DNA from: Lacinutrix mariniflava
GTDB taxonomy: Bacteria; Bacteroidota; Bacteroidia; Flavobacteriales; Flavobacteriaceae
Length of the DNA: 64,000 bases
NCBI RefSeq assembly: GCF_001418015.1
Contig: NZ_LIQG01000032.1
Span: forward strand, 186,001-250,000
Reading direction: 5' to 3'
Shown: positions 1-64,000 of the stretch, one piece after another
How the letters are laid out: every line of letters starts with the position of its first letter
Position numbering within the stretch: the first letter of the stretch is position 1
Made by a program: the position numbers and the translations under genes
The notes under the pieces: model-generated
What the model was told of the DNA's origin: nothing
Seen by the model: only the letters and a program-made list of their open reading frames with translations
Databases searched by the model: none

Positions 1-1
1 A

Positions 2-322
2 TTATATCTTGGAAAAGGGAAATGGGAATCAAAACGAATTCTATCAAAAAAATGGATTAAAAATTCATTTAAAAATTATAGAAATTTAGAAAACGTGCAA
101 GAAAAAAATGGCTATGGTTATTTATGGTGGCACAACACATACGAAACTAAAAGAAAACGCATAAAATCTATTGAAGCTAGAGGTAATGGAGGTCAGTATA
201 TTTTTGTTCTTCCTTCTTTAAAAACGGTTGTTGTTATAACTGCTGGAAATTACAGAAATGGAAAAACACAACAACCTGAAATGGTTTTTGAAAAATATAT
301 TTTACCTTACCTTGAAAATTAA
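2..322 (+). CDS. Serine hydrolase (beta-lactamase family), C-terminal part
   Basis: The reading frame is open from base 2, so this is the end of a gene that begins before the window; the in-frame GTG at 95 is not its start. The visible 106 residues contain GYGYLWW followed by a glycine-rich stretch (EARGNGGQYIFVLP) and a VVVITAGNY strand, as in the C-terminal lobe of class C beta-lactamase-like serine hydrolases. The intact serine hydrolase at 54,139 carries the same YGYLWW motif. The catalytic SxxK would lie upstream, so activity cannot be judged. Substrate unknown; such proteins are often exported esterases or peptidases and not antibiotic-resistance enzymes. A repeat element follows the stop codon directly. 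Confidence 0.8.
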   Translation, partial: LYLGKGKWESKRILSKKWIKNSFKNYRNLENVQEKNGYGYLWWHNTYETKRKRIKSIEARGNGGQYIFVLPSLKTVVVITAGNYRNGKTQQPEMVFEKYILPYLEN

Positions 323-462
323 ATATAGCTAGTAAGCTCCTTATCAAAGATTTGTGTTTATTTATGAAGTCCGCCAAATCGCAGATTTGACTAAGTTATA
401 ATCCGAAACTTCGTGCATATTTATACGTTACATATACTAGCAAACATTAAACGAACCTCATA
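323..462 (+). repeat. Cassette-border-like repeat element, copy 1
   Basis: This non-coding stretch directly after the serine hydrolase shares ordered blocks with the region downstream of the SMC operon (43,540-43,730): an ATAGCTA-like start, AAGTCCGCCAAAT (367-379), TATAATCCGAAAC (397-409), an ACG-TTACA...TATAC segment, and TTAAACGAA (447-455). It is shorter in the middle (89 nt from first to last block against 138 nt). A small hairpin (CAAATC-GCA-GATTTG) overlaps the first block. I take it as a degenerate copy of the same element. Function unknown. Confidence 0.6.
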
Positions 463-468
463 AAAAAG

Positions 469-705
469 CTAAATCTTATCGAAGTTCTTCTGTATATTCT
501 TTATTAGTCCTTCTAGACCATTTAATTTTAGCATATACACAGTTTCTAGCATTTCGCCTAGTTTTCCTTTTGGAAAACCTTTGTTATGATACCAAACCAC
601 ATAGTATTCTGGCAAGTCTATTAAAAACCTACCTTCGTATTTACCAAAAGGCATTTTAGTATGTGCTAATTTAATTAGAAAGGTTTTATCTGGTTGCAAT
701 TCCAT
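469..705 (-). CDS. DUF3820 family protein
   Basis: A 78-residue cytosolic protein with the DUF3820 pattern: MPFGKYEGR near residue 18, LIDLPEYYVVWY, then FPKGKLGEML. The same FGK...L...FP arrangement appears in the C-terminal part of the DnaQ-type exonuclease at 60,117, so the fold may be a small nucleic-acid-associated module. The biochemical role of the family is not established. Its ATG overlaps the stop codon of the upstream DUF922 gene by one base, so the two are very probably translated from one mRNA. Confidence 0.8.
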   Translation of the reverse strand: MELQPDKTFLIKLAHTKMPFGKYEGRFLIDLPEYYVVWYHNKGFPKGKLGEMLETVYMLKLNGLEGLIKNIQKNFDKI

Positions 706-1244
706 TATTTAGATTTATATTCTTCTAATTGTTTTAATTCTTTATTTACAAAAGCAATCCATCTTGCCTGTTCTTCTTTATTAATAGAATAATTACTTTC
801 GGCATCGTAAAGCTTTTGCATTTTTTGCAAATCTGTATTCGCTCGATCCTTTAATGCGTTAAGTTGCATCCCTATTTTAGAAGACGGTTTTAATTTAGAA
901 ATGTTTTGTCGTAAATACCTAACATGTAATTCTGTTATATTAAAATGAAACTGCTCGTGCTTGAGAATGTGATTATTAACGACTTCTTTTTTATGCCAAG
1001 AATGCTCTGGATAAAAATGAGCAAATACTTTGGCATTAAAACCTGTAACGCCATGAACACTGCTTTTCTCTATAGAATAACTAAAAGTAATCCCAGACGC
1101 CGTAACTGCAGCCGCACTAGAATCCATGTCTGGTTTACCCTTAAAATCTAACCACTCCAACTGATCGTTTTCATGCCATGGAAATTCTTTAGTATCACCT
1201 TGAAAAACCAACAAGAAGCTAACAATTACCAAAAACTTATTCAT
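705..1244 (-). CDS. DUF922 family secreted Zn-dependent protease-like protein
   Basis: A 179-residue protein with an N-terminal hydrophobic signal (MNKFLVIVSFLLVFQ), so it is probably exported. The central sequence LKHEQFHFNITE contains HExxH (HEQFH), the zincin zinc-binding signature expected for DUF922. The N-terminal half (WLDFKGKPD, SAAAVTASGITFSY) also fits the family. A metallopeptidase activity is inferred from the motif; no substrate is known. It overlaps the DUF3820 gene by one base downstream, and the LysM lipoprotein gene ends 43 bases upstream on the same strand. Confidence 0.8.
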   Translation of the reverse strand: MNKFLVIVSFLLVFQGDTKEFPWHENDQLEWLDFKGKPDMDSSAAAVTASGITFSYSIEKSSVHGVTGFNAKVFAHFYPEHSWHKKEVVNNHILKHEQFHFNITELHVRYLRQNISKLKPSSKIGMQLNALKDRANTDLQKMQKLYDAESNYSINKEEQARWIAFVNKELKQLEEYKSK

Positions 1245-1287
1245 AGTATACCATTAATTCTTATTGAAAACGAACCAGCTGCCTTCC

Positions 1288-3258
1288 TTATTGCTTTACT
1301 TCTTCAATAGTTAAGTCGTTATACTGCACCAAGTAAACACTTTCGTTATAATAACCACCAAACAATTTCTTTTTATAAGCAAACTTATTCTCTATGTAAG
1401 ACGTCATTGGACTATCGCTAGTAGACTGATATAAGTCTGGAGAGGTTGCTAAACGTAACACCACATCCATTGTTAAATCGAAACCACGAATAGCATATTC
1501 ATTTGGTGAAATATTGTATTGTTGCTTGTATTGTTTTACAAATGAATTACTCGTTTCCGAATTCAACATTTTAGAAATTGAAGGATAAGTAAAATGAAGA
1601 TTAGATAAATGGTAATTATCTACTTCCTCATTTTCAAATGCTTTATTTTGGTTTGTTGTTGTTAACGTAATTTTAGTTCCTTCTTTCTGTAAACCGTTAA
1701 GAAGACTTGACACATTAGACACAAATCCTGCATTATTGGTTTCTAAAAACACAACATTATTTCCAGGCTTGAGCGCATTAATTAAATCACTATCTAAAAC
1801 ATAATAGGCATCTTTTTTAGTTTTCTTATCTAAACGAGAACTAACTAATTTTGCATTAGCAAATTTATTCTTAAGCATTGTACTTGTCGCTTTTCGCTTA
1901 ACATCTGAAATTATGATAATTTGCGCTGTAGAATCTGCTTTAAAATAGTTTATAATTTTATTCTTTAAATTACCATCATTTGGCCTAGATTGAAATACGT
2001 TACGACCTACTTTTACCGTCTTTTGTAATGGCGAAACTACAGGTACGTTATCACGTTCTAAAGCACTTGCCGCAGCATTAAAATTACTGGTAAGTAATGG
2101 CCCAATAACCGCTTGAGTATTCGAAAAGCTATTACTGCTTAAAATAGAATTTACTTGACTTAATCTATTTTGTGTATCGTAAACATCTACTTTAAGGTTG
2201 ATGCCTAATTTTTTAAGCGAATCGAATGCTACTAAAACACCAGAGTAAAAATCTAAAGTAATATTTAGGGTTCTATCATTTTTAATTTTCGATTTAGCAT
2301 CAAAAACAGAATCTGTATTAATTTTATTAAGCGTAAAAGGTAACATTACAGCTATATTTTTAACACTAGTATCTGTTACGTTATCAGATAATTTAACAAT
2401 TTCTGAAACGTTATCAATAACACCATTTAAAGCACTTATACTTTCGGTATCATCTACAGACGTATCGAAAGGTACTTTTAAAATCATACCTTCTTTTAAA
2501 CCCGTAACTACTAAATCTGGATTTAAGCTCTCTAGTACTTTTTGCTCTACACCTAATTTTGTTTTTAGCCTATAAAAACCTTCTTTAGGTAGTACTTTAT
2601 AATAACTATATTTTGTATCAATTGTCTTAACTTTATCTTTTTCTAAATTAGGAACATTAATAGTTTGCCCTGTTTGTAACATGCTAGCCATGTTTGGGTT
2701 TAACGCTTCTAATTCTTGAACAGTAATACCAAACTTGTATGCAATACGCCACTTCCCTTCTTTTGGCTGTACAACATAGCTTGTACCTTCCGATGTTGCT
2801 TGTGCATCTTCGTATGTAATCACTTTGTTGTATACTGGAATTTGTAGTCTATCTCCTTTTCTAAGATTATTAGCATATAAAAATTTGTTATGTCTTTTAA
2901 TCTCTTCTATTTCTACATCATACTTTTTAGAGATACTAAATAATGTTTCTTTTCTTCTTGTTTTATGCTTGATGTAGCGATCGAAAGTTTTATCCACAAC
3001 TTTTACCTTTTCTGGCTCTGTTGTAGTTGTTGTAGTTACACTTCCTGCTTTTGGAATTATTAAAATTGAATTTGGACTTAATTTTTCTCTTGCATCTGGA
3101 TTCAGTTTAAAAATATCTGAAGTAGAAACTTTATATTTCTTAGCAATGGCTTCTACTGTCTCTCCTGATTTAACTCTATGTGTATTATATTTCTGTGCAT
3201 TTGCAGAGGCACAGCTTAATATTACGAATAGGCTAAGGATGTAAATTATTTTCTTCAT
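1288..3258 (-). CDS. LysM-repeat protein with periplasmic-binding-like domain
   Basis: 656 residues. An N-terminal signal (MKKIIYILSLFVILSCASANA) ends in either a lipobox-like ILSC or an ANA-Q cleavage site. Four LysM modules follow at roughly residues 26-70, 98-142, 160-202 and 218-262 (for example HRVKSGETVEAIAKKYKVS), which bind peptidoglycan glycans. Residues about 300-650 resemble a type 1 periplasmic-binding fold as in ABC-transporter substrate receptors (IAVMLPF, AVIGPLL, VVSPLQK). In Flavobacteriia this combination is common and is thought to be a cell-wall-anchored periplasmic protein, but its ligand is unknown. It is separated from guaA by a dispersed repeat. Confidence 0.85.
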   Translation of the reverse strand: MKKIIYILSLFVILSCASANAQKYNTHRVKSGETVEAIAKKYKVSTSDIFKLNPDAREKLSPNSILIIPKAGSVTTTTTTEPEKVKVVDKTFDRYIKHKTRRKETLFSISKKYDVEIEEIKRHNKFLYANNLRKGDRLQIPVYNKVITYEDAQATSEGTSYVVQPKEGKWRIAYKFGITVQELEALNPNMASMLQTGQTINVPNLEKDKVKTIDTKYSYYKVLPKEGFYRLKTKLGVEQKVLESLNPDLVVTGLKEGMILKVPFDTSVDDTESISALNGVIDNVSEIVKLSDNVTDTSVKNIAVMLPFTLNKINTDSVFDAKSKIKNDRTLNITLDFYSGVLVAFDSLKKLGINLKVDVYDTQNRLSQVNSILSSNSFSNTQAVIGPLLTSNFNAAASALERDNVPVVSPLQKTVKVGRNVFQSRPNDGNLKNKIINYFKADSTAQIIIISDVKRKATSTMLKNKFANAKLVSSRLDKKTKKDAYYVLDSDLINALKPGNNVVFLETNNAGFVSNVSSLLNGLQKEGTKITLTTTNQNKAFENEEVDNYHLSNLHFTYPSISKMLNSETSNSFVKQYKQQYNISPNEYAIRGFDLTMDVVLRLATSPDLYQSTSDSPMTSYIENKFAYKKKLFGGYYNESVYLVQYNDLTIEEVKQ

Positions 3259-3279
3259 ATGTTTATTATACGTTCAAAG

Positions 3280-3438
3280 TTGCGTTAGCGGTTGTAGTGG
3301 CATCCTTTTTTAGCGAATTATTTAAATATCCCTTACTCTTAAATGAAAGAGAACGTTTAAAAAAGATCCCAAATCTAGTTTAGGACTACTTCGCAAAAAA
3401 GATATAACGGAAGACGCGACCCTTGTGGTAACGCCCAA
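3280..3438 (+). repeat. Dispersed intergenic repeat, copy A
   Basis: This starts with TGCGTTAGCGG...GTGGCATCCTTTTTT and ends with AAAAAAGATATAACGG...GGTAACGCCCA. The same ordered blocks occur at 9,703-9,786 and, degenerate, at 56,837-56,880. Copy A carries about 75 extra bases in the middle. All three lie between genes, in the same orientation. A short palindrome of another common type (CGAT-AACT-ATCG, 3,462-3,473) follows. Confidence 0.65.
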
Positions 3439-3502
3439 GTTATCATTACTATTTGTTCTCTCGATAACTATCGGGATCGAAAATTACTCGCAGTGACCTT
3501 TT

Positions 3503-5035
3503 TTATTCCCACTCTATTGTTGCTGGTGGCTTACTACTAATGTCGTAAACTACTCTATTAACGCCTTTTACTTTGTTTATTATATCGTTACTGGTTTTTT
3601 GCAGAAATTCGTAAGGTAAATTTACCCAATCTGCAGTCATACCATCTGTACTTTCTACTGCTCTAAGTGCTACACATTTTTCGTATGTACGCTCGTCTCC
3701 CATAACTCCAACACTGTTTACAGGTAACAAAATTGCACCTGCTTGCCATACTTTATCATATAAACCAGCGTCTCTTAATCCGTTAATAAAAACAGCATCT
3801 ACTTCTTGTAATATACGCACTTTTTCTGCTGTAATATCTCCAAGAATTCTAATGGCTAAACCAGGTCCAGGAAATGGATGACGCCCTAATAAGGTTGGAT
3901 CCATATCCATTGATGCACCTACTCTTCTTACCTCATCTTTAAATAAGGCTTTAAGTGGCTCTACAATTTTAAGCTTCATAAAGTCTGGCAATCCACCAAC
4001 ATTATGATGGCTTTTTATGGTTGCACTTGGTCCTCCTGTTGCACTTACACTTTCTATAATATCTGGATATATTGTGCCTTGTGCAAGGTATGTTACATCT
4101 TCTATTAAATTTGCTTCTTGATCGAAAACCTCAATAAAAGCATTCCCTATGGCTTTACGTTTAATTTCTGGATCGCTCAGTCCTGCTAATGCATCCAAAA
4201 AGCGTGCCGAAGCATCTACTCCTTTCACATTTAAGCCCATACCTTTGTACTGCTCTAAGACTTCGGTAAACTCATTTTTACGTAACAAACCGTTATTTAC
4301 GAAGATGCAATATAAGTTATCGCCAATGGCTTTATGCAATAGCATTGCTGCTACTGAAGAATCTACACCTCCTGATAAACCTAAAACGACTTTATCGTCT
4401 CCAATTTTTGCTTGTAATGCTTCTACTGTTTCACCTACAAATGCGTTTGGTGTCCAATCCGGATTTACATTTGCAATGTTTACTAAGAAATTTTCTAGTA
4501 ATTGTTTTCCGTCTGTAGAATGGTAAACTTCTGGATGAAATTGTATAGCGTATGTTGTTTCGCCTTCTATTTTATAGGCTGCATTTTTTACATCGTGTGT
4601 ACTTGCTAGCAGTTTTCCGTTTGTTGGTAAGCTTTTAATGGTATCACTATGGCTCATCCATACTTGACTTCCTGCAGAAATACCTTTAAAAAAGGCATCG
4701 TCTTCTACAAAACTTAAGTTTGCTCTACCGTACTCGCGTGTGTTAGATTCTGCTACTTCTCCACCAGAAAAATGTGCCAAATATTGTGCACCATAACAAA
4801 CCGAAAGCATTGGCTTTACTCCTCTAATACCTTTTAAATCTGGATGAAAAGCATCTTCTGAACGCACAGACATTGGACTTCCCGAAAGAACCACTGCCTT
4901 GTATTCGTCTAAGTTTTTTGGTATTTTATTGAATGGAAATATCTCTGAATAGATATTTAATTCTCTAACTCTACGCGCAATAAGTTGTGTGTATTGCGAT
5001 CCGAAATCTAAAATAAGTACTTTGTCGTGTTGCAT
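3503..5035 (-). CDS. guaA: GMP synthase (glutamine-hydrolysing)
   Basis: Converts XMP to GMP with glutamine and ATP, the last step of guanine nucleotide synthesis. 510 residues, the normal length. The N-terminal class I glutamine amidotransferase has [16 protein letters not shown] and the nucleophile loop [11 protein letters not shown]; the ATP-pyrophosphatase domain has the PP-loop [14 protein letters not shown]; the C-terminal dimerisation domain ends with the conserved [10 protein letters not shown] chose the ATG at 5,035 ([11 protein letters not shown]) over an in-frame TTG two codons earlier because it fits family N-termini. A perfect -7 element ends four bases before this ATG, so the mRNA should have almost no leader. 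Confidence 0.97.
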
Positions 5036-5038
5036 ACG

Positions 5039-5046
5039 CAAAAATA
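5039..5046 (-). promoter_or_regulatory. Bacteroidota -7 promoter element of guaA
   Basis: The minus strand reads TATTTTTG, matching the consensus TAnnTTTG. The final G lies four bases before the guaA ATG. In Bacteroidota, transcription starts only a few bases after this element, so start of transcription and start of translation nearly coincide. Confidence 0.6.
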
Positions 5047-5091
5047 GTAATTGCTTTTTAAATTACGAACGCAGAATTGCCTATTTTTTTC

Positions 5092-6687
5092 TTAAAATGT
5101 TAACACTGTAAACTCGCCTTTTAATGGCTCTAAATTTTCGATTAAATTTGGTACTAATTGATTGCCAAACTCGAGATAAAGCTCACTAAAATTGGTGTTT
5201 CTTTCTTGTAAACTGTTATTAGGAAATAGTTGATTTTGAAGATCGGTCATGCGCTCGACCTGATCTTTTAACTTTCTTTTTTGTGCTGTTAACAAACGTT
5301 TTTCAAGATTCTGCAAGCCATTAACTTGCTTTTTCTCTTGGGCTGACACGGCTCCAACAAAAGACTCGTCGGTTTGTTCGGCTAATGTGTACAACTCCTT
5401 AAACTGATTTTTTAAATGCTTTATTTGCTCTGAAAAATCAATATCGATATTAGAAATGGCTCTCACTTTTTTATTTATGAAAGACTCTCTTTTTAAGAAA
5501 ATATCTTTATTCGAAATATTTAGATTCACTAATTTATCGGCTTGTTGCTTTGTTTTTATTAACACTGAGTTTCGTAATAACAACATAGGAAACACCACGT
5601 TATGAACCTTAAAATTAGATTTTAATTGAAACCAGTATGCTAATTCTCCGCCGCCGCCAATATAACATAGGTTAGGCAAAATGACTTCTTGATATAATGG
5701 TCTTAAAATAACATTAGGGCTAAAACGCTCTGGGAAGTCATAGACTTCTTTTAGTATTTCACTCTTACTCCAGCTTATGTTTGTGTTTAGTACTTTATAA
5801 ACATCATTTTCTAAAACAATGCGTTCTCTTATATCTTTAGTGATATAAAAAAGGTTTATGGCTCTTGGATTTACTTGTAATCCAAAATCTAAAGCTTCAA
5901 TTTCAGCATTTGTTTCTAGAACTTTTTGTTCTGAAATTTGTTCTAACAATTCTCTCTCTATATGAGGAACAAACAAGCGTTTTAACTCTGTATTATTTGC
6001 TTCTACTATTACCAGTCCATATTCTCCAAAGAGTGCGTTGGCAATATATTTTGTAGCGTCTGCAAGGTTATCGTGTTTTAAATATCCGTTTGTAAACAGT
6101 TCACGAAGTGCCTCTGCATTTTTACCAAGACCTAATTCTTGTGAAAAAATATTAAATACATCCTGTAAGCCTTCGGTGTTAAGCTCGCCTACTGCTCCTG
6201 AAGATTCTCTATTCCATTGAATCTTTTTTCCTTTAAAATTGAAATAATTAATTTCATCGAAATCATGATCTTCGGAAGCCATCCAATAGATTGGTACAAT
6301 GTTATTATCTGGGTATTCGTCTTTTAATTGTTTCGCTAAATTTATAGTCGATACAATTTTATGTAAAAAGTATAATGGACCCGTAAATAAATTTAACTGG
6401 TGACCGGTAGTTACTGTAAATGTTTTGCTGTCTTTAAGCGCTTCAATATTACTTAAAGTCGCTGAAGACGTTTCGTTTTTTTGATATTGTTTTTTTAAAA
6501 CCTCAACCAAAGTGTTTCTCGTTTCTTGTTTAAAAGAAGCGCTTTTTTCTTCAATTTGAGCTTTAAAATTTTCTAATTTAGGAAAACGATTATAGAATGG
6601 CTTTAGCGTTTCAGCTTCAGCTAAATAATCACAAATAAGTTTAGAAAAATATCCAGTGTCTTTAAACGAAATACAGTCTGATGGCAT
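5092..6687 (-). CDS. bshC: Bacillithiol biosynthesis cysteine-adding enzyme
   Basis: BshC is thought to add cysteine to glucosaminyl-malate, the last step to bacillithiol, the thiol redox buffer that replaces glutathione in many Bacteroidota and Firmicutes. The 531-residue product has family features: TVTTGHQLNLFTGPLYFLHKI near the N-terminus, PIYWMASEDHDFDEI, the glycine-rich YIGGGGELAYWFQLK, and a long C-terminal coiled coil ahead of the last strand. I chose the ATG at 6,687 (MPSDCISF); the 33 residues of open frame upstream are hydrophobic and untypical of the family. No other bacillithiol gene is in the window. Confidence 0.93.
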   Translation of the reverse strand: MPSDCISFKDTGYFSKLICDYLAEAETLKPFYNRFPKLENFKAQIEEKSASFKQETRNTLVEVLKKQYQKNETSSATLSNIEALKDSKTFTVTTGHQLNLFTGPLYFLHKIVSTINLAKQLKDEYPDNNIVPIYWMASEDHDFDEINYFNFKGKKIQWNRESSGAVGELNTEGLQDVFNIFSQELGLGKNAEALRELFTNGYLKHDNLADATKYIANALFGEYGLVIVEANNTELKRLFVPHIERELLEQISEQKVLETNAEIEALDFGLQVNPRAINLFYITKDIRERIVLENDVYKVLNTNISWSKSEILKEVYDFPERFSPNVILRPLYQEVILPNLCYIGGGGELAYWFQLKSNFKVHNVVFPMLLLRNSVLIKTKQQADKLVNLNISNKDIFLKRESFINKKVRAISNIDIDFSEQIKHLKNQFKELYTLAEQTDESFVGAVSAQEKKQVNGLQNLEKRLLTAQKRKLKDQVERMTDLQNQLFPNNSLQERNTNFSELYLEFGNQLVPNLIENLEPLKGEFTVLTF

Positions 6688-6941
6688 ATATAATTTATAA
6701 TGAAGTGTAAATATAAGATTCTTTATACTAACTATAGTCTTAAAAAAAACATAAAAAATGATCTTAAATCGGTTAGAATTAATCAATTTTAAATGAATTT
6801 ATTACCGATTACAAACTACTAAAGACCTAGTTATTAGTCCGTAAAAATCTAAATTCCTTACCGTTATTCTGTTACTTAAAACTTGTGTTTTTTTCAAGAA
6901 AGCACACTAAACCAAAGCGTTGTTAACTCAGTATTTAAATG

Positions 6942-7622
6942 CTAAAGATACTCTCTGTACTGAAGCACTCTAAAATCGAAAGTATTAAACTTAGGATCAC
7001 TAGCTTTTAGTTGTTTGTATAATGAATTACTGCCTATTGAGATATTTGCAGCTCCAGAGGAAGAGGTTAATGATACTGTTTTTATTACACGTTCCAGTGA
7101 AAGAGATTCCCGCGCTTCGCTCGGAATGACGAATTGATGAACTCTTGGTGTCGCCTTAGAAACTAATTCTAGCTTTATATTGTAGTCTTTTATATGTTTC
7201 CTGAAGAAGTACTCAGGACCATTTTTAGAGTTTCCGCCTGTAAAAAGAATAGTATCTATACTTGGATAATGTTTTAAATAACCAATAACATCGCGAAGTT
7301 GTATGTTTTGCATACCAATATCTGAGGCATCTATTTTCTCGCGTTCGCAGCTGTCTACAATATCGCAAACGCCAATTTTGTGTTTAATTAAAAAGTCTTG
7401 TCTTTCTTTTATAGCTTGTGTGGAATGATCGTAACGTAAATTAAGATTGTGTATTTTATCTATAAACAACCACAAACTATTGTAATAACTACCATAACAG
7501 AAATCGACATCTTTTTCTAAAAGATTTCCCGTGCTAAATCTTGGTGGTGGCAATGTGCCAACAATTAGTTTTTTAGTGTCGTTTTTTATGAATGGCTGGT
7601 ATGGATGTTTGTGTTTGAACAT
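6942..7622 (-). CDS. Uracil-DNA glycosylase family protein with in-frame repeat insertion
   Basis: 226 residues resembling the uracil-DNA glycosylase-like superfamily: LIVGTLPPPR near the N-terminus fits the GxxPG-type active-site loop, VCDIVDSCEREKIDASD follows, and TILFTGGNSKNGPEYF forms the central strand-turn. A base-excision role is inferred from the superfamily and not certain. Residues about 165-178 (VIPSEARESLSLER) are encoded by a GC-rich palindromic repeat of intergenic type that entered the frame without breaking it. After it, VIKTVSLTSSSGAANISIG and the C-terminus FDFRVLQYREYL look normal for the family. Another palindrome abuts the start codon. Confidence 0.8.
   Translation of the reverse strand: MFKHKHPYQPFIKNDTKKLIVGTLPPPRFSTGNLLEKDVDFCYGSYYNSLWLFIDKIHNLNLRYDHSTQAIKERQDFLIKHKIGVCDIVDSCEREKIDASDIGMQNIQLRDVIGYLKHYPSIDTILFTGGNSKNGPEYFFRKHIKDYNIKLELVSKATPRVHQFVIPSEARESLSLERVIKTVSLTSSSGAANISIGSNSLYKQLKASDPKFNTFDFRVLQYREYL
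7091..7131. repeat. Palindromic repeat inserted inside the glycosylase gene
   Basis: A GC-rich segment that forms a hairpin at 7,106-7,127 (ATTCC, GCG, loop CTT, CGC, GGAAT). Its wording (on the minus strand GTCATTCCGAGCGAAGCGCG, then GGAATCTC) is that of a palindromic repeat usually found between genes in Bacteroidota. Here it is read as protein. Base composition stands out clearly from the surrounding gene. Confidence 0.65.
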
Positions 7623-7624
7623 AT

Positions 7625-7638
7625 ATTTCCTGCGCAGG
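7625..7638. repeat. Short perfect palindrome upstream of the glycosylase gene
   Basis: TTCCTGCGCAGGAA is a perfect 14-base palindrome three bases ahead of the start codon, followed by GGAATC. It resembles the dispersed TTCCTGC...GCAGGAA repeats of flavobacteria. It could affect translation start, or be only a repeat relic. Confidence 0.45.
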
Positions 7639-7772
7639 AAGGAATCTTTTAACTGTTATGTTTTCTTGTAAAGTTCCAAAGCTTACTAGTTCTGGTTTTT
7701 TAACACGAATTTCACTAATTTTCACTACTCTTACTTAATTCTGAAACTACTAACCGATACAGAGATCTTGAA

Positions 7773-8495
7773 TTAAATACTCTTCAATAACTTCTCAACC
7801 TCGTTAATTGTTTTACTATACTTGCGTTTGTTTGGCTTTGTCATGTGTTGAGATTCTATTGTTATCTCGTTTAGAATTTCTTTTGCAGCTTCTATGTTAT
7901 CTCTTTCAATATAAAATTTAGCTAATATTAATCGTTCGCTATAATTAGAATAGCGTTGATCTATTGCTTTTAAATGTTTTTCGGCAGCTGCGGACTGTTC
8001 TGTTTTGTCTAGTGCTAATCCGTAAATAAATTCTGATTTCGATTTATTAAATTCAGGATACTTTTTTAGTGCTTCTGCGTAAGTGATGGTTTTATTATAA
8101 TCCTCTAAACCATAATAAGAGGCTATTAAGTTTTCTAAAATGAAATACTTATTCTGAGTTTCATCTTTTAAAGCGACTTCATAATGTGTGATTGCATTTT
8201 TATAGTCCTTCATTTCAAAAAAAGCATCTGCTAAATCTAATCTGTTTTGAAACGTTTCGGCAAACTGAAGCTTTTTCTCTAAGTCTTTTACCTTTTTAGT
8301 TGGTATTAAAACTGAGGTTAGATTTTCTTTTATAATACTCGCATCTCGTTTATTATAAACCTGCGTGACTAAATATATAATAGAGCCAATTACAGGAATG
8401 AATATGATTATAAAAATCCAATAATATTGGCTTCTATTCTTTATTAAATGGTAAATACAAAAACCTTGTAAAGCGATTGTTAGGTAATAAAACAT
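7773..8495 (-). CDS. TPR protein with N-terminal membrane segments
   Basis: 240 residues. Residues 1-45 form two hydrophobic helices (YLTIALQGFCIYHLI and YYWIFIIIFIPVIGSIIYLV) like the N-terminus of phospholipase D-type or PspB-like membrane proteins. From about residue 70 the protein is helical with tetratricopeptide repeats (LADAFFEMKDYKNAITHYEVAL; LIASYYGLEDYNKTITYAEAL). It probably acts as a membrane-anchored scaffold facing the cytoplasm. No partner can be named. It is divergent from the THX gene. Confidence 0.75.
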   Translation of the reverse strand: MFYYLTIALQGFCIYHLIKNRSQYYWIFIIIFIPVIGSIIYLVTQVYNKRDASIIKENLTSVLIPTKKVKDLEKKLQFAETFQNRLDLADAFFEMKDYKNAITHYEVALKDETQNKYFILENLIASYYGLEDYNKTITYAEALKKYPEFNKSKSEFIYGLALDKTEQSAAAEKHLKAIDQRYSNYSERLILAKFYIERDNIEAAKEILNEITIESQHMTKPNKRKYSKTINEVEKLLKSI

Positions 8496-8581
8496 GTGTT
8501 AAAATTAGTTTAAAGTGTTAAATATAGTAAAGAATGCCTCAAAATATCCTTACCTTAAAGGAAATTGATAATAGAATTTAA

Positions 8582-8713
8582 ATGGGAAGAGGAGATAAAA
8601 AGACAAAACGCGGAAAAATTAATAGAGGCACTAACGGTGCTAGAAGACCTAAAATTAAAAAACGTGTGAGACCTGAAACTAAAATTGAAATTACTAAGAA
8701 GGTTAAGCCTTAA
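8582..8713 (+). CDS. 30S ribosomal protein THX
   Basis: A 43-residue, very basic protein starting MGRGDKKTKRGKINRGTNGA, the signature of the THX small-subunit protein, which threads through a cavity at the top of the 30S head. In Bacteroidota it starts like this and carries a variable lysine-rich tail, as here (KIKKRVRPETKIEITKK). It stands alone on the plus strand between minus-strand genes and is followed by a hairpin with a T-run. It is easily missed because of its size. Confidence 0.88.
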   Translation: MGRGDKKTKRGKINRGTNGARRPKIKKRVRPETKIEITKKVKP

Positions 8714-8742
8714 TTAAGTGGTTTTGCTTTAGTATTATATTT

Positions 8743-8763
8743 AAAAAGCGCTTCGCTCTTTTT
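8743..8763 (+). terminator. Probable terminator after THX
   Basis: AAAAAGCG-CTT-CGCTCTTTTT forms a hairpin with one bulged base, A-rich before and T-rich after. It is 30 bases behind the THX stop codon and could work in both directions. Confidence 0.5.
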
Positions 8764-8799
8764 CTTCAAACCATCCGAGTTTTACTGATATAAAACACA

Positions 8800-8821
8800 C
8801 CTTCCTTTAACTAAAGGAAGG
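8800..8821. repeat. Inverted repeat between THX and yaaA
   Basis: CCTTCCTTT-AACT-AAAGGAAGG is a perfect 9-bp stem with a 4-base loop. It lies between the convergent THX and yaaA genes. No T-run follows, so it is more probably a dispersed palindrome than a classical terminator. Confidence 0.5.
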
Positions 8822-8841
8822 AGCTGCTAAACACTATAATT

Positions 8842-9600
8842 CTATCTTGTAAAGACTAAATGGTTTTCGGTAGATAGTTCGTCGCTTAAACCGTAACCTT
8901 CTAATGTAAATCCTTTTAAGTCGTTTATTGTTTTAGCATCTGTATCTACAATATATCTTGCCATTAAACCTCTCGCTAATTTAGCATAAAAGGCAACAAT
9001 TTTATATTTACCGTCTTTAAATTCTTTAAAATCGACAGTAACAATTGGTACTTTAAGAGCTTTAATATCTACTGCTTTAAAGTATTCCTTACTTGCTAAG
9101 TTTACAAAAACCTCATCGTCTTCTAATTCTTCGTTTAAAGCTGATACGACATCTTTTTTCCAGAATTCGTAAAGGTTTTTATTGTTTCCAACTGGGAGTT
9201 TTGTTCCCATTTCTAACCTGTAGGCTTGCATTAAATCTAATGGTTTAAGCACACCGTATAAACCTGAAAGGATTCTAACTTTATCTTGTAAAACTTTTAT
9301 TTTATCGCTTGATATTGTATAGGCATCTAGTCCTTTATAAACATCACCACTAAAGGCATAAACAGCTTGCCTTGCGTTTTCTTTTGTAAATGGTAATTCC
9401 CATTCTTGATTACGCTCGTAATTTAACTGCCCTAAAGCGTCGCTTACATGCATAAGCTCCGAAATTCCTTTAGCTGATTGTTTTTTAAGTACTTTATTTA
9501 AACGCTCAGATTGTTTTAAAAACTGAGCTTCTGTTGTTTGTTCTGTTGGTAATTCTGTTTTAAAATCTAACGATTTTGCTGGTGATAATACTAGTTTCAT
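8842..9600 (-). CDS. yaaA: Peroxide stress protein YaaA
   Basis: 252 residues, full length for the YaaA/DUF328 family. It begins MKLVLSPAKSLDF, the family's hallmark, and contains YAFSGDVYKGLDA, LSGLYGVLKPLDLMQAYRLEMGT and FYAKLARGLMARYIV. In E. coli, YaaA limits intracellular free iron and so protects DNA and proteins during hydrogen peroxide stress; the fold binds DNA in vitro. No OxyR-type site was recognised. The gene appears to be monocistronic, with a dispersed repeat upstream. Confidence 0.93.
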   Translation of the reverse strand: MKLVLSPAKSLDFKTELPTEQTTEAQFLKQSERLNKVLKKQSAKGISELMHVSDALGQLNYERNQEWELPFTKENARQAVYAFSGDVYKGLDAYTISSDKIKVLQDKVRILSGLYGVLKPLDLMQAYRLEMGTKLPVGNNKNLYEFWKKDVVSALNEELEDDEVFVNLASKEYFKAVDIKALKVPIVTVDFKEFKDGKYKIVAFYAKLARGLMARYIVDTDAKTINDLKGFTLEGYGLSDELSTENHLVFTR

Positions 9601-9702
9601 AAATTCTTTTTTCTGTTACGAATTTACAATTTACACTGTAAACAATAACCGCTATAAAAATGAATTGTTCTATACAATTATAGGTATTCATTATAGATTG
9701 TC

Positions 9703-9786
9703 TGCGTTAAGGATTGATGCGGCATCCTTTTTTGAGGCACGAAAAAAAAGATATAGCGGAAAGCCTGACCTTTAGGTAACGCCCAA
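9703..9786 (+). repeat. Dispersed intergenic repeat, copy B
   Basis: The clearest copy: TGCGTTAAGGATTGATGCGG, CATCCTTTTTT, then AAAAAAGATATAGCGG and GACCTTTAGGTAACGCCCAA. It shares these blocks with 3,280-3,438 and 56,837-56,880. It abuts the stop codon of the pseudouridine synthase gene. This type of sequence is widespread between genes in Bacteroidota; no function is known to me. Confidence 0.7.
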
Positions 9787-10833
9787 CTAAGCCTCTAAAT
9801 GCGTACTATAACCTCTCCACTTCTCTATACATTCGTGCATGTCTTGAGGTATGGGAGCTTCGAAACTCATAAACTCATTTGTTTCTGGATGCACAAACCC
9901 TAAGGTTTTTGCGTGTAGTGCTTGGCGTGGTAATATTTTAAAGCAGTTGTCTACAAACTGTTTGTACTTAGTAAATGTTGTGCCTTTTAGAATACGTTCG
10001 CCTCCATAACGCTCGTCGTTAAACAACGTGTGACCAATATGTTTCATGTGTACACGAATTTGGTGTGTTCTACCAGTTTCTAGTTTACATGCTACTAAGG
10101 TAACATAGGTTAAACGCTCTAAAACTTTATAATGCGTTACTGCGTGTCTTCCTTTGTCTGCATCATCGTCGAAAAAGACAGTGTTTTGTAATCTGTTTTT
10201 AGGGTGACGACCAATGTTACCTTCTATGGTACCTTCGTCTTCTTTCATGTTTCCCCAAACAATTGCAACGTACTCGCGCTCGCTAGTTTTGTCTTTAAAT
10301 TGCTTAGATAAATGTGCCATTGCCTTTTCGGTTTTAGCAACTACTAACAATCCGCTAGTGTCTTTATCTATTCTATGTACTAAACCTGGTCTATCGCTTG
10401 AATTTTTAGGAAGATTTTCGAAATGATAAATTAAACCATTTATTAATGTTCCAGAGTAGTTTCCATGTCCTGGATGTACTACAATACCTGCTGGTTTATT
10501 AACGACTAATAGTGTTTCGTCTTCGTAAACGATATCTAAAGGCATGTCTTCACCAACCAATAAATTCTCGAAAGGAGGATGCGCTAATAGTACACGAATT
10601 TTATCTTCTGGTTTAACCTTATAATTAGATTTTACAGGAACATCGTTTACATAAATATTGCCTTCTTTTGCAGACTCTTGAATTTTATTTCTAGTTGCAT
10701 TTTCTACTTTATTCATTAACCATTTATCGATACGTAAAGGTGATTGCCCTTTATCTGCAATAAATGAAAAATGCTCGTAACGCGTTTCTCCAGCTTCGTT
10801 TTGCTCTGGTAATTGTGGTGTATATTTATCCAT
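9787..10833 (-). CDS. RluA-family rRNA pseudouridine synthase
   Basis: 348 residues. An S4 RNA-binding domain (residues about 30-95: RIDKWLMNKVENATRNKIQ) precedes the catalytic domain with HRIDKDTSGLLVVAKT, whose Asp is the catalytic residue, and the late motif GRTHQIRVHMKHIGHTLFND. This is the RluD-like architecture, which in E. coli isomerises uridines in helix 69 of 23S rRNA. Exact target positions cannot be read from the sequence. The PASTA gene ends seven bases upstream on the same strand, so both are in one operon, a pairing common in Bacteroidota. Confidence 0.93.
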   Translation of the reverse strand: MDKYTPQLPEQNEAGETRYEHFSFIADKGQSPLRIDKWLMNKVENATRNKIQESAKEGNIYVNDVPVKSNYKVKPEDKIRVLLAHPPFENLLVGEDMPLDIVYEDETLLVVNKPAGIVVHPGHGNYSGTLINGLIYHFENLPKNSSDRPGLVHRIDKDTSGLLVVAKTEKAMAHLSKQFKDKTSEREYVAIVWGNMKEDEGTIEGNIGRHPKNRLQNTVFFDDDADKGRHAVTHYKVLERLTYVTLVACKLETGRTHQIRVHMKHIGHTLFNDERYGGERILKGTTFTKYKQFVDNCFKILPRQALHAKTLGFVHPETNEFMSFEAPIPQDMHECIEKWRGYSTHLEA

Positions 10834-10840
10834 TTATAAT

Positions 10841-11398
10841 TTAGTTAGGACGGTTACCGTTTCCTAAAACAACATCTATTTTAGAGTGTTTTGGTAGTAA
10901 AGTCCCAGGTTTTAAAACCTTGCCTTCAAATCTTAAGCTTAATACTTCGTCTTTACCAATATTATCTATGTATGTTTTCTTTCCAATTTCAAAATTCAAA
11001 GCCTCTAAAGTAGGTCTTCCTTGACGAAACGTACGGTTAATAATATTTGGTACAGGAATTTTTCTATATCCTGAAGGATTAAGTGTTAGGTATATTTTTC
11101 TATTTTCTTTTACATTCTCTCCAGCTGGAGGATCTTGCTCTATTACAGAGTATCTAGGATAGTCTGGATTAAAATTTGCCGAATCTTGAATTTCCATAAC
11201 TAGGTTATTTTCGTTTAATTCAATTTTAGCAACATCAATAGACTTTCCTGTTAAATTTGGAACCGTTTCAAAGTCACCATGATTAGTAGTGATATTAAGC
11301 CATTTAAAAATAATGAAGCACAAAATTAATAATGCAACTAAAGCTAAACCTAGTTGCTTAAAAAACGTTTTACTCGTTAGAAATTTAATAATACTCAT
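10841..11398 (-). CDS. PASTA-domain membrane protein
   Basis: 185 residues. A single membrane helix near residues 15-33 (LGLALVALLILCFIIFKWL) anchors two PASTA modules in the periplasm (residues about 40-105 and 108-180; VPNLTGKSIDVAKIELNENN and IPVPNIINRTFRQGRPTLEALN). PASTA modules usually sense or bind cell-wall fragments on penicillin-binding proteins and PknB-type kinases; here there is no kinase or transpeptidase domain. It shares an operon with the pseudouridine synthase and lies divergent from ddl, a cell-wall gene, which supports a wall-related role. Confidence 0.85.
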   Translation of the reverse strand: MSIIKFLTSKTFFKQLGLALVALLILCFIIFKWLNITTNHGDFETVPNLTGKSIDVAKIELNENNLVMEIQDSANFNPDYPRYSVIEQDPPAGENVKENRKIYLTLNPSGYRKIPVPNIINRTFRQGRPTLEALNFEIGKKTYIDNIGKDEVLSLRFEGKVLKPGTLLPKHSKIDVVLGNGNRPN

Positions 11399-11461
11399 TG
11401 GTTGATTTTAATTAAAAAGAGTTTAAACCTTTATTGTTATTTTTATAACTAAAAAGGTATG

Positions 11462-11469
11462 CAAATATA
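11462..11469 (-). promoter_or_regulatory. -7 promoter element of the PASTA-rluA operon
   Basis: The minus strand reads TATATTTG (TAnnTTTG), 64 bases before the PASTA gene start. The remainder of 11,399-11,693 holds no gene; a small hairpin (TTCCG-TCTACG-CGGAA, 11,661-11,676) lies just ahead of ddl. Confidence 0.5.
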
Positions 11470-11693
11470 TAAAAACAAAAAGGTTTTCGTTTGCTATAAA
11501 ATAAATGATATTTTAGCTAAACAAATAAATTTTGGCGTTTAATAAATTGCGTCCTATAATTTATACGAAGTTTAACGGTTTTAGGACTACCGCTGGAGTT
11601 TAAATTAAACGATAGTCGAAATACAGAAAACTAGAGATATTAAAATAAATTAATAAGATTTTCCGTCTACGCGGAAATAAAAAAAATATAACA

Positions 11694-12668
11694 TTGAAAA
11701 AAAATATTGCCATAATAATGGGTGGTTATTCTAGCGAGTACCAAATTTCTTTAAAAAGTGGAAACGTTGTTTACAATACTTTAGACAAGGAAAAGTATAA
11801 CGTGTATCGCATTCATATATTTAAAGACAAATGGGTTTTTGTTGATGCTTACGATGCTGAATTCTCTATCGATAGAAATGATTTTTCTGTTTTAGTAAAT
11901 GAAACTAAAATTACATTTGATTGTGTTTTTAATGCTATTCATGGTTCGCCGGGAGAGGATGGTTTTATGCAATCTTATTTCGAGCTTATTGGTATGCCAC
12001 AAACTAGCTGTAATGCTTACCAAGCCGCATTAACTTTTAATAAGCGTGATTGCTTAAGTGTACTAAAACCTTATGGCATTTTAACTGCCGAAAGTTATTA
12101 CCTTAATTTAGGAGATGTTATTAACGAACAAGAAATTATTGCAAAAGTAGGTTTACCTTGTTTTGTAAAAGCCAATAAAGCTGGTAGTAGTTTTGGAATT
12201 TCTAAAGTGCATAAAAAAGAGGCATTACAAGCTGCAATAGAAAATTCTTTTAAAGAAGACGATGAGATTATTATAGAATCTTTTCTAGACGGAACAGAGG
12301 TTTCGGTTGGCGTAATTACTTTTAAAGGTGAAACTAAAGTATTACCAATTACTGAAATTGTAAGCGAAAACGACTTTTTCGATTATGAAGCGAAATACCT
12401 TGGTAAGTCTCAAGAAATTACGCCTGCAAGATTATCTAAAGCACAAGAAGACAAAGTAAATACACTTGCAAAAAAGGTTTACGAGGTTTTAAAAATGAAA
12501 GGCTTCTCTAGAAGTGAATTTATTTTTAAAGATGGAGAACCGCATTTATTAGAAGTAAATACTGTTCCTGGTTTAACCAACGAAAGTATTTTGCCACAAC
12601 AAGCTGCAGAAGCTGGTATTTCTATGGCTGAATTATTTGAGAGCGCTATAGATGAAGCTTTGAAATAA
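11694..12668 (+). CDS. ddl: D-alanine--D-alanine ligase
   Basis: Joins two D-alanines with ATP for peptidoglycan precursor synthesis, in the cytoplasm. 324 residues with the ATP-grasp fold: NIAIIMGGYSSEYQISLKSG, FNAIHGSPGEDG, VKANKAGSSFGISKV, EVSVGVI, and the C-terminal LLEVNTVPGLTNESILPQ with its metal-binding and substrate residues. I kept the TTG start because the next ATG (codon 9) would remove the first beta strand. Upstream is a 16-base hairpin but no perfect -7 element. Confidence 0.95.
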   Translation: MKKNIAIIMGGYSSEYQISLKSGNVVYNTLDKEKYNVYRIHIFKDKWVFVDAYDAEFSIDRNDFSVLVNETKITFDCVFNAIHGSPGEDGFMQSYFELIGMPQTSCNAYQAALTFNKRDCLSVLKPYGILTAESYYLNLGDVINEQEIIAKVGLPCFVKANKAGSSFGISKVHKKEALQAAIENSFKEDDEIIIESFLDGTEVSVGVITFKGETKVLPITEIVSENDFFDYEAKYLGKSQEITPARLSKAQEDKVNTLAKKVYEVLKMKGFSRSEFIFKDGEPHLLEVNTVPGLTNESILPQQAAEAGISMAELFESAIDEALK

Positions 12669-12723
12669 TCAAGATAGAGGCCTGCTCTTGGCTTGAATAA
12701 CCATTTAATCCTTATTTTTGAAT

Positions 12724-13179
12724 ATGAAAAAAGCTCTATTTCCAGGATCCTTTGATCCCTTAACATTAGGTCATTATGATATTATTAAACGAGGTGTCAC
12801 ACTTTTTGACGAAGTAATTGTAGCTATAGGTGTTAATTCTGATAAAAAATATATGTTTTCTTTAGAGGAACGCAAGGAATTTATTGAAGATACTTTTAAA
12901 GATGAACCAAAAGTAAAAGTGGTTACTTATAAAGGATTAACTGTTCATTTTTGTCAAAAAATTGGTGTTGATTTTATATTACGTGGTTTAAGGAATCCAG
13001 CCGATTTCGAGTTTGAAAAAGCAATTGCGCACACTAATAGAGATTTATCTACTATAGAAACTGTGTTTCTTTTAACAGCAGCACGTACAAGTTATATTTC
13101 ATCTTCTATAGTTCGTGATGTTATTCGAAATGATGGAGATTATACTAAGCTGGTGCCAAGCAGCGTAAGGGTTAAATAA
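12724..13179 (+). CDS. coaD: Phosphopantetheine adenylyltransferase
   Basis: Transfers AMP from ATP to 4'-phosphopantetheine, the penultimate step of coenzyme A synthesis. 151 residues, normal. Motifs: ALFPGSFDPLTLGHYDII (TxGH nucleotidyltransferase motif), FILRGLRNPADFEFE, and YISSSIVRD (ISSxxVR motif). I chose the ATG at 12,724; a TTG two codons earlier is possible but the family begins at MKKALFPGSFDP. It follows ddl by 55 bases and is probably cotranscribed. Its stop codon touches the end of the convergent histidine kinase gene. Confidence 0.96.
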   Translation: MKKALFPGSFDPLTLGHYDIIKRGVTLFDEVIVAIGVNSDKKYMFSLEERKEFIEDTFKDEPKVKVVTYKGLTVHFCQKIGVDFILRGLRNPADFEFEKAIAHTNRDLSTIETVFLLTAARTSYISSSIVRDVIRNDGDYTKLVPSSVRVK

Positions 13180-15333
13180 TTATTTAATTAATTTACTAAT
13201 AGTTATAATTAAATCTTTATTAAAGAAAGGTTTTAAGACATAGTCATCTATTTCAGAATCCTTAATTTTAACCTCTACCTCTTCTAATGACGCAGCAGTA
13301 AGAGCTACAATGACAATGTTTTTATTAAATTCTCTTATTAATTTAGAGGTTTCATAACCATCTAATTGCGGCATATGTAAATCCATTAAAACGCAATCAA
13401 AACCTCCATTTCTAATAAGTTCAATTGCCTTTCTACCACTATCAACAACTTCAGACTTTAAATTAAAGTTTTCTAGAACTTTTCTGGTAACTAGTTGATT
13501 GATTTTATTATCGTCTACAATTAAGAACTTACAGTCTTTAATTTTCTCTAACCCTCTTTCGACATCTAATTCTACACCATTTGAAGTTGCAATTTTATCA
13601 AAACTCAAATCAAAAGAGAAAGAGGAACCCACGCCTAATTCACTTTTTAATAATACATTACCTCCCATTACAGAGACTAGCCTTTTAACAATTGACAAAC
13701 CTAATCCTGTACCTTTGTGTGTTTGATCTTTACTCGCGTGTTCTTGATAAAAATCTTCAAATACCTGAGACTGTTTTTCTATAGGAATACCTTGACCATC
13801 ATCTGTAACATTAAAATGGAGTTTAACTATACCCTTGTCATTTTTAAGCAAGAATATCTCAACAGTTATATTTCCATTATTAGTAAATTTTATTCCATTA
13901 GATATTAAGTTTATTAAAACCTGTGAAAGCTTGAACGAATCACCTCCTACTGTTTTAGGAATATTATCATCATATTTTAAATGAATTTTATTATTACTAG
14001 ACCTAAGCGCATATTCTAAGCTTTCAATAACATTTGTAATTAAAAGTTTTAATTCAAAATTTAGAGACTCTGCTCTCATCTTTCCAGATTCTACTTTATT
14101 TAATTGAAGCACATTATTAATTAATGCTAATAAATGATTTCCTGAAAACTTTAATGACTCTAAATACTCTTCATGCTTTGCATTCGTATTTTCCCTTAAC
14201 AAAATGTTAGACAACTCAACAACAGCATATAAAGGCGTTCTTAACTCATGGCTAATTTCTGAATAAAAATCGCTTTTAACACTCGACAAATGCTCTGCAA
14301 TGTCTTTAGCTTGCTTTAACTGTGTATTTCTCTTTATTATTAAATAAGTAGTGAGCAATAATAAGCAAGTTAACAATATTAAAAGCAGATTATAATTATA
14401 AAATTTAGATAATTGGGCTTCTCTAATGTTTTTCTCTTTTGTTAAATAACTAAGCTCTTCTTCACTCTCCTTCACCTTATATCTTGCCTCTATATTTTTA
14501 GCAAGCGCCATATTATCTAACTTATTAATAGAATCCTTAATCTCAAGGTATTTATCCATCATAAAAAGAGCGTGTCTATAGCTTTTGTCCTCTTTATACA
14601 ATTTTGTTCTTTTACTATAGATTTCTTCTTTTGAATGCAAATACTTTTCATTATTTGCTAAATCTATTGCTTTTTGAAAATACAATTCAGACTCCGTAAA
14701 TCGTTTTAATTTATGAAATGCATAGCCAAAACTTAAATAAATCTCTCCATAAATATGATCACTTTTTGGATCTAAACCTAAAATTATAGCAGAGTCCAAA
14801 GCGTCGTACAAATACTCTAATCCTTCTTTATAATTATTGGAATGCTCTATTAAGTTTTTACCAATGTTAACTTTTGCGTAGATTACATACTTATGCGGTT
14901 TATCTAACTCTAGCACATCAATTGCCTTTTTGTATGCTTTGTTGGCTTCGTCAATCATGCCAAAGTCTTCATAAGTCACTCCAATATCATTATATATCAA
15001 AACAATATTTAATGTATCTTTTGCTTTTATAAAATAATCACGTGCTTTAAAAGAGTATTCGAAAGCCTTATCTTTATCCTTTAATTCTGCATAAGAAAAT
15101 GCTAAGCCATTAAAAGATTTACCTATTAGCTCATACCTTTCCGAACCTTCAATATATTCTAAAGTTTGTGTTGCTATCTCTATAGCCTTACCATATTCTC
15201 CCTTATTATTTAATTCGTTTACGTATTTGAGAACCGTATTGATTGAATCATTTTCTCTTTCTGTAATCTCTTGTGCTTGAAGAAATAAAGACGTATTTAA
15301 AAGGAGTATTATAATGTATAATACATATTTCAT
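13180..15333 (-). CDS. TPR hybrid sensor histidine kinase / response regulator
   Basis: 717 residues. A signal peptide precedes TPR repeats in the periplasm (residues about 30-270), then a coiled segment and one membrane helix (about 316-335). The cytoplasmic part has a HisKA domain with the phospho-accepting His362 (SEISHELRTPL), a HATPase_c domain with the N box (LINLISNGIKF) and G boxes (DDGQGI, GTGLGLSIVKRL), and a C-terminal receiver domain with VDDNKINQLV, Asp651 (MDLHMP) and the Lys in YVLKPF. Phosphate likely moves from His362 to Asp651 and then to an unseen phosphotransfer protein; the orphan Hpt protein at 59,040 is one candidate. No DNA-binding output is present. Confidence 0.92.
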   Translation of the reverse strand: MKYVLYIIILLLNTSLFLQAQEITERENDSINTVLKYVNELNNKGEYGKAIEIATQTLEYIEGSERYELIGKSFNGLAFSYAELKDKDKAFEYSFKARDYFIKAKDTLNIVLIYNDIGVTYEDFGMIDEANKAYKKAIDVLELDKPHKYVIYAKVNIGKNLIEHSNNYKEGLEYLYDALDSAIILGLDPKSDHIYGEIYLSFGYAFHKLKRFTESELYFQKAIDLANNEKYLHSKEEIYSKRTKLYKEDKSYRHALFMMDKYLEIKDSINKLDNMALAKNIEARYKVKESEEELSYLTKEKNIREAQLSKFYNYNLLLILLTCLLLLTTYLIIKRNTQLKQAKDIAEHLSSVKSDFYSEISHELRTPLYAVVELSNILLRENTNAKHEEYLESLKFSGNHLLALINNVLQLNKVESGKMRAESLNFELKLLITNVIESLEYALRSSNNKIHLKYDDNIPKTVGGDSFKLSQVLINLISNGIKFTNNGNITVEIFLLKNDKGIVKLHFNVTDDGQGIPIEKQSQVFEDFYQEHASKDQTHKGTGLGLSIVKRLVSVMGGNVLLKSELGVGSSFSFDLSFDKIATSNGVELDVERGLEKIKDCKFLIVDDNKINQLVTRKVLENFNLKSEVVDSGRKAIELIRNGGFDCVLMDLHMPQLDGYETSKLIREFNKNIVIVALTAASLEEVEVKIKDSEIDDYVLKPFFNKDLIITISKLIK

Positions 15334-15435
15334 AAGTTAAATTTAGGGGCTAACAATATAGTAAACCTAAATCAAAAAAACAACTTAACTTCCAAAAACG
15401 ACACTTAAGCGATATGTTAAAAAAATGTTCAGTTA

Positions 15436-17097
15436 TTAGAATTTATATTCAGAAAGTGGTTTTGGAAACTCTTCCGGATTTGCAGCTAGATGATATCTTG
15501 GATCTTCGATATCTTCTATCACTACCTCTCTAAACTTAGGATTTGCCTTATACATAAGGATCTTACAATCTTCGCTTAAATGTTTAAGTTTTATTGTTTT
15601 GCCTTCAGCTTCATATTTTTCGACTAAATTAAAAATAGCTTCTAAAGCAGAATGATCACTAATACGAGATTCTACAAAATCAATCTCTACATTTTCAGGA
15701 TCGGTTTTAATATCAAACTTATCGTTAAAGGCTTGAATACTTCCAAAGAATAATGGACCCCAAATTTCGTAAACCTTAGTTCCATCTTCTTTAACACGTT
15801 TTCTTGCTCTAATTTTCTTAGCACTTTCCCAAGCAAATACTAAAGCCGAAATTATTACACCTACAAATACTGCAACTGCTAAATCTACAAACACTGTTAC
15901 TAAAGATACTGTAACAAGCACAATAGCATCAGACATTGGTATTTTTTTAAATATTCTAAAACTCGACCAAGCAAAAGTTTCTATAACCATCATAAACATG
16001 ACACCCACTAAAGCCGCAATTGGTACCATTTCTATTAATTTATCTGCAAATAGAATGAACGACAGCAAAGTAACTGCCATCATTATTCCAGATAAACGTC
16101 CACGTCCACCAGCATTTACATTAATTACGGTTTGACCAATCATACCACAACCACCTGTTCCACCAAATAAACCAGAAACAATATTACCGGCTCCTTGCGC
16201 AACGCATTCTCTATTCCCGTTTCCTCTTGTTTCGGTTAACTCATCGACTAAATTCATAGTCATTAAGGACTCTATTAATCCAACAGAAGCGGCTAAAAAC
16301 GCTGGTAAAGCGATAAATTTAAGTGTATCTAAGTTGAATGGTAACTTCTCCCAAAGCTCCATATTTGGTGTTGGAAATTCACCTTTTAAACCTGTTCCTC
16401 CGCCTTCAACAATATAAGATCCAACTGTAGAAACGTCCATATTAAAACCAATCACTATAAGACTGGTAACTAATATAGCTGTTAATGCAGCAGGTATTTT
16501 TTTAGTGATTTTTGGTAAACCCCAAATTATTGCCATGGTTAATAAAACAAGACCAATCATGATATATAATTCTGATCCTTGCATATAAGTACTTACATAC
16601 TCTTTAACTCCTGCCGATGAAACTTGTAAAGATTTATGCGAAAACATTTTTACTTGCGCCATAAATATAACGATAGATAAACCGTTAACAAAGCCCATCA
16701 TTACTGGATGCGGAATTAAACGCACAAAACGGCCTAGCTTAAATACACCTGCGAAAATTTGAATGATTCCCATTAGCACCACACAGGCCATTAAATAGAA
16801 GAAACCCATATTTTCTATAGGTATATCCATTAACATTCCCTTAGTGTGACCATCTGCAATCATAGTCACAAAAATCACCGCAACTGCACCAGCTGCTCCA
16901 GAAATTAAACCTGGTCTACCTCCAAAAATAGCAGTAATTAATCCTATAATAAATGCTCCAGACAAGGCCATTAATGGATCTATTTGTGCAACAAAAGCAA
17001 AAGCTACAACCTCAGGAATCATTGCTAAAGACACCGTTATTCCGGCTAAAACATCATCTTTTGCATTTGGTACTATTTTTCTAATAAACTCTGTCAT
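15436..17097 (-). CDS. SulP family anion transporter
   Basis: 553 residues, inner membrane. The N-terminal 400 residues contain about 12 membrane segments and SulP features (DVLAGITVSLAMIPEVVAFAFVA, GLISGAAGAVAVIFV, FGGTGGCGMIGQTVINVNAGG). A C-terminal STAS domain follows (residues about 440-540; PLFFGSIQAFNDKF, VEIDFVESRISDHSALEAI). SulP proteins carry sulfate, bicarbonate or other inorganic anions, often with sodium or protons; the substrate cannot be read here. The gene is monocistronic and divergent from the M14 peptidase gene. Confidence 0.93.
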   Translation of the reverse strand: MTEFIRKIVPNAKDDVLAGITVSLAMIPEVVAFAFVAQIDPLMALSGAFIIGLITAIFGGRPGLISGAAGAVAVIFVTMIADGHTKGMLMDIPIENMGFFYLMACVVLMGIIQIFAGVFKLGRFVRLIPHPVMMGFVNGLSIVIFMAQVKMFSHKSLQVSSAGVKEYVSTYMQGSELYIMIGLVLLTMAIIWGLPKITKKIPAALTAILVTSLIVIGFNMDVSTVGSYIVEGGGTGLKGEFPTPNMELWEKLPFNLDTLKFIALPAFLAASVGLIESLMTMNLVDELTETRGNGNRECVAQGAGNIVSGLFGGTGGCGMIGQTVINVNAGGRGRLSGIMMAVTLLSFILFADKLIEMVPIAALVGVMFMMVIETFAWSSFRIFKKIPMSDAIVLVTVSLVTVFVDLAVAVFVGVIISALVFAWESAKKIRARKRVKEDGTKVYEIWGPLFFGSIQAFNDKFDIKTDPENVEIDFVESRISDHSALEAIFNLVEKYEAEGKTIKLKHLSEDCKILMYKANPKFREVVIEDIEDPRYHLAANPEEFPKPLSEYKF

Positions 17098-17116
17098 TAT
17101 CTAATTTTTGAAGCTG

Positions 17117-17124
17117 CAAAAGTA
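17117..17124 (-). promoter_or_regulatory. -7 promoter element of the SulP gene
   Basis: The minus strand reads TACTTTTG (TAnnTTTG), 20 bases before the SulP start codon. Confidence 0.5.
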
Positions 17125-17158
17125 CGTTTAATTAATAGATACACAAAGTTGCAATTCC

Positions 17159-17166
17159 TATATTTG
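17159..17166 (+). promoter_or_regulatory. -7 promoter element of the M14 peptidase gene
   Basis: TATATTTG matches TAnnTTTG, 30 bases before the ATG. Together with the opposite element at 17,117 it makes this 98-base gap a compact divergent promoter region. Confidence 0.5.
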
Positions 17167-17195
17167 TTACATAATCTACTATTAAACCGTTCAAA

Positions 17196-18929
17196 ATGAA
17201 TAAAACATTTATACTCCTACTAGTCCTTTTTGCTTTTAACTGTAAGCCTAAATCCAATTATAATTTTACTACCGTGTTTGAAAAAACTAATGGTTTAGAA
17301 ACTGCTACTTACAAAGAAACTATTACCTATTACAAAAACTTATCTCAAGAATATGCAGCTATAGCAATAGACTCAATAGGTGAAACCGATTCTGGGAAAC
17401 CGCTACATATTATCACACTCAATAAAGATAAGAACTTTAATTTTTCTGAAATTAGAAAGAACAAAAGCATTCTTTTAATAAACAACGGTATTCATCCCGG
17501 AGAAAGCGATGGTATCGATGCCACTATGATGCTCTATCGAGACATCGCTCAAGGCAAAATAAAAATACCTGATAGCACTGTAATTGTTACTATACCTATT
17601 TATAATATAGGAGGAAGTTTAAATAGAAACTCTACCACACGAACCAACCAAAATGGCCCGAAAGAATATGGGTTTAGAGGAAATGCTAGAAATTACGATT
17701 TGAATAGAGATTTTATTAAATGTGACACAAAAAATGCTAAAACCTTTGCCGAAATATTTCATTTAGTCCAACCAGATGTTTTTATAGATAACCATGTTAG
17801 TAATGGTGCAGATTACCAATATACGTTAACTCATTTATTCACCCAACACAATAAACTTGGTGGAAACTTAGGAAACTATTTACATACTGAAATGATGCCT
17901 AATCTTGAGAAAAAGTTAGCAGACAAAAAATGGGACATAACACCTTATGTAAATGTTTATAATAAAACTCCTAATAACGGATTCTCACAATTTAAAGACT
18001 CTCCACGCTACTCTACAGGCTATACAACACTTTTTAACACCCTAGGAATGATGGTGGAAACGCACATGCTTAAACCCTATAAACAAAGAGTTGAAAGCAC
18101 TTATGAGCTAATGAAAAGCATGATTGAAATAACAGAAAGCGATGGAAATAAAATTAAGCAACTGCGTAAAGAAGCTAATACTAATTTAATGACTAAAAAA
18201 ACTTATACTTTAAATTGGACAGTAGATACTTTAAAACAATCTATTCTAAACTTTAAAGGATATGAAGGTGAAATGATAACCAGTGAAATTACAGGTGAAA
18301 AACGCTTAAAATACAACCAACAAAAGCCTTTTGAGAAAGCTGTGAATTATCAAAATTATTACAAACCAGAAGTTGAAGTTGTAATTCCAAAGGCATATGT
18401 TATTCCGCAAGGCTGGTACAATGTTATTGAGTTATTGAAGTTGAATACTACTGAAATGTTTCAGCTGAAAAAAGACTCGGTAATTACAGTAGAAAGTTAT
18501 AAAATTGAAGACTATAAAAGCAAGCGAACTCCTTATGAAGGACACTACCTTCATTCCAATACGATTGTTTCTTCAAAAGAAAAAATAATAACATTTAAAA
18601 AAGGAGATTACATCATTAAAACCAACCAACCAAGTTTTAGATACATTATAGAAACTTTAGAACCGCAAGCATCAGATTCATTTTTTAATTGGAATTTTTT
18701 CGATACTATACTACAGCAAAAAGAAGGTTTTTCGGCTTACGTCTGGGAAGACATAGCATTAGAGTTACTAAACAATAACCCAGATATTAAAAAAAGTTTT
18801 GAAGCTAAAAAAAACAAAGAAGAAGCCTTCTCTAATAATTGGTATCTACAACTAGACTGGATCCATAAGCACAGTGAAAACTATGAAAAGGCACATCTAC
18901 AATACCCCATATATAGAGTACTCTATTAA
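17196..18929 (+). CDS. M14 family metallopeptidase lipoprotein
   Basis: 577 residues. The start (ILLLVLFAFNCKPK) is a lipoprotein signal with the acylated Cys at residue 16, so it is membrane-anchored outside the cytoplasm. Zinc ligands of the carboxypeptidase fold are visible: His100 and Glu103 in GIHPGESDG, and His200 in IDNHVSNGADY. RNYDLNRDF between them gives the substrate-binding Asn-Arg region. The C-terminal 250 residues are an accessory region typical of Bacteroidota members. It probably trims peptides during nutrient uptake. A strong bidirectional terminator follows. Confidence 0.9.
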   Translation: MNKTFILLLVLFAFNCKPKSNYNFTTVFEKTNGLETATYKETITYYKNLSQEYAAIAIDSIGETDSGKPLHIITLNKDKNFNFSEIRKNKSILLINNGIHPGESDGIDATMMLYRDIAQGKIKIPDSTVIVTIPIYNIGGSLNRNSTTRTNQNGPKEYGFRGNARNYDLNRDFIKCDTKNAKTFAEIFHLVQPDVFIDNHVSNGADYQYTLTHLFTQHNKLGGNLGNYLHTEMMPNLEKKLADKKWDITPYVNVYNKTPNNGFSQFKDSPRYSTGYTTLFNTLGMMVETHMLKPYKQRVESTYELMKSMIEITESDGNKIKQLRKEANTNLMTKKTYTLNWTVDTLKQSILNFKGYEGEMITSEITGEKRLKYNQQKPFEKAVNYQNYYKPEVEVVIPKAYVIPQGWYNVIELLKLNTTEMFQLKKDSVITVESYKIEDYKSKRTPYEGHYLHSNTIVSSKEKIITFKKGDYIIKTNQPSFRYIIETLEPQASDSFFNWNFFDTILQQKEGFSAYVWEDIALELLNNNPDIKKSFEAKKNKEEAFSNNWYLQLDWIHKHSENYEKAHLQYPIYRVLY

Positions 18930-18960
18930 TTGCTAAATTTAATAAGCTATAAACAAAAAA

Positions 18961-18982
18961 GGCCACTACAATTGTAGTGGCC
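18961..18982. terminator. Bidirectional Rho-independent terminator
   Basis: GGCCACTAC-AATT-GTAGTGGCC is a perfect 9-bp GC-rich stem with A6 before it and T4 after it. It lies between the convergent M14 peptidase and T9SS protein genes and should end both transcripts. Confidence 0.9.
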
Positions 18983-19009
18983 TTTTAAAATATAACTAAT
19001 TAGTTCTAA

Positions 19010-21277
19010 TTAGTGATTAACTTGAATCTTCTTACTAAAAGTTCTAAAGTTAGATCTAAATGTAATTATGTATAATCCATTAGCTAGATCATTAACATTA
19101 ACACTTGTTTTTCCAAAAGTAGAATTATCGAAAGCTCCTTTAAGCACTTGTCTTCCGTTTAAATCTACCATGTTATAATTCATAACCTCAGCGTCTAATA
19201 ATAATAACTCAACGTTTAAATTATCTGACACAGGATTTGGATACAATTTAATATCAATACTATTCTTAGTACTTGGTAACTCTGTCGTTTCAACAACCGC
19301 TATCTCTAACACATCACCTTCTATAATAGGTGTAGTTGTATTATTACTTTCACCAGCAGCAGCCTTAGGTAACAATAAAGTAATAGAAAATGGCACACCA
19401 TTCTGCTCTAACGAAGCACATAGACCATTTGATACTATTGTGTTTTGAACATCTAAAGCTGTAGTTGCACCCAATTGAATAGAACTTAAATCTAAAGTTG
19501 TAGCATTAAACACTAATACGTGAACTCTGTAAGATCCTACTGTACTTACGCCATTAAACTCGAAAGAACTATCTGATGTTGTATAATTTTGAATTACCAA
19601 ATTATTATTTACATCTGGTTTAGATAATACAAAAGCAGTTTCAAATCCTGCTGGTACAACTGCATCACCATTTAAAGCAACATTTACATTTACTATAGAA
19701 TTTAAGTTAACAACAGGCAATATACTATTATCTAATGTTATTGATCCAGAAGCAGCAGTACATAAAGTGGTAGCTTCGGTTAGTGTAAACGTAATCGTTT
19801 CTTCATCACAAAGCGTACTACTACAATAATTACCACTAAACATAGATGCTTTAACTTCAAAAGTACCTAACCCTAAATCCCAAGCTCCATTTCCTGCTGG
19901 AAAAGTATAAGGAATATGGTTTTCTATAATAGAATACTCTTCATTTGTATCTAAGTTTTCAACCTCAAGTCTTACGCTTTCAGATTCACCATTAATGATT
20001 GCATCTATGTAAAAATTAGATGGTAAACTACTAAGCACATAGGAACCTCCATCTTCAATGGTAAGATTTTCTGTTCCATTTGAGAATTGAAGTTCTGCTA
20101 TATCTCCACAATTTTGCTCGTAAATAGTAAATGTATAACAAATATGATCACATCTTGTTCCTGTACAGTTGTCGTACTTAAATATTTCAGAAAAAAATTG
20201 AAAAGTTCCAGTGCCTAAACTCCAAGCTTGATTTCCACTTGGATATGTATAAGGAAGAGCATTAGCCCCATTATTATAGACTTCTCCAGTATCTAAGTTT
20301 GTTATTTTATGAGAAGCGCTTTCGGTCATTCCAGACACTACAACATCCACATAAAAATTATATGGTAATGAGGCAACATCGTAACTTCCTCCATTTGCAA
20401 TAGCTACGGTATTAGTACCATTAGAGAATGTTAAACCATCAATTTCACCACAAGAAGGCGTATTTGTTATTGTGAATTTAATTCTTTCCTTATCGCAATA
20501 CGATCCTGCACAATTACTGTATTTAAATATCTTAGCTTCAATTTCATACTCAGCTGCAGGTAGATTCCAAGCACCATTTCCTCCTGGAAAAGTATAAGGT
20601 AAATAATTTTCGCCAATTGTATATTGCTGACCTGTATTTTTGTTTTTAACTTTAATGCTGGCACTTTCAGAAAAACCATTTACAACAACATCTACGTAAA
20701 AATTGTTTGGTAGTTGATCTAAAGAATATTCTCCACCTTCAACTATTGCTACAGAAGAATTTCCGTTTGAGAATTCGAATCCAGAAATAGTACCACATTG
20801 GGGATTCTTAGTAATAGTAAACTTAGTCACTTCTTTATCACAATACCAGCCATAACAATTATTATATTTAAAGATTTTAGCTATAACTTTAAAATTGCCA
20901 GTTCCATAACTCCATGCTCCATTTCCACCAGGAAATGTGTAAGGCAACGAGTTCTCCCCAATATTATATTGCTGACCACTATCTAAGTTAATTAGTTTAA
21001 AACTTGCACTTTGAGTGTAACCAGATACTATAAGATTTACATAAAAATTATTTGGTAAATCTGACACAAGATACTCAGCTCCATATTGGATTGCTGTGGA
21101 TGAACTTCCGTTAGTAAATTCAAAACCAGAAATACGACCACAATAAGTGTCTTCTCTAGATTCTAATGTGTCAGAAATTGTCGCATAAGATTGCATTGAA
21201 AAACACAATACAAATAACAATAAAAGATCTTGTAACCTTTTAATTCGAGGGAGTTGAATAGGTAATTTTTTTTTCAT
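19010..21277 (-). CDS. T9SS-exported surface protein with four tandem repeats
   Basis: 755 residues with a long N-terminal signal (hydrophobic 18-32). Four homologous units begin at Cys46, Cys161, Cys276 and Cys390, each about 115 residues. Each opens with CG..xGxxFSNG, runs through LPxNFYxD and LPYTFPxGNxAW, and closes with a cysteine-rich stretch (KYxNCxGxxCDxE) that may form disulfides. A fifth, different beta domain covers about 505-650. The C-terminus (YPNPVSDNLNVEL ... GLYIITF) is a type A T9SS sorting domain, so the protein should cross the outer membrane and be attached or released. Ligand unknown; adhesion or carbohydrate binding is possible. Confidence 0.88.
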   Translation of the reverse strand: MKKKLPIQLPRIKRLQDLLLLFVLCFSMQSYATISDTLESREDTYCGRISGFEFTNGSSSTAIQYGAEYLVSDLPNNFYVNLIVSGYTQSASFKLINLDSGQQYNIGENSLPYTFPGGNGAWSYGTGNFKVIAKIFKYNNCYGWYCDKEVTKFTITKNPQCGTISGFEFSNGNSSVAIVEGGEYSLDQLPNNFYVDVVVNGFSESASIKVKNKNTGQQYTIGENYLPYTFPGGNGAWNLPAAEYEIEAKIFKYSNCAGSYCDKERIKFTITNTPSCGEIDGLTFSNGTNTVAIANGGSYDVASLPYNFYVDVVVSGMTESASHKITNLDTGEVYNNGANALPYTYPSGNQAWSLGTGTFQFFSEIFKYDNCTGTRCDHICYTFTIYEQNCGDIAELQFSNGTENLTIEDGGSYVLSSLPSNFYIDAIINGESESVRLEVENLDTNEEYSIIENHIPYTFPAGNGAWDLGLGTFEVKASMFSGNYCSSTLCDEETITFTLTEATTLCTAASGSITLDNSILPVVNLNSIVNVNVALNGDAVVPAGFETAFVLSKPDVNNNLVIQNYTTSDSSFEFNGVSTVGSYRVHVLVFNATTLDLSSIQLGATTALDVQNTIVSNGLCASLEQNGVPFSITLLLPKAAAGESNNTTTPIIEGDVLEIAVVETTELPSTKNSIDIKLYPNPVSDNLNVELLLLDAEVMNYNMVDLNGRQVLKGAFDNSTFGKTSVNVNDLANGLYIITFRSNFRTFSKKIQVNH
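19763..21142 (-). repeat. Four 342-345 nt coding tandem repeats
   Basis: The repeat units of the T9SS protein start at 21,142, 20,797, 20,452 and 20,110 on the minus strand (spacing 345, 345 and 342 bases). They are recognisable as DNA as well as protein (for example the block coding for LPYTFPGGNGAW), which suggests duplication or ongoing recombination between units. Confidence 0.8.
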
Positions 21278-21310
21278 GATTAATTAATTTTTTTAGTTAG
21301 AAATAACCTT

Positions 21311-21318
21311 CAAAAATA
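21311..21318 (-). promoter_or_regulatory. -7 promoter element of the T9SS protein gene
   Basis: The minus strand reads TATTTTTG (TAnnTTTG), 34 bases before the start codon, in an otherwise very AT-rich region. Confidence 0.45.
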
Positions 21319-21455
21319 ATTAATCAATTTGGTATCGTAAAATAATTTAGTCATAATACAATAATCGCCTACAAAAGGTTAATAAGTTGTTAATTTTAAG
21401 AAAAAACAAAGAATTTACTCAAAATCACTTTATGTTTTTAAACTAAATTAAACTC

Positions 21456-22037
21456 TTAAACCAACCTTCTTATATTAGCATAAGAATTAACCAAAGCTAG
21501 CTTAGATTTTTCATAATCCAACCATTCTACTTTAGTAATACCTTCTGCTTCTTGAGGAAGTAATTCTCCATTAAAATCGGTAATCATTTCAAACCAATAC
21601 GTAATTTTAATTTTCAGTTTATCATTTCTTTTAAAAATATGATATGTAGTCTCTAAGGGCTTTACAATTTTTAATCCAGAAACGCCAGTCTCTTCTTCTA
21701 CTTCGCGTAACGCAGTATCTTCTATAGATTCTTTCTTTTCAGCTTTACCTTTTGGCAAATCCCATTTATTATTTCTATAGATAAACAACACCTCCTTATC
21801 CTTATTATATACTTTACCTCCTCCAGCGATTACTGTAGGTAACTTTTTTAAGAATTTTTTTAAAATACCCTTTTCGTTATGGTGTATAAACCTAACTGAT
21901 TTTATTTTTTTCTTTTTTAAAACTTTTAAAGCCTGTTCTATATCAACATCTTTTAAAAGGAAGTTTTTAAAGTCTGTTTCCTTTTCAACTAAAGTTGTTA
22001 AAATAATTGGCTTATCGTTTACAAAAATGTAATGCAT
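21456..22037 (-). CDS. NUDIX hydrolase
   Basis: 193 residues. The Nudix box is complete at about residues 98-120: a Gly, five residues later Glu, then REVEEETG. Around it, NKWDLPKGKAEK and the later YWFEMITDF are typical. The N-terminal 65 residues (HYIFVNDKPIILTT) are an extra domain seen in Bacteroidota homologues. Nudix enzymes hydrolyse nucleoside diphosphates linked to another moiety; the substrate is not evident. It lies divergent from pyrE, a pairing often conserved in Flavobacteriia. Confidence 0.9.
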   Translation of the reverse strand: MHYIFVNDKPIILTTLVEKETDFKNFLLKDVDIEQALKVLKKKKIKSVRFIHHNEKGILKKFLKKLPTVIAGGGKVYNKDKEVLFIYRNNKWDLPKGKAEKKESIEDTALREVEEETGVSGLKIVKPLETTYHIFKRNDKLKIKITYWFEMITDFNGELLPQEAEGITKVEWLDYEKSKLALVNSYANIRRLV

Positions 22038-22155
22038 ATTTCGGAGTATTACGAATAGTTAGCTTTTGTAAAAATATTATTTTTATTTTACTAAGCACGT
22101 CTTAAAAAAAATTTTTTTAGCATTATAAGTAAGCTAATAAAATTAAATTATTGTT

Positions 22156-22163
22156 TATTTTTG
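22156..22163 (+). promoter_or_regulatory. -7 promoter element of pyrE
   Basis: TATTTTTG matches TAnnTTTG and ends six bases before the pyrE ATG at 22,169. Transcription should begin at or just before the ATG, giving a leaderless mRNA. Confidence 0.6.
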
Positions 22164-22168
22164 CATCT

Positions 22169-22813
22169 ATGATTTTCGACAAACACATCGCAAGACAAGC
22201 TGCCAAGGTATTATTACAAATTAATGCCATAAAATTAAGCCCTAAAGATCCATTTACATGGGCTTCAGGATGGAAATCGCCCATCTACTGCGACAACCGT
22301 ATTATTTTATCATTTCCACCAGTAAGAAATTATGTTCGTGAAGAAATGGCTAAATTTATAGAACAACATTATGGAAAACCTGATGCTATTGCAGGTGTAG
22401 CAACAGGCGCTATTGGTATAGGTATTTTGGTGGCCGAATATTTAGGCTTGCCATTTATATACGTTAGACCTGAGGCTAAAGGCCATGGTCGCCAAAACCA
22501 AATCGAAGGTTTTATTGAAAGCGGTCAAAATGTTGTTGTAGTTGAAGATTTAATAAGTACCGGAAAAAGCAGCCTTAATGCTGTAAAAGCTCTAAAAGAA
22601 GCTAATGTTAATGTAAAAGGTATGGTTGCCATTTTCACCTATGGGTTTGATGTTGCTAAGGCTAACTTTGAAGCAGAAAACATTGATTTACAAACCTTAA
22701 GCAACTATGAGACATTACTTATAGAAGCGGCCGAAACAAATTATATAAAAGAAGATCAATTAGAAACTTTATCTGCTTGGAATAGTAATCCCAGTGAATG
22801 GAACGCTTCTTGA
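22169..22813 (+). CDS. pyrE: Orotate phosphoribosyltransferase
   Basis: Joins orotate to PRPP to give OMP in pyrimidine synthesis. 214 residues from the ATG at 22,169 (MIFDKHIARQAAKVLL). An in-frame TTG at 22,151 lies within or before the promoter element and is rejected. Motifs: PFTWASGWKSPIYCDNR, AGVATGAIGIG, YVRPEAKGHGRQNQIEG, and the PRPP-binding VVVVEDLISTGKSS. It is first of the plus-strand cluster that continues with the SRPBCC protein. Confidence 0.96.
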   Translation: MIFDKHIARQAAKVLLQINAIKLSPKDPFTWASGWKSPIYCDNRIILSFPPVRNYVREEMAKFIEQHYGKPDAIAGVATGAIGIGILVAEYLGLPFIYVRPEAKGHGRQNQIEGFIESGQNVVVVEDLISTGKSSLNAVKALKEANVNVKGMVAIFTYGFDVAKANFEAENIDLQTLSNYETLLIEAAETNYIKEDQLETLSAWNSNPSEWNAS

Positions 22814-22869
22814 TATCTAAATACAGAGAATAGCTTTTACTAAAAACAATTAACAACACTACTCTAATT

Positions 22870-23265
22870 ATGAATTTAGAATCACAAAAAGTAACATTAA
22901 ATAAATCTGCCGAAGATGCTTTCAATTTTTTAAATGACGTTAAAAATTTTGAATCATTAATGCCAGAAAATATAAGTAAATTTGAAATCCTAGGAGAAGA
23001 TAAGTTTCTTTTCGCTCTAAAAGGAATGCCCGAAATTGTACTTAAGAAAAAAGAAACAACACCTTACAGCAAGATAGTACTTGGTGCTGCTGGAGGGAAA
23101 CTAGATTTTTCTTTAGTAGGAAATATAACAGAAATAGACAGTAACACTAGCGAAGTTCAACTTAATTTTGAAGGTGAATTTAATGCTATGATGGCTATGA
23201 TGATAAAAGGACCAATAAGTAAGTTTATTGATACTTTAGCAACCAACATGGTTACTGCTGTTTAA
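22870..23265 (+). CDS. SRPBCC family protein
   Basis: 131 residues with the START/SRPBCC lipid-binding-fold pattern: LNKSAEDAFNFLNDVKNFESLMP at the N-terminus, central beta strands, and a C-terminal helix (ISKFIDTLATNMV). The fold binds hydrophobic ligands or acts as a chaperone; no ligand is known. Its place between pyrE and birA is common in Flavobacteriia. The last four bases overlap the end of the convergent birA gene. Confidence 0.82.
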   Translation: MNLESQKVTLNKSAEDAFNFLNDVKNFESLMPENISKFEILGEDKFLFALKGMPEIVLKKKETTPYSKIVLGAAGGKLDFSLVGNITEIDSNTSEVQLNFEGEFNAMMAMMIKGPISKFIDTLATNMVTAV

Positions 23266-23993
23266 TATAGTAATGTAATTTCGTTTAAATTAAATTCTTC
23301 AATAACCTCGTCTTCTAATAAGACTACTAAATTACCGTTTGAAGAAATACCTTTTATAAAACCAGAAAATAAAGAGCCTTCAGCATTTTTAAATGTTGAA
23401 GGTTTATTTTTTCTAAAAAGTTTAGATTCATAATCTATTTTTAAGAATTCAAAAGCATCTGACTCTAAACTTTTATAAGCAATCTTAAATTCGGTTAAAA
23501 ACTTATGGAGTACTTCATCTAAATTAAAAGTTTTACCCGTGTTATTTTTTAGAGAAGTTGCAGAGCTTAGGTTATTAAATTCGGTTTGATTAACATTTAA
23601 ACCAATACCAACAATAGAATATTCTAATCTATTCTGCTTAACAACATTTTCGATTAGAACTCCAGCAATTTTTTTATTCGCTGACAAAATGTCGTTAGGC
23701 CATTTTACAAATAAATTTGGAACATTGTAAGATTTCAAGGTATTATAAAGCGCAAGAGCAGTAACAATACTAAGGTAGAATTGATTAGAAAACTCTAAAC
23801 CTTTAACACGCTTAAACACACTAAACGTAAGGTTTTCTCCAGATTTAGATTGCCACACCTTCCCCATTTGTCCGCGTCCATTCTCTTGTTTATTCGCTAC
23901 AACTACTGTGTAATCTTCAAGTGTCTCTACACTGCTAATTTCCTTTAGGAAAGTATTTGTAGAATCGATGGCATCAAGTTTGATTATACGCAT
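23262..23993 (-). CDS. birA: Biotin--protein ligase
   Basis: Attaches biotin to the carrier domain of acetyl-CoA carboxylase and similar enzymes. 243 residues with the catalytic core only: no N-terminal DNA-binding domain, so it is not a BirA-type repressor. Motifs: DSTNTFLKE, the biotinyl-AMP loop GRGQMGKVWQS, FVKWPNDI with the catalytic Lys, and KIAGVLIENV. It is antisense to its neighbours and divergent from rsfS. Confidence 0.94.
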   Translation of the reverse strand: MRIIKLDAIDSTNTFLKEISSVETLEDYTVVVANKQENGRGQMGKVWQSKSGENLTFSVFKRVKGLEFSNQFYLSIVTALALYNTLKSYNVPNLFVKWPNDILSANKKIAGVLIENVVKQNRLEYSIVGIGLNVNQTEFNNLSSATSLKNNTGKTFNLDEVLHKFLTEFKIAYKSLESDAFEFLKIDYESKLFRKNKPSTFKNAEGSLFSGFIKGISSNGNLVVLLEDEVIEEFNLNEITLLY

Positions 23994-24072
23994 ATAAATT
24001 GGTTATCTTCGTGATTAAATTTTTATAACAAATGTTTATAATAATTTTAAAGTATAAAGAACCAAAAAATAA

Positions 24073-24080
24073 TAACTTTG
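24073..24080 (+). promoter_or_regulatory. -7 promoter element of the rsfS-ftsH operon
   Basis: TAACTTTG matches TAnnTTTG, 20 bases before the rsfS ATG. Confidence 0.5.
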
Positions 24081-24099
24081 CACAAATTAAATTTGATTA

Positions 24100-24471
24100 A
24101 TGACTAAAAAACAAGCAAACATAGATACACTAATAGCAACAATTATTAGTGGTATTGAAGATGTAAAAGGAAAAGAAACAGTTATTCTAGACCTAAGAGA
24201 GATTGATAATACTGTTTGCGATTATTTTATAATTTGCGAAGGAACTTCTAACACTCAAGTTAACGCTATCGTTGGTTCAATACAGAAAAAAGTAAGTAAG
24301 CAACTAAAAGATAAGCCTTGGCATATTGAAGGTGAAGACAATGCGGAATGGATTCTAATGGATTACGTAAACGTTGTTGTTCATGTTTTCCAGAAGCATA
24401 TTCGCGAATATTATGATATTGAGAGTCTTTGGGGAGATGCCAAAACTACAATTATTGAATCTAAATTTTAA
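24100..24471 (+). CDS. rsfS: Ribosome silencing factor
   Basis: RsfS binds ribosomal protein L14 and prevents subunit joining when nutrients are scarce. 123 residues with the family core: VILDLREIDNTVCDYFIICEG, AIVGSIQKKV, PWHIEGEDNAEWILMDYVNVVVHVF, and REYYDIESLWGD at the C-terminus. It is eight bases ahead of ftsH and shares its promoter. Confidence 0.95.
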   Translation: MTKKQANIDTLIATIISGIEDVKGKETVILDLREIDNTVCDYFIICEGTSNTQVNAIVGSIQKKVSKQLKDKPWHIEGEDNAEWILMDYVNVVVHVFQKHIREYYDIESLWGDAKTTIIESKF

Positions 24472-24479
24472 AACCATTC

Positions 24480-26456
24480 ATGGCAGAAAATAAAAAACCT
24501 CAAGCTCCAAAAAAACCTAAGTTTAATCCGTATTGGATTTCTGGAGCTCTTTTAATTGCGTTAATCGCTTTTCAAGTTTTTGGCAGTAGTGATACTAATG
24601 ATAACAAAAAAATTACACCAATAGAGTTCTTTCAAACTCTAAAATCTGGTGAAATTGATCATTTCGATATTATTAAAAACACTGGATATGTAAAAGTCTA
24701 TCTTACAGATGACGCAGCAAAATTAAAAAAACACGCAAAATCTGTTTCTACAGGTTTTAGTCTTGCGTCGACAAAAATGCCCAACTATATTTTTCAATAT
24801 GGTGATTTAAGCAATTTTGAAGATAAGTACACTCAAATTATTGATGATAATAATTTAACCACCGAATATGACAATAATAGAGAGGAAAACATATTAGCAG
24901 ATATACTAATAAGTGTATTACCTTTCTTATTACTAATTGGTATTTGGCTATTTATAATGAAAAGAATGTCTGGTGGAGCTGGTGGAGGCGCAGGTGGACA
25001 AATTTTTAATATTGGAAAATCTAAGGCTAAATTATTCGATGAGAATACTAAGGTTAAAACGACTTTTAAAGACGTTGCAGGTTTAGAAGGAGCAAAAGAA
25101 GAAGTACAAGAAATTGTAGATTTTCTTAAAAACCCAGAAAAATACACCTCTTTAGGTGGTAAAATACCTAAAGGAGCATTATTAGTTGGACCTCCAGGAA
25201 CAGGTAAAACCTTATTAGCTAAAGCCGTTGCAGGTGAAGCAAAAGTGCCGTTTTTCTCATTATCTGGATCAGATTTTGTTGAAATGTTTGTAGGTGTTGG
25301 AGCTTCTCGTGTTAGAGATCTATTTAAACAAGCTAAAGAGAAATCTCCTGCCATTATTTTTATCGATGAAATTGATGCGATTGGTAGAGCGAGAGGAAAA
25401 AATGCAATGTCTGGAAGTAATGATGAGCGTGAAAACACTCTAAACCAATTATTAACAGAAATGGATGGTTTTGGTACAAATACAAATGTTATTGTATTAG
25501 CTGCTACAAACAGAGCAGATGTTTTAGATAAAGCACTTATGCGTGCAGGACGTTTTGACAGACAAATTCATGTGGATTTACCAAACTTAACCGAGAGACG
25601 TGCCATTTTTGATGTACACTTAAGACCTCTAAAAAAAGTTGAAGGTTTAGACTTAGACTTCTTAGCTAAACAAACGCCAGGATTCTCTGGTGCAGATATT
25701 GCTAACTTATGTAATGAAGCAGCATTAATTGCAGCAAGAAACAATAAAAAAGCAGTTGACAAGCAAGACTTTTTAGATGCTGTAGATCGTGTTATTGGAG
25801 GTCTTGAAAAAAGAAGTCATCTTTTCTCTGTTGAAGAGAAGAAAACAATTGCATATCACGAAGCTGGACATGCAACTGTAAGCTGGTTCTTAGAGCATGC
25901 AGATCCTTTGGTAAAAGTAACTATCGTTCCTCGCGGACGCTCTTTAGGTGCCGCATGGTACTTACCTCAAGAAGCTTACATCACTAGAACAAGTAAGTTT
26001 TTAGATGAAATTTGCGTAACTATGGGTGGTCGAGCTGCTGAAAAAATAATCTTTAATGAGATTTCTACAGGAGCATTAAGCGATTTAGAAAATGTAACCA
26101 AAAAAGCAAAAGCAATGGTTATGATTTATGGCTTAAATGAAAAGGTTGGAAATATTACTTATTATGATCCTGCTGGAGAAAGCGGTTTTGTGAAGCCTTA
26201 CAGTGAAAGTACCGCTGAGCTTATTGATAATGAGATAAAAAACATTGTTGAGACAGAATACACTCGTGCTTTAGAACTTTTAACCTCTAAGCGTGATGTA
26301 TTAGAAAAGTTAGCAAATAGGTTAATGGAAAGAGAAGTTATCTTCAAAGATGATCTTGAAGAGATTTTAGGTAAACGTCCTTTCGATACCATTGAAGACA
26401 AGCCTTCTCAGAAACTTGTTTCAGAAAACAAAGAAGAAAAAAAGGAAGAAGAATAG
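24480..26456 (+). CDS. ftsH: ATP-dependent zinc metalloprotease FtsH
   Basis: Membrane-bound AAA+ protease that degrades damaged membrane proteins and regulators. 658 residues. Two membrane helices (about 18-35 and 137-158) flank a periplasmic region. The AAA module has Walker A GPPGTGKT at 237-244 and Walker B IIFIDEID. The zinc site is HEAGH at 460-464, with the further acidic ligand in the SDLENVT region. The linker GGAGGGAGGQ after the second helix is usual in Bacteroidota. Operon with rsfS upstream; a strong terminator follows. Confidence 0.97.
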   Translation: MAENKKPQAPKKPKFNPYWISGALLIALIAFQVFGSSDTNDNKKITPIEFFQTLKSGEIDHFDIIKNTGYVKVYLTDDAAKLKKHAKSVSTGFSLASTKMPNYIFQYGDLSNFEDKYTQIIDDNNLTTEYDNNREENILADILISVLPFLLLIGIWLFIMKRMSGGAGGGAGGQIFNIGKSKAKLFDENTKVKTTFKDVAGLEGAKEEVQEIVDFLKNPEKYTSLGGKIPKGALLVGPPGTGKTLLAKAVAGEAKVPFFSLSGSDFVEMFVGVGASRVRDLFKQAKEKSPAIIFIDEIDAIGRARGKNAMSGSNDERENTLNQLLTEMDGFGTNTNVIVLAATNRADVLDKALMRAGRFDRQIHVDLPNLTERRAIFDVHLRPLKKVEGLDLDFLAKQTPGFSGADIANLCNEAALIAARNNKKAVDKQDFLDAVDRVIGGLEKRSHLFSVEEKKTIAYHEAGHATVSWFLEHADPLVKVTIVPRGRSLGAAWYLPQEAYITRTSKFLDEICVTMGGRAAEKIIFNEISTGALSDLENVTKKAKAMVMIYGLNEKVGNITYYDPAGESGFVKPYSESTAELIDNEIKNIVETEYTRALELLTSKRDVLEKLANRLMEREVIFKDDLEEILGKRPFDTIEDKPSQKLVSENKEEKKEEE

Positions 26457-26479
26457 ATTCCTAATTATAAAATAGTCTT

Positions 26480-26517
26480 AAAATCTCAAATTAACGCTTA
26501 TGTTAGTTTGAGATTTT
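26480..26517 (+). terminator. Terminator after ftsH
   Basis: AAAATCTCAAATTAAC and GTTAGTTTGAGATTTT form a 16-bp stem with a single G-T-type mismatch around a six-base loop, then more T. It separates ftsH from the LUD-cdsA-psd group, which probably has its own promoter or lives on read-through. Confidence 0.85.
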
Positions 26518-26565
26518 TTATATTTGGTAATTGGCCTAAAGGTGTCGGTTAATAGCAAAACATAA

Positions 26566-27171
26566 ATGAGCATTTTTAAAAACATTTTCCGTTCTAAATC
26601 CGATAAAGAGAAAAAGGAAATTAGCAGCGATAATCGAGGTAAACACATGCCTCAAGTTGAATTACCAATAGACGAAAGTTTTACTATAAACTTTAAAGCT
26701 AATGGTGGTAAGTTTCTATATTGTGAAAACTTAGACGAAGTCTTCGAAAACACTAATCTTATTTTTAAAGAAAATAACTGGACAGATAAATCTGGGTATT
26801 TTTACGATGAAAATTTAAAAGAACGTTTTAAAGGTTTAAATTTAAAAATTGATAGCTTAAAGGAGGCAACTTATTTTTTTACGACTTGTGAGAATTTAAT
26901 TGCCAACGATGGTTCGTTACTTATATCATCGCACCAAATTGCAGAATCTAAACTAATCGAGTTTCCAAACAACTTTATCGTATTTGCAACCACAAGCCAG
27001 ATTGTTCCAAATATTGGAGAAGGATTACGCCAAATAAAAAACAAAAATGTACAAAAAATACCAACAAATATCACCACTATTAAACACTTTAAAGATATTG
27101 ATGAAAAAGACTTTTTAACCTACGGTAGTGCTTCAAAAAACCTATATTTGTTGCTTCTTGAAGATTTATAA
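26566..27171 (+). CDS. LUD domain protein (LutC/YkgG-like)
   Basis: 201 residues. The region from about residue 55 matches the LUD fold of lactate-utilisation proteins: ATYFFTTCENLIANDGSLLISS, FIVFATTSQIVPNIGEGLRQIK. It lacks the partner iron-sulfur subunits LutA and LutB nearby, so a lactate oxidase role is not supported. The position between ftsH and cdsA is conserved in Flavobacteriia and hints at a membrane or stress-related function. Three bases separate it from cdsA. Confidence 0.8.
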   Translation: MSIFKNIFRSKSDKEKKEISSDNRGKHMPQVELPIDESFTINFKANGGKFLYCENLDEVFENTNLIFKENNWTDKSGYFYDENLKERFKGLNLKIDSLKEATYFFTTCENLIANDGSLLISSHQIAESKLIEFPNNFIVFATTSQIVPNIGEGLRQIKNKNVQKIPTNITTIKHFKDIDEKDFLTYGSASKNLYLLLLEDL

Positions 27172-27174
27172 TTA

Positions 27175-27996
27175 ATGAAAGAAACTACTACTAGAGCACT
27201 TTCAGGAATACTTTTTATTTCGTTGCTTGTTGCATCGTTATTAAACCAACATGCATTAATAATCTTATTTTTTGTTTTTGGTATTATTGCTATTGCAGAA
27301 TTTAAGAAGCTTATCAATTTAAAAAGCTTTGTTCCCTACATTATATTTACAATACTCTACTTTATATTTGGGTACTGGCAGTTACTAATGAATTCTTCGG
27401 AAGGCTTAGACGAAGCCACACAAATTTTACAAGTCATTACTATATTTGTTCAATTACTATTAATTAAGGACTTGTTCTCTGAGAAAGTAATTCCATTATT
27501 TATTACAAAACGTTTTATATTAACAACATTCTACATTTCTAGTGCCTTTGTATTTTTAATTTTAATTGCGAATTATAACCATTCTTTTTCTCCAAAACTT
27601 CTATTAGGCTCTTTTATTCTTGTTTGGGTTAATGATTCTTTCGCTTATTTAGTTGGAAAGAACTTTGGTAAACAAAAACTTTTTCCAAGTATTTCTCCAA
27701 AAAAAACTGTTGAAGGTTTTCTTGGAGGCTTACTATTTGCCTGTATTGCAAGTTATTTTATTGCAATTTATACTGAAACTCTAAACTTTAATAACTGGTT
27801 AATTTTAGCAGTAATTATTAGTGTTATTGGCACTATTGGAGATTTAATAGAGTCTAAATTTAAACGTCAAGCAAACGTAAAAGACAGCGGTGTAATTATG
27901 CCAGGTCATGGTGGTTTGTTAGACCGTTTTGATAGTATTATATTTGCAGCACCATTCATTTATTTATTTTTAAGAATACTACACTATGTTTCATAA
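27175..27996 (+). CDS. cdsA: Phosphatidate cytidylyltransferase
   Basis: Makes CDP-diacylglycerol from phosphatidate and CTP, the entry to bacterial phospholipid headgroups. 273 residues with about eight membrane helices and the C-terminal CTP-transferase signature near residues 225-252 (SKFKRQANVKDSG, then PGHGGLLDRFDS). Its end overlaps the start of psd by 11 bases, so the two are coupled: Cds makes the precursor whose product Psd later decarboxylates. Confidence 0.96.
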   Translation: MKETTTRALSGILFISLLVASLLNQHALIILFFVFGIIAIAEFKKLINLKSFVPYIIFTILYFIFGYWQLLMNSSEGLDEATQILQVITIFVQLLLIKDLFSEKVIPLFITKRFILTTFYISSAFVFLILIANYNHSFSPKLLLGSFILVWVNDSFAYLVGKNFGKQKLFPSISPKKTVEGFLGGLLFACIASYFIAIYTETLNFNNWLILAVIISVIGTIGDLIESKFKRQANVKDSGVIMPGHGGLLDRFDSIIFAAPFIYLFLRILHYVS

Positions 27997-28636
27997 AGAA
28001 GGCCATAAAATTATTGTCATTACTTTTATAATTATAATTGCATCTTACTTAGCGGTAGATAACTTTATTGATTTAGCATGGCTTAAATACATTGTATTTG
28101 CAACGTTAGCAGTGTTATTGTATTTAATACTTCAATTCTTTAGAAACCCAAAACGAAACACTGTTAATAATAACAATCATGTTTTATCTCCTGTCGATGG
28201 TAAAGTAGTTGTTATAGAAGAGGTTTTTGAAAAAGAATATTTCAAAGAAAAGAGATTACAAGTAAGTGTTTTTATGTCTCCTTTAAATGTACATGTAACA
28301 CGTTACCCAATTAACGGAAAAGTATTATTTAGCAAATACCATCCTGGAAAATACTTAGTTGCTTGGCATCCTAAAGCAAGCGAAGAAAACGAGCGTACAA
28401 CAGTTGTTGTTGAGAATGAAACCTATGGCAAAGTATTATACCGACAAATTGCCGGAGCGCTTGCAAAACGTATTGTAAACTATGCCCAGGTAGGAGATGA
28501 TGCCATTCAAGGTAGTGACTCTGGTTTTATAAAATTTGGTTCTAGAGTAGATTTATACTTACCTTTAGGTACTAAAATTAAAGTAAACTTAAACGATAAA
28601 GTAAAAGGCGGCGAAAGTATTATTGCTGAATTATAA
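27986..28636 (+). CDS. psd: Phosphatidylserine decarboxylase family protein
   Basis: Converts phosphatidylserine to phosphatidylethanolamine. 216 residues, the short Psd type. Two N-terminal membrane helices are followed by LSPVDGKVVVIEE, SVFMSPLNVHVTRYPINGKV, and near the C-terminus FIKFGSRVDLYLP; the Gly-Ser bond there is the self-cleavage site that forms the pyruvoyl group. It overlaps cdsA and lies two bases ahead of the acyl-CoA-binding protein gene, so this is a lipid operon. Confidence 0.93.
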   Translation: MFHKEGHKIIVITFIIIIASYLAVDNFIDLAWLKYIVFATLAVLLYLILQFFRNPKRNTVNNNNHVLSPVDGKVVVIEEVFEKEYFKEKRLQVSVFMSPLNVHVTRYPINGKVLFSKYHPGKYLVAWHPKASEENERTTVVVENETYGKVLYRQIAGALAKRIVNYAQVGDDAIQGSDSGFIKFGSRVDLYLPLGTKIKVNLNDKVKGGESIIAEL

Positions 28637-28638
28637 AA

Positions 28639-28905
28639 ATGACTTCAGAAGAAATAGATATCACATTCAATGAAGCTGTAGAGCGTGTAAACGCCCATAC
28701 GGAGCCTTTTCCTGCAGATTTTCTTCTACGTTTATACGCTTACTATAAAAAAGCAACAAATAATTACGAAAGACCTAGTAGTCGTACTCCAATTATTAAT
28801 GCTTTTAAAACCAATGCGCTTTTTCAAATTCAGGGCATTACAAATGATGAAGCTAAGCAGACTTATATAGAACTGGTTGACAACTATTTTATTTATAGAA
28901 AGTAG
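28639..28905 (+). CDS. Acyl-CoA-binding protein
   Basis: 88 residues with the four-helix ACBP pattern: FNEAVERVNAHTEPFPADFLLRLYAYYKKAT, then a shortened middle and GITNDEAKQTYIELVDNYF. The usual KWDAW of eukaryotic ACBPs is replaced by INAFKTNALFQIQG, as in other Flavobacteriia. It would carry long-chain acyl-CoA in the cytoplasm. It is the last gene of the cdsA-psd operon. Confidence 0.88.
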   Translation: MTSEEIDITFNEAVERVNAHTEPFPADFLLRLYAYYKKATNNYERPSSRTPIINAFKTNALFQIQGITNDEAKQTYIELVDNYFIYRK

Positions 28906-29289
28906 ACTCTTAAAGAAAAGTCTAGAATAATTAAAACACTCAATTACCATGATTTTCTCAAGTCGAATTCTAGACTAATTTGTTGGAATTATTATACACC
29001 TATTTAGAGTCATATTACTTCTAATTTAACTGAAGTTCATTTAACAATCTACAAAAAGCTCATTATAGGTTTTGTAATACTTCCTTTAACTATTAGTCCT
29101 ATTGTAGTTGTCAAGTATTCGATGTTAGTCGATTCTTTTTCCTTAACTAGATTTATGGCTCAATTTACTCTCAAGGAATGAAAGTATACTAGAACAAATT
29201 CTAAAGAGTATTAAACCTCTATGTATAAGAAGTTCTTACTTTCCACGCCTATAAAATATAGGTATAAAAAGTAAAAACTTAATCATTAT
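28906..29289. other. Gene-free stretch with a long imperfect hairpin
   Basis: This 384-base gap between the convergent acyl-CoA-binding protein and phosphatase genes contains no supportable gene. Near its right end (29,230-29,280) there is a long imperfect hairpin built of AAGTT/AACTT, TTACTTT/AAAGTAA and CCTATA/TATAGG pairs around an AAA loop. No T-run follows on either strand, so a terminator role is only possible. The rest shows nothing I recognise. Confidence 0.4.
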
Positions 29290-30951
29290 CTAATCTATTA
29301 AAAACCCTAAAACATTTCCTGTAGCACCGTTAGGATAACTTATTCCTAATAAAGCAGAAATTGTTGGTGCAATATCAATAATTTCAGTTTTAGTTAACGT
29401 GCTTCCTTTTTTAATTCCATTACCATAAAACAACAATGGAACATGCGTATCGAAAGTAGAACCAGAACCATGTGTCGAACCTGTTTTACTGTAACTAATT
29501 ACTGCAGGATCTTTAACTAATATAATATCTCCAGAGCGTTTTTGGTGGTAACCATTTTGTAATAAGGCCTCAATTCCTCCCGAAAAAGTTGCGTTCTGCA
29601 TAGTTCTAGAAGAATACACTTTATCAATATGCTTATAATTTATCACCTCGTTTACTATAGCATATTGCACATCTTTTAAATCTAAATCCCATTGTTTTAA
29701 ACTTGTTCTATTTAGAAATATTTGATCATTACTTATACTCTCAATTAAATCTGAAGCCTGAAATTCTTTTTTCAAAAAGGCATTCAATTGCTTTTTAAAT
29801 TCATCTTTATTAAAATAGCCGGCAGGAATTTTTGCACTTTGCAAATAAGCTGGCACTTCTACTGCTCCATGATCCGCTGTTAAAAATAGTGTATACTCTC
29901 CTACTCCAACCTGCGCATCTAAAGCTTGAAATAAACGCTCTAAATCTTTATCTAAACGAATGTAAGTATCTTCAATCTCCTTCGAATTCACTCCAAAATT
30001 ATGTCCAACATAATCTGTACTAGAAAAACTAACCGTTAAAACATCTGTTATATTATCTTTCCCTAATTCCTCTGCTTCAATTGCTTTAATCGCAAAATCG
30101 GCAACAATACTATTTCCAAAAGGAGTTGCTTTAATAATATCGAATCCTTTATTTGAATCTTTCAACACAGCTAAATCATATGGGAAAGTCGCATTTTCCT
30201 GACCTTTAAAACCACCTTCAAAAACATTTAAATCACTTCCACTTTCGGTGTAAGTATCAATATCGTAAAGCGTATTCCATTCGCGTAAATAACTTTCTGC
30301 TGTATTAGTTGCATTAAATTCATTAACCCAACTAGGAAGACTGTTCATATAATATGAAGACGTTATAAAATTACCTTCATCTGCTCCTCTAAACCAATAT
30401 GCAGCATTTGCAGAATGACCTGCAGGTAAAATTGCACCACGATCTTTTATAGAAATACCAATAGTCTTTCCTCGCATTTGTGTAAATAACCTGTTCTCAT
30501 CTGCAAAGGTTGTTGTTTTCATTCTATGTGGAGACATTCGATCGCTATCCGTATCACTTCCAACGGCAGAAACGCTAGAATCCTCAGCACAATAAACCGT
30601 TTCTTTACTAAACTTATCATACCAATAATTAGCAATTATTCCATGATTTTTAGGTGAAGTTCCTGTGAAAATAGAAGCATGACCTGGTCCTGTAAAGGTA
30701 GGAACGTAGTTGTAATGATTGTTTTTACAATTAAAACCTTCGTTTATTAAACGTTTAAAACCACCATTACCGTACTTGTTGTAAAAACGTGTTAAGTAAT
30801 CGTATCTCATTTGATCGACAACAATACCAACCACCAGTTTAGGTTTAGCATTTAAAGCAACCTCATTTTGAGTATTAGATTGGATAACTTTATTTTGGGC
30901 TGTACAATTAAAAAGAAATGATAAAAAAAATATACTTAATAGAAATCTCAT
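29290..30951 (-). CDS. PafA-like alkaline phosphatase family protein
   Basis: 553 residues with a lipoprotein-like signal (FLSFLFNCTAQ). The start of the mature domain, LVVGIVVDQMRYDYLTRFY, and YVPTFTGPGHASIFTGTSP match PafA of Chryseobacterium, where the Thr of this second motif is the nucleophile. Zinc ligands fit FSSTDYVGHNFG and TADHGA. PafA-type enzymes release phosphate from many phosphomonoesters outside the cytoplasm and, unlike PhoA, are not product-inhibited. The gene is monocistronic with its own -7 element; no Pho box was looked for successfully. Confidence 0.9.
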   Translation of the reverse strand: MRFLLSIFFLSFLFNCTAQNKVIQSNTQNEVALNAKPKLVVGIVVDQMRYDYLTRFYNKYGNGGFKRLINEGFNCKNNHYNYVPTFTGPGHASIFTGTSPKNHGIIANYWYDKFSKETVYCAEDSSVSAVGSDTDSDRMSPHRMKTTTFADENRLFTQMRGKTIGISIKDRGAILPAGHSANAAYWFRGADEGNFITSSYYMNSLPSWVNEFNATNTAESYLREWNTLYDIDTYTESGSDLNVFEGGFKGQENATFPYDLAVLKDSNKGFDIIKATPFGNSIVADFAIKAIEAEELGKDNITDVLTVSFSSTDYVGHNFGVNSKEIEDTYIRLDKDLERLFQALDAQVGVGEYTLFLTADHGAVEVPAYLQSAKIPAGYFNKDEFKKQLNAFLKKEFQASDLIESISNDQIFLNRTSLKQWDLDLKDVQYAIVNEVINYKHIDKVYSSRTMQNATFSGGIEALLQNGYHQKRSGDIILVKDPAVISYSKTGSTHGSGSTFDTHVPLLFYGNGIKKGSTLTKTEIIDIAPTISALLGISYPNGATGNVLGFLID

Positions 30952-30975
30952 GTTATGCGCTTTTGTTTTTCATTA

Positions 30976-30983
30976 CAAAAATA
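30976..30983 (-). promoter_or_regulatory. -7 promoter element of the phosphatase gene
   Basis: The minus strand reads TATTTTTG (TAnnTTTG), 25 bases before the start codon. Confidence 0.5.
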
Positions 30984-31150
30984 AACTATTTTGAATATCT
31001 TAATTTAAAATTAGCGTTAAATACATCACACATCTATGTAAATATATTATTCTATTTTGTATAAAATTGGTTTTAGATTTTTATACTTTAGCAATTAATA
31101 CAATTGGGTCCTAAAATTAATAATAAAACCCTAACTGTTTCAATACTTAT

Positions 31151-31888
31151 ATGCAATATCTACATAATATTGGTACCTATTTTTTAATGATTATAGAGCT
31201 ATTTCGCAAACCAACGAAATGGTCTGTAATGAAAGAACTTATTCTTAAAGATATAGACGATTTAATAATTGGCTCCATAGGTATAGTTGCCTTTATTGCT
31301 TTTTTTGTTGGAGGTGTAGTTACCATTCAAACAGCATTAAATATAGACAATCCTCTTATTCCTAAAGAACTAATAGGTTTTGCTACACGACAATCTATCC
31401 TTTTGGAATTTGCTCCTACCTTTATGTCTATTATTATGGCTGGTAAAGTAGGATCGTTTATAACATCAAGCATTGGAACTATGCGTGTTACAGAACAAAT
31501 TGATGCCTTAGAAGTTATGGGAATTAACTCTTTAAATTATCTTGTTTTCCCAAAGTTAGTTGCCATGGCATTTTATCCGTTTGTTATATCTATTGCAATG
31601 TTTCTAGGTGTTATTGGAGGCTTAATGGCCTGCATTTATGGAGGATATGCTTCTGCAGACGATTTTATAACAGGTATACAACAAGAGTTTGAACCTTTTC
31701 ATATTGTTTATGCTTTTATCAAAACATTTTTATTCGCCTTTGTTTTAGCTACCATCCCTTCTTATCATGGATATTATATGAAAGGCGGAGCACTCGAAGT
31801 TGGAGAAGCAAGCACAACGTCTTTTGTTTGGACTAGTGTTGCTATTATTATTATAAATTATTTAGCAACTCAATTACTACTAAGCTAA
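31151..31888 (+). CDS. mlaE: MlaE-type ABC transporter permease
   Basis: 245 residues, inner-membrane permease of the MlaE/MCE family that moves phospholipids between the two membranes. Features: about five membrane helices, GGVVTIQTALNI, RQSILLEFAPTFMSIIMAGKVGSFITSSIGTM with the family glutamate-alanine loop, and RVTEQIDALEVMGINSLNYLVFP. It overlaps mlaF by one base. The substrate-binding MCE-domain gene is not adjacent downstream, where a minus-strand gene follows; it must lie elsewhere. Confidence 0.92.
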   Translation: MQYLHNIGTYFLMIIELFRKPTKWSVMKELILKDIDDLIIGSIGIVAFIAFFVGGVVTIQTALNIDNPLIPKELIGFATRQSILLEFAPTFMSIIMAGKVGSFITSSIGTMRVTEQIDALEVMGINSLNYLVFPKLVAMAFYPFVISIAMFLGVIGGLMACIYGGYASADDFITGIQQEFEPFHIVYAFIKTFLFAFVLATIPSYHGYYMKGGALEVGEASTTSFVWTSVAIIIINYLATQLLLS

Positions 31889-32655
31889 TGATAGAAGTAA
31901 AAAATTTACATAAATCGTTTGGAGATGCTCATATTTTAAAAGGTATAAGCGCAACATTTCATAAAGGAAAAACAAATCTTATTATTGGACAAAGTGGTTC
32001 TGGAAAATCTGTTTTCCTAAAATGTCTATTGGGATTATATGATTATGAACAAGGTCGTATTGAATATGACGGTGAAGTTTTCTCTAATTTAAGTGAAGAC
32101 AAAAAAAGAGATATGCGTGCTAAAATAGGCATGGTATTTCAAGGCAGTGCTTTATTCGATTCTTTAACAATTGAAGAAAACGTCATGTTTCCGTTACGCA
32201 TGTTTACTAAGCTTAAAAAAGATGAAATGCGCGATCGTGCAAACATTGTACTAAAGCGTGTAAACCTTGAAGATGCACATAACAAAATGCCTAGTGAAGC
32301 TTCTGGCGGAATGCAAAAGCGTGTTGCAATTGCTAGAGCAATTGTAAACAATCCCAAATATTTGTTTTGCGATGAGCCAAATTCTGGTTTAGATCCTAAA
32401 ACTGCTATTGTTATCGATAATTTAATTCATGAAATTACTGAAGAAAATAATATTACAACGGTAATTAACACACACGATATGAACTCTGTTATGGAAATTG
32501 GAGATAATATTATGTTTTTAAGAAATGGTTTGAAGGCTTGGGAAGGTAGTAAAGACACAATCTTTAAAACAGACAACGAAGTCGTTACCGATTTTGTTTA
32601 CTCTTCAAATTTATTTAAAAAAGTGAGAGAAGCTATTTTAAGAGAGCATAGTTAA
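31888..32655 (+). CDS. mlaF: MlaF-type ABC transporter ATP-binding protein
   Basis: 255 residues, ATPase of the phospholipid transporter. Walker A GQSGSGKS (about residues 36-43), Q-loop VFQGSALFDS, signature SGGMQKR with Met in the place found in Mla ATPases, Walker B YLFCDEPNSGLDP, and the switch His in NTHDMNSV. It is translationally coupled to mlaE. Confidence 0.94.
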   Translation: MIEVKNLHKSFGDAHILKGISATFHKGKTNLIIGQSGSGKSVFLKCLLGLYDYEQGRIEYDGEVFSNLSEDKKRDMRAKIGMVFQGSALFDSLTIEENVMFPLRMFTKLKKDEMRDRANIVLKRVNLEDAHNKMPSEASGGMQKRVAIARAIVNNPKYLFCDEPNSGLDPKTAIVIDNLIHEITEENNITTVINTHDMNSVMEIGDNIMFLRNGLKAWEGSKDTIFKTDNEVVTDFVYSSNLFKKVREAILREHS

Positions 32656-32657
32656 TT

Positions 32658-34163
32658 TTACTCCCTTACTTCAATTACTAAAGTGTCTAATTTTAACTTA
32701 TACTTTAACCAAGTCTCTAATTTCTTCTGTTGATATCTATTTAAGCTATCATTAGAATTCTTCCATTTAATACTAAAGACATTAATAGTATCTATAGTCT
32801 TAAAGTTGGAGTTTAGCTTTGATGCATAACCAAAAGCTTCAAGGTTTTCATAATTAATTCTAACCTCCTCCGTTAAGCTTTCAAAAGGCATTTGACTACG
32901 TTCGAATTTTGATAATTTTCTAACTCTATCCTCTAAATAAGTGATTTTTTGTTGTTGAGACATCAAATCTAAAGAGTCGCGTGTTCGCAATTCTTCCATA
33001 TAAAGCAGATTATTAACAATTCTATTTTTAACTTGGTTAACTTTTAATGTCGTGTTTTTTAATGCAGTGTAGTTATTAAAACGCTGCTGTAAGACCGCTA
33101 TTGTTGCTTCTGGAATTTCATCGGCCCCAAAAGTGGTTAACTCAATAGTCGATGTTTCGTCTGGATTGTAATTAGGTTTTGCATTCGCTTTAATATAGTT
33201 TGCATTTGGCAAAGCTTCTAATTCATTATCTATAAAAGCGAGGGCATCTTTATTAAAATTACTTTTATCTAAAACATTAATAAAGGTAAGTATTGCAGGA
33301 ATCATAACTAAAAAAGCAACAAAAGAGGCTAATCTAGAGATACGTTTACGCTTCGCAGAATTAGCATATTTAAGCATTGGAAAACGCAAAATCTTTAAGA
33401 TTAAAAACGTTGAAAGCGCTATAAAAATAGTATTTATGGTAAACAAATACATGGCTCCCAGAAAATAATCCATGTTTCCTTTTGCCAAACCATAACCAGC
33501 TGTACACAAAGGTGGCATTAAAGCAGTACCAATAGCAACACCAAAAATTACTGAAGCTATTGTACCTTTTTTCGTACGCGCAATAATTAATGCGGCTCCA
33601 CCAAAGAATGCAATTAATACATCTCGAATATCTGGACTAACACGACCTAATAATTCTGAAGTTTCTTCACTTAAAGGAAAGAAATAAAAGAATAAGAATG
33701 AAGTTAACAAACTAAGCACTAACATGGTTGCTAAGTTTATTAAAGAACGTTTTAGGGTATCAATATCATTAATTGCAATAGATAAACCAACACCCAAAAT
33801 TGGTCCCATTAAAGGAGAAATTAACATGGCTCCAATAACCACAGCAATAGAATCGGCATTTAAACCTACAGAAGCGACAAAAATAGAACAAATTAAAATC
33901 CAAGCTGTTGCTCCTTTAAAAGGTATATCTGCTTTTATCGCTTCTATTGTAGCATCACGATCTGTATCGTGTCTAAAATCAAGCAACTCATTAAAGAATT
34001 TTTTAATACTTTCAAAAAAGCTTAATGCATCTTTTTTTACTGTTTCTTTAGATTCCTTTACAGCCTCGTCTTTTTTAGCAGCTTCCTCTTTTGCTAATTG
34101 TGCTTTGGCTGCTTCATCTTTAAGAGTGTCTTCAGCGAAATTAAATTTGTTTTCGTCGCTCAT
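32658..34163 (-). CDS. DUF389 membrane protein
   Basis: 501 residues. The first 60 are lysine/alanine-rich and charged (AKEEAAKKDEAVKESKETV), then ATIEAIKADIPFKGATAWILICSIFVASVGLNADSIAVVIGAMLISPLMGPI opens the DUF389 core of about six membrane helices. The 170-residue C-terminal part is soluble, with coiled-coil character (LDLMSQQQKITYLEDRVRKL). The family function is not established. It ends two bases from the convergent mlaF and follows manC by three bases on the same strand. Confidence 0.88.
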   Translation of the reverse strand: MSDENKFNFAEDTLKDEAAKAQLAKEEAAKKDEAVKESKETVKKDALSFFESIKKFFNELLDFRHDTDRDATIEAIKADIPFKGATAWILICSIFVASVGLNADSIAVVIGAMLISPLMGPILGVGLSIAINDIDTLKRSLINLATMLVLSLLTSFLFFYFFPLSEETSELLGRVSPDIRDVLIAFFGGAALIIARTKKGTIASVIFGVAIGTALMPPLCTAGYGLAKGNMDYFLGAMYLFTINTIFIALSTFLILKILRFPMLKYANSAKRKRISRLASFVAFLVMIPAILTFINVLDKSNFNKDALAFIDNELEALPNANYIKANAKPNYNPDETSTIELTTFGADEIPEATIAVLQQRFNNYTALKNTTLKVNQVKNRIVNNLLYMEELRTRDSLDLMSQQQKITYLEDRVRKLSKFERSQMPFESLTEEVRINYENLEAFGYASKLNSNFKTIDTINVFSIKWKNSNDSLNRYQQKKLETWLKYKLKLDTLVIEVRE

Positions 34164-34166
34164 ATA

Positions 34167-35249
34167 TTATCCTAAATGGTCTCCAAACTGGTCTTTTACC
34201 TTTTGAAGCACTTTTTTAATATCTTGTTCTTTTCTCTTTGGATAGATAAGTAAAACATCATCTTTATCCACAATTATATAATCTTGTAAACCATCTACAA
34301 CAACAACTTTACCAGCTTTGGTACGTATCATGTTACCAGAAGCATCTTCCGCTAATGTTTTCGCATTCACTATAGCATTGTTATTCTCGTCTTTATCTAA
34401 TTTATCGTATAAGCTCCCCCAAGTTCCTAGATCATTCCAATCGAAAGTTGCAGGCAATACAAATACATTTTTAGTTTTTTCCATAATGGCATAATCCACC
34501 GAAATATTCTCAGCTTTACTGTAATTATCTCTTATAAAATCGTCTTCAAAATCTGTATTATAAGTATCCATCCCACTTTCAAAAAGTTGAAACAATTCTG
34601 GTTGATTATTTTTAAATGCTTCTACTACACTTTTAACACTCCACATAAAAATACCTGCATTCCATAAAAAATTACCTTGAGCAATAAAGCTTTTGGCAGT
34701 CTCATAATCCGGCTTTTCACGAAATTGATTTACAGATTTAATAGCATCTTTAGAAGCCTTATCGTATTCTATATAACCGTAACCCGTATTTGGAAATGTT
34801 GGAGCGATACCTAAAGTCATTAAGGCATCGTTATTCTCACAAAAATTAAATGCCTGTTGCACATTATCTACAAAAGCCATTTCATCTTCAATCCAATGGT
34901 CACTTGGTGCAACTATCATCACTGCATCCTTATTTTCTTTCTTAATTTTTAAAGAGGCATATAAAATACAAGGTGCTGTGTTTCGCATTGCAGGTTCTAA
35001 AACCACTTGTCTTTTAGAAACTTCAGGAAGCTGCTCGAAAACTAAATCCTTATAGCATTCGTTAGTTAAAATAAAAATATTCTCTTTAGGTATTAAAGTC
35101 GCCAAACGGTTAAACGTTTTTTGAATAAGCGTATCTCCTGTTCCAAGCATATCGTGAAATTGCTTAGGAAAATCCGTTGTACTTACTGGCCAAAACCTTG
35201 AACCTACACCTCCCGCCATTAATATAGCGTAATAATTTTTATTCATCAT
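34167..35249 (-). CDS. manC: Mannose-1-phosphate guanylyltransferase
   Basis: Makes GDP-mannose from mannose-1-phosphate and GTP, for cell-surface polysaccharides. 360 residues, the single-domain form without a mannose isomerase fusion. Motifs: AILMAGGVGSRFWPVS (GTP-binding loop), VAPSDHWI, TLGIAPTFPNTGYGYIEY, QFREKPDYETA, and FDWNDLGTWGSLY. Two ATG codons stand in tandem at the start. The SprT-like gene lies five bases upstream and the DUF389 gene three bases downstream, so the three probably share one mRNA. Confidence 0.95.
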   Translation of the reverse strand: MMNKNYYAILMAGGVGSRFWPVSTTDFPKQFHDMLGTGDTLIQKTFNRLATLIPKENIFILTNECYKDLVFEQLPEVSKRQVVLEPAMRNTAPCILYASLKIKKENKDAVMIVAPSDHWIEDEMAFVDNVQQAFNFCENNDALMTLGIAPTFPNTGYGYIEYDKASKDAIKSVNQFREKPDYETAKSFIAQGNFLWNAGIFMWSVKSVVEAFKNNQPELFQLFESGMDTYNTDFEDDFIRDNYSKAENISVDYAIMEKTKNVFVLPATFDWNDLGTWGSLYDKLDKDENNNAIVNAKTLAEDASGNMIRTKAGKVVVVDGLQDYIIVDKDDVLLIYPKRKEQDIKKVLQKVKDQFGDHLG

Positions 35250-35254
35250 ATCTG

Positions 35255-35854
35255 TTATTCCTCAATAATATCTATTTCTGCATTAGGACTGAAAAGATAC
35301 ACTTTTCCTGTACTAATTTCAACACATTCAAAACGTTTTACACGTTTATTCACTTTTCTAAACACCTTTTTATTCCTGAATTTAAAAACAGTACCAAATG
35401 GCACCTCAAAAATATAGGTTTTATCGTTATTTACATCAAATTGTTTTAAAGCATAAGCTAAATCCGAATCGGTATCACTACTTGCTTTTGGGTTTTTAAA
35501 ATGTCGTGCCAATAATGGTAATAAATCTAGTGGAAAAACCTCTGGATTTATAAAAGGCAACATTAAATGTTGAAATGTTCGCTTCCACTCCAATCCATGT
35601 GGTTTTATAAACCTGCCAAAACTATTATACGCTTCAAAATGAGCGATTTCGTGCACAAGTGTTATTAAAAAACGATAAATATTAAGGTTATTATTTATGG
35701 TAATTTGATGTTTCCCATTAGGTAATTTTCTATAATCACCATGCCTCGTTTTACGCTCTTTTTTAATTAAAACCACTAAATTATCATGTTCTAAAAGTTC
35801 TAAAACTCTTGGAATAGCTTGACTTGGAATGTGATTTTGAATTGTTTTATGCAT
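35255..35854 (-). CDS. SprT-like zinc metalloprotease-domain protein
   Basis: 199 residues. LITLVHEIAHFEAYNSFGR carries HExxH (HEIAH), and a third ligand may be the His of KPHGLEWKRTF, as in SprT/Spartan domains. The C-terminal part has basic strands (FRNKKVFRKVNKRVKRF) and a typical Bacteroidota ending. The relation to DNA-protein crosslink repair is by fold only. First gene of a probable operon with manC. The -7 element ends six bases before its ATG, so the mRNA is expected to be leaderless. Confidence 0.87.
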   Translation of the reverse strand: MHKTIQNHIPSQAIPRVLELLEHDNLVVLIKKERKTRHGDYRKLPNGKHQITINNNLNIYRFLITLVHEIAHFEAYNSFGRFIKPHGLEWKRTFQHLMLPFINPEVFPLDLLPLLARHFKNPKASSDTDSDLAYALKQFDVNNDKTYIFEVPFGTVFKFRNKKVFRKVNKRVKRFECVEISTGKVYLFSPNAEIDIIEE

Positions 35855-35859
35855 TGGCG

Positions 35860-35867
35860 CAAAAATA
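35860..35867 (-). promoter_or_regulatory. -7 promoter element of the sprT-like/manC operon
   Basis: The minus strand reads TATTTTTG (TAnnTTTG), with its G six bases before the ATG at 35,854. The spacing implies a leaderless transcript, as for guaA and pyrE. Confidence 0.6.
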
Positions 35868-35900
35868 AGAAAATGGAATCAACTTTATAGAATTTTCCCA

Positions 35901-36212
35901 CTAACTTCCTACATCTTCTAATCCCCATTTATCTAAACCTCTTAAAACAACCTCAAGCGATTCTCCTCTTTTGCTTAATTTATATTCTACTTTAGGAGGA
36001 ACCACAGGATACACTTTTCTAGAAAGCAGTCCATCTTTCTCTAACTCTCTCACTGTTTGGGTGAACATTTTATTAGAAATTCCTGGAATTTTCTTTTGTA
36101 ATACTCCCGAGCGTAATCCACCTTCTAGTAAGTGAAATAAAACCAAAGGTTTCCATTTTGTACCTATTAAATTCATTGTATAATTTAAAGGACAAGTATT
36201 ATTTTTATTCAA
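35901..36212 (-). CDS. HxlR-type transcriptional regulator
   Basis: 103 residues, one winged helix-turn-helix. NTCPLNYTMNLIGTKWKPLVLFHLLEG fits HxlR proteins, including the early Cys that often senses oxidants or electrophiles; PGISNKMFTQTVRELEKDGLL is the recognition region and VEYKLSKRGESLEVVL the wing. I kept the TTG start at 36,212: a stop codon lies four codons upstream and the next ATG would remove the Cys. It is divergent from the VOC gene, which it probably controls. Confidence 0.88.
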   Translation of the reverse strand: MNKNNTCPLNYTMNLIGTKWKPLVLFHLLEGGLRSGVLQKKIPGISNKMFTQTVRELEKDGLLSRKVYPVVPPKVEYKLSKRGESLEVVLRGLDKWGLEDVGS

Positions 36213-36306
36213 ATTAAATATTTAATGTATTGATAAATGACAATTTACTCTTTTAGGTAACTATATTACTTTTTAGTAAGTTATTGCCTATAAGACAAAT
36301 ATAAAT

Positions 36307-36314
36307 TAATTTTG
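36307..36314 (+). promoter_or_regulatory. -7 promoter element of the VOC gene
   Basis: TAATTTTG matches TAnnTTTG, 19 bases before the ATG at 36,333. The region just upstream (36,213-36,300) between the divergent hxlR-type and VOC genes is rich in short TTTAGTAA/TTACT repeats that could hold the regulator site. Confidence 0.5.
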
Positions 36315-36332
36315 GAACTTAAATTAAAAATC

Positions 36333-36845
36333 ATGACAACTAATAAAAATTACCCTAAATCATTTTCACATATTGGTATTACTGTTCCAGATATAAAAGA
36401 AGCCATAAAGTTCTATTCGGAAGTTATGGGTTGGTATGTAATTATGAAACCTTCTACAATTAAAAAAGAAAAAGAAACTGCTATAGGACAAATGTGTATT
36501 GATGTTTTTGGAAACGATTGGACAACTTTTGAAATTGCACATTTAGCAACGTCAGATGGTATTGGTATTGAGTTATTTTCTTTTCCGAATGGAATTAAAG
36601 AAGCTCCAGAATTTAATCCTTTTAATACAGGGCTATTCCATTTTTGCGTACAAGACCCAAATATTGAAGAATTAATTGAGAAAATTGTTACTTATGGAGG
36701 AAAACAAAGAATGCCTATAAGAGAATACTACCCAAAAGACAAGCCTTTTAAAATGTGTTACGTTGAAGATCCTTTTGGTATTGTTTTCGAAATCTATACA
36801 CATAGCTATGAGTTAACTTATTCTTCGGGTGCTTATTCAAAATAA
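36333..36845 (+). CDS. VOC family (glyoxalase-like) protein
   Basis: 170 residues with two beta-alpha-beta-beta-beta modules: FSHIGITVPDIKEAIKFYSEVMGW at the start and FHFCVQDPNIEELIEKIV followed by CYVEDPFGIVFEIYTHSYE. Likely metal ligands are the His of SHIG, a Glu (GIGIELFSF), the His of FHFC and the Glu of VFEIYT. Family members are glyoxalases, dioxygenases or resistance proteins; no substrate is evident. The ATG at 36,333 was preferred to an in-frame TTG at 36,312 that lies inside the promoter element. Confidence 0.88.
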   Translation: MTTNKNYPKSFSHIGITVPDIKEAIKFYSEVMGWYVIMKPSTIKKEKETAIGQMCIDVFGNDWTTFEIAHLATSDGIGIELFSFPNGIKEAPEFNPFNTGLFHFCVQDPNIEELIEKIVTYGGKQRMPIREYYPKDKPFKMCYVEDPFGIVFEIYTHSYELTYSSGAYSK

Positions 36846-36889
36846 AGGTTACAGTCTATTTAAAAACATAACTCTTGGTTAAAATGACA

Positions 36890-36929
36890 ACTTGACTTTG
36901 TCATTTTTTTCTTCTAACTTCGTTTAACG
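36890..36929 (+). repeat. 40-nt border element, left side of the SMC island
   Basis: ACTTGACTTTGTC, 16 other bases, then TTCGTTTAACG. The same arrangement with the same spacing is at 63,201-63,240, and a weaker copy is at 62,431-62,469. Its last 11 bases are exactly the reverse complement of 43,717-43,727 on the other side of the island. Confidence 0.7.
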
Positions 36930-36995
36930 ATTTTATATCAACGGAGCATTGTGCATAATACTAAAATCGTGCTAAAATTGAACATTTATTTTTTT

Positions 36996-37056
36996 GCCAA
37001 ACGCGCAATGCCAACGCGCGAAAAAATGAAAGGGCTATTTTTTTTTGCCCACGCAC
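36996..37056 (+). repeat. GCCAACGC-type motifs in the leader of the SMC operon
   Basis: GCCAAACGCGC (36,996), GCCAACGCGC (37,010) and GCCCACGCAC (37,047) lie in a 117-base region before the first gene. The first and the last are each preceded by a run of T, giving a loose direct repeat TATTTTTTT-GCC. The GC content stands out. Three exact GCCAACGC copies occur downstream of the operon (43,384, 43,423, 43,461). Confidence 0.55.
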
Positions 37057-37067
37057 AAAACGAAACA

Positions 37068-38264
37068 ATGAACACATTCAATGACATAAAAGAATTGGTT
37101 ACCGCTTTGAAAAGAGAGGAAAAACTGATATCTGAAATGTTTAGTAAAAGAAAATCCATAGACTACAGATTGAGTGACGCATTAGAACTCGTTGATTACG
37201 AAGAAAATCGTATTGATAAGTTAATAGAAAAATCTGTAATAAGAGAAAATGGAGGCTTATTAGAACTTGATGGTCAATTTTTGGAATTCTTTGAACAAGT
37301 CCTTTATGTTAGTGAAGAAATCAACTTGTCTTACATTGATGATAATGTCAAAACTATAAAAGAACATATCCTTTATTTTTTAAATGAGCCTAACGAAAAT
37401 CGAAGATATACATATTTAAGACTAATAAAAAAAACGTTTAGAAATATGGGACTTGTCACACTGCGAAGTGTGGTTGATTTAAGAAGAAATATTGAAAACA
37501 CCTTTAAAAACGAATCTAATTACAAGAACAAACAATTAAAGTTAGAACACCTTGATGAGAAAAGAACAATAGTAACAAATTTGATACAGCAAACATTGAC
37601 TCTTATTAACGAGGAAGAAATAACTTTTTTTAATAGAGCCTTAGACGAAGAATTGAATAGGATTATTATTGAATTAAAACATCAGCTAGGAGAATGTTCA
37701 CACAACCTAATTGAAATAGAAAAACAGATAATTGATTTTCTAAATCAAATAAAACAGCAAGGGAAATTCTTAGAGAAATTACGAAAACTAAAATACTTAA
37801 AAGATAATTTTACTATTGAAGCAGAAACTGACATTAGACAAATAGTATCAACCAAAAATGAAGTGATTTTTGAGGTAAGAACAAGTCAGCCTTTAAATTT
37901 ATCTATTGATTTTCTAAGAGAAAGTGAGAAAGCTTTTGAAGCAATTAAACGAATTGCTAAACAACATAAAGATAGGTTACTCTTCAAGCCAGAAATAGCA
38001 GATAGTATTTCTAATGAATATCTTGAAAATAATATTGAGGAAGAAGTAATGATAAATCTAGAAGAAGTACGAAATCGTTTTGTTGCTACAAGTGATAATT
38101 TATTCAATTTTATTTTAAATTATGATTTTTTAAAAGATGTAGATTTTAATGAACGAGTGACAATATTTTGTCAAATAATTTCACAATATGAACAAGAATT
38201 AAAAATAAAGGACAATTTCCAAATCACCAATGGCGTTGAATATGCTATGGTATTTTCAAAATAA
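37068..38264 (+). CDS. Wadjet/MksF-like kleisin protein (JetA-like)
   Basis: 398 residues, almost wholly helical, no signal peptide. By position and shape it is the kleisin (JetA/MksF) that bridges the SMC dimer: an N-terminal helical/winged region (residues about 1-90, ELVTALKREEKLISEMFSKRKSIDYRLSDAL), a long coiled middle (about 130-290), and a C-terminal globular part. I recognise no Pfam signature, so the role rests on gene order and on the neighbouring proteins. The ATG at 37,068 was chosen because the frame upstream (to a GTG at 36,951) is translated from border-repeat DNA. Six bases separate it from the next gene. Confidence 0.72.
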   Translation: MNTFNDIKELVTALKREEKLISEMFSKRKSIDYRLSDALELVDYEENRIDKLIEKSVIRENGGLLELDGQFLEFFEQVLYVSEEINLSYIDDNVKTIKEHILYFLNEPNENRRYTYLRLIKKTFRNMGLVTLRSVVDLRRNIENTFKNESNYKNKQLKLEHLDEKRTIVTNLIQQTLTLINEEEITFFNRALDEELNRIIIELKHQLGECSHNLIEIEKQIIDFLNQIKQQGKFLEKLRKLKYLKDNFTIEAETDIRQIVSTKNEVIFEVRTSQPLNLSIDFLRESEKAFEAIKRIAKQHKDRLLFKPEIADSISNEYLENNIEEEVMINLEEVRNRFVATSDNLFNFILNYDFLKDVDFNERVTIFCQIISQYEQELKIKDNFQITNGVEYAMVFSK

Positions 38265-38270
38265 ATTTTA

Positions 38271-38843
38271 ATGATTACAAAATATACATCTGAAATATTT
38301 GACGTCCTTCGCAAAGGACAATTCATCTGCTCAAACAGCCCTGAAGATGACATTCAAAAACTTTATAAGATTTTAGAAGATGACGAAACTTTTGAAGATT
38401 TATACGAATACTTTTATCAAATAAACTACATATTAGAACAAGGCAATGAATATTTCTATTTCAGTCGAATAGAAAATAATGCAGACTTAGATAGGAAACT
38501 AGAGAAAGCATTTAATTGGATTGACATACTAGACTTTTTTAAGACTTTTGATTCTTCTTTTGATGTAGGCTTTAGGTTTTCACCATCAGACATTGTAAAT
38601 CAACTAAAAAATAATGCAGATTTAAAAACCAAACTAGAACAATTAAAAAAAATAGGTGTTGACAGAAAAAGTTACTCAGATAGAATAAGAAAAATAATTG
38701 AGAAACTTGAAAAAGATAATTTTATAACATTGGAAAATGAGATTTCTGAAACTTACAAAGTACTTACCTCATTAAATTATTTGAAAGACATTATAACAAC
38801 TATTAATATTCCAGAAGAAATAGAAAATGAGATACCTGAATAA
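38271..38843 (+). CDS. Wadjet/MksE-like accessory protein (JetB-like)
   Basis: 190 residues. The start ITKYTSEIFDVLRKGQFICSNS, then LYKILEDDETFEDLYEYFYQINYILEQGNEYFYFSR, matches what is expected of JetB/MksE (KITE) subunits: a winged-helix opening with a G-x-F-I turn, followed by a helix and a short hairpin rich in aromatic residues. Later parts are helical. KITE dimers bind kleisin and DNA in MukB-type condensins. It overlaps the SMC gene by 17 bases, so their translation is coupled. Confidence 0.75.
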   Translation: MITKYTSEIFDVLRKGQFICSNSPEDDIQKLYKILEDDETFEDLYEYFYQINYILEQGNEYFYFSRIENNADLDRKLEKAFNWIDILDFFKTFDSSFDVGFRFSPSDIVNQLKNNADLKTKLEQLKKIGVDRKSYSDRIRKIIEKLEKDNFITLENEISETYKVLTSLNYLKDIITTINIPEEIENEIPE

Positions 38844-41800
38844 AATAGTTTTTATAAATAGTGCATCTGTACAATATGCAGAAATTGAATTAGACGGAAA
38901 TGTTCACTTAATTGGAACGCAAGGTGTCGGAAAAAGCACCTTACTTCGTGCTATTCTATTTTTCTACAATGCAAATAAAACAAAGCTTGGGATACCCAGA
39001 GAAAAAAAGGGATTTGATGACTATTATTTTCAATATCAAAACTCATATATTATTTACGAAATTATAAAAGACAACATTCCTTTTTGTGTTTTAGCTTACA
39101 GAGTAAATGGAAAAGTTGCATTCAGGTTTTTTAATTCTGAGTATAAGCGAGAATTATTTATCGATAAAGATAATAGAGCTTTTGAAAGTTGGGATAAAAT
39201 TAGAAATGCTTTTGGTAAAGAGATTTATTACACAAATTTAATAAAAAGTTATGAAGATTTTCGTAGAATTATTTATGGAGACAATAGTGGCTTAAAGCCT
39301 GAACTTAAAAAGTATGCTTTAATAGAAAGTAAGCAATATCAAAATATACCAAGAACTATTCAAAACGTACTTCTCAATACTAATTTAGAAGCGAAATTCA
39401 TTAAAGACACTATAATAAATTCTCTAAATGAGGAGGAATTTGTTATAGATATTGAGAATTATTCTAAAAATCATTTACGTGATTTTGAAACTCAAATTAA
39501 CGATATTAAAATATGGTTTAAAGAAAATAGAAAAGGGCAAATTGTTGTTAGGAAACAAGCTGATAAAATTATTGATAGATTCAGAGTGTACAATTTTCTA
39601 AAAAGGGAAAAGAAAGAGCTAGCTTATGAATTAGCATCTAGAATAAATCACATAGAAAATGAAAAGCCACTTTTATCCTCTAGTTTCAAGAAAGAAAATA
39701 ATGAGTTAATTATCTTATATAAAAGTAAAGAAAACTTAAAAGAGCTTCATTTAAAAAGAGAACAAAAGTTAATTTCGAATATTGATTATCTCAAAAAAGT
39801 ATTAACGAAATCAAAAGAAAAAAAGGTTGATTATGACAATAAAAATATCAATCAAATAATTTCAAAAGTTACCAAGAAAGATGCTTTAACTATTGAGCAA
39901 AAAACTTTAGGAGACGAAAAAAATCTGTTAACCTCTAAGTTCGCAGAAATTAGTCAAAAATTTCAAGCTCTCATTTCCCAAATTCAAAATCAACAACAAG
40001 AGTTTACCAATACGCAAAACGCAGAAATCAACAAAATACAGCGTGCTTTTGGAGAAAATAAGACTTCAATATTTGATGCCTATCAAAAATTGATAAATCA
40101 AATTAAAGAAGAAAACAAAGATGAAGTTGATAAAGGCTATAATGTTTTAGAAAAAATAAAAGAAAATGAAAATAGCCTAAAGAGAAACAAATCAGAATTA
40201 AAACATAAAACCTTTTTCTCTACCGAAATTGAGAAGAGTAAAAACGATAAAAAAACACTTGAAGATAAAGTTTCAAGTTCGAAAAGCATCATACTAAATT
40301 CGACAAATCAAACAGCTACAATTCGTAAAGAATGGGAATTAGAGACAAAAGAAGTTGAAAGAATTAATAATTCATTAGTTGAGAAAGAAAAAGAAAAAAG
40401 TGAAAAAATAGCATTTGAAATCGAGAAAATTGAAAACAAAATTCAACAAAGTAAATCTTCTCTTTATGGCTGGCTAAATGACAATAATATTCCTAATTGG
40501 CAAAACACCATAGGTAAAGTAATTGATGAAGATAATGTATTATTCAACACGGAGCTAAACCCAAAACTAATTGATAGTACTTCCTCTACCCTATTTGGTA
40601 TAGAGTTAAACTTAAACACCTTAAAAAACAGTATTAAAACTGTCAAAGAATACAATCAAGAAATTGAAGAATATAAAGGTAAGATTGTTAAAGTTCAAAA
40701 TACTATTAAGCAACTTAATGCAAATAAAGAGGATAGTTTAAAAAAGTTGAAAACTAAATTTAAGAAAAAACTAAATAGTCTTAAAGAAGTTATTGCAGAA
40801 AATGAATATACAATATCCCAAAACGAAGAAAAGTTAAAGAAAAATAAGATTGATTTAGATGACTGGATTTCAAAAGCTAAATCGGAAAAAGAAGCTATTT
40901 TACAAAAATTAGAAAATGATTTAGACGAGGTTGCATCAAAGAAATTAAAAGCTGAAGACAACCTAGAACTTATTAAGAAAGGAATAAGACGTAAAACAAG
41001 CTTAAAAGAAAAGGAACGGGATTCTGAAATTAAATCTTTAGAGGAAATCAGAAACAATACCATTTCCGAAATAAAAACTTCTATATCAAACAGTAAAGAA
41101 GTATCAGATAAACGTATTCAAGAGCTTAAAAAAGAACAAAACTCAGAATTAGACAACAAAGGAGCTGACACGAAAAGACTCAATATAATTGATGATAGAT
41201 TAAACGATATAGTAAATGACTTAGATTATATAAAAGAGAACGAAACAATTGTTATTGAGTACAACAAAGACAAAAGAGAACTCTTTGACAAAGTGCCTCA
41301 ACTAAAAGTTGAGAAAACTAGTTTAGAAAAAAAACAAGCTTCAATAGTTAATGAACATAAAATTGAGTTGAATAAAATCAATTCAAAATATTCTAAACAA
41401 GAAGATTTTGTGAAATCAATACAATCTAAAATTGATGAATTTGATAATGACGAAAAGAAGTTTATTGAATTTAAAGAAAAATCAGAAACCTATAAAAGCG
41501 TTCATATGTATTTTTCTGAGCCAATTAGAGAAATTATTGAGACAAAAACTGCTATCTCAAGTATTGCAGAAATAAATGACAAACACTATAAAGGAATCGA
41601 GACTTTTAAAGAGTTACAACAATCTACAAATGCATTTACAGGTAATTTTAGCGAACAGAATATATTTAGCTTTAAGGTAAAATTAAATGAAGATATTGAA
41701 TATTTAAACTTTGCGTCTGAACTTAAAGAGTTTATCGAATTGGATAAAATTAACGAATATGAAAAACGTGTAAATAACAGATTTGCACATATTATTCGTT

Positions 41801-42531
41801 TAATCGGGAGAGAAACAACTGAACTGAACTCTAAAAAAGGAGAAATTGAGAAAATCATTAAAAAAATTAACGATGATTTTATTGGTAAAAACTTTGTTCA
41901 AGCTATCAAAGGAATGGAAATGAAAACTTTAGAAAGTTCTAATCCAATAGTGAAGTTGTTGATTCAGATAAAAGATTTTAACGATGAAAACAGTATTGCT
42001 TTAGGAGAATCAAATCTTTTTACTTCGTCAGAAAGTAATTCAAAAAATCAAAAAGCTGTTGAGTTATTAAAACAACTTGTCAAAGAATTAATAAAGTCAA
42101 AAAGCACAATGTTAACACTCTCAGAGTCTTTTGATTTACAATTTAGAATAATAGAAAATGATAATGATTCTGGATGGGTTGAAAAACTTTCTAATGTTGG
42201 TAGTGAGGGAACAGATGTTTTAGTAAAGGCTATGATAAACATTTTACTTCTAAACGTTTTTAAAGATAGTGCTTCTAAAAAATTCAAAGACTTTAAATTA
42301 CATTGTATGATGGATGAAATAGGAAGACTTCACCCAAATAATGTTAAAGGGATTTTAAGATTTGCGAACGAAAGAAATATTTTACTAATTAATGGTTCAC
42401 CAACAAGTCAAAATGCTACAGATTATAAATACACCTATAAACTTGCAAAAGAACAATCTAAAAGTAACACTAAAAAATACATCACAAAAATTAATCGATT
42501 GGTTAAAGTAAATACCAAAGTTCTTAATTAA
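38827..42531 (+). CDS. MukB/MksB-like SMC ATPase of a Wadjet-type system (JetC-like)
   Basis: 1,234 residues. N-terminal head with Walker A GTQGVGKS at 30-37; long coiled coil about 250-960 (lysine/glutamate rich); a central segment about 545-600 (YGWLNDNNIPNWQNTIGKV ... FGIELNL) that resembles the hinge of MksB/JetC; and the C-terminal head with a signature-like LSNVGSEGT (1,121-1,129) and Walker B CMMDEIGRL (Asp1163, Glu1164). Such ATPases extrude DNA loops. Together with the Toprim protein they would sense and let small circular DNA be cut. It overlaps its neighbours by 17 bases and one base. Could instead be a housekeeping MksB, but the Toprim partner argues for defence. Confidence 0.88.
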   Translation: MRYLNKIVFINSASVQYAEIELDGNVHLIGTQGVGKSTLLRAILFFYNANKTKLGIPREKKGFDDYYFQYQNSYIIYEIIKDNIPFCVLAYRVNGKVAFRFFNSEYKRELFIDKDNRAFESWDKIRNAFGKEIYYTNLIKSYEDFRRIIYGDNSGLKPELKKYALIESKQYQNIPRTIQNVLLNTNLEAKFIKDTIINSLNEEEFVIDIENYSKNHLRDFETQINDIKIWFKENRKGQIVVRKQADKIIDRFRVYNFLKREKKELAYELASRINHIENEKPLLSSSFKKENNELIILYKSKENLKELHLKREQKLISNIDYLKKVLTKSKEKKVDYDNKNINQIISKVTKKDALTIEQKTLGDEKNLLTSKFAEISQKFQALISQIQNQQQEFTNTQNAEINKIQRAFGENKTSIFDAYQKLINQIKEENKDEVDKGYNVLEKIKENENSLKRNKSELKHKTFFSTEIEKSKNDKKTLEDKVSSSKSIILNSTNQTATIRKEWELETKEVERINNSLVEKEKEKSEKIAFEIEKIENKIQQSKSSLYGWLNDNNIPNWQNTIGKVIDEDNVLFNTELNPKLIDSTSSTLFGIELNLNTLKNSIKTVKEYNQEIEEYKGKIVKVQNTIKQLNANKEDSLKKLKTKFKKKLNSLKEVIAENEYTISQNEEKLKKNKIDLDDWISKAKSEKEAILQKLENDLDEVASKKLKAEDNLELIKKGIRRKTSLKEKERDSEIKSLEEIRNNTISEIKTSISNSKEVSDKRIQELKKEQNSELDNKGADTKRLNIIDDRLNDIVNDLDYIKENETIVIEYNKDKRELFDKVPQLKVEKTSLEKKQASIVNEHKIELNKINSKYSKQEDFVKSIQSKIDEFDNDEKKFIEFKEKSETYKSVHMYFSEPIREIIETKTAISSIAEINDKHYKGIETFKELQQSTNAFTGNFSEQNIFSFKVKLNEDIEYLNFASELKEFIELDKINEYEKRVNNRFAHIIRLIGRETTELNSKKGEIEKIIKKINDDFIGKNFVQAIKGMEMKTLESSNPIVKLLIQIKDFNDENSIALGESNLFTSSESNSKNQKAVELLKQLVKELIKSKSTMLTLSESFDLQFRIIENDNDSGWVEKLSNVGSEGTDVLVKAMINILLLNVFKDSASKKFKDFKLHCMMDEIGRLHPNNVKGILRFANERNILLINGSPTSQNATDYKYTYKLAKEQSKSNTKKYITKINRLVKVNTKVLN

Positions 42532-43394
42532 TGAAATTAACATTAAAAATAGCAAAAGTATTAGTACAACTAATCAACGGAGAATCTATTCCTAATCACT
42601 CTGCAAAAAGTAGATTAATTGACGATTTAGTTTCTGAGAATATTATAACTCGAAAAGGAAAACACAAAAAGTCATTAGAATTAATAAATAAAGTGGATTT
42701 ACACACCTATTTAGCAAATCAATTGCAAATTAATAATTTGAATAAATACATTTTAGCATTAGAAAATGAAAATTCAACTCGTGCAGAACTTGTAAAAATT
42801 ACAACAGATTCTAAAAAATCAAAAGAGAGAGCCTTTAAAGGCTTTTTAGTGAATAGTTATAGTTCTATAAAAGCTGAGCTGAATAATGAAACCATAATCA
42901 TCAATCCTACTAACGGAAGCTTTGTTTTTGTGTATGATTTCGAATCTTTCAAAATTCCAAAGGAAATAACAGTTATAGGAGTTGAGAATGCTAAAAATTT
43001 CAGTCAAATTCAAGAACAGAAATATTTATTTAAAAATCTAAATCCTTTGTTTGTTTCTCGTTATCCTCAAAACCAAAATAAAGATTTTATAAAATGGATG
43101 AATTCTATCCCAAATAATTATTTACATTTTGGAGATTTCGATATCGCAGGAATTGGAATTTACTTAAATGAATATAAAAAGCATTTATCGGGGAAATCGA
43201 CATTCTTTATTCCTGAAAATATTAAAGGTACTTTAAGAAAAAATGGAAATAGAGAACGGTTTGACAACCAAAAAATAAATTTCCAAATTGACAGCATACA
43301 GGAATCAAAAATTTTAGACTTGATTGAGATAATCAAAACAGAAAAAAAAGGTCTAGACCAAGAGTATTATATAGAAACAGATAGCCAACGCTAA
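42531..43394 (+). CDS. Toprim nuclease of a Wadjet-type system (JetD-like)
   Basis: 287 residues. The C-terminal half is a Toprim domain: Glu152 in VIGVENAKNF, and Asp202 and Asp204 in HFGDFDIAGIGIY, the metal-binding residues by which JetD cleaves DNA. KGLDQEYYIE near the end fits the family's conserved tail. The N-terminal 110 residues are helical and shorter than in the roughly 390-residue JetD proteins described for Bacillus. The last codons (D-S-Q-R-stop) are made of a GCCAACGC border repeat, so the original end may have been altered. Start overlaps the SMC stop by one base (TAATG). Confidence 0.82.
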   Translation: MKLTLKIAKVLVQLINGESIPNHSAKSRLIDDLVSENIITRKGKHKKSLELINKVDLHTYLANQLQINNLNKYILALENENSTRAELVKITTDSKKSKERAFKGFLVNSYSSIKAELNNETIIINPTNGSFVFVYDFESFKIPKEITVIGVENAKNFSQIQEQKYLFKNLNPLFVSRYPQNQNKDFIKWMNSIPNNYLHFGDFDIAGIGIYLNEYKKHLSGKSTFFIPENIKGTLRKNGNRERFDNQKINFQIDSIQESKILDLIEIIKTEKKGLDQEYYIETDSQR

Positions 43395-43468
43395 AAGCCA
43401 TACACATTTGCAATTCGCACCAGCCAACGCCACACCAAAAATTGTAAAAGAGTATGTCTTGCCAACGC
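43384..43468 (+). repeat. GCCAACGC repeats at the right side of the SMC island
   Basis: Exact copies of GCCAACGC start at 43,384, 43,423 and 43,461, that is 39 and 38 bases apart. The first is inside the last codons of the Toprim gene. Related motifs stand upstream of the operon (36,996-37,056). The intervening bases are not repeated, which excludes a CRISPR array. Confidence 0.6.
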
Positions 43469-43539
43469 ACACTTCCGAACTAAATAAGAAACATCGGAAA
43501 ACCAAGCAGAACGTGAAAAGCACTATGTACAACAATGTA

Positions 43540-43730
43540 TATAAAACATAGCTATTACAGGCTTTCCGAGAGGTTTTTACTTCTTTATTAAGTCCGCCAA
43601 ATTTTTGTTTTTGTATATTTACAAAAATAAAAGATAAATAGAAAAAATAAAAATTCGGCTCGTGTATAATCCGAAACGATAGTGTCTTTTTACACGCTAC
43701 ACTTCATATACGTAACCGTTAAACGAAACT
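43540..43730 (+). repeat. Cassette-border-like repeat element, copy 2
   Basis: A non-coding block with CATAGCTATTACAGGC, AAGTCCGCCAAAT (43,590-43,602), GGCTCGTG, TATAATCCGAAAC (43,665-43,677), the hairpin GTGT-CTTTTT-ACAC, GCTACA, ATATACGTAACC and CGTTAAACGAA (43,717-43,727). A shorter copy is at 323-462. The last 11 bases pair with TTCGTTTAACG at 36,919-36,929 as an inverted repeat around the SMC operon. GTTAAAC and, on the other side, GTTTAAC also satisfy the loose integron core consensus, but nothing else of an integron is seen. The gap from 43,395 to 43,789 holds no gene. Confidence 0.65.
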
Positions 43731-43738
43731 TTAAAAAA

Positions 43739-43766
43739 AATCCCAAAACTCAAAAGCTTTGGGATT
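43739..43766. terminator. Bidirectional terminator between the Toprim gene and argS
   Basis: AATCCCAAA and TTTGGGATT form a 9-bp stem around a 10-base loop. On the minus strand a run of eight T follows directly, so it is a strong terminator for argS; on the plus strand five T follow, so it also closes the SMC island. Confidence 0.85.
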
Positions 43767-43789
43767 TTTACATTTATATATATAATAAC

Positions 43790-45592
43790 CTACATTCTTT
43801 CAGGAACACTTATCCCTAATAAACCAAAGGCATTTTTAATTGTATTTCCAACTGTTTTAGACAACTGCACTCTAAAAGCAATAGATGCTTTATTATCGTT
43901 ACCCATTACAATTGGCAAGTTTTGAAAGAATGAATTATATTCTTTTACCAAATCGTATATATAATTTGCTATTAAAGCAGGACTATAGTTTTGGGCAGCA
44001 CTTTGTATTATTTCTGGAAAAAGTTGTAATTGTTTTAGTACTGCTTTTTCTTTATCTTCTAATTTATAATTTGCTTCGACTGCACTTAAAGTAACATTAT
44101 CATTCTTTAAAGTTGTTTCGGCCTTACGTAAAATAGATTGTATTCTAGCGTACGTATATTGTATAAAAGGTCCTGTATTACCTTGAAAATCGATAGACTC
44201 TTTAGGATCGAAAAGGATTCTTTTTTTAGGATCTACTTTAAGGATGTAATATTTTAAAGCACCTAAACCAATAGTATTATATAATTCTAATTTTTCTTCT
44301 TTATTATAGCCATCAAGCTTCCCTAAGTCTTCAGAAATTTCTTGTGCTGTACCAGACATGTCTGCAATAAGATCATCGGCATCTACAACGGTTCCTTCTC
44401 TACTCTTCATTTTTCCGCTAGGTAAATCTACCATTCCATAACTTAAATGAAATAAATTTTTAGCCCAATCGAAGCCTAATTTCTTCAGTATTAAAAACAA
44501 AACTTGAAAGTGGTAATCTTGCTCGTTCCCAACAGTATAAACCATACCTCCAACATCTGGAAAATCTTTTAAACGTTGTATTGCTGTACCAATATCTTGC
44601 GTCATGTAAACCGCTGTACCATCGCTACGTAGTACTATTTTCTCGTCTAGGCCATCTTCTGTTAAATCGCACCATACAGAACCATCTTCTTTTTTAAAGA
44701 AAACGCCTGTTTTTAAACCTTCGTCTACAAACTCTTTCCCTAATAAATAAGTTTCGCTTTCGTAATACAGCGTATCGAAATCGACACCAAGATTTTTATA
44801 AGTAACATCGAAACCTGCATAAACCCATTGGTTCATGGTTTTCCAAAGCGCAACAACCTCTTTATCTCCTGCTTCCCACTTTTGAAGCATTTGTTGTGCT
44901 TCAATTAAAATAGGTGCTTCTTTTTTTGCTTCGTCATTAGTTTTACCTTCAGCAATTAAAGCCGCTATTTCTATTTTGTATTCTTGGTCGAACTTTACAT
45001 AGTAATTACCAACCAGTTTATCTCCTTTTAAACCAGTAGATTGTGGAGTTTCCGCATTTCCATAACGCTCCCACGCTAACATACTTTTACATATGTGAAT
45101 ACCACGATCGTTAATTATCTGTGTTTTATAAACTTTCTTACCCGAAGCTTTAATAATTTCGGCCACACTATAACCTAATAAATTGTTACGTATGTGCCCT
45201 AAATGTAACGGTTTATTTGTGTTAGGTGAAGAATACTCAACCATAACCGCTTTATCACCTGGTTTAGGAGATGTAAACCCAAAGGTGTCTTGATCTTTAA
45301 TGGCATTGAAAAAAGCAACATAATGCGCATCTACAATTTCAATATTTAAAAAGCCTTTTACTACATTAAATGCCTTTACTTCATCTACATTATCAACTAA
45401 AAATGCACCAATAGCTTCTCCTATTTGTACGGGATTTCCTTTTACTACGCGTAACATTGGAAATACAACTATAGTAATATCTCCAGCAAATTCTTTACGT
45501 GTTGCTTGAAATTCTACGGTTTCTAAATCGGCTTTATAAACTGTGCTAATAGCTTGTTTTACGGCTTTTGTTAATATTACTTGAAGGTTCAT
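43790..45592 (-). CDS. argS: Arginine--tRNA ligase
   Basis: Charges tRNA-Arg. 600 residues, class Ia. Motifs: the HIGH motif as HLGHIRNN after SSPNTNKPL, the KMSKS region as GKMKSREGTVVDADDL, and the C-terminal anticodon-binding helices ending AFGLLGISVPERM. I chose the ATG at 45,592 (MNLQVILTKAV); the open frame above it overlaps the promoter element. The gene is monocistronic. Confidence 0.97.
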   Translation of the reverse strand: MNLQVILTKAVKQAISTVYKADLETVEFQATRKEFAGDITIVVFPMLRVVKGNPVQIGEAIGAFLVDNVDEVKAFNVVKGFLNIEIVDAHYVAFFNAIKDQDTFGFTSPKPGDKAVMVEYSSPNTNKPLHLGHIRNNLLGYSVAEIIKASGKKVYKTQIINDRGIHICKSMLAWERYGNAETPQSTGLKGDKLVGNYYVKFDQEYKIEIAALIAEGKTNDEAKKEAPILIEAQQMLQKWEAGDKEVVALWKTMNQWVYAGFDVTYKNLGVDFDTLYYESETYLLGKEFVDEGLKTGVFFKKEDGSVWCDLTEDGLDEKIVLRSDGTAVYMTQDIGTAIQRLKDFPDVGGMVYTVGNEQDYHFQVLFLILKKLGFDWAKNLFHLSYGMVDLPSGKMKSREGTVVDADDLIADMSGTAQEISEDLGKLDGYNKEEKLELYNTIGLGALKYYILKVDPKKRILFDPKESIDFQGNTGPFIQYTYARIQSILRKAETTLKNDNVTLSAVEANYKLEDKEKAVLKQLQLFPEIIQSAAQNYSPALIANYIYDLVKEYNSFFQNLPIVMGNDNKASIAFRVQLSKTVGNTIKNAFGLLGISVPERM

Positions 45593-45614
45593 TTTAGTTA
45601 TAATTTTAGACCCA

Positions 45615-45622
45615 CAAATATA
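45615..45622 (-). promoter_or_regulatory. -7 promoter element of argS
   Basis: The minus strand reads TATATTTG (TAnnTTTG), 23 bases before the argS start codon. Confidence 0.5.
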
Positions 45623-46046
45623 GCACATATTGCCTAAATTTAATTAATTATCTCTTGATTTATCGATTTGGGTTAACCTTGAAACTAATCTTCTTTTTTA
45701 AACCTATAACTGCTGTTATATTAATTACTTTTATTCTCCATTTCTTCACCTTATTTCTTAGTAAAAAACAGTAAAATGCATTTCGTCGAAAAAGCGAATG
45801 CTTTTGTATTACATTTCCTATTTATCGATATCTTACATACATGTATTATAGCTTTATCATTTCAACTAGTATTTTTGCTTTAAAACCATTAAATTAGTAT
45901 AATAGAAGGCTTTTTTTAATTTTTGCTAAGCTATTTTTCAACTTAAATTAATCCCGAACTAACCAATGGTTAAATCTATTCGTAAAGAACTTTTACAAAA
46001 CCATAGAAACCTTTAGTTAACTTTTGTTGCTTCGCAACAAGTACTT
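45623..46046. other. Gene-free divergent region with hairpin before the kinase start
   Basis: No gene is supported in this 424-base stretch between argS and the TPR kinase. At its right end TTGTTGC-TTC-GCAACAA (46,024-46,040) is a perfect 7-bp hairpin that ends six bases before the kinase ATG. It could limit ribosome access or mark a short leader. A near -7 element (TTAACTTTTG, one base too long) overlaps it. The remainder is AT-rich without further recognisable structure. Confidence 0.4.
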
Positions 46047-48143
46047 ATGAGAAAACTAATTGTTCTTTTATGTTTTATACTTTCTTTCACTGCTTTTTCT
46101 CAAGAAAAAGAATTGGACAGTTTGCGTATACAATTAACTTTCCAAGATTTAGACTCTTCGAAAGTTGAAACCTCTCTTCAAATTATAAAATTACTCTACG
46201 AAACTAAGGATTATGATAGTGCTTTAAAGTATATATCAAATGTCGAAAAACTATCGGAGAATTTAAAGCACAAAAAGGGACTTGCATATACTACTTATTA
46301 TAAAGGATTAATCTTTAATAAAAGAGATGATTACATTAATGCTTTTAACCAATTTAACAAAGCAAAAGAACTATTTAGCGCTCTTAAAGATACACTAGCA
46401 CTTGCTAGAGCAAAAAATCAACTAGGCATTTTAGAAATTGAGCATGGTAATTATAAAAAAGGTTTAAAATATACTCACGATAGTATTGATGCCTTAGAAA
46501 AAGGAGCCATGTATAGTGATTTAGCTTATAGTTATCAAAACTTAGCCAAAGCCTATTTAAATACTGGTGAAATTGAAAAAGCTATAGATTATGCTTTAAA
46601 AAATTTGGAGGTTGAAGAACATGTTAACAATACTATTGGCATAGTAGAATGTAATGTTAATTTAGCGAAATTAAATTTAATAAAGAAAGACTACCAAAAA
46701 GCAATACTTCATTACCAAAATGCACTTGCTAATATTAACACCAACAACAATGAACTTAAAGCTAATATTCTTCCAGGATTAGGCGGAGCGTACGTAAAAA
46801 CTAAAGAATACAAAACTGCTACAACATACTTATTTGAGGGTTTAAAACTTAACAAGCAACTAAAAAACGAACAAGGTATATTACAGTCACTTAATAATTT
46901 GGGTGAATTAAATATATTAAATAGTAATTTTAAAACTGCAGAAGAACAATTATTAGAAGCAGGATATTTAGGAAGAAAAATTGACGATAAACCTGAGTTA
47001 TTAGAAAGTTACAGGCTAATGAAATCTTTAGATTCTACAAAAGGAAATTTAAAGAATGCATCTGCATGGCAAAGAGAATACAATAAAGTAAAATTAATCT
47101 TTGACGCCGAAAAACAAAAACAGAAAGACATTACTTTTGAAGAAACACCTTTAATTGAGGAAGCGCCTTTAATTGAAGAAGCTATAACAGAATCTAAAGC
47201 ACCTATAGAAAACTCGTCTTCAATTAACCTAATAGATGATGCTGAAAGTAAAAAGAAACTTGATCGTTTAAAGTTAATCTTCTACGCAGTTTTAGCGGCA
47301 TTTGCAGTGGTTTTAATATTCTTCGTTTTATTTTATTTAAAACGAAGTGGTAGAGTAAAATACACTAAAGACCTTGAGGATAAAAATCAAAAAATAAAAT
47401 TACAAAACGAAGCTATCCTAGAACAAAGTAAGAGATTAGAAAGCATTAATAATGTTAAAGACAAACTGTTTTCTATTGTTTCTCATGATTTAAAGGATTC
47501 GCTCACCTCTACAAAAGGCTTTATCGATTTACTAAAAGATGGTCAATTATCTCAAGAGGAATTCCATACGTTACTCCCTGAATTGAGTGAAAATGCAAAT
47601 AATGCTTCTCTTCTATTATTTAACTTACTTAATTGGTCTAAATCGCAAATGCAATCGTTGGAGCCAAAACCATCGTTATTTGATATTCAGGACGTATTTC
47701 ATGAAAAAGTAAAATTAGTAGAACGAAAAATGCAAAATAAAGGTATTGTTTTAAGAGACATAACCGTACTCGACTTTGTTTTTGCAGACAGAAGCATGAT
47801 AGAGATAATTATACAAAACCTACTAGCCAACGCAGTTAAGTTTTGTGTAAAAGGAGACACTATAACTATATCCAATAGAGTAAGTGGTACTAACGCGATA
47901 ATTAGTGTAGCAGATTCTGGTGTTGGTATTACTGTAGAAAATCAACACAAACTATTTGGTAATAATACATTTAGTACCGTTGGCACAAGTAACGAAATAG
48001 GTACTGGTTTAGGTTTAACTATTTGTAAGGAATTAGTTGAATTAAATAAAGGCCGTATTTGGGTAGATAGTGAATTAAATGTAGGCAGCACCTTTTTTGT
48101 AGAGCTGCCTAAATCTAAAACTGAAGATCCTGAAAATACTTGA
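46047..48143 (+). CDS. TPR sensor histidine kinase
   Basis: 698 residues. Signal peptide (residues 1-19), TPR repeats in the periplasm (about 30-340), a short acidic repeat (EETPLIEEAPLIEEA, about 368-382), one membrane helix (about 412-432), a HisKA domain with His480 (FSIVSHDLKDSL), and HATPase_c with the N box (NLLANAVKF) and glycine boxes (ADSGVGI, GTGLGLTICKEL). Unlike the protein at 13,180 it has no receiver domain, so phosphate must go to a separate regulator, which is not next to it. It ends one base from the convergent ctlX. Confidence 0.92.
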   Translation: MRKLIVLLCFILSFTAFSQEKELDSLRIQLTFQDLDSSKVETSLQIIKLLYETKDYDSALKYISNVEKLSENLKHKKGLAYTTYYKGLIFNKRDDYINAFNQFNKAKELFSALKDTLALARAKNQLGILEIEHGNYKKGLKYTHDSIDALEKGAMYSDLAYSYQNLAKAYLNTGEIEKAIDYALKNLEVEEHVNNTIGIVECNVNLAKLNLIKKDYQKAILHYQNALANINTNNNELKANILPGLGGAYVKTKEYKTATTYLFEGLKLNKQLKNEQGILQSLNNLGELNILNSNFKTAEEQLLEAGYLGRKIDDKPELLESYRLMKSLDSTKGNLKNASAWQREYNKVKLIFDAEKQKQKDITFEETPLIEEAPLIEEAITESKAPIENSSSINLIDDAESKKKLDRLKLIFYAVLAAFAVVLIFFVLFYLKRSGRVKYTKDLEDKNQKIKLQNEAILEQSKRLESINNVKDKLFSIVSHDLKDSLTSTKGFIDLLKDGQLSQEEFHTLLPELSENANNASLLLFNLLNWSKSQMQSLEPKPSLFDIQDVFHEKVKLVERKMQNKGIVLRDITVLDFVFADRSMIEIIIQNLLANAVKFCVKGDTITISNRVSGTNAIISVADSGVGITVENQHKLFGNNTFSTVGTSNEIGTGLGLTICKELVELNKGRIWVDSELNVGSTFFVELPKSKTEDPENT

Positions 48144-48144
48144 A

Positions 48145-49077
48145 CTACGCCATCGGTAGAAATACCTCAGCCATCATACAGCGCGCACTCCCTCCACCAC
48201 AAGTTTCAATAGTTTCTAAAGAACTTGATAATATTTCGCAGTGCTTTTCTATACTTATTATTTGAGCTTGAGATAAAGAGTTATGAGCAGCTTCACTCAT
48301 TACCAAATATAATTTATTGTCTTTACCTTTTACTTGTAACATGTTACCGGCAAAGTTTGCCATTTGAGATTCTGTAATTTTTATTATTTCCTTACCATCC
48401 TCCTTAAGATTATTAATTACATTTTTGCGCTCTTTTTTATCATCTATAGTATCCAAACAAATTACTGCAAACGTTTCGCCCAAACACATCATTACATTGG
48501 TGTGATATATTGCCATACGTTTACCCTCAACAGTTTGGTTTGCCGTAAAAACAACTGGAGTGTATTCGAAATCTTCGCAAAATTCTATAAACAAATCTTC
48601 ATCTGCTCTTGGTGATAATGCACAATACGCTTTATCATTTACACGATCTAATAACAAACTTCCTGTGCCTTCTAGAAATACACCTTCTTCTTCTGCTGCT
48701 GTATAATCTACAATATTATTTATTTTAAAGCCTTCTTTTTCTAAACGTATAAAAACCTCGTCGCGTCTTTCTTTTCTTCTATTTTCTGCAAACATAGGAT
48801 ATAATCCTACATTTCCATTTTCGTGAAAACTCATCCAATTATTAGGAAAAATTGAATCTGGTGTATCCAATAAGATATCATCTTGCTCCACAATAACATT
48901 AACACCGACAGCTCTTAATTTATCTACAAAGGCATCAAATTCCTCTTGTGCTTTTGCATTAATTTCTGCGTTTTGTATATCTAAATTTTCTTGAAAATAA
49001 TTATTTACTGCTGTTTGTTCGTTCATTCTAAAACTGACTGGACGAATCATTAATATAGTATTTGTTGTTTGTTGCAT
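48145..49077 (-). CDS. ctlX: Citrulline utilization hydrolase CtlX
   Basis: 310 residues of the guanidino-group-modifying (pentein) superfamily, like arginine deiminase. Features: ILMIRPVSFRMNEQTAVNN at the start, DSIFPNNWMSFHENGNVGLYPM, VFLEGTGSLLLDRVN, the catalytic His in YHTNVMM, and the nucleophilic Cys near the end (CGGGSARCMMAEVF). CtlX of Francisella hydrolyses citrulline to ornithine; the reaction here is inferred from family membership. No other arginine-catabolic gene is adjacent. Confidence 0.9.
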   Translation of the reverse strand: MQQTTNTILMIRPVSFRMNEQTAVNNYFQENLDIQNAEINAKAQEEFDAFVDKLRAVGVNVIVEQDDILLDTPDSIFPNNWMSFHENGNVGLYPMFAENRRKERRDEVFIRLEKEGFKINNIVDYTAAEEEGVFLEGTGSLLLDRVNDKAYCALSPRADEDLFIEFCEDFEYTPVVFTANQTVEGKRMAIYHTNVMMCLGETFAVICLDTIDDKKERKNVINNLKEDGKEIIKITESQMANFAGNMLQVKGKDNKLYLVMSEAAHNSLSQAQIISIEKHCEILSSSLETIETCGGGSARCMMAEVFLPMA

Positions 49078-49153
49078 TATCTGTAATTTTTAGAGTGTAA
49101 AAATAGAGAATCTGCAAATCAAATATTCTATTTTTTATAAAATTATATATCTC

Positions 49154-50005
49154 TTATTTTTTAATACGTTTTCTTACAAAAAAGAAAGTAAAAAATCCTA
49201 TAATTAATAAAGGCCACAAATTAATTAATACAATAGTAAAAGTCTCTACATACCACCAACCGTTAGCTAAACCTTGCTTAGTTTTATCCCAGAACGTTTT
49301 AGTATATGCTGCTGGCTCTGTTTTATACTCTACAGACTCGTATAAGTCTATTTGTATTGTACTAAAAGCGACTTTACTGGTTAGGTATTTTAAACGTCCT
49401 TGAGCAGATTCTATTTCCTCTTGAATAATGCGTAACTTATCTTCTGTTAATAAAATGTCCTCAACTGTTTTTGCATTCTTGCGCAAAATAGTTTCGTATC
49501 GTGCTTTAACTTCTAATTTCGTTTTAAGTCTAGTTTCTATATCAATATATTCTTCAGTAACATCCTTCGTGGTTATGTTTTCGTATTCTACAAAATCTAC
49601 CACTGTGTTTACAGAATCCATAACGCTATCAAAATACTTTTGAGGCACTTTAATAGTGAATCTATTTTCCTTCTTGTACAAATCGTTTTGGAATCTTAAA
49701 TCCGAAATATACGCGCCATGCTTTTGTGCTATTGCTTTAATTTTACGTGTAGCATTCTCTATATTTTTTACCTTATATCTCGAAGAAGCTGTTTTAATTA
49801 TCTTTAAATCTAAAGGAATATTTGTTTGGTCTGATGTTAACTTAGAAACCATTTCTTTTTCCTCAACTATGGCATAGTCTTCAGAAATTTCAACATTCTC
49901 TGTTGCTATTGATTCTTTATAATTATTTTGCTTACATCCACACATGAATAGGAACACTATAATTACTGAAATTTTTAATCCGTTTTTTACTCTCATTGCT
50001 TTCAT
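49154..50005 (-). CDS. DUF4349 lipoprotein
   Basis: 283 residues. SVIIVFLFMCGCKQNN is a lipoprotein signal. The DUF4349 core (about 60-250) contains LKIIKTASSRYKVKN, HGAYISDLRFQND, FTIKVPQKYFDSVMD, and the coiled stretch VEDILLTEDKLRIIQEEIESAQGRLKYL. A C-terminal membrane helix (LINLWPLLIIGFFTFFFV) ends in basic residues. It thus may span from a lipid anchor to the inner membrane. The function of the family is unknown. Confidence 0.88.
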   Translation of the reverse strand: MKAMRVKNGLKISVIIVFLFMCGCKQNNYKESIATENVEISEDYAIVEEKEMVSKLTSDQTNIPLDLKIIKTASSRYKVKNIENATRKIKAIAQKHGAYISDLRFQNDLYKKENRFTIKVPQKYFDSVMDSVNTVVDFVEYENITTKDVTEEYIDIETRLKTKLEVKARYETILRKNAKTVEDILLTEDKLRIIQEEIESAQGRLKYLTSKVAFSTIQIDLYESVEYKTEPAAYTKTFWDKTKQGLANGWWYVETFTIVLINLWPLLIIGFFTFFFVRKRIKK

Positions 50006-50138
50006 AATTTTATATTTTTAAGAATTACTAAAGCAAACCTATTACCATTAGTTGTTTTTCTTCTGAAAAACTCTTGTAAAGCCATTGTAAAACGTTTTAC
50101 AATTATTAAAACACTAATTATTAGACACATATACTAAT

Positions 50139-51029
50139 TTGAATAATGAAGACCAATATCTCTTTAAGCACTTAAAAAAAACAATTGAAGTTGTTTTTTC
50201 TAAGAATAATAGCTGTAATTCTCCTATTTCGGATTGGAAAGGAGAAGAGATTGTTGCGTTTCAAAACGATTTATTCGATAAAGTGAAAGGTAAGGTTAGC
50301 GAAAAATGGTTTTATACCTACATTAAAAATGAACCAAAAAAATTACCAAGAATAGATGTTCTCAACTTATTAAGCACTTATGTCGATTATAAAAATTGGA
50401 ATGCATTTAAAGCCGAAAATAGTGTTATAGACGCTTCAGTTAAAAAGAAAAAAACATCAAAATTATGGTTCTTAGCAACTTTACCTCTTTTACTTCTCCT
50501 ATTTACTATAGACTCTAGAAATACTTTCGAATTTTGCTTTATAGATGCTATTAAAAATGAAAATATAACTTCTATTCCTTTAGATATAAAAATACTTAAG
50601 GATAACGAGTCTCCAATGCATTATAAAACCGATAGCTTGGGTTGTTTTTCATTTAAAACAAAAAACGATGTAATAACATTTGTAGTTCAATCGCCTTACC
50701 ATAAAACAGATACCATAATTAGAAATATAAATTCTAACTACAACCAAATTGTAAAAGTAAAGCCAGATGATTATGCATTAATGTTACATTATTATGCAAA
50801 TGGTAATATTAAAGATTGGAAAGCACACATCAAAAAATTAGATGCACTCATTGCCAGTGATGCTAAAATTTACAGACTTTTTAAACAGAATATGGATATT
50901 GAATTATACTCTAAAGATGAGTTTATTCGTATGTTAACGATACCTACAAAAAGTTTGAAAAAAATTGAAATTCTGGATAAAATTGTAGAAAACGGAAAGA
51001 TTGAATCTCTAAAATTTATAGTAAAATGA
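50139..51029 (+). CDS. Membrane protein with N-terminal regulator-like domain
   Basis: 296 residues, unrecognised overall. Residues 1-90 are a cytosolic helical domain (KWFYTYIKNEPKKLPRIDVLNLLSTYVDYKNWNAFK) of a type found at the start of several flavobacterial membrane proteins. One membrane helix follows (about 108-122, LWFLATLPLLLLLFTI), then a beta-rich carboxypeptidase-regulatory-like segment (SIPLDIKILKDNES ... GCFSFKTKNDVITFVVQSP) and a helical tail. The start is TTG; no in-frame ATG serves. It overlaps the next lipoprotein gene by four bases (ATGA). Confidence 0.6.
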   Translation: MNNEDQYLFKHLKKTIEVVFSKNNSCNSPISDWKGEEIVAFQNDLFDKVKGKVSEKWFYTYIKNEPKKLPRIDVLNLLSTYVDYKNWNAFKAENSVIDASVKKKKTSKLWFLATLPLLLLLFTIDSRNTFEFCFIDAIKNENITSIPLDIKILKDNESPMHYKTDSLGCFSFKTKNDVITFVVQSPYHKTDTIIRNINSNYNQIVKVKPDDYALMLHYYANGNIKDWKAHIKKLDALIASDAKIYRLFKQNMDIELYSKDEFIRMLTIPTKSLKKIEILDKIVENGKIESLKFIVK

Positions 51030-51547
51030 AAAAAATCCTCTTTGTTTTTATTGTATTCATTATGGTTTCATGCAAAAATGAGGCTACAAAGAGCTCTAGT
51101 GAAATAGAAACTACTACAGAAGGTGTTAGAATGGATATGGAGCGTGAAGAGTTCTATATTCCAGAAAACACAATTAACGACACTAAATATTTTGAACACA
51201 AAGAGTTAACCACTGAAAAGCTTCAAGAATTATACGATGTATTAACTCTTATACAAAAACACCCAGAATTTAGAGAGTCTTTAAAATCTCAATTAAAAAC
51301 TTTTACTGAAGACAGTTTAACAGTTAATACTAATTCAGAAATTATAATAAATAATTTAAGAATTAAAGGTCCTGTTTCAAAACCTAATGATTCAACGCAG
51401 CGTATGAAACTACTGTATAATGCAACTTCGAAAACTAATAGAATTCAGGATTCTATTTTAGCAGAAGTAACCTTTAAAACCATTATAATTGATGGCAAAG
51501 AATTGCAATCTAAAAAAGTAAAATTTAAAAGAATAAAAGAACTCTAA
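51026..51547 (+). CDS. Small lipoprotein of unknown function
   Basis: 173 residues. The signal KKILFVFIVFIMVSCKNE is a clear lipobox (VSC). The mature part is charged and hydrophilic, with a central helix (EKLQELYDVLTLIQKHPEF) and a final set of beta strands. No family recognised. It is translationally coupled to the membrane protein before it, so the two may form one periplasmic unit. Confidence 0.7.
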   Translation: MKKILFVFIVFIMVSCKNEATKSSSEIETTTEGVRMDMEREEFYIPENTINDTKYFEHKELTTEKLQELYDVLTLIQKHPEFRESLKSQLKTFTEDSLTVNTNSEIIINNLRIKGPVSKPNDSTQRMKLLYNATSKTNRIQDSILAEVTFKTIIIDGKELQSKKVKFKRIKEL

Positions 51548-51554
51548 ATCTAGA

Positions 51555-52109
51555 TTACTTCCATTTTATATTACAACCTATACTTGGTTTTTGGTTTTCT
51601 ATAGGTTCTTTATTATTTAATAGCATATCTATAGCTTCTCGTAAGTCTTCACCTGTAACTGGAACACCGTTTCCTGGTCTCGAATTATCTAATTGTCCAT
51701 GATAAGTCGCTTTTAAATCAGCATTAAAAACATAAAAATCTGGAGTACAAGCAGCAGCATAATCTCTAGCGACTTCCTGAGTTTCATCATATAAATAAGG
51801 AAAAGGATATTTTAAATTTACGGCAACCTGTTTCATTAATTCTGGTTTATCCTGAGGATAACTTTTAGCATCGTTACTGCTTATAGCAACAAAACCAATA
51901 CCTTTATCTAAATAATCGTTAGCCATTTTCACTAATTGGGTATTTACATGTACCACAAAAGGACAATGATTACAAATAAACATAATCACAGTTCCTTTTT
52001 CTCCTTTAAGCTGCTGAAGGTTTATTGTTTTATTTGTAACAACATCTTGTAAAGAAAATTCAGGTGCAAGTGTTCCATTTTCGAAACTATTAGATTCTGT
52101 TAATGCCAT
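51555..52109 (-). CDS. Thioredoxin-family (AhpC/TSA-like) protein
   Basis: 184 residues with a thioredoxin fold of the peroxiredoxin/redoxin type: APEFSLQDVVTNKTINLQQLKGEKGTVIMFICNHCPFVVHV, where CNHC is the redox pair, and ACTPDFYVFNADLKATYHGQLD after it. No signal peptide, so cytosolic. It likely reduces a protein or peroxide partner; specificity unknown. Convergent with the lipoprotein gene (seven bases apart). Confidence 0.88.
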   Translation of the reverse strand: MALTESNSFENGTLAPEFSLQDVVTNKTINLQQLKGEKGTVIMFICNHCPFVVHVNTQLVKMANDYLDKGIGFVAISSNDAKSYPQDKPELMKQVAVNLKYPFPYLYDETQEVARDYAAACTPDFYVFNADLKATYHGQLDNSRPGNGVPVTGEDLREAIDMLLNNKEPIENQKPSIGCNIKWK

Positions 52110-52288
52110 ATTTATTAATTTTTTTTGAATTTAAATTTAAACGAAAACTTATAGAATAACAACTTTTACTCTTATAGAAATAAACTTCTTAGCGTTTTTC
52201 ATAAATAATTATCAAAAAATTAGATAAAGTGAATATTTCTTAGTTTATTGGTAAAGATTAATAGCAACCCTTAAACATTATCCCTTAA

Positions 52289-52711
52289 ATGAAGTATTCC
52301 CTTATACTCCTATGCCTTCTTGTGGCACCATTTATTTCAGCACAAAACAACCACGACAACTTATTGCAGGTCACACGTTATAAACTTGATCCAACAGAGT
52401 TAAATATTGAGAATGATGTTGAAGCTGAGAAAATAAACCTTAAAATTTATTTTTTAAAAGAAGGTAACATTATAGCAGATTACCACTTTTTTAAACCAAA
52501 GAAAAATGAAATATTATTTTTCTACGGTATCGATAAAGAAACGGATACTACACAAATGTTCTTTAAAGTAGATGAAAATTTAAAACATGTTTACAAACAA
52601 AAAAACTTCGATAAACTAATGAAAGTTATTGAAGTTTTAGAGTATAATGTATTTCCTAAACAAACTAATTTCTCAAGTATAGATGCTTATACAGCTTTAG
52701 CTGCATTGTAA
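52289..52711 (+). CDS. Exported protein of unknown function
   Basis: 140 residues with a signal peptide (KYSLILLCLLVAPFISAQ). The mature part is beta-rich with FFYGIDKETDTTQMFFKV and a final helix. No family recognised. It ends 13 bases from the convergent rimO. Confidence 0.65.
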   Translation: MKYSLILLCLLVAPFISAQNNHDNLLQVTRYKLDPTELNIENDVEAEKINLKIYFLKEGNIIADYHFFKPKKNEILFFYGIDKETDTTQMFFKVDENLKHVYKQKNFDKLMKVIEVLEYNVFPKQTNFSSIDAYTALAAL

Positions 52712-52724
52712 AACAGGCTTATTC

Positions 52725-54032
52725 CTATTTAATAACCGGTTCTGCGTATAAATCGAAATCTGCAGCTTCAGTAACTTTTACTGTAGTATATTCTCCTGTT
52801 TTTAAATAGGTATTTGTTGCATTAATTAGCACTTCGTTATCTACATCAGGAGAGTCAAATTCTGTTCTTCCAACAAAATATTCACCTTCTTTTCTATCGA
52901 TAACTACTTTAAATTCTTGACCAATTTTTTCTTGATTTAACTCCCAAGAAATCTGAGATTGAATTTCCATAATTTCGTTAGCACGGTCTTGCTTCACATC
53001 CTGAGGCACATCATCCACTAAATTAAAAGCATGTGTGTTTTCCTCGTGAGAATAAGTAAAACAACCTAAACGCTCAAAACGCATCTTGCGAACCCATTCT
53101 CTAAGCTCTTCAAACTGCTCTTGAGTCTCTCCAGGATAACCAACTATTAAAGTCGTACGAATAGTCATTTCTGGCACTGCTTTTCTAAATTTCTCAAGTA
53201 ATTTAGTTGTCTTTTCGTGAGTAGTACCACGACGCATACTTTTTAAAATATCGTCATTTATATGTTGTAATGGAATATCTAAATAGTTACAAACCTTAGG
53301 CTCTCTATTCATAACATCTAAAACATCCATAGGAAAACCTGTTGGAAATGCATAATGCAAACGAATCCATTCGATACCTTCTACTTTTACTAAGTTTTCA
53401 AGTAACTCTGCTAAGTTTCTTTTTTTGTAGATATCTAATCCGTAATACGTTAAATCTTGAGCAATAAGTATTAATTCCTTAACACCATTCGCAGCAAGCT
53501 TTTCTGCTTCGATAACTAAGTTCTCAATAGGTGTACTTTTATGCTTTCCTCTCATTAAAGGGATAGCACAAAAACTACAAGGTCTATCGCAACCTTCAGC
53601 AATTTTTAAATACGCATAATTTTTAGGCGTTGTTGTTAAACGCTCACCTATTAGTTCGTGCTTATAATCTGCACCTAAGGCTTTTAATAAACCTGGTAAC
53701 TCAGTCGTTCCAAAGTATTGATCGACATTAGGGATATCTTTTTGTAATTCTGGCTTATACCTTTCAGAAAGACAACCTGTAACAAATACTTTGTCCACAT
53801 CTCCATCTTCCTTTTTCTGCATGTATTCCAAAATGGTATTCACACTTTCTTCCTTGGCGTTATTAATAAAACCACAAGTATTAATCACAACAATATTTCC
53901 TTCTTCTTCATGTACAACATCTTTACCACTGGCTTTTAGTTGTCCCATTAACACTTCGCTGTCGTAAACATTTTTACTACAACCAAGAGTTATTACATTG
54001 ATTTTGTTCTTCTTAAGTGACTTCGTACGCAT
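52725..54032 (-). CDS. rimO: Ribosomal protein S12 methylthiotransferase
   Basis: Radical SAM enzyme that methylthiolates an aspartate of ribosomal protein S12. 435 residues: N-terminal UPF0004 domain with three cysteines (NVITLGCSKN, INTCGFI, FVTGCLSERY), radical SAM CxxxCxxC in EGCDRPCSFCAIP, and a C-terminal TRAM domain. The wording GCSKNVYDSEVLMG separates RimO from MiaB. It has its own -7 element and is probably monocistronic. Confidence 0.95.
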   Translation of the reverse strand: MRTKSLKKNKINVITLGCSKNVYDSEVLMGQLKASGKDVVHEEEGNIVVINTCGFINNAKEESVNTILEYMQKKEDGDVDKVFVTGCLSERYKPELQKDIPNVDQYFGTTELPGLLKALGADYKHELIGERLTTTPKNYAYLKIAEGCDRPCSFCAIPLMRGKHKSTPIENLVIEAEKLAANGVKELILIAQDLTYYGLDIYKKRNLAELLENLVKVEGIEWIRLHYAFPTGFPMDVLDVMNREPKVCNYLDIPLQHINDDILKSMRRGTTHEKTTKLLEKFRKAVPEMTIRTTLIVGYPGETQEQFEELREWVRKMRFERLGCFTYSHEENTHAFNLVDDVPQDVKQDRANEIMEIQSQISWELNQEKIGQEFKVVIDRKEGEYFVGRTEFDSPDVDNEVLINATNTYLKTGEYTTVKVTEAADFDLYAEPVIK

Positions 54033-54049
54033 ATCTTAATTTTGGATTG

Positions 54050-54057
54050 CAAAGATA
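54050..54057 (-). promoter_or_regulatory. -7 promoter element of rimO
   Basis: The minus strand reads TATCTTTG (TAnnTTTG), 18 bases before the rimO ATG. Confidence 0.5.
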
Positions 54058-54138
54058 CGTAATGATTTAAGATATATGAATAATAGTGAAACATTAAACT
54101 TTTAGTTTTCTTTACAGTCTAAATAGAAACCAGCAATT

Positions 54139-55221
54139 ATGAAAGCTTTAATACCAACATTTTATTTAGTGCTCTTTCTACTAGTTAGTAATTGTAGTAC
54201 CGTAGAAACAATATCTCAAGACGATACTGAGCCAGAAATAGAATCTGTTTATTTTCCTCCATTAAACAATACATTATGGGAAACTAAATCTATAAGTGAT
54301 TTTAACTGGAATGAAGACCAACTACAACCACTTTTAGATTTCTTAGAAGAAAAGAATACCAAAGGTTTTATTGTACTACACAATGGTAAAATTGTTATTG
54401 AAAACTATTTTAATAATCATGACGCAACAACAAACTGGTATTGGGCGAGTGCTGGAAAAACATTAACAACTGCAGTTTCGGGTATTGCTCAAGACGAAAA
54501 CATAATAAACATTAATAATAAAGTATCAGATTATTTAGGCACAGGATGGACTAGCGCTATATTAGAAAAAGAGAATTTAATTACGTGTAAAAACTTATTG
54601 TCTATGACCTCTGGTTTAAACGATACTTTAGGAACATCAGTTTCGTCAGAAAACCTACAATATTTAGCAGATGCAGAAGAACGATGGGCTTACCATAATG
54701 TGTATGCAAAAATGCAAGATGTAATTGCACAAGCAAGTAACCAAACATGGACTACCTATTTTAACACAAAACTAAGAGACAAAATTGGCATGTCTGGAAG
54801 TTGGATTCCTCTAGATGATTTAAGTGTATATTGGAGTAACATAAGAAGTATGGCCCGTTTTGGTTTACTCATGTCTGCCAATGGAAAATGGGAAAACTCA
54901 CAAATAATTTCAGAAAATTTTATAAACGAAGCTTCTACTACTTCTCAAAGTATTAATGAAGCCTATGGATACTTATGGTGGTTAAATGGTAAGAACTCTT
55001 ATCGTTTACCACAAACTCAATTTGAATTTACTGGAGCCTTAATACCAAATGCACCAAGCGATATGTATGCTGCTCTAGGAAAAAACGATCAAAAAATATA
55101 CATTGTCCCAAGTAAAAACTTGGTTATTATTAGAATGGGAGAAGCTGCGGAAGATTCTGACTTTGCCTTATCCTCTTTTGACACTCATTTATGGGAAAAA
55201 CTAAATTTGCTAATGGATTAA
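54139..55221 (+). CDS. Serine hydrolase (class C beta-lactamase family) lipoprotein
   Basis: 360 residues with a lipoprotein signal (YLVLFLLVSNCSTV). Catalytic features of the family: SAGK (SxxK nucleophile and base) in WASAGKTLTTAVSG, and YHN (YxN) in AYHNVYAKMQDV. The C-terminal lobe has YGYLWWLNG and IVIRMGE. Substrate unknown; esterase or peptidase activity outside the inner membrane is more likely than resistance. The fragment at 2-322 is from a related gene. Confidence 0.9.
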   Translation: MKALIPTFYLVLFLLVSNCSTVETISQDDTEPEIESVYFPPLNNTLWETKSISDFNWNEDQLQPLLDFLEEKNTKGFIVLHNGKIVIENYFNNHDATTNWYWASAGKTLTTAVSGIAQDENIININNKVSDYLGTGWTSAILEKENLITCKNLLSMTSGLNDTLGTSVSSENLQYLADAEERWAYHNVYAKMQDVIAQASNQTWTTYFNTKLRDKIGMSGSWIPLDDLSVYWSNIRSMARFGLLMSANGKWENSQIISENFINEASTTSQSINEAYGYLWWLNGKNSYRLPQTQFEFTGALIPNAPSDMYAALGKNDQKIYIVPSKNLVIIRMGEAAEDSDFALSSFDTHLWEKLNLLMD

Positions 55222-55316
55222 TCGCAAGATTCAAAACGAATAATTACACCTTCCTCGATATCTATTTGCAATAATTCCAAACATTTTATTAAATGCTCCC
55301 GTTGTGTAAAAGCCAT
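55218..55316 (-). CDS. Possible 32-residue microprotein
   Basis: An ATG-initiated frame coding for a 32-residue acidic protein (start MAFTQREHLIKCLELL, end FESCD). It reads like a real protein with a helix and a strand, and ends opposite the last codon of the serine hydrolase gene. No family recognised and no clear promoter, so this is only a candidate. Confidence 0.3.
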   Translation of the reverse strand: MAFTQREHLIKCLELLQIDIEEGVIIRFESCD

Positions 55317-55365
55317 GAATGCGTTTTATTATGAAGTATTAATGATTAGGTCGACTTGAAAATTA

Positions 55366-55695
55366 TTAACTATAAGGATTATAACTTTGAATGCATTGAT
55401 AAATATATGCTCCAAAAAAGAAATACAATATTAACGTACCAACTATGGGTAAGACTATATTTGGGATGTATACTTTGGATCTAATTAAACAATAACAAAC
55501 TATAGAAATCACTAAAAATATTGGAAAAATAAAATAAATAGGAAACCGTACGAAAGCTACAAGCGCTTTAGGAATCAACGGATTATCTATACTATATTCA
55601 ATATTAAAATAAGAAAACAACCAACGTATTGACTGAAGAACTGAATAAACCAATGACACTATTGTAAGTATCCTTAATGTTTTTTCATTTTTCAA
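55366..55695 (-). CDS. Small membrane protein of unknown function
   Basis: About 109 residues with three to four hydrophobic helices (TLRILTIVSLVYSVLQSI, FVRFPIYFIFPIFLVISIVCYC, ILPIVGTLILYFFFGAYIY). The start is uncertain: no ATG is in frame. I use the TTG that gives (M)KNEKTLRIL; a TTG at 55,746, three bases after ftsY, would add 17 residues and couple it to ftsY. No family recognised. Confidence 0.55.
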   Translation of the reverse strand: MKNEKTLRILTIVSLVYSVLQSIRWLFSYFNIEYSIDNPLIPKALVAFVRFPIYFIFPIFLVISIVCYCLIRSKVYIPNIVLPIVGTLILYFFFGAYIYQCIQSYNPYS

Positions 55696-55748
55696 AATCA
55701 CAAAAGTTGATACGTAATTAATAAAATTATTTCGGTATAAACACAATG

Positions 55749-56723
55749 CTATTTAAAAAACGAATCTACAAACTCATGCTTATTAAAAACCTGTAAGTCT
55801 TCAATCCCTTCTCCAACACCAATATATTTTACCGGAATTTGAAATTGATCGCTAATACCAATTACAACACCACCTTTTGCAGTTCCATCTAACTTTGTGA
55901 CAGCTAACGAGGTTACTTCTGTAGCTGCAGTAAACTGCTTTGCTTGCTCAAATGCATTTTGACCAGTTGAGCCATCTAAAACTAATAAAACATCGTGTGG
56001 CGCATCTACTAGCACTTTTTGCATAACACGTTTTACTTTTGTTAACTCGTTCATTAAGTTAATTTTATTATGTAAACGTCCTGCGGTATCAATAATAATA
56101 ACATCTGCATTTTGGTTGACACCAGACTCTAAAGCATCGAAAGCGACACTTGCTGGGTCACTTCCCATATCTTGTCTCACCATTGGTACATCTACTCTAT
56201 CTGCCCAAACTTGTAATTGTTCTATAGCTGCTGCTCTAAAAGTATCTGCGGCACCTAAAACAACATTTAAACCTTGCTTTTTAAATTGATAAGCTAACTT
56301 ACCAATAGTTGTGGTTTTACCAACACCATTTACACCAACAACCATTAATACGTAAGGTGTTTTTGTTCCGTCTGCTTGCGGTGCTAATTTTGGTATAACG
56401 TATTCCGTTTCATTACCAGAGTTTGTTTTACTTAATAATCCAGCAATTTCTTCACGAAGTATTTTATTAAGCTCATCGGTTCCAAGGTATTTATCCTTAG
56501 CAACACGCTCTTCTATTCGTGTTATTACTTTTAATGTTGTATTTACACCTACATCACTAGAGACAAGCACTTCTTCAAGATTATCCAGTACATCTTCATC
56601 TACTTTAGATTTTCCTGCTACTGCTTTACTTAGTTTACCTAAAAAGCTTGTACTTGTTTTCTCTAGACCTTTATCTAAAGTTTCCTTTTTTTCTGAAGAG
56701 AATATTTTTTTAAAAAAACTCAT
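55749..56723 (-). CDS. ftsY: Signal recognition particle receptor FtsY
   Basis: GTPase that docks ribosome-bound signal recognition particle at the membrane for insertion of membrane proteins. 324 residues: the N domain (about 15-95), then the G domain with GVNGVGKTTTIGKLA, DTFRAAAIEQL, DTAGRLHNK, TKLDGTAKGG and the closing GVGEGIEDLQVF. The acidic A domain is nearly absent, as usual in Bacteroidota. Downstream of the L28-L33-DUF4295 group but separated by a terminator and a repeat. Confidence 0.96.
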   Translation of the reverse strand: MSFFKKIFSSEKKETLDKGLEKTSTSFLGKLSKAVAGKSKVDEDVLDNLEEVLVSSDVGVNTTLKVITRIEERVAKDKYLGTDELNKILREEIAGLLSKTNSGNETEYVIPKLAPQADGTKTPYVLMVVGVNGVGKTTTIGKLAYQFKKQGLNVVLGAADTFRAAAIEQLQVWADRVDVPMVRQDMGSDPASVAFDALESGVNQNADVIIIDTAGRLHNKINLMNELTKVKRVMQKVLVDAPHDVLLVLDGSTGQNAFEQAKQFTAATEVTSLAVTKLDGTAKGGVVIGISDQFQIPVKYIGVGEGIEDLQVFNKHEFVDSFFK

Positions 56724-56836
56724 TACTGTTTGTTATTTGTTGTTGGTTTGCGAAGTTGATGCTTCACGTTATTTTAGTGTTAAAGATTGCAGCCATTAAA
56801 CTATTCCTCACTAGTCTTAACCATCTTGCTTTTTCT

Positions 56837-56880
56837 GCAAAGAGATATAGCGTAAAGCTCGACCTTTAAGTAACACCAAA
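56837..56880 (+). repeat. Dispersed intergenic repeat, copy C (degenerate)
   Basis: GCAAAGAGATATAGCG...GACCTTTAAGTAACACCA aligns with the right-hand half of copies A and B (9,703-9,786), with several changed bases. The left half is barely recognisable (TGCTTTTT near 56,828). It lies in the 370-base gap between ftsY and DUF4295, which otherwise contains only the terminator at 57,040. Confidence 0.5.
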
Positions 56881-57039
56881 ATTATAATAACAATAGTTAA
56901 GCCTTTTTTACAAAACTGCTACTTTGTCATTAACAATTGTAAAGTAACACAATATTTTGCAATTATTGAAGATATTTTATTGCTGTGCACAAAAGATTCT
57001 GTTGTAGAAACAGAATAATTAAAATATTAAACAACTAAA

Positions 57040-57068
57040 AAAGCCGCTCTCTATAAGAAAGCAGCTTT
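57040..57068 (-). terminator. Terminator of the rpmB-rpmG-DUF4295 operon
   Basis: On the minus strand AAAGCTGCTTTC and GAGAGCGGCTTT form a 12-bp stem with two G-T pairs and a five-base loop, followed by T6. It starts 26 bases after the DUF4295 stop codon. Confidence 0.88.
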
Positions 57069-57093
57069 AATAAAAGTGTATAAGAAGTAAAAC

Positions 57094-57246
57094 TTATTTC
57101 TTGTTTAAGAAATCTGCTACTAATTCTGGTGCCATGATTTTTTCAACAAACATGTAGGCTCCTGTTTTTGGAGACTTTTCCATTCTGATTGCTTTTGATA
57201 ATCTTTTTGACGATGTCTGTAAAGACGCTACGGTTTTCTTTGCCAT
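57094..57246 (-). CDS. DUF4295 family small ribosome-linked protein
   Basis: 50 residues, strongly basic: MAKKTVASLQTSSKRL, then MEKSPKTGAYMFVEKIM and a final ADFLNKK. This is DUF4295, found in Bacteroidota directly after the genes for L28 and L33; the position implies a ribosome-associated role, which has not been shown to my knowledge. Its start codon is 9 bases from the end of rpmG. Confidence 0.9.
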   Translation of the reverse strand: MAKKTVASLQTSSKRLSKAIRMEKSPKTGAYMFVEKIMAPELVADFLNKK

Positions 57247-57255
57247 GGTTCCTTA

Positions 57256-57438
57256 TTATTTAATTTCTTTATGAACAGTCATTTTCTTCAAGATTGGATT
57301 AAATTTCTTAATCTCCATTCTATCTGGTGTGTTCTTTTTATTCTTAGTTGTAATATAACGTGAAGTTCCTGGTTGTCCAGAATCTTTGTGCTCTGTGCAC
57401 TCTAATATCACCTGTACTCTGTTTCCTCTTTTTGCCAT
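57256..57438 (-). CDS. rpmG: 50S ribosomal protein L33
   Basis: 60 residues, bL33: [42 protein letters not shown] and a C-terminal TVHKEIK. Only one Cys remains, so this is a zinc-free (C-minus) form. Middle gene of the L28-L33-DUF4295 operon. Confidence 0.95.
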
Positions 57439-57464
57439 TTTCTTATTCCTTTATAGCTTGGCTA

Positions 57465-57701
57465 TTATTTTATAAATCCTTTAGCTCTTGCATCTTTTAA
57501 CATTGCTACGATCCCAATCTTGTTGATTGTTTTTAAAGCAGAAGTAGAAACTTTTAAAGTTACCCACTTATCTTCTCCAGGTATGAAGAAACGTTTTTTG
57601 ATTAAATTTGCATCAAACGTACGTTTAGTTCTATTCTTTGCATGCGACACGTTGTTTCCAACCATTGCTTTCTTTCCTGTAAGTTCACAAACTCTTGACA
57701 T
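57465..57701 (-). CDS. rpmB: 50S ribosomal protein L28
   Basis: 78 residues, bL28: MSRVCELTGKKAMVGNNVSH, AKNRTKRTFDANLIKKRFF and VTLKVSTSALKTINKIG. First gene of the operon, behind the best promoter in the window. Confidence 0.96.
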   Translation of the reverse strand: MSRVCELTGKKAMVGNNVSHAKNRTKRTFDANLIKKRFFIPGEDKWVTLKVSTSALKTINKIGIVAMLKDARAKGFIK

Positions 57702-57738
57702 TACTTATAACTTTAAATTGTTATTAAAATTCGAGGTG

Positions 57739-57768
57739 CAAATATAGGAAATGTTTTAGTATTGACAA
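57739..57768 (-). promoter_or_regulatory. Full Bacteroidota promoter of the rpmB operon
   Basis: On the minus strand TTG (57,766-57,768), 19 bases of spacer, then TATATTTG (57,739-57,746): both the -33 and the -7 elements at ideal spacing. The -7 element is 38 bases before the rpmB ATG, in keeping with strong constitutive expression. Confidence 0.75.
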
Positions 57769-57779
57769 TCTGTTTTTTG

Positions 57780-59027
57780 TCAATTTTTAAAAATTTCTTT
57801 TTGAAGTTGCTCTAAAGCCTTATTAACCGCCTTGTTTATTACTCTTGTTCGATTATTCCCTAAGTCATATTTTTTAGAAAAAACACCTTCCTTTGTCGCT
57901 AATGCAATAAAAACCGTTCCAACTTCTGCATTTGAATCTCCTTTTGTTGGTCCTGCAGTGCCTGTTGTTGAAATAGCATAATCGCTTTTGTATAATAATC
58001 GACATTGCACAGCCATCGCCTCTGCAACTTCCTTACTTACAACTGAATGCTCATTTATTAAAGCTTCTGACACGCCTAAAATATCAATTTTAGTTTGCGT
58101 TGCATAGGTAATCATCCCACCTTTAAAAAAAGAGGACGCTCCAGCGTGTTGTGTAAATATTTCGGCTAGTTTTCCACCTGTGCAGCTTTCAACAATAGCT
58201 AATGTTTTACTGTTTTTAGTAAGCTGCTTAGCTATTAACACCTCTATATCTCCATCTTCTTCAAAACCAACAAATACATCTTCTATTAATGGTAAAACGC
58301 TTTTAATCTGCCCTTCTATTTCATTTTTTAATACTTCTTCATCAAATCCTTTTCCAGAAAGTCTTAATCTTACTTTACCTAAATTTGGTAAATAAGCTAA
58401 CTTTATATGTTTTGGTAAATGATCTTCAAAAGACTCTATTCTTGTTGCCAATCTACTTTCTCCCATACCATAAGTTAGGAGTGTTCTATGTAAAATAAAT
58501 GGTCGTTTGTATTTTATTTTTAACTTCGGAAGGACTTCTTCTTCCATTAATGCTTTCATTTCGAAAGGAACGCCTGGCATTGAAACAAATACTTTATCGT
58601 CCTTTTCAATCCACATTCCTGGAGCACTACCAACCAAATTCATGAGTACTTTTGCTTTTGACGGCATAAAGGCTTGATCTAAATTCACTTGCTGTATAGG
58701 CTGTTTTACATGCTCTCTCCACAGTTTTTTAATATTCTCTGTTACTGAGTCATTGCGAACTAAAGTATCGTTAAAATAGTCGCAAATAGTGTGTTTTGTA
58801 ATATCGTCTTTGGTTGGCCCTAAACCTCCTGTAACAATAATAATATCTGCATTTGCTTCGGCTTCTGCCAATGCTTTTAGAATATGTTCTTTATCGTCTT
58901 GTATGGAAGTTATTTGGTAAACAGAAACACCAATACTATTGAGTGCTTTACCAATAAATGCCGAATTAGTATCTACAATTTGCCCAATGAGAATCTCGTC
59001 TCCAATGGTAATAATTTCGGCTTGCAT
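57780..59027 (-). CDS. cinA: CinA family nicotinamide-nucleotide amidohydrolase / competence-damage protein
   Basis: 415 residues in two domains. N-terminal molybdopterin-binding-like (COG1058) domain: IITIGDEILIGQIVDTNSAFIG, TGGLGPTKDDITK, MPGVPFEMKALM. C-terminal CinA domain: VESCTGGKLAEIFTQHAGASSFFKGGMITYA and TGTAGPTKGD, the PncC-type deamidase that recycles nicotinamide mononucleotide. It is last in a run with the Hpt protein (12 bases) and the FAH-family gene. Confidence 0.93.
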   Translation of the reverse strand: MQAEIITIGDEILIGQIVDTNSAFIGKALNSIGVSVYQITSIQDDKEHILKALAEAEANADIIIVTGGLGPTKDDITKHTICDYFNDTLVRNDSVTENIKKLWREHVKQPIQQVNLDQAFMPSKAKVLMNLVGSAPGMWIEKDDKVFVSMPGVPFEMKALMEEEVLPKLKIKYKRPFILHRTLLTYGMGESRLATRIESFEDHLPKHIKLAYLPNLGKVRLRLSGKGFDEEVLKNEIEGQIKSVLPLIEDVFVGFEEDGDIEVLIAKQLTKNSKTLAIVESCTGGKLAEIFTQHAGASSFFKGGMITYATQTKIDILGVSEALINEHSVVSKEVAEAMAVQCRLLYKSDYAISTTGTAGPTKGDSNAEVGTVFIALATKEGVFSKKYDLGNNRTRVINKAVNKALEQLQKEIFKN

Positions 59028-59039
59028 GTTTTTTTTGTA

Positions 59040-59381
59040 TTATAAATTGAAATCAGCTTTAATTTCGTTTGCTGCGTTTTCAACAGCTGCTAAAACATCT
59101 GCCAATTGAGACGAAACATCTTCACCTTCTTTCTCTAGTTTTCCCCAATCTTGAACAATAATTAGCTTATCAAGTACACCTAATTCGAAAACATCGATTG
59201 TAGGCTTCATCTTATGTGCTGTTTGATACGTTTGAAGAAAATCACCACTCTCTACAGCTTCTTTCAAAACTATGGCATCCGCAGGTACTTCTTCTAAAAA
59301 GGTTTCGGCTAAAGCTAAGATAAATTCTTCATCATTATCTGCTAACTCTCTTAATCTATGTAGTTTATAATTTTCTTCCAT
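59040..59381 (-). CDS. Hpt domain phosphotransfer protein
   Basis: 113 residues, a four-helix bundle. LREL..NDEEFILALAETFLEEVPADAIVLKEAVESGD opens the domain and the phospho-accepting His is in YQTAHKMKPTIDVF. Stand-alone Hpt proteins pass phosphate from a hybrid kinase's receiver to a response regulator. No kinase is adjacent; the hybrid kinase at 13,180 has the right receiver domain but linkage is speculative. It touches the FAH-family gene (TTTACTTT junction, no gap) and is cotranscribed with it. Confidence 0.85.
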   Translation of the reverse strand: MEENYKLHRLRELADNDEEFILALAETFLEEVPADAIVLKEAVESGDFLQTYQTAHKMKPTIDVFELGVLDKLIIVQDWGKLEKEGEDVSSQLADVLAAVENAANEIKADFNL

Positions 59382-59993
59382 TTACTTTACTGTTATAGAA
59401 AACAATTGCTTGTCTTCTATGAATCCTTTTAATTTATCATTGGCAACAACTTTGCCAACTCCTGCTGGTGTTCCCGTAAAGATAACATCTCCTATCTTTA
59501 AAGTAAAATATTTTGACACATATTCTATGATTTCGTCAATTTTCCACAGCATTAGACTTGTATTTCCCTTTTGCACGACATCGTCATTTTTTTTCAGGCT
59601 AAAATCCAAATTGTTTAAATCTTTAAAATCTTCTTTTGGGAGCCAACTACCTATTACCGCAGCACCATCAAAAGCCTTTGCTTTTTCCCAAGGCAATCCT
59701 TTAGCTTTTAATTGCGCTTGCAAATCTCGTGCGGTAAAATCTATTCCTAACCCAATTTCACTATAATATTTGTGTGCAAATTTTTTATCTATATATTTTC
59801 CTACACGATTGATTTTTATCAAAACTTCTACTTCGTGATGCACATCATTAGAAAATTCTGGTATAAAAAACGGTTGCTTTTTTAATAAAATAGCAGTGTC
59901 TGGCTTTAAAAACACGACAGGATCTGTTGGTTTTTCGTTTTCCAACTCTTTAATGTGGTCTGTGTAATTTCTTCCTATGCAGATTAATTTCAT
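59382..59993 (-). CDS. Fumarylacetoacetate hydrolase family protein
   Basis: 203 residues, FAH fold. ICIGRNYTDHIKELEN, FLKPDTAILLKK, the metal-binding VHHEVEVLIKI (two Glu), GLGIDFTARDLQ and DVIFTGTPAGVGKV are present. Members include acylpyruvases and oxaloacetate decarboxylases; the substrate here is unknown. Upstream of it lies a 9-bp inverted repeat (59,993-60,016), starting on the last base of the start codon. Confidence 0.9.
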   Translation of the reverse strand: MKLICIGRNYTDHIKELENEKPTDPVVFLKPDTAILLKKQPFFIPEFSNDVHHEVEVLIKINRVGKYIDKKFAHKYYSEIGLGIDFTARDLQAQLKAKGLPWEKAKAFDGAAVIGSWLPKEDFKDLNNLDFSLKKNDDVVQKGNTSLMLWKIDEIIEYVSKYFTLKIGDVIFTGTPAGVGKVVANDKLKGFIEDKQLFSITVK

Positions 59994-60116
59994 TTTTTCT
60001 TAGATTCAAGAAAAAAGATCGCTTCGCTGTAAGAAACAAGACTTTTACTCTTGTGAATTATAATTATTAAAAGAATATAGTCTTTTTTCTTACCTCAATT
60101 CTCTCTTTTCTTTTTT

Positions 60117-60890
60117 TTAAATCTTATTATTAAAAGCTCTCAATTTAATAGCTGTTAATACCTTTTTAGTATACAAAGGAAAATCGGCATTTAAAAGCCA
60201 TCCAAAATATCCTGGTTCTTTATCTAAAACGTCTAATACTTTTTTGTTTTTATGCTTTCCAAAAGAAAAACACTCTTCTCCATCTTCGTTAAAATTTATA
60301 AAACCTGCAAAATCGGCAAACTTTTTATGCGAACTAAACTCTGCTAAAAACTTAGTGTCGTTTTCTAAGTCTTCGTAACGGTCTAATTGTGCTTTTAACA
60401 CTTCGTAAGTTGCTAACGTATCTGCTTCTGCTGTGTGGGCATTTTCTAAACTTTTATCGCAATAGAATTTATATGCTGCACCAAGTGTTCTCTTTTCCAT
60501 TTTATGAAAAATAGTTTGCACATCTACAGCAACTCTACCTTTCATATCAAAATCCATATCCGCACGCAACATTTCTTCAGCTAATAATGGAATATCGAAA
60601 CGGTTAGAATTAAATCCTGCTAAATCGCAATCTTTAGTCATTACACTAATCTCTTTCGCTAATTCCTTAAATGTTGGCTCGTTTGCAACACGCTCGTCTG
60701 TTACACCATGAATAGCAGAAGTTTCTGCAGGAATTGGCATTTCTGGGTTTACTAACCATGTTTTACTTTCTTTATTCCCGTTTGGAAACACCTTTAAAAT
60801 AGAGATTTCAACGACTCTATCTTTAGAAATATTAATTCCTGTTGTTTCTAAATCGAAAAAGCAAATTGGTTTTGTGAGATTTAATTGCAT
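60117..60890 (-). CDS. DnaQ-type 3'-5' exonuclease with DUF3820-like tail
   Basis: 257 residues. The exonuclease core has DEDDh residues: CFFDLETTGI (Asp, Glu), AGFNSNRFDIPLL (Asp), and AHTAEADTLATYEVL (His and Asp). Residues about 200-250 (FSFGKHKNKKVLDVLDKEPGYFGWLLNADFP) resemble DUF3820, seen alone at 469-705. The combination is common in Bacteroidota and is probably a proofreading or DNA/RNA-trimming nuclease, though no polymerase is nearby. Confidence 0.9.
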   Translation of the reverse strand: MQLNLTKPICFFDLETTGINISKDRVVEISILKVFPNGNKESKTWLVNPEMPIPAETSAIHGVTDERVANEPTFKELAKEISVMTKDCDLAGFNSNRFDIPLLAEEMLRADMDFDMKGRVAVDVQTIFHKMEKRTLGAAYKFYCDKSLENAHTAEADTLATYEVLKAQLDRYEDLENDTKFLAEFSSHKKFADFAGFINFNEDGEECFSFGKHKNKKVLDVLDKEPGYFGWLLNADFPLYTKKVLTAIKLRAFNNKI

Positions 60891-60930
60891 CTAATTGTTA
60901 ATTTTGCACCAAAACATGGTACGATTTATG

Positions 60931-60938
60931 CAAATATA
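60931..60938 (-). promoter_or_regulatory. -7 promoter element of the exonuclease gene
   Basis: The minus strand reads TATATTTG (TAnnTTTG), 41 bases before the exonuclease start codon. Confidence 0.45.
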
Positions 60939-60978
60939 AATGTATTATATTATTTTTACTTTGATATCAATTATAAAT

Positions 60979-61617
60979 ATGAAGACATACCTTACTCTAA
61001 TTGCTTTCCTGCTGCTTACAATAAACAGTTTTGCTCAAAATAATCATAAATTTGTTAAACTTACCGAAGAGAAAAAAGGTAAGCGCCTAACACTTTATGC
61101 TACTAATACAGACTCTATATCTTACGATATATTTTTAAAAGTAGATACCAAAGATTTTAGACGCAGTAGCAACAGGCCTATTATAAGAAACGTTGCTGCT
61201 AATAGCAAAATAAAACTAGCTACACTTATCCAATTAGCCGGAACCGAAGGTAATTATAATTCTATTTTTGTTGTTAATGAAGTAGCATATGCCTTAGATG
61301 TGGATAAAGATTTTGAAGCTTTAGATTTTAAACTAGACCGCGCTATTAAAGATAAAAAAGTAATCCTTTTTACTAAAGACGATTGCGTTATTTGCCCAGA
61401 TACTAAACGCATTTTGGAGAATAATAAAATTACTTATACTGAGTATAACATCGACAAAGACAGTACTACTTATATTAAAATTATTAAAGAATTTCAAGCC
61501 AATAAAGAAAGTAGTTTCGAAAATAATATCCCGCTTTTAAAAGTAGAAAGTAAGATCTATAACAATATAGAAAGCATTGAGGATTTTATTGGTGCGTTAC
61601 GCAAGGCTTTTAATTAA
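60979..61617 (+). CDS. Exported glutaredoxin-like protein
   Basis: 212 residues from the ATG at 60,979. A signal peptide (TYLTLIAFLLLTINSFAQ) puts it in the periplasm. Residues about 20-115 form a beta-rich domain; about 125-210 a glutaredoxin fold: VILFTKDDCVICPDTKRIL with CVIC as the redox pair, TYTEYNIDKDS, and NIPLLKVESKIYNNIESIEDFI. An N-terminal signal and an extra domain on a glutaredoxin are unusual. A role in disulfide handling outside the cytoplasm is inferred. Confidence 0.8.
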   Translation: MKTYLTLIAFLLLTINSFAQNNHKFVKLTEEKKGKRLTLYATNTDSISYDIFLKVDTKDFRRSSNRPIIRNVAANSKIKLATLIQLAGTEGNYNSIFVVNEVAYALDVDKDFEALDFKLDRAIKDKKVILFTKDDCVICPDTKRILENNKITYTEYNIDKDSTTYIKIIKEFQANKESSFENNIPLLKVESKIYNNIESIEDFIGALRKAFN

Positions 61618-61671
61618 ATACTATAAAAGTAATTTAAACATAAACACATTTTACAATACAATATTAAAAAA

Positions 61672-62391
61672 ATGAAAGATTTAAAAAGTAAAAAAGCAAT
61701 AATTACTGGAGGCGGAAGAGGATTAGGAAAAGCTACTGCCATGGCATTTGCAAAAGAAGGTATAGACGTTGCTATAACAGGAAGAAATGAGATTGCTTTA
61801 AAGGCAACCGTTCTAGAATTAGAATCTCTTGGAGTTAAAGCTACCTACTCTGTATTCGATGTTGGAAATTACGAAGAAGTTAAAACTGGAATACAAAGCA
61901 TTATAAAAACATTTGGTACTATCGATATTTTAGTAAATAATGCTGGAATTGCTGCCTTTGGTTCGTTTAACGATATGGATGTTAAACAATGGAGTCAAAT
62001 TATACAAACCAATCTTATGGGAATGTATTACGTAACTAAAGAGATTCTACCTTATTTAATAGACAAAAATGAAGGTGATATTATTAATGTTGCTTCTACA
62101 GCTGGATTAAACGGAAATGCGAATACATCGGCCTATTCTGCTTCTAAGTTTGCCGTAATTGGTATGTCTGAGTCGTTAATGAAAGAAGTACGTAAAAACA
62201 ATATTAGAGTTTGCACATTAACGCCAAGTACAATAGCGTCGGACATGTCTGTAGAATTAGGTATTGCAGATAAAGATTCTCAAGATAGCGTTTTACAACC
62301 CGAAGATTTTGCAGAACTTGTAGTTGCAGGTTTAAAATTACCAAGAAGAGCAATGCTTAAAAGTGCAGCTTTATGGTCTACAAATCCTTAA
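61672..62391 (+). CDS. SDR family 3-ketoacyl-ACP reductase-like protein
   Basis: 239 residues, a classical short-chain dehydrogenase. TGGGRGLGKATA binds NADP(H), NNAGIAAFG follows, and the catalytic Ser, Tyr and Lys lie in VASTAGLNGNANTSAYSASKFAV. It resembles FabG, but genuine fatty-acid genes (fabF, acpP) are not near, so this is probably an alternative ketoreductase. Confidence 0.88.
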   Translation: MKDLKSKKAIITGGGRGLGKATAMAFAKEGIDVAITGRNEIALKATVLELESLGVKATYSVFDVGNYEEVKTGIQSIIKTFGTIDILVNNAGIAAFGSFNDMDVKQWSQIIQTNLMGMYYVTKEILPYLIDKNEGDIINVASTAGLNGNANTSAYSASKFAVIGMSESLMKEVRKNNIRVCTLTPSTIASDMSVELGIADKDSQDSVLQPEDFAELVVAGLKLPRRAMLKSAALWSTNP

Positions 62392-62430
62392 TATTATAGT
62401 TTAACACATCGTTTTAGAGTTTTAAACAAG

Positions 62431-62469
62431 ACTTGCTTTAATAAAAAAATAGTCGACCTTCGCTAAATC
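62431..62469 (+). repeat. 40-nt border element, weak copy
   Basis: ACTTG-CTTTA...AAAAAATAGTCGACCTTCGCTAAAT aligns with 63,201-63,240 (shared AAAAAATAGTCGA and CTTCG) and in outline with 36,890-36,929. It stands between the SDR and GNAT genes. Confidence 0.45.
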
Positions 62470-62510
62470 CTGACGTTCGGGAATAAAAACACTGCCAACA
62501 ACCTTAAGAA

Positions 62511-63110
62511 ATGAAAATAAAAATTCTAAAATCAGAGATCCAACTTGAAAACGACAGCGTCTTACTTCTTCCTTTTACCAATAAAAGAAACGAAGAACTT
62601 AAAGACATCATTTTCGATAAAGAGATTTGGGAATTTATGGGATCGAACATAAATAACGAACAAGGTTTAAAAAACTATATCGCAAAAACAATTAAAGACA
62701 AAAACAATCGCCTTTGCTATCCTTTTTTAATTATCGATAAAGAAACCAATAAAGTTGCAGGTTGCACAAGATACGGAAACGTAGATGCTGCAAATAAAAA
62801 ATGTGAGATTGGCTGGACTTGGCTTGGAGTAGATTTTCAAGGCACAGGACTAAATAAAGCATGCAAGCACGAATTATTGCAATTTGGGTTTGAAACTATT
62901 GGCTTTAAAAGAATACAGTTTTGTATCGATAGTAAAAACCTAAAAGCTCAAACTGCAATAGAGAAAATAGGTGCACAAAAAGAAGGTGTTTTTAGAAACA
63001 ACAACGTTGCACCAAGTGGAGATAGTAGAACCGATATTTACTACAGTATAATAAAAGACGAATGGAAGGCTTTAAAAGATGAAATTTTTCCTGAGTTTTT
63101 AGTATATTAA
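62511..63110 (+). CDS. GNAT family N-acetyltransferase
   Basis: 199 residues of the RimJ/RimL-like branch. LPFTNKRNEELKDIIFD, VAGCTRYGNVDAANKKCEIGWTWLG, QGTGLNKACKHELLQFGFE (acetyl-CoA loop as QGTGLN) and KRIQFCIDSKNLKAQTAIEKIGAQKEGVFR are typical. It acetylates an amine with acetyl-CoA; substrate unknown. A terminator follows. Confidence 0.9.
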   Translation: MKIKILKSEIQLENDSVLLLPFTNKRNEELKDIIFDKEIWEFMGSNINNEQGLKNYIAKTIKDKNNRLCYPFLIIDKETNKVAGCTRYGNVDAANKKCEIGWTWLGVDFQGTGLNKACKHELLQFGFETIGFKRIQFCIDSKNLKAQTAIEKIGAQKEGVFRNNNVAPSGDSRTDIYYSIIKDEWKALKDEIFPEFLVY

Positions 63111-63159
63111 AAACTTAATACAACATTATAGCCTTTTGGCTAAATATTTAAATAAATAC

Positions 63160-63187
63160 AAAGGCACAGTTTTACGACTGTGCTTTT
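63160..63187 (+). terminator. Terminator after the GNAT gene
   Basis: AAAGGCACAGT-TTTACG-ACTGTGCTTTT: an 11-bp stem with one G-T pair and a T-rich end. It closes the GNAT transcript and precedes the border element. Confidence 0.85.
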
Positions 63188-63200
63188 CTTGTTTTATCGC

Positions 63201-63240
63201 ACTTGACTTTGTCGAAAAAATAGTCGAACTTCGTTTAACG
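63201..63240 (+). repeat. 40-nt border element, copy near the right end
   Basis: ACTTGACTTTGTC, 16 bases, TTCGTTTAACG: the same two blocks at the same spacing as at 36,890-36,929. It stands upstream of the accessory-type gene at 63,307. Confidence 0.7.
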
Positions 63241-63255
63241 TATGATATAAAACAT

Positions 63256-63268
63256 TGAAACGGTTTCA
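63256..63268. promoter_or_regulatory. Operator-like palindrome
   Basis: TGAAAC-G-GTTTCA is a perfect odd-centred palindrome upstream of the gene at 63,307. It resembles LacI-family operators in wording but is one base short, and no such regulator is nearby. Confidence 0.25.
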
Positions 63269-63306
63269 TATTAAAGTCATTCTACACCATTTAAAAAAAA
63301 AACATC

Positions 63307-63657
63307 GTGCAATACAATAAACATACAGATGCGGAAAATTTCGCAGAGATATTAAAAAATGTTGTCTTGCCAAGTAAAATTTCAATTGGAATGTTTGAGT
63401 TAAAGGGAAAACGAATGCCCGAAACTTCTCAAAACTACGCTGAAAATGAGAATGACCATTTTGAGAATAAACATCAATATATTTTCCCTTTACTAACTGG
63501 AAATCTCGAAATTAGTTTGCGCCTTTATGAGAATGTTGACAACCATTTTCGTCTTTACTGTTTGACTCATAACGCCATTAATACAACGGATTCAAATTGG
63601 ACAAGACTAAAATTAGACAAAGATGGATTACTTGACGACTCACAAGACTGCAACTAA
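63307..63657 (+). CDS. Hypothetical cytosolic protein
   Basis: 116 residues from a GTG start; the first in-frame ATG would remove a quarter of the protein. No signal or membrane segment. A beta-rich middle (HQYIFPLLTGNLEISLRLYENV, FRLYCLTHNAIN) and acidic ends; I recognise no family. The start context CATCGTGCA resembles CATTGTGCA before the SMC operon (36,948), also just after a 40-nt border element. It may thus be carried on a similar cassette. Confidence 0.55.
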   Translation: MQYNKHTDAENFAEILKNVVLPSKISIGMFELKGKRMPETSQNYAENENDHFENKHQYIFPLLTGNLEISLRLYENVDNHFRLYCLTHNAINTTDSNWTRLKLDKDGLLDDSQDCN

Positions 63658-63670
63658 AAACAAAACTATT

Positions 63671-64000
63671 ATGAAAAATATATTATTAATTATAACTGCT
63701 ATTTTAACATTTATTTCGTGCAAAGCACAACAACCAATTATACCTTTATTCAATGGTTCAGATTATTTAGATACGTCAAATGCATATTATAAGGATGTAG
63801 ATGGAGATTTCACTAAACTGATAGGTACTTGGCAATATACTAATGGAAGTGAAGTTTTTAAAATTACACTAAAAAAGAAAGAACAAGATTTATATAACGA
63901 GACTAATGAAATTTCTTATTATGAAGATGTGATGTATGGAGAATATCAATATATAGATTCTAATGGCATTGAGATAATAAATTCAATTAGTAATATTGAT
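63671..64000 (+). CDS. DUF6705-like flavobacterial lipoprotein, start only
   Basis: The 110 visible residues begin with a lipoprotein signal (ILLIITAILTFISCKAQ) and continue with SNAYYKDVDGDFTKLIGTWQYTNG, TLKKKEQDLYNE and VMYGEYQYI, the pattern of the DUF6705 family of small flavobacterial lipoproteins. The gene runs off the window. Function unknown. Confidence 0.7.
   Translation, partial: MKNILLIITAILTFISCKAQQPIIPLFNGSDYLDTSNAYYKDVDGDFTKLIGTWQYTNGSEVFKITLKKKEQDLYNETNEISYYEDVMYGEYQYIDSNGIEIINSISNID

What the first reader, a model, noticed from the sequence alone, without database searches (positions are those of the whole stretch)
37068..43394. Divergent Wadjet/MksBEFG-type condensin defence operon
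Seen: four tightly packed plus-strand genes (gap of six bases, then overlaps of 17 and one) coding for a 398-residue helical protein, a 190-residue winged-helix-like protein, a 1,234-residue SMC-type ATPase (Walker A at 30-37, hinge-like segment at about 545-600, Walker B at 1,163-1,164) and a 287-residue Toprim protein (Glu152, Asp202, Asp204). Known: this order and these parts are those of JetABCD, which restricts plasmids and phages by loop extrusion and DNA cleavage. Inference: a Bacteroidota branch of Wadjet. The first protein shows none of the familiar JetA domains to my eye, so the system may be a new subtype.
Basis: partly seen in the sequence, partly recalled or inferred. Interest (0 to 1): 0.88.

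Follow-up and report, generated by a model that had tools for sequence, protein, structure and literature searches.

The report
Divergent Wadjet operon beside cassette site
Four genes form an unfamiliar version of Wadjet, a bacterial machine that reels in and cuts small DNA circles such as plasmids, and a folded DNA site behind them suggests the set may travel as a gene cassette.

Summary
Four plus-strand genes (37068-43394) encode a kleisin-like protein, an MksE/KITE, a DUF3584/MukB-type SMC and a Toprim nuclease, in JetA-B-C-D order. It is a Wadjet/MksBEFG relative, not RecN/SbcC, and too divergent for PADLOC's Wadjet models. Of 24 loci found with D as query, 22 hold all four genes in this order; contig ends cut the other two. 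E152, D202 and D204 are invariant in 44 of 44 rows. MksE occurs in 1 of 13 genomes of the genus. Some distant relatives lack D.

Unexpected: behind the operon lies an attC-like folded site (43531-43724) that recurs behind unrelated genes in 50 of 119 related genomes, often clustered on one strand. Another Wadjet type in another genus carries an 84% identical 347-bp tail. All four distinct IS110 copies read in this genome sit at one point of such sites. So the operon may be a large gene cassette of an integron-like system without a recognised IntI. Plasmid restriction is inferred; nothing was tested at the bench.

The parts
37068..38264 (+). Gene A: JetA/MksF-like kleisin, 398 aa; start codon ATG 37068
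   Evidence: 25 aligned homologues; AlphaFold model with N-terminal winged helix about 18-67, helices 88-247, low-confidence linker 249-325, C-terminal winged helix 331-397, mean pLDDT 72; Foldseek ranks 1-10 all JetA or MukF, E 1.3e-3 to 0.12
38271..38843 (+). Gene B: JetB/MksE-like KITE subunit, 190 aa
   Evidence: Pfam PF21980 MksE 157.9 bits, cut-off 27; weak DUF4194 (JetB type I), 13.8 bits, below cut-off
38827..42531 (+). Gene C: JetC/MksB-like SMC ATPase, 1,234 aa; Walker A 30-38, hinge block about 543-600, signature about 1125-1129, Walker B 1163-1164
   Evidence: Pfam PF12128 DUF3584 182.6 bits over residues 18-1195; conservation
42531..43394 (+). Gene D: JetD/MksG-like nuclease, 287 aa; winged-helix-like about 1-83, Toprim about 100-286 (E152, D202, D204)
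   Evidence: Pfam PF23947 46.9 bits; fold match to 8b7f Z 12.1 and 7til Z 11.2; residues invariant in 44 of 44 rows
43395..43530 (+). Spacer shared with the tail of another Wadjet type and with sister operons
   Evidence: 83.6% over 347 bp (43395-43740) directly behind the last gene of L048's operon; 82-91% over 76-156 bp behind D in L001, L002, L011 and L014, 79% over 330 bp in L006
43531..43724 (+). attC-like folded site: AAC 43531-43533, stem arm 43537-43552, stem arm 43696-43711, GTTAAAC 43718-43724
   Evidence: Stem with covariation over 11 copies; the window's own copy has 12 of 14 pairs; copies behind unrelated genes

Best explanation
The four genes are a divergent Wadjet (JetABCD/MksBEFG) system. 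Shown: the operon, its SMC, MksE and Toprim families, conserved ATPase and nuclease motifs, a kleisin-like model of A, and patchy distribution. Inferred from characterised Wadjet systems: kleisin A and KITE B bridge the heads of a C dimer; two such motors joined through A load on DNA and extrude loops; on a small circle the motors meet, D's Toprim dimer is released from inhibition and cuts both strands, so small plasmids and perhaps circular phage intermediates are lost while the chromosome is spared. Second, weaker inference (about 0.5): the operon arrived as a gene cassette through the attC-like site behind D.
For: Family matches; conserved order in 22 of 24 loci; invariant Walker and Toprim residues; fold of D and of A; at least 9 of 24 D homologues, not the window's own, match a PADLOC JetD1 model at E below 1e-3, best 3.7e-7. 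Defence-like neighbours in some relatives: AbiEii and HsdM in L022, McrBC in L017, an OLD-type Toprim ATPase in L004 (chosen by eye, no baseline). Patchy: MksE in 1 of 13 genomes of the genus and 12 of 149 relatives; the nearest congener has other ORFs at the site. Mechanism of Wadjet: PMC10586767, sections 4 (part 1) and 7 read. C. glutamicum MksG E236A and D279A have drastically impaired nuclease activity: PMC10123090, passages.
Against: No experiment. A has no sequence-level match to JetA, and its Foldseek E-values are individually weak. Profile comparison with a type I set is weak for A and D and moderate at best for B and the N-terminal head of C. D-less relatives with intact ATPase motifs exist, so the core may do something besides plasmid cutting. 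DUF7281 was found in 1 of 395 sampled phylum genomes, the window's own, so that Pfam model hardly sees the family.
Confidence: 0.82

Rival explanations
1. It is chiefly a chromosome-organising MksBEF condensin, and D is an accessory that can be lost.
For: Four relatives with full flanks have A-B-C without D (L069, L070, L074, L098); D is absent genome-wide in G490 and G651 while two positive controls hit; their Walker and signature motifs are intact. [quoted passage not shown]
Against: MksE is absent from 12 of 13 genomes of the genus, unlike a housekeeping condensin, and D keeps invariant catalytic residues. That D is present throughout the 24 loci says little, since D was the query; but the four close relatives found through MksE also carry D (L038, L039, L040; L028, whose A and B scores equal those of L022).
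Confidence: 0.1
2. It is an anti-phage system whose natural target is phage DNA forms, with plasmid restriction secondary.
For: Defence-like neighbours in some relatives; a restriction-like three-gene set lies between two attC-like sites in the same genome.
Against: Characterised Wadjets act on small circular DNA independent of sequence (PMC10586767). No relative of D was found in the viral contigs or phage records, which says nothing about targets.
Confidence: 0.15
3. The SMC protein is a RecN, SbcC or Lamassu-type repair or defence ATPase, and the resemblance to Wadjet is superficial.
For: Weak coiled-coil matches to LmuB models appear in some distant relatives.
Against: Full-length DUF3584 match and MksE partner; no SbcC, RecN or SMC_N family among the seven matches at E up to 1 for the window protein.
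Confidence: 0.03

Closest known systems
Wadjet type I (JetABCD; C. glutamicum MksBEFG)
   Same: Gene order A-B-C-D, KITE/SMC/Toprim parts and a kleisin-like A, EN and GDxD Toprim motifs aligned with a type I set, DUF3584 SMC
   Different: A lacks DUF3375 and has no Jet match; B is MksE, with DUF4194 only below cut-off; D is 287 aa against 380-403 aa in the JetD_C loci read here; PADLOC names all four type I proteins of L154 but not this set
MksBEF (P. aeruginosa condensin) and MukBEF
   Same: MksE family match; A's model resembles MukF
   Different: A fourth gene for a nuclease; patchy distribution
Other MksE-like operons met here (L041-L047; L048 and L077 with order C-D-A-B; L072 with order C-B-A-D; L075 and L076)
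   Same: Same parts; the C heads of L072, L075-L076 and L077 and the D of L048 with L077, of L075 and of L072 align better with the window profile than the type I set does
   Different: Gene order and sizes; A aligns with none at useful score, B gives mixed results, and L041-L047 align worse than type I for the N-terminal head of C and for D
Integron attC sites and cassettes
   Same: AAC, inverted stem, GTT; site 3' of genes; same-strand clusters; IS110 insertion at one point of the site
   Different: No IntI above the NCBIfam cut-off in 198 relatives; a long form of about 190 bp beside a short form of about 125 bp; the cassette here would be about 6.8 kb

Membership tests
Wadjet / JetABCD (MksBEFG) | SMC ATPase of the MukB/JetC (DUF3584) kind | tested here: met
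   182.6 bits over residues 18-1195, cut-off 31; Walker A, signature and Walker B residues conserved
Wadjet / JetABCD (MksBEFG) | KITE subunit (JetB/MksE) | tested here: met
   MksE 157.9 bits, cut-off 27
Wadjet / JetABCD (MksBEFG) | Kleisin subunit (JetA/MksF) | tested here: inconclusive
   No sequence match; kleisin-like model and top ten Foldseek hits JetA/MukF, none at E below 1e-3; the VIA list mixes MukF with unrelated helical bundles at equal Z
Wadjet / JetABCD (MksBEFG) | Toprim nuclease with acidic residues (JetD/MksG) | tested here: met
   Z 12.1 to 8b7f and 11.2 to 7til, Topo VI-A tied; E152, D202, D204 in 44 of 44 rows
Wadjet / JetABCD (MksBEFG) | CAP/winged-helix domain in front of the Toprim | tested here: inconclusive
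   Residues 1-83 align with winged-helix repressors at Z about 5, which may be only a common arrangement
Wadjet / JetABCD (MksBEFG) | Cleavage of small circular DNA; block of plasmid uptake | not testable with these tools
   Needs bench work
Wadjet type I, II or III as modelled in PADLOC-DB 2.0.0 | Matches to JetA, JetB, JetC and JetD models of one type | tested here: not met
   Window: no Jet model for A, B or D (B has only chance-level Cas12 matches); C matches JetC1 over 54 residues, 25.6 bits. Type I control L154: all four matched strongly. No type II or III control was run
RecN / SbcC / Rad50 | Family match of the ATPase | tested here: not met
   No such family among the matches at E up to 1
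Integron gene cassette (attC part) | Folded site R''-L''...L'-R' with conserved structure | tested here: met
   34 of 46 copies have 13 or more of 14 stem pairs against 11 of 920 mononucleotide shuffles; 8 of 16 pairs with changes on both sides, 0 of 500 shuffles as high. Copies are related and the structure was drawn from one of them, which favours it
Integron gene cassette (attC part) | Site follows a gene; arrays in one orientation | tested here: met
   24 of 37 sites lie -35 to +30 bases from a same-strand ORF end against 43 of 618 random places; one-strand clusters in several genomes, mixed strands in others
Integron gene cassette (attC part) | IntI integrase | tested here: not met
   0 of 198 relatives over the TIGR02249 cut-off, own genome included

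The most novel reading that the evidence does not exclude
Flavobacteriaceae run an integron-like cassette system of their own: folded attC-like sites of two size classes, same-strand arrays, IS110 elements that target the sites, and a dedicated 376-390-residue tyrosine recombinase with its own N-terminal extension in place of IntI. This system moves whole defence operons, including two Wadjet types of different gene order that share a 347-bp tail, as single large cassettes.
Probability: 0.4. Interest if true: 0.75.

Novelty: new variant of a known kind. Interest (0 to 1): 0.5.

Why it matters
A Wadjet lineage that current defence models miss would add to the known spread of SMC-based plasmid defence, and its D-less relatives let one ask directly how a plasmid-cutting machine becomes a plain condensin. 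The attC-like site gives a testable route by which a four-gene SMC machine can jump between genomes, and points to a cassette system in a phylum where the IntegronFinder 2 paper names a single complete integron in Bacteroidetes proper, in Salinibacter ruber (PMC9024848, passage).

Tried and rejected
Sequence search of solved structures with all four alignments found no SMC, kleisin or nuclease relative (with E limits of 10, 10, 0.01 and 10; the best for B, photosystem I subunit II at E 1.5e-4, was taken as chance). VIA re-alignment of A does not separate MukF from syntaxin- and STAT-type helical bundles. PADLOC gave nothing for A in 26 of 26 members. No relative of D was confirmed in viral contigs or found in phage records. 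DUF7281 as a probe for the phylum is nearly blind (1 of 395). Folding the site of the window as single-stranded DNA was not better than shuffles (z -0.68; -1.96 for L172; -2.13 for the longer stretch); the support comes from covariation and the cross-copy tests, not from energy. In one search the measure 'further pair types' was reached by 13 of 500 shuffles. Rfam has no match above gathering in 36500-44000. A promoter scan found no more sites than shuffles. Co-occurrence of the tyrosine recombinase with the site core is clear over 119 genomes (both 36, core only 14, recombinase only 22, neither 47, p 1.4e-5) but not within the family alone (34/11/16/11, p 0.12; for the form with the extension 25/20/11/16, p 0.17), so it may reflect taxonomy. 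The array heads read were chosen because listings showed a recombinase hit near by, so they are not a fair sample; the own genome has no hit at E 1e-80. The joined flanks of the operon did not match any congener across the junction. The left border is not clean: homology with the congener ends just past CGTTTAACG at 36921-36929. I considered that the repeat is a MITE-like insert; its usual place just behind stop codons argues against that but does not exclude it. Passages of PMC12287153 added nothing used here; the listings were seen as listings only.

Rows dropped: the tree of C left out loci with C under 1,000 aa or none (L010, L024, L107, L108, L109); L101 was labelled D-minus there although its contig ends 55 bases after C, so I do not count it (by hand, four changes remain without it). 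In some searches D rows under 250 aa and, short A and C rows and weak B rows were left out. In one search sites near locus ends were not tested for distance (37 kept).
Full report
Observation. One search confirms four plus-strand ORFs at 37068-43394 with the stated spacing; homologues favour the start of A at 37068 over the upstream GTG. Pfam places B in MksE (157.9 bits), C in DUF3584 over nearly its whole length (182.6 bits) and D in DUF7281 (46.9 bits), and leaves A unnamed. Key Walker A, signature and Walker B residues of C are invariant in 23 of 23 rows. The clearest conserved block between the coiled coils lies at about 543-600, as expected of a hinge.

Relatives. Twenty-four loci were found in the species-representative collection with D as the query: 22 hold A-B-C-D in the same order, and L010 and L024 are cut by contig ends. 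Since D was the query, its presence is no finding; that of A, B and C is. Among 149 relatives 12 have an MksE match, and within the genus 1 of 13 genomes, the window's own; three of the thirteen are under 90% complete. In the nearest congener the site holds a different two-ORF insert; in two other congeners sprT and argS are neighbours. Among 35 loci compared, some with short flanks, the only match to seven genes flanking the operon in the window is one histidine-kinase hit in L005. L019, a record of a Bathymodiolus endosymbiont (unclassified in the taxonomy; the B. azoricus symbiont of L024 is a gammaproteobacterium), has the operon between chorismate mutase/prephenate dehydratase and aminotransferase genes, with G+C 0.27 against flanks of 0.39. 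This points to recent transfer, perhaps between phyla, if the assembly is right.

Proteins. D models well (mean pLDDT 85). Its C-terminal domain is nearest to C. glutamicum MksG (Z 12.1) and P. aeruginosa JetD (Z 11.2), tied with Topo VI-A; residues 1-83 resemble winged-helix repressors at Z about 5, a level that may mean only a common arrangement. E152, D202 and D204 are invariant in 44 of 44 rows and align with the EN and GDxD motifs of a type I set, in an alignment of low probability. In C. glutamicum MksG the residues E236 and D279 are needed for cutting (PMC10123090, passages); the equivalence is by motif. A models less well (mean pLDDT 72) but with the order winged helix, helices, linker, winged helix. 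Its ten best Foldseek matches are JetA or MukF chains (E 1.3e-3 to 0.12). I take A as the kleisin with good but not certain support.

Type. PADLOC names all four proteins of a type I control operon at high score, but of this set it gives Jet matches only for C, the best over 54 residues. At least 9 of 24 D homologues reach a JetD1 model weakly. Profile comparison of C heads ranks other groups met here (L072, L075-L076, L077) above type I. So the operon belongs to a broad part of the Wadjet family outside these models. I know no published subtype for it; the searches were made, of which DUF7281 and the two Bacteroid searches returned nothing. The original Wadjet and Mks papers were not read; I write about them from recall or from the review.

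Loss of the nuclease. Four relatives with full flanks have A-B-C without D (L069, L070, L074, L098). D was not found anywhere in the genomes of L074 and L098, with two positive controls, and no remnant was seen in the four loci (best E 0.063 elsewhere in a locus). On the tree of C the D-minus label needs at least four changes; L101, labelled there but uncountable, does not alter the count by hand, and L070 is a long branch of unsure place. L074 is sister to a D-bearing locus. The record of L069 is called a plasmid but carries housekeeping genes.

The site behind the operon. The 346 bases after D recur. An 83.6% identical 347-bp copy stands directly behind the last gene of a differently ordered Wadjet-like operon in another genus of the family (L048), and other copies stand behind unrelated genes of the same genome. 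The core has two arms of 16 bases that pair with two near-constant mismatches. Among 46 distinct copies, 34 have 13 or more of 14 pairs against 11 of 920 shuffles (the window's own copy has 12), at two distances of about 100 and 163, and 33 of the 39 best have GTT just behind. Covariation over 11 copies: 8 of 16 pairs change on both sides, none of 500 shuffles as high. A detector made no hit in 1.28 Mb of shuffled sequence, and 24 of 37 sites lie at an ORF end on the same strand against 43 of 618 random places. The 5' core occurs in 50 of 119 relatives and its reversed control in none; in G000 (10 of 10) and G008 (10 of 10) all matches are on one strand, in others they are mixed. In Tamlana haliotis (L006) the same Wadjet operon is followed by four such sites on one strand.

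IS evidence. An IS110-family transposase lies in the same array. Four of four distinct copies read sit between CATATAC and ACACGTT. At each of the four points the base pairs of the site are there: 13 or 14 of 14, with mismatches at the same positions 7 and 12, an AAC box 3 bases before the first arm, and arm sequences that differ between sites (shuffles as good: 2, 0, 0 and 0 of 200). I recall that IS1111-attC elements do this in integrons, which no call checked. These are the marks of attC sites.

What is missing. No IntI reaches the cut-off in 198 relatives. A 376-390-residue tyrosine recombinase, for which one model named recombinase/integron integrase passes its cut-off in 2 of 4, stands upstream of sites in four of the seven regions read (L224-L227). 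L228 has it without a site in the stretch, L229 has a truncated copy, and L210, of the own genome, has other recombinases. These regions were chosen with it in view, the own genome lacks it at E 1e-80, and co-occurrence within the family is not significant. The right border of the insert fits: chromosome homology resumes at 43731-43735 in the four congeners aligned over that stretch, close to GTTAAAC at 43718. The left border is less clear, and among the sister operons only L006 shows the whole site right behind D; L001, L002, L011 and L014 show its first part or the spacer. I put the cassette reading of this operon at about 0.5. Integrons have been reported in Bacteroidota (PMC9668308, passage), and IntegronFinder 2 reported a complete one in Salinibacter ruber (PMC9024848, passage), so attC sites in the phylum are not new as such. 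That integron cassettes carry defence genes is known to me from recall only. That the window's family is Flavobacteriaceae is inferred from the named nearest rows of the C tree.

Verdict. A real, well-conserved, mobile operon that very probably works like Wadjet and is a variant outside the models tested. The route of its mobility is the more surprising part and needs its own test.

Noticed in passing
L171 (own genome C20) 1288-7091: Two attC-like sites bracket a three-gene set: N6-methylase with HSDR_N domain, AAA_15 ATPase, and a 218-aa protein without a family; a restriction-like operon as a cassette candidate.
   Followed up: partly
L170, L171, L211 (own genome C20, about 34-68 kb): Four distinct IS110-family copies, all inserted between the second stem arm and GTT of attC-like sites.
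   Followed up: yes
L224-L229: Tyrosine recombinase with a roughly 100-residue N-terminal extension, upstream of sites in L224-L227; truncated in L229.
   Followed up: partly
L104 3597-4637: A YhcG/DUF1016 PDDEXK nuclease gene stands between B and C of a four-gene operon.
   Followed up: partly
L019 4546-10855: Low-G+C operon inside an aromatic-amino-acid gene row of a mussel symbiont record; possible transfer between phyla.
   Followed up: partly
phylum sample, genus g166 of family f32: Classical JetD (PF09983) is in 39 of 296 genomes, 32 of them from this one unnamed genus, two with four matches.
   Followed up: no
window 320-466: A 29-bit match to the site model at the window's left edge, overlapping the end of an ORF.
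   Followed up: no
L107: C is split in two ORFs beside an otherwise complete A-B-C-D set.
   Followed up: no
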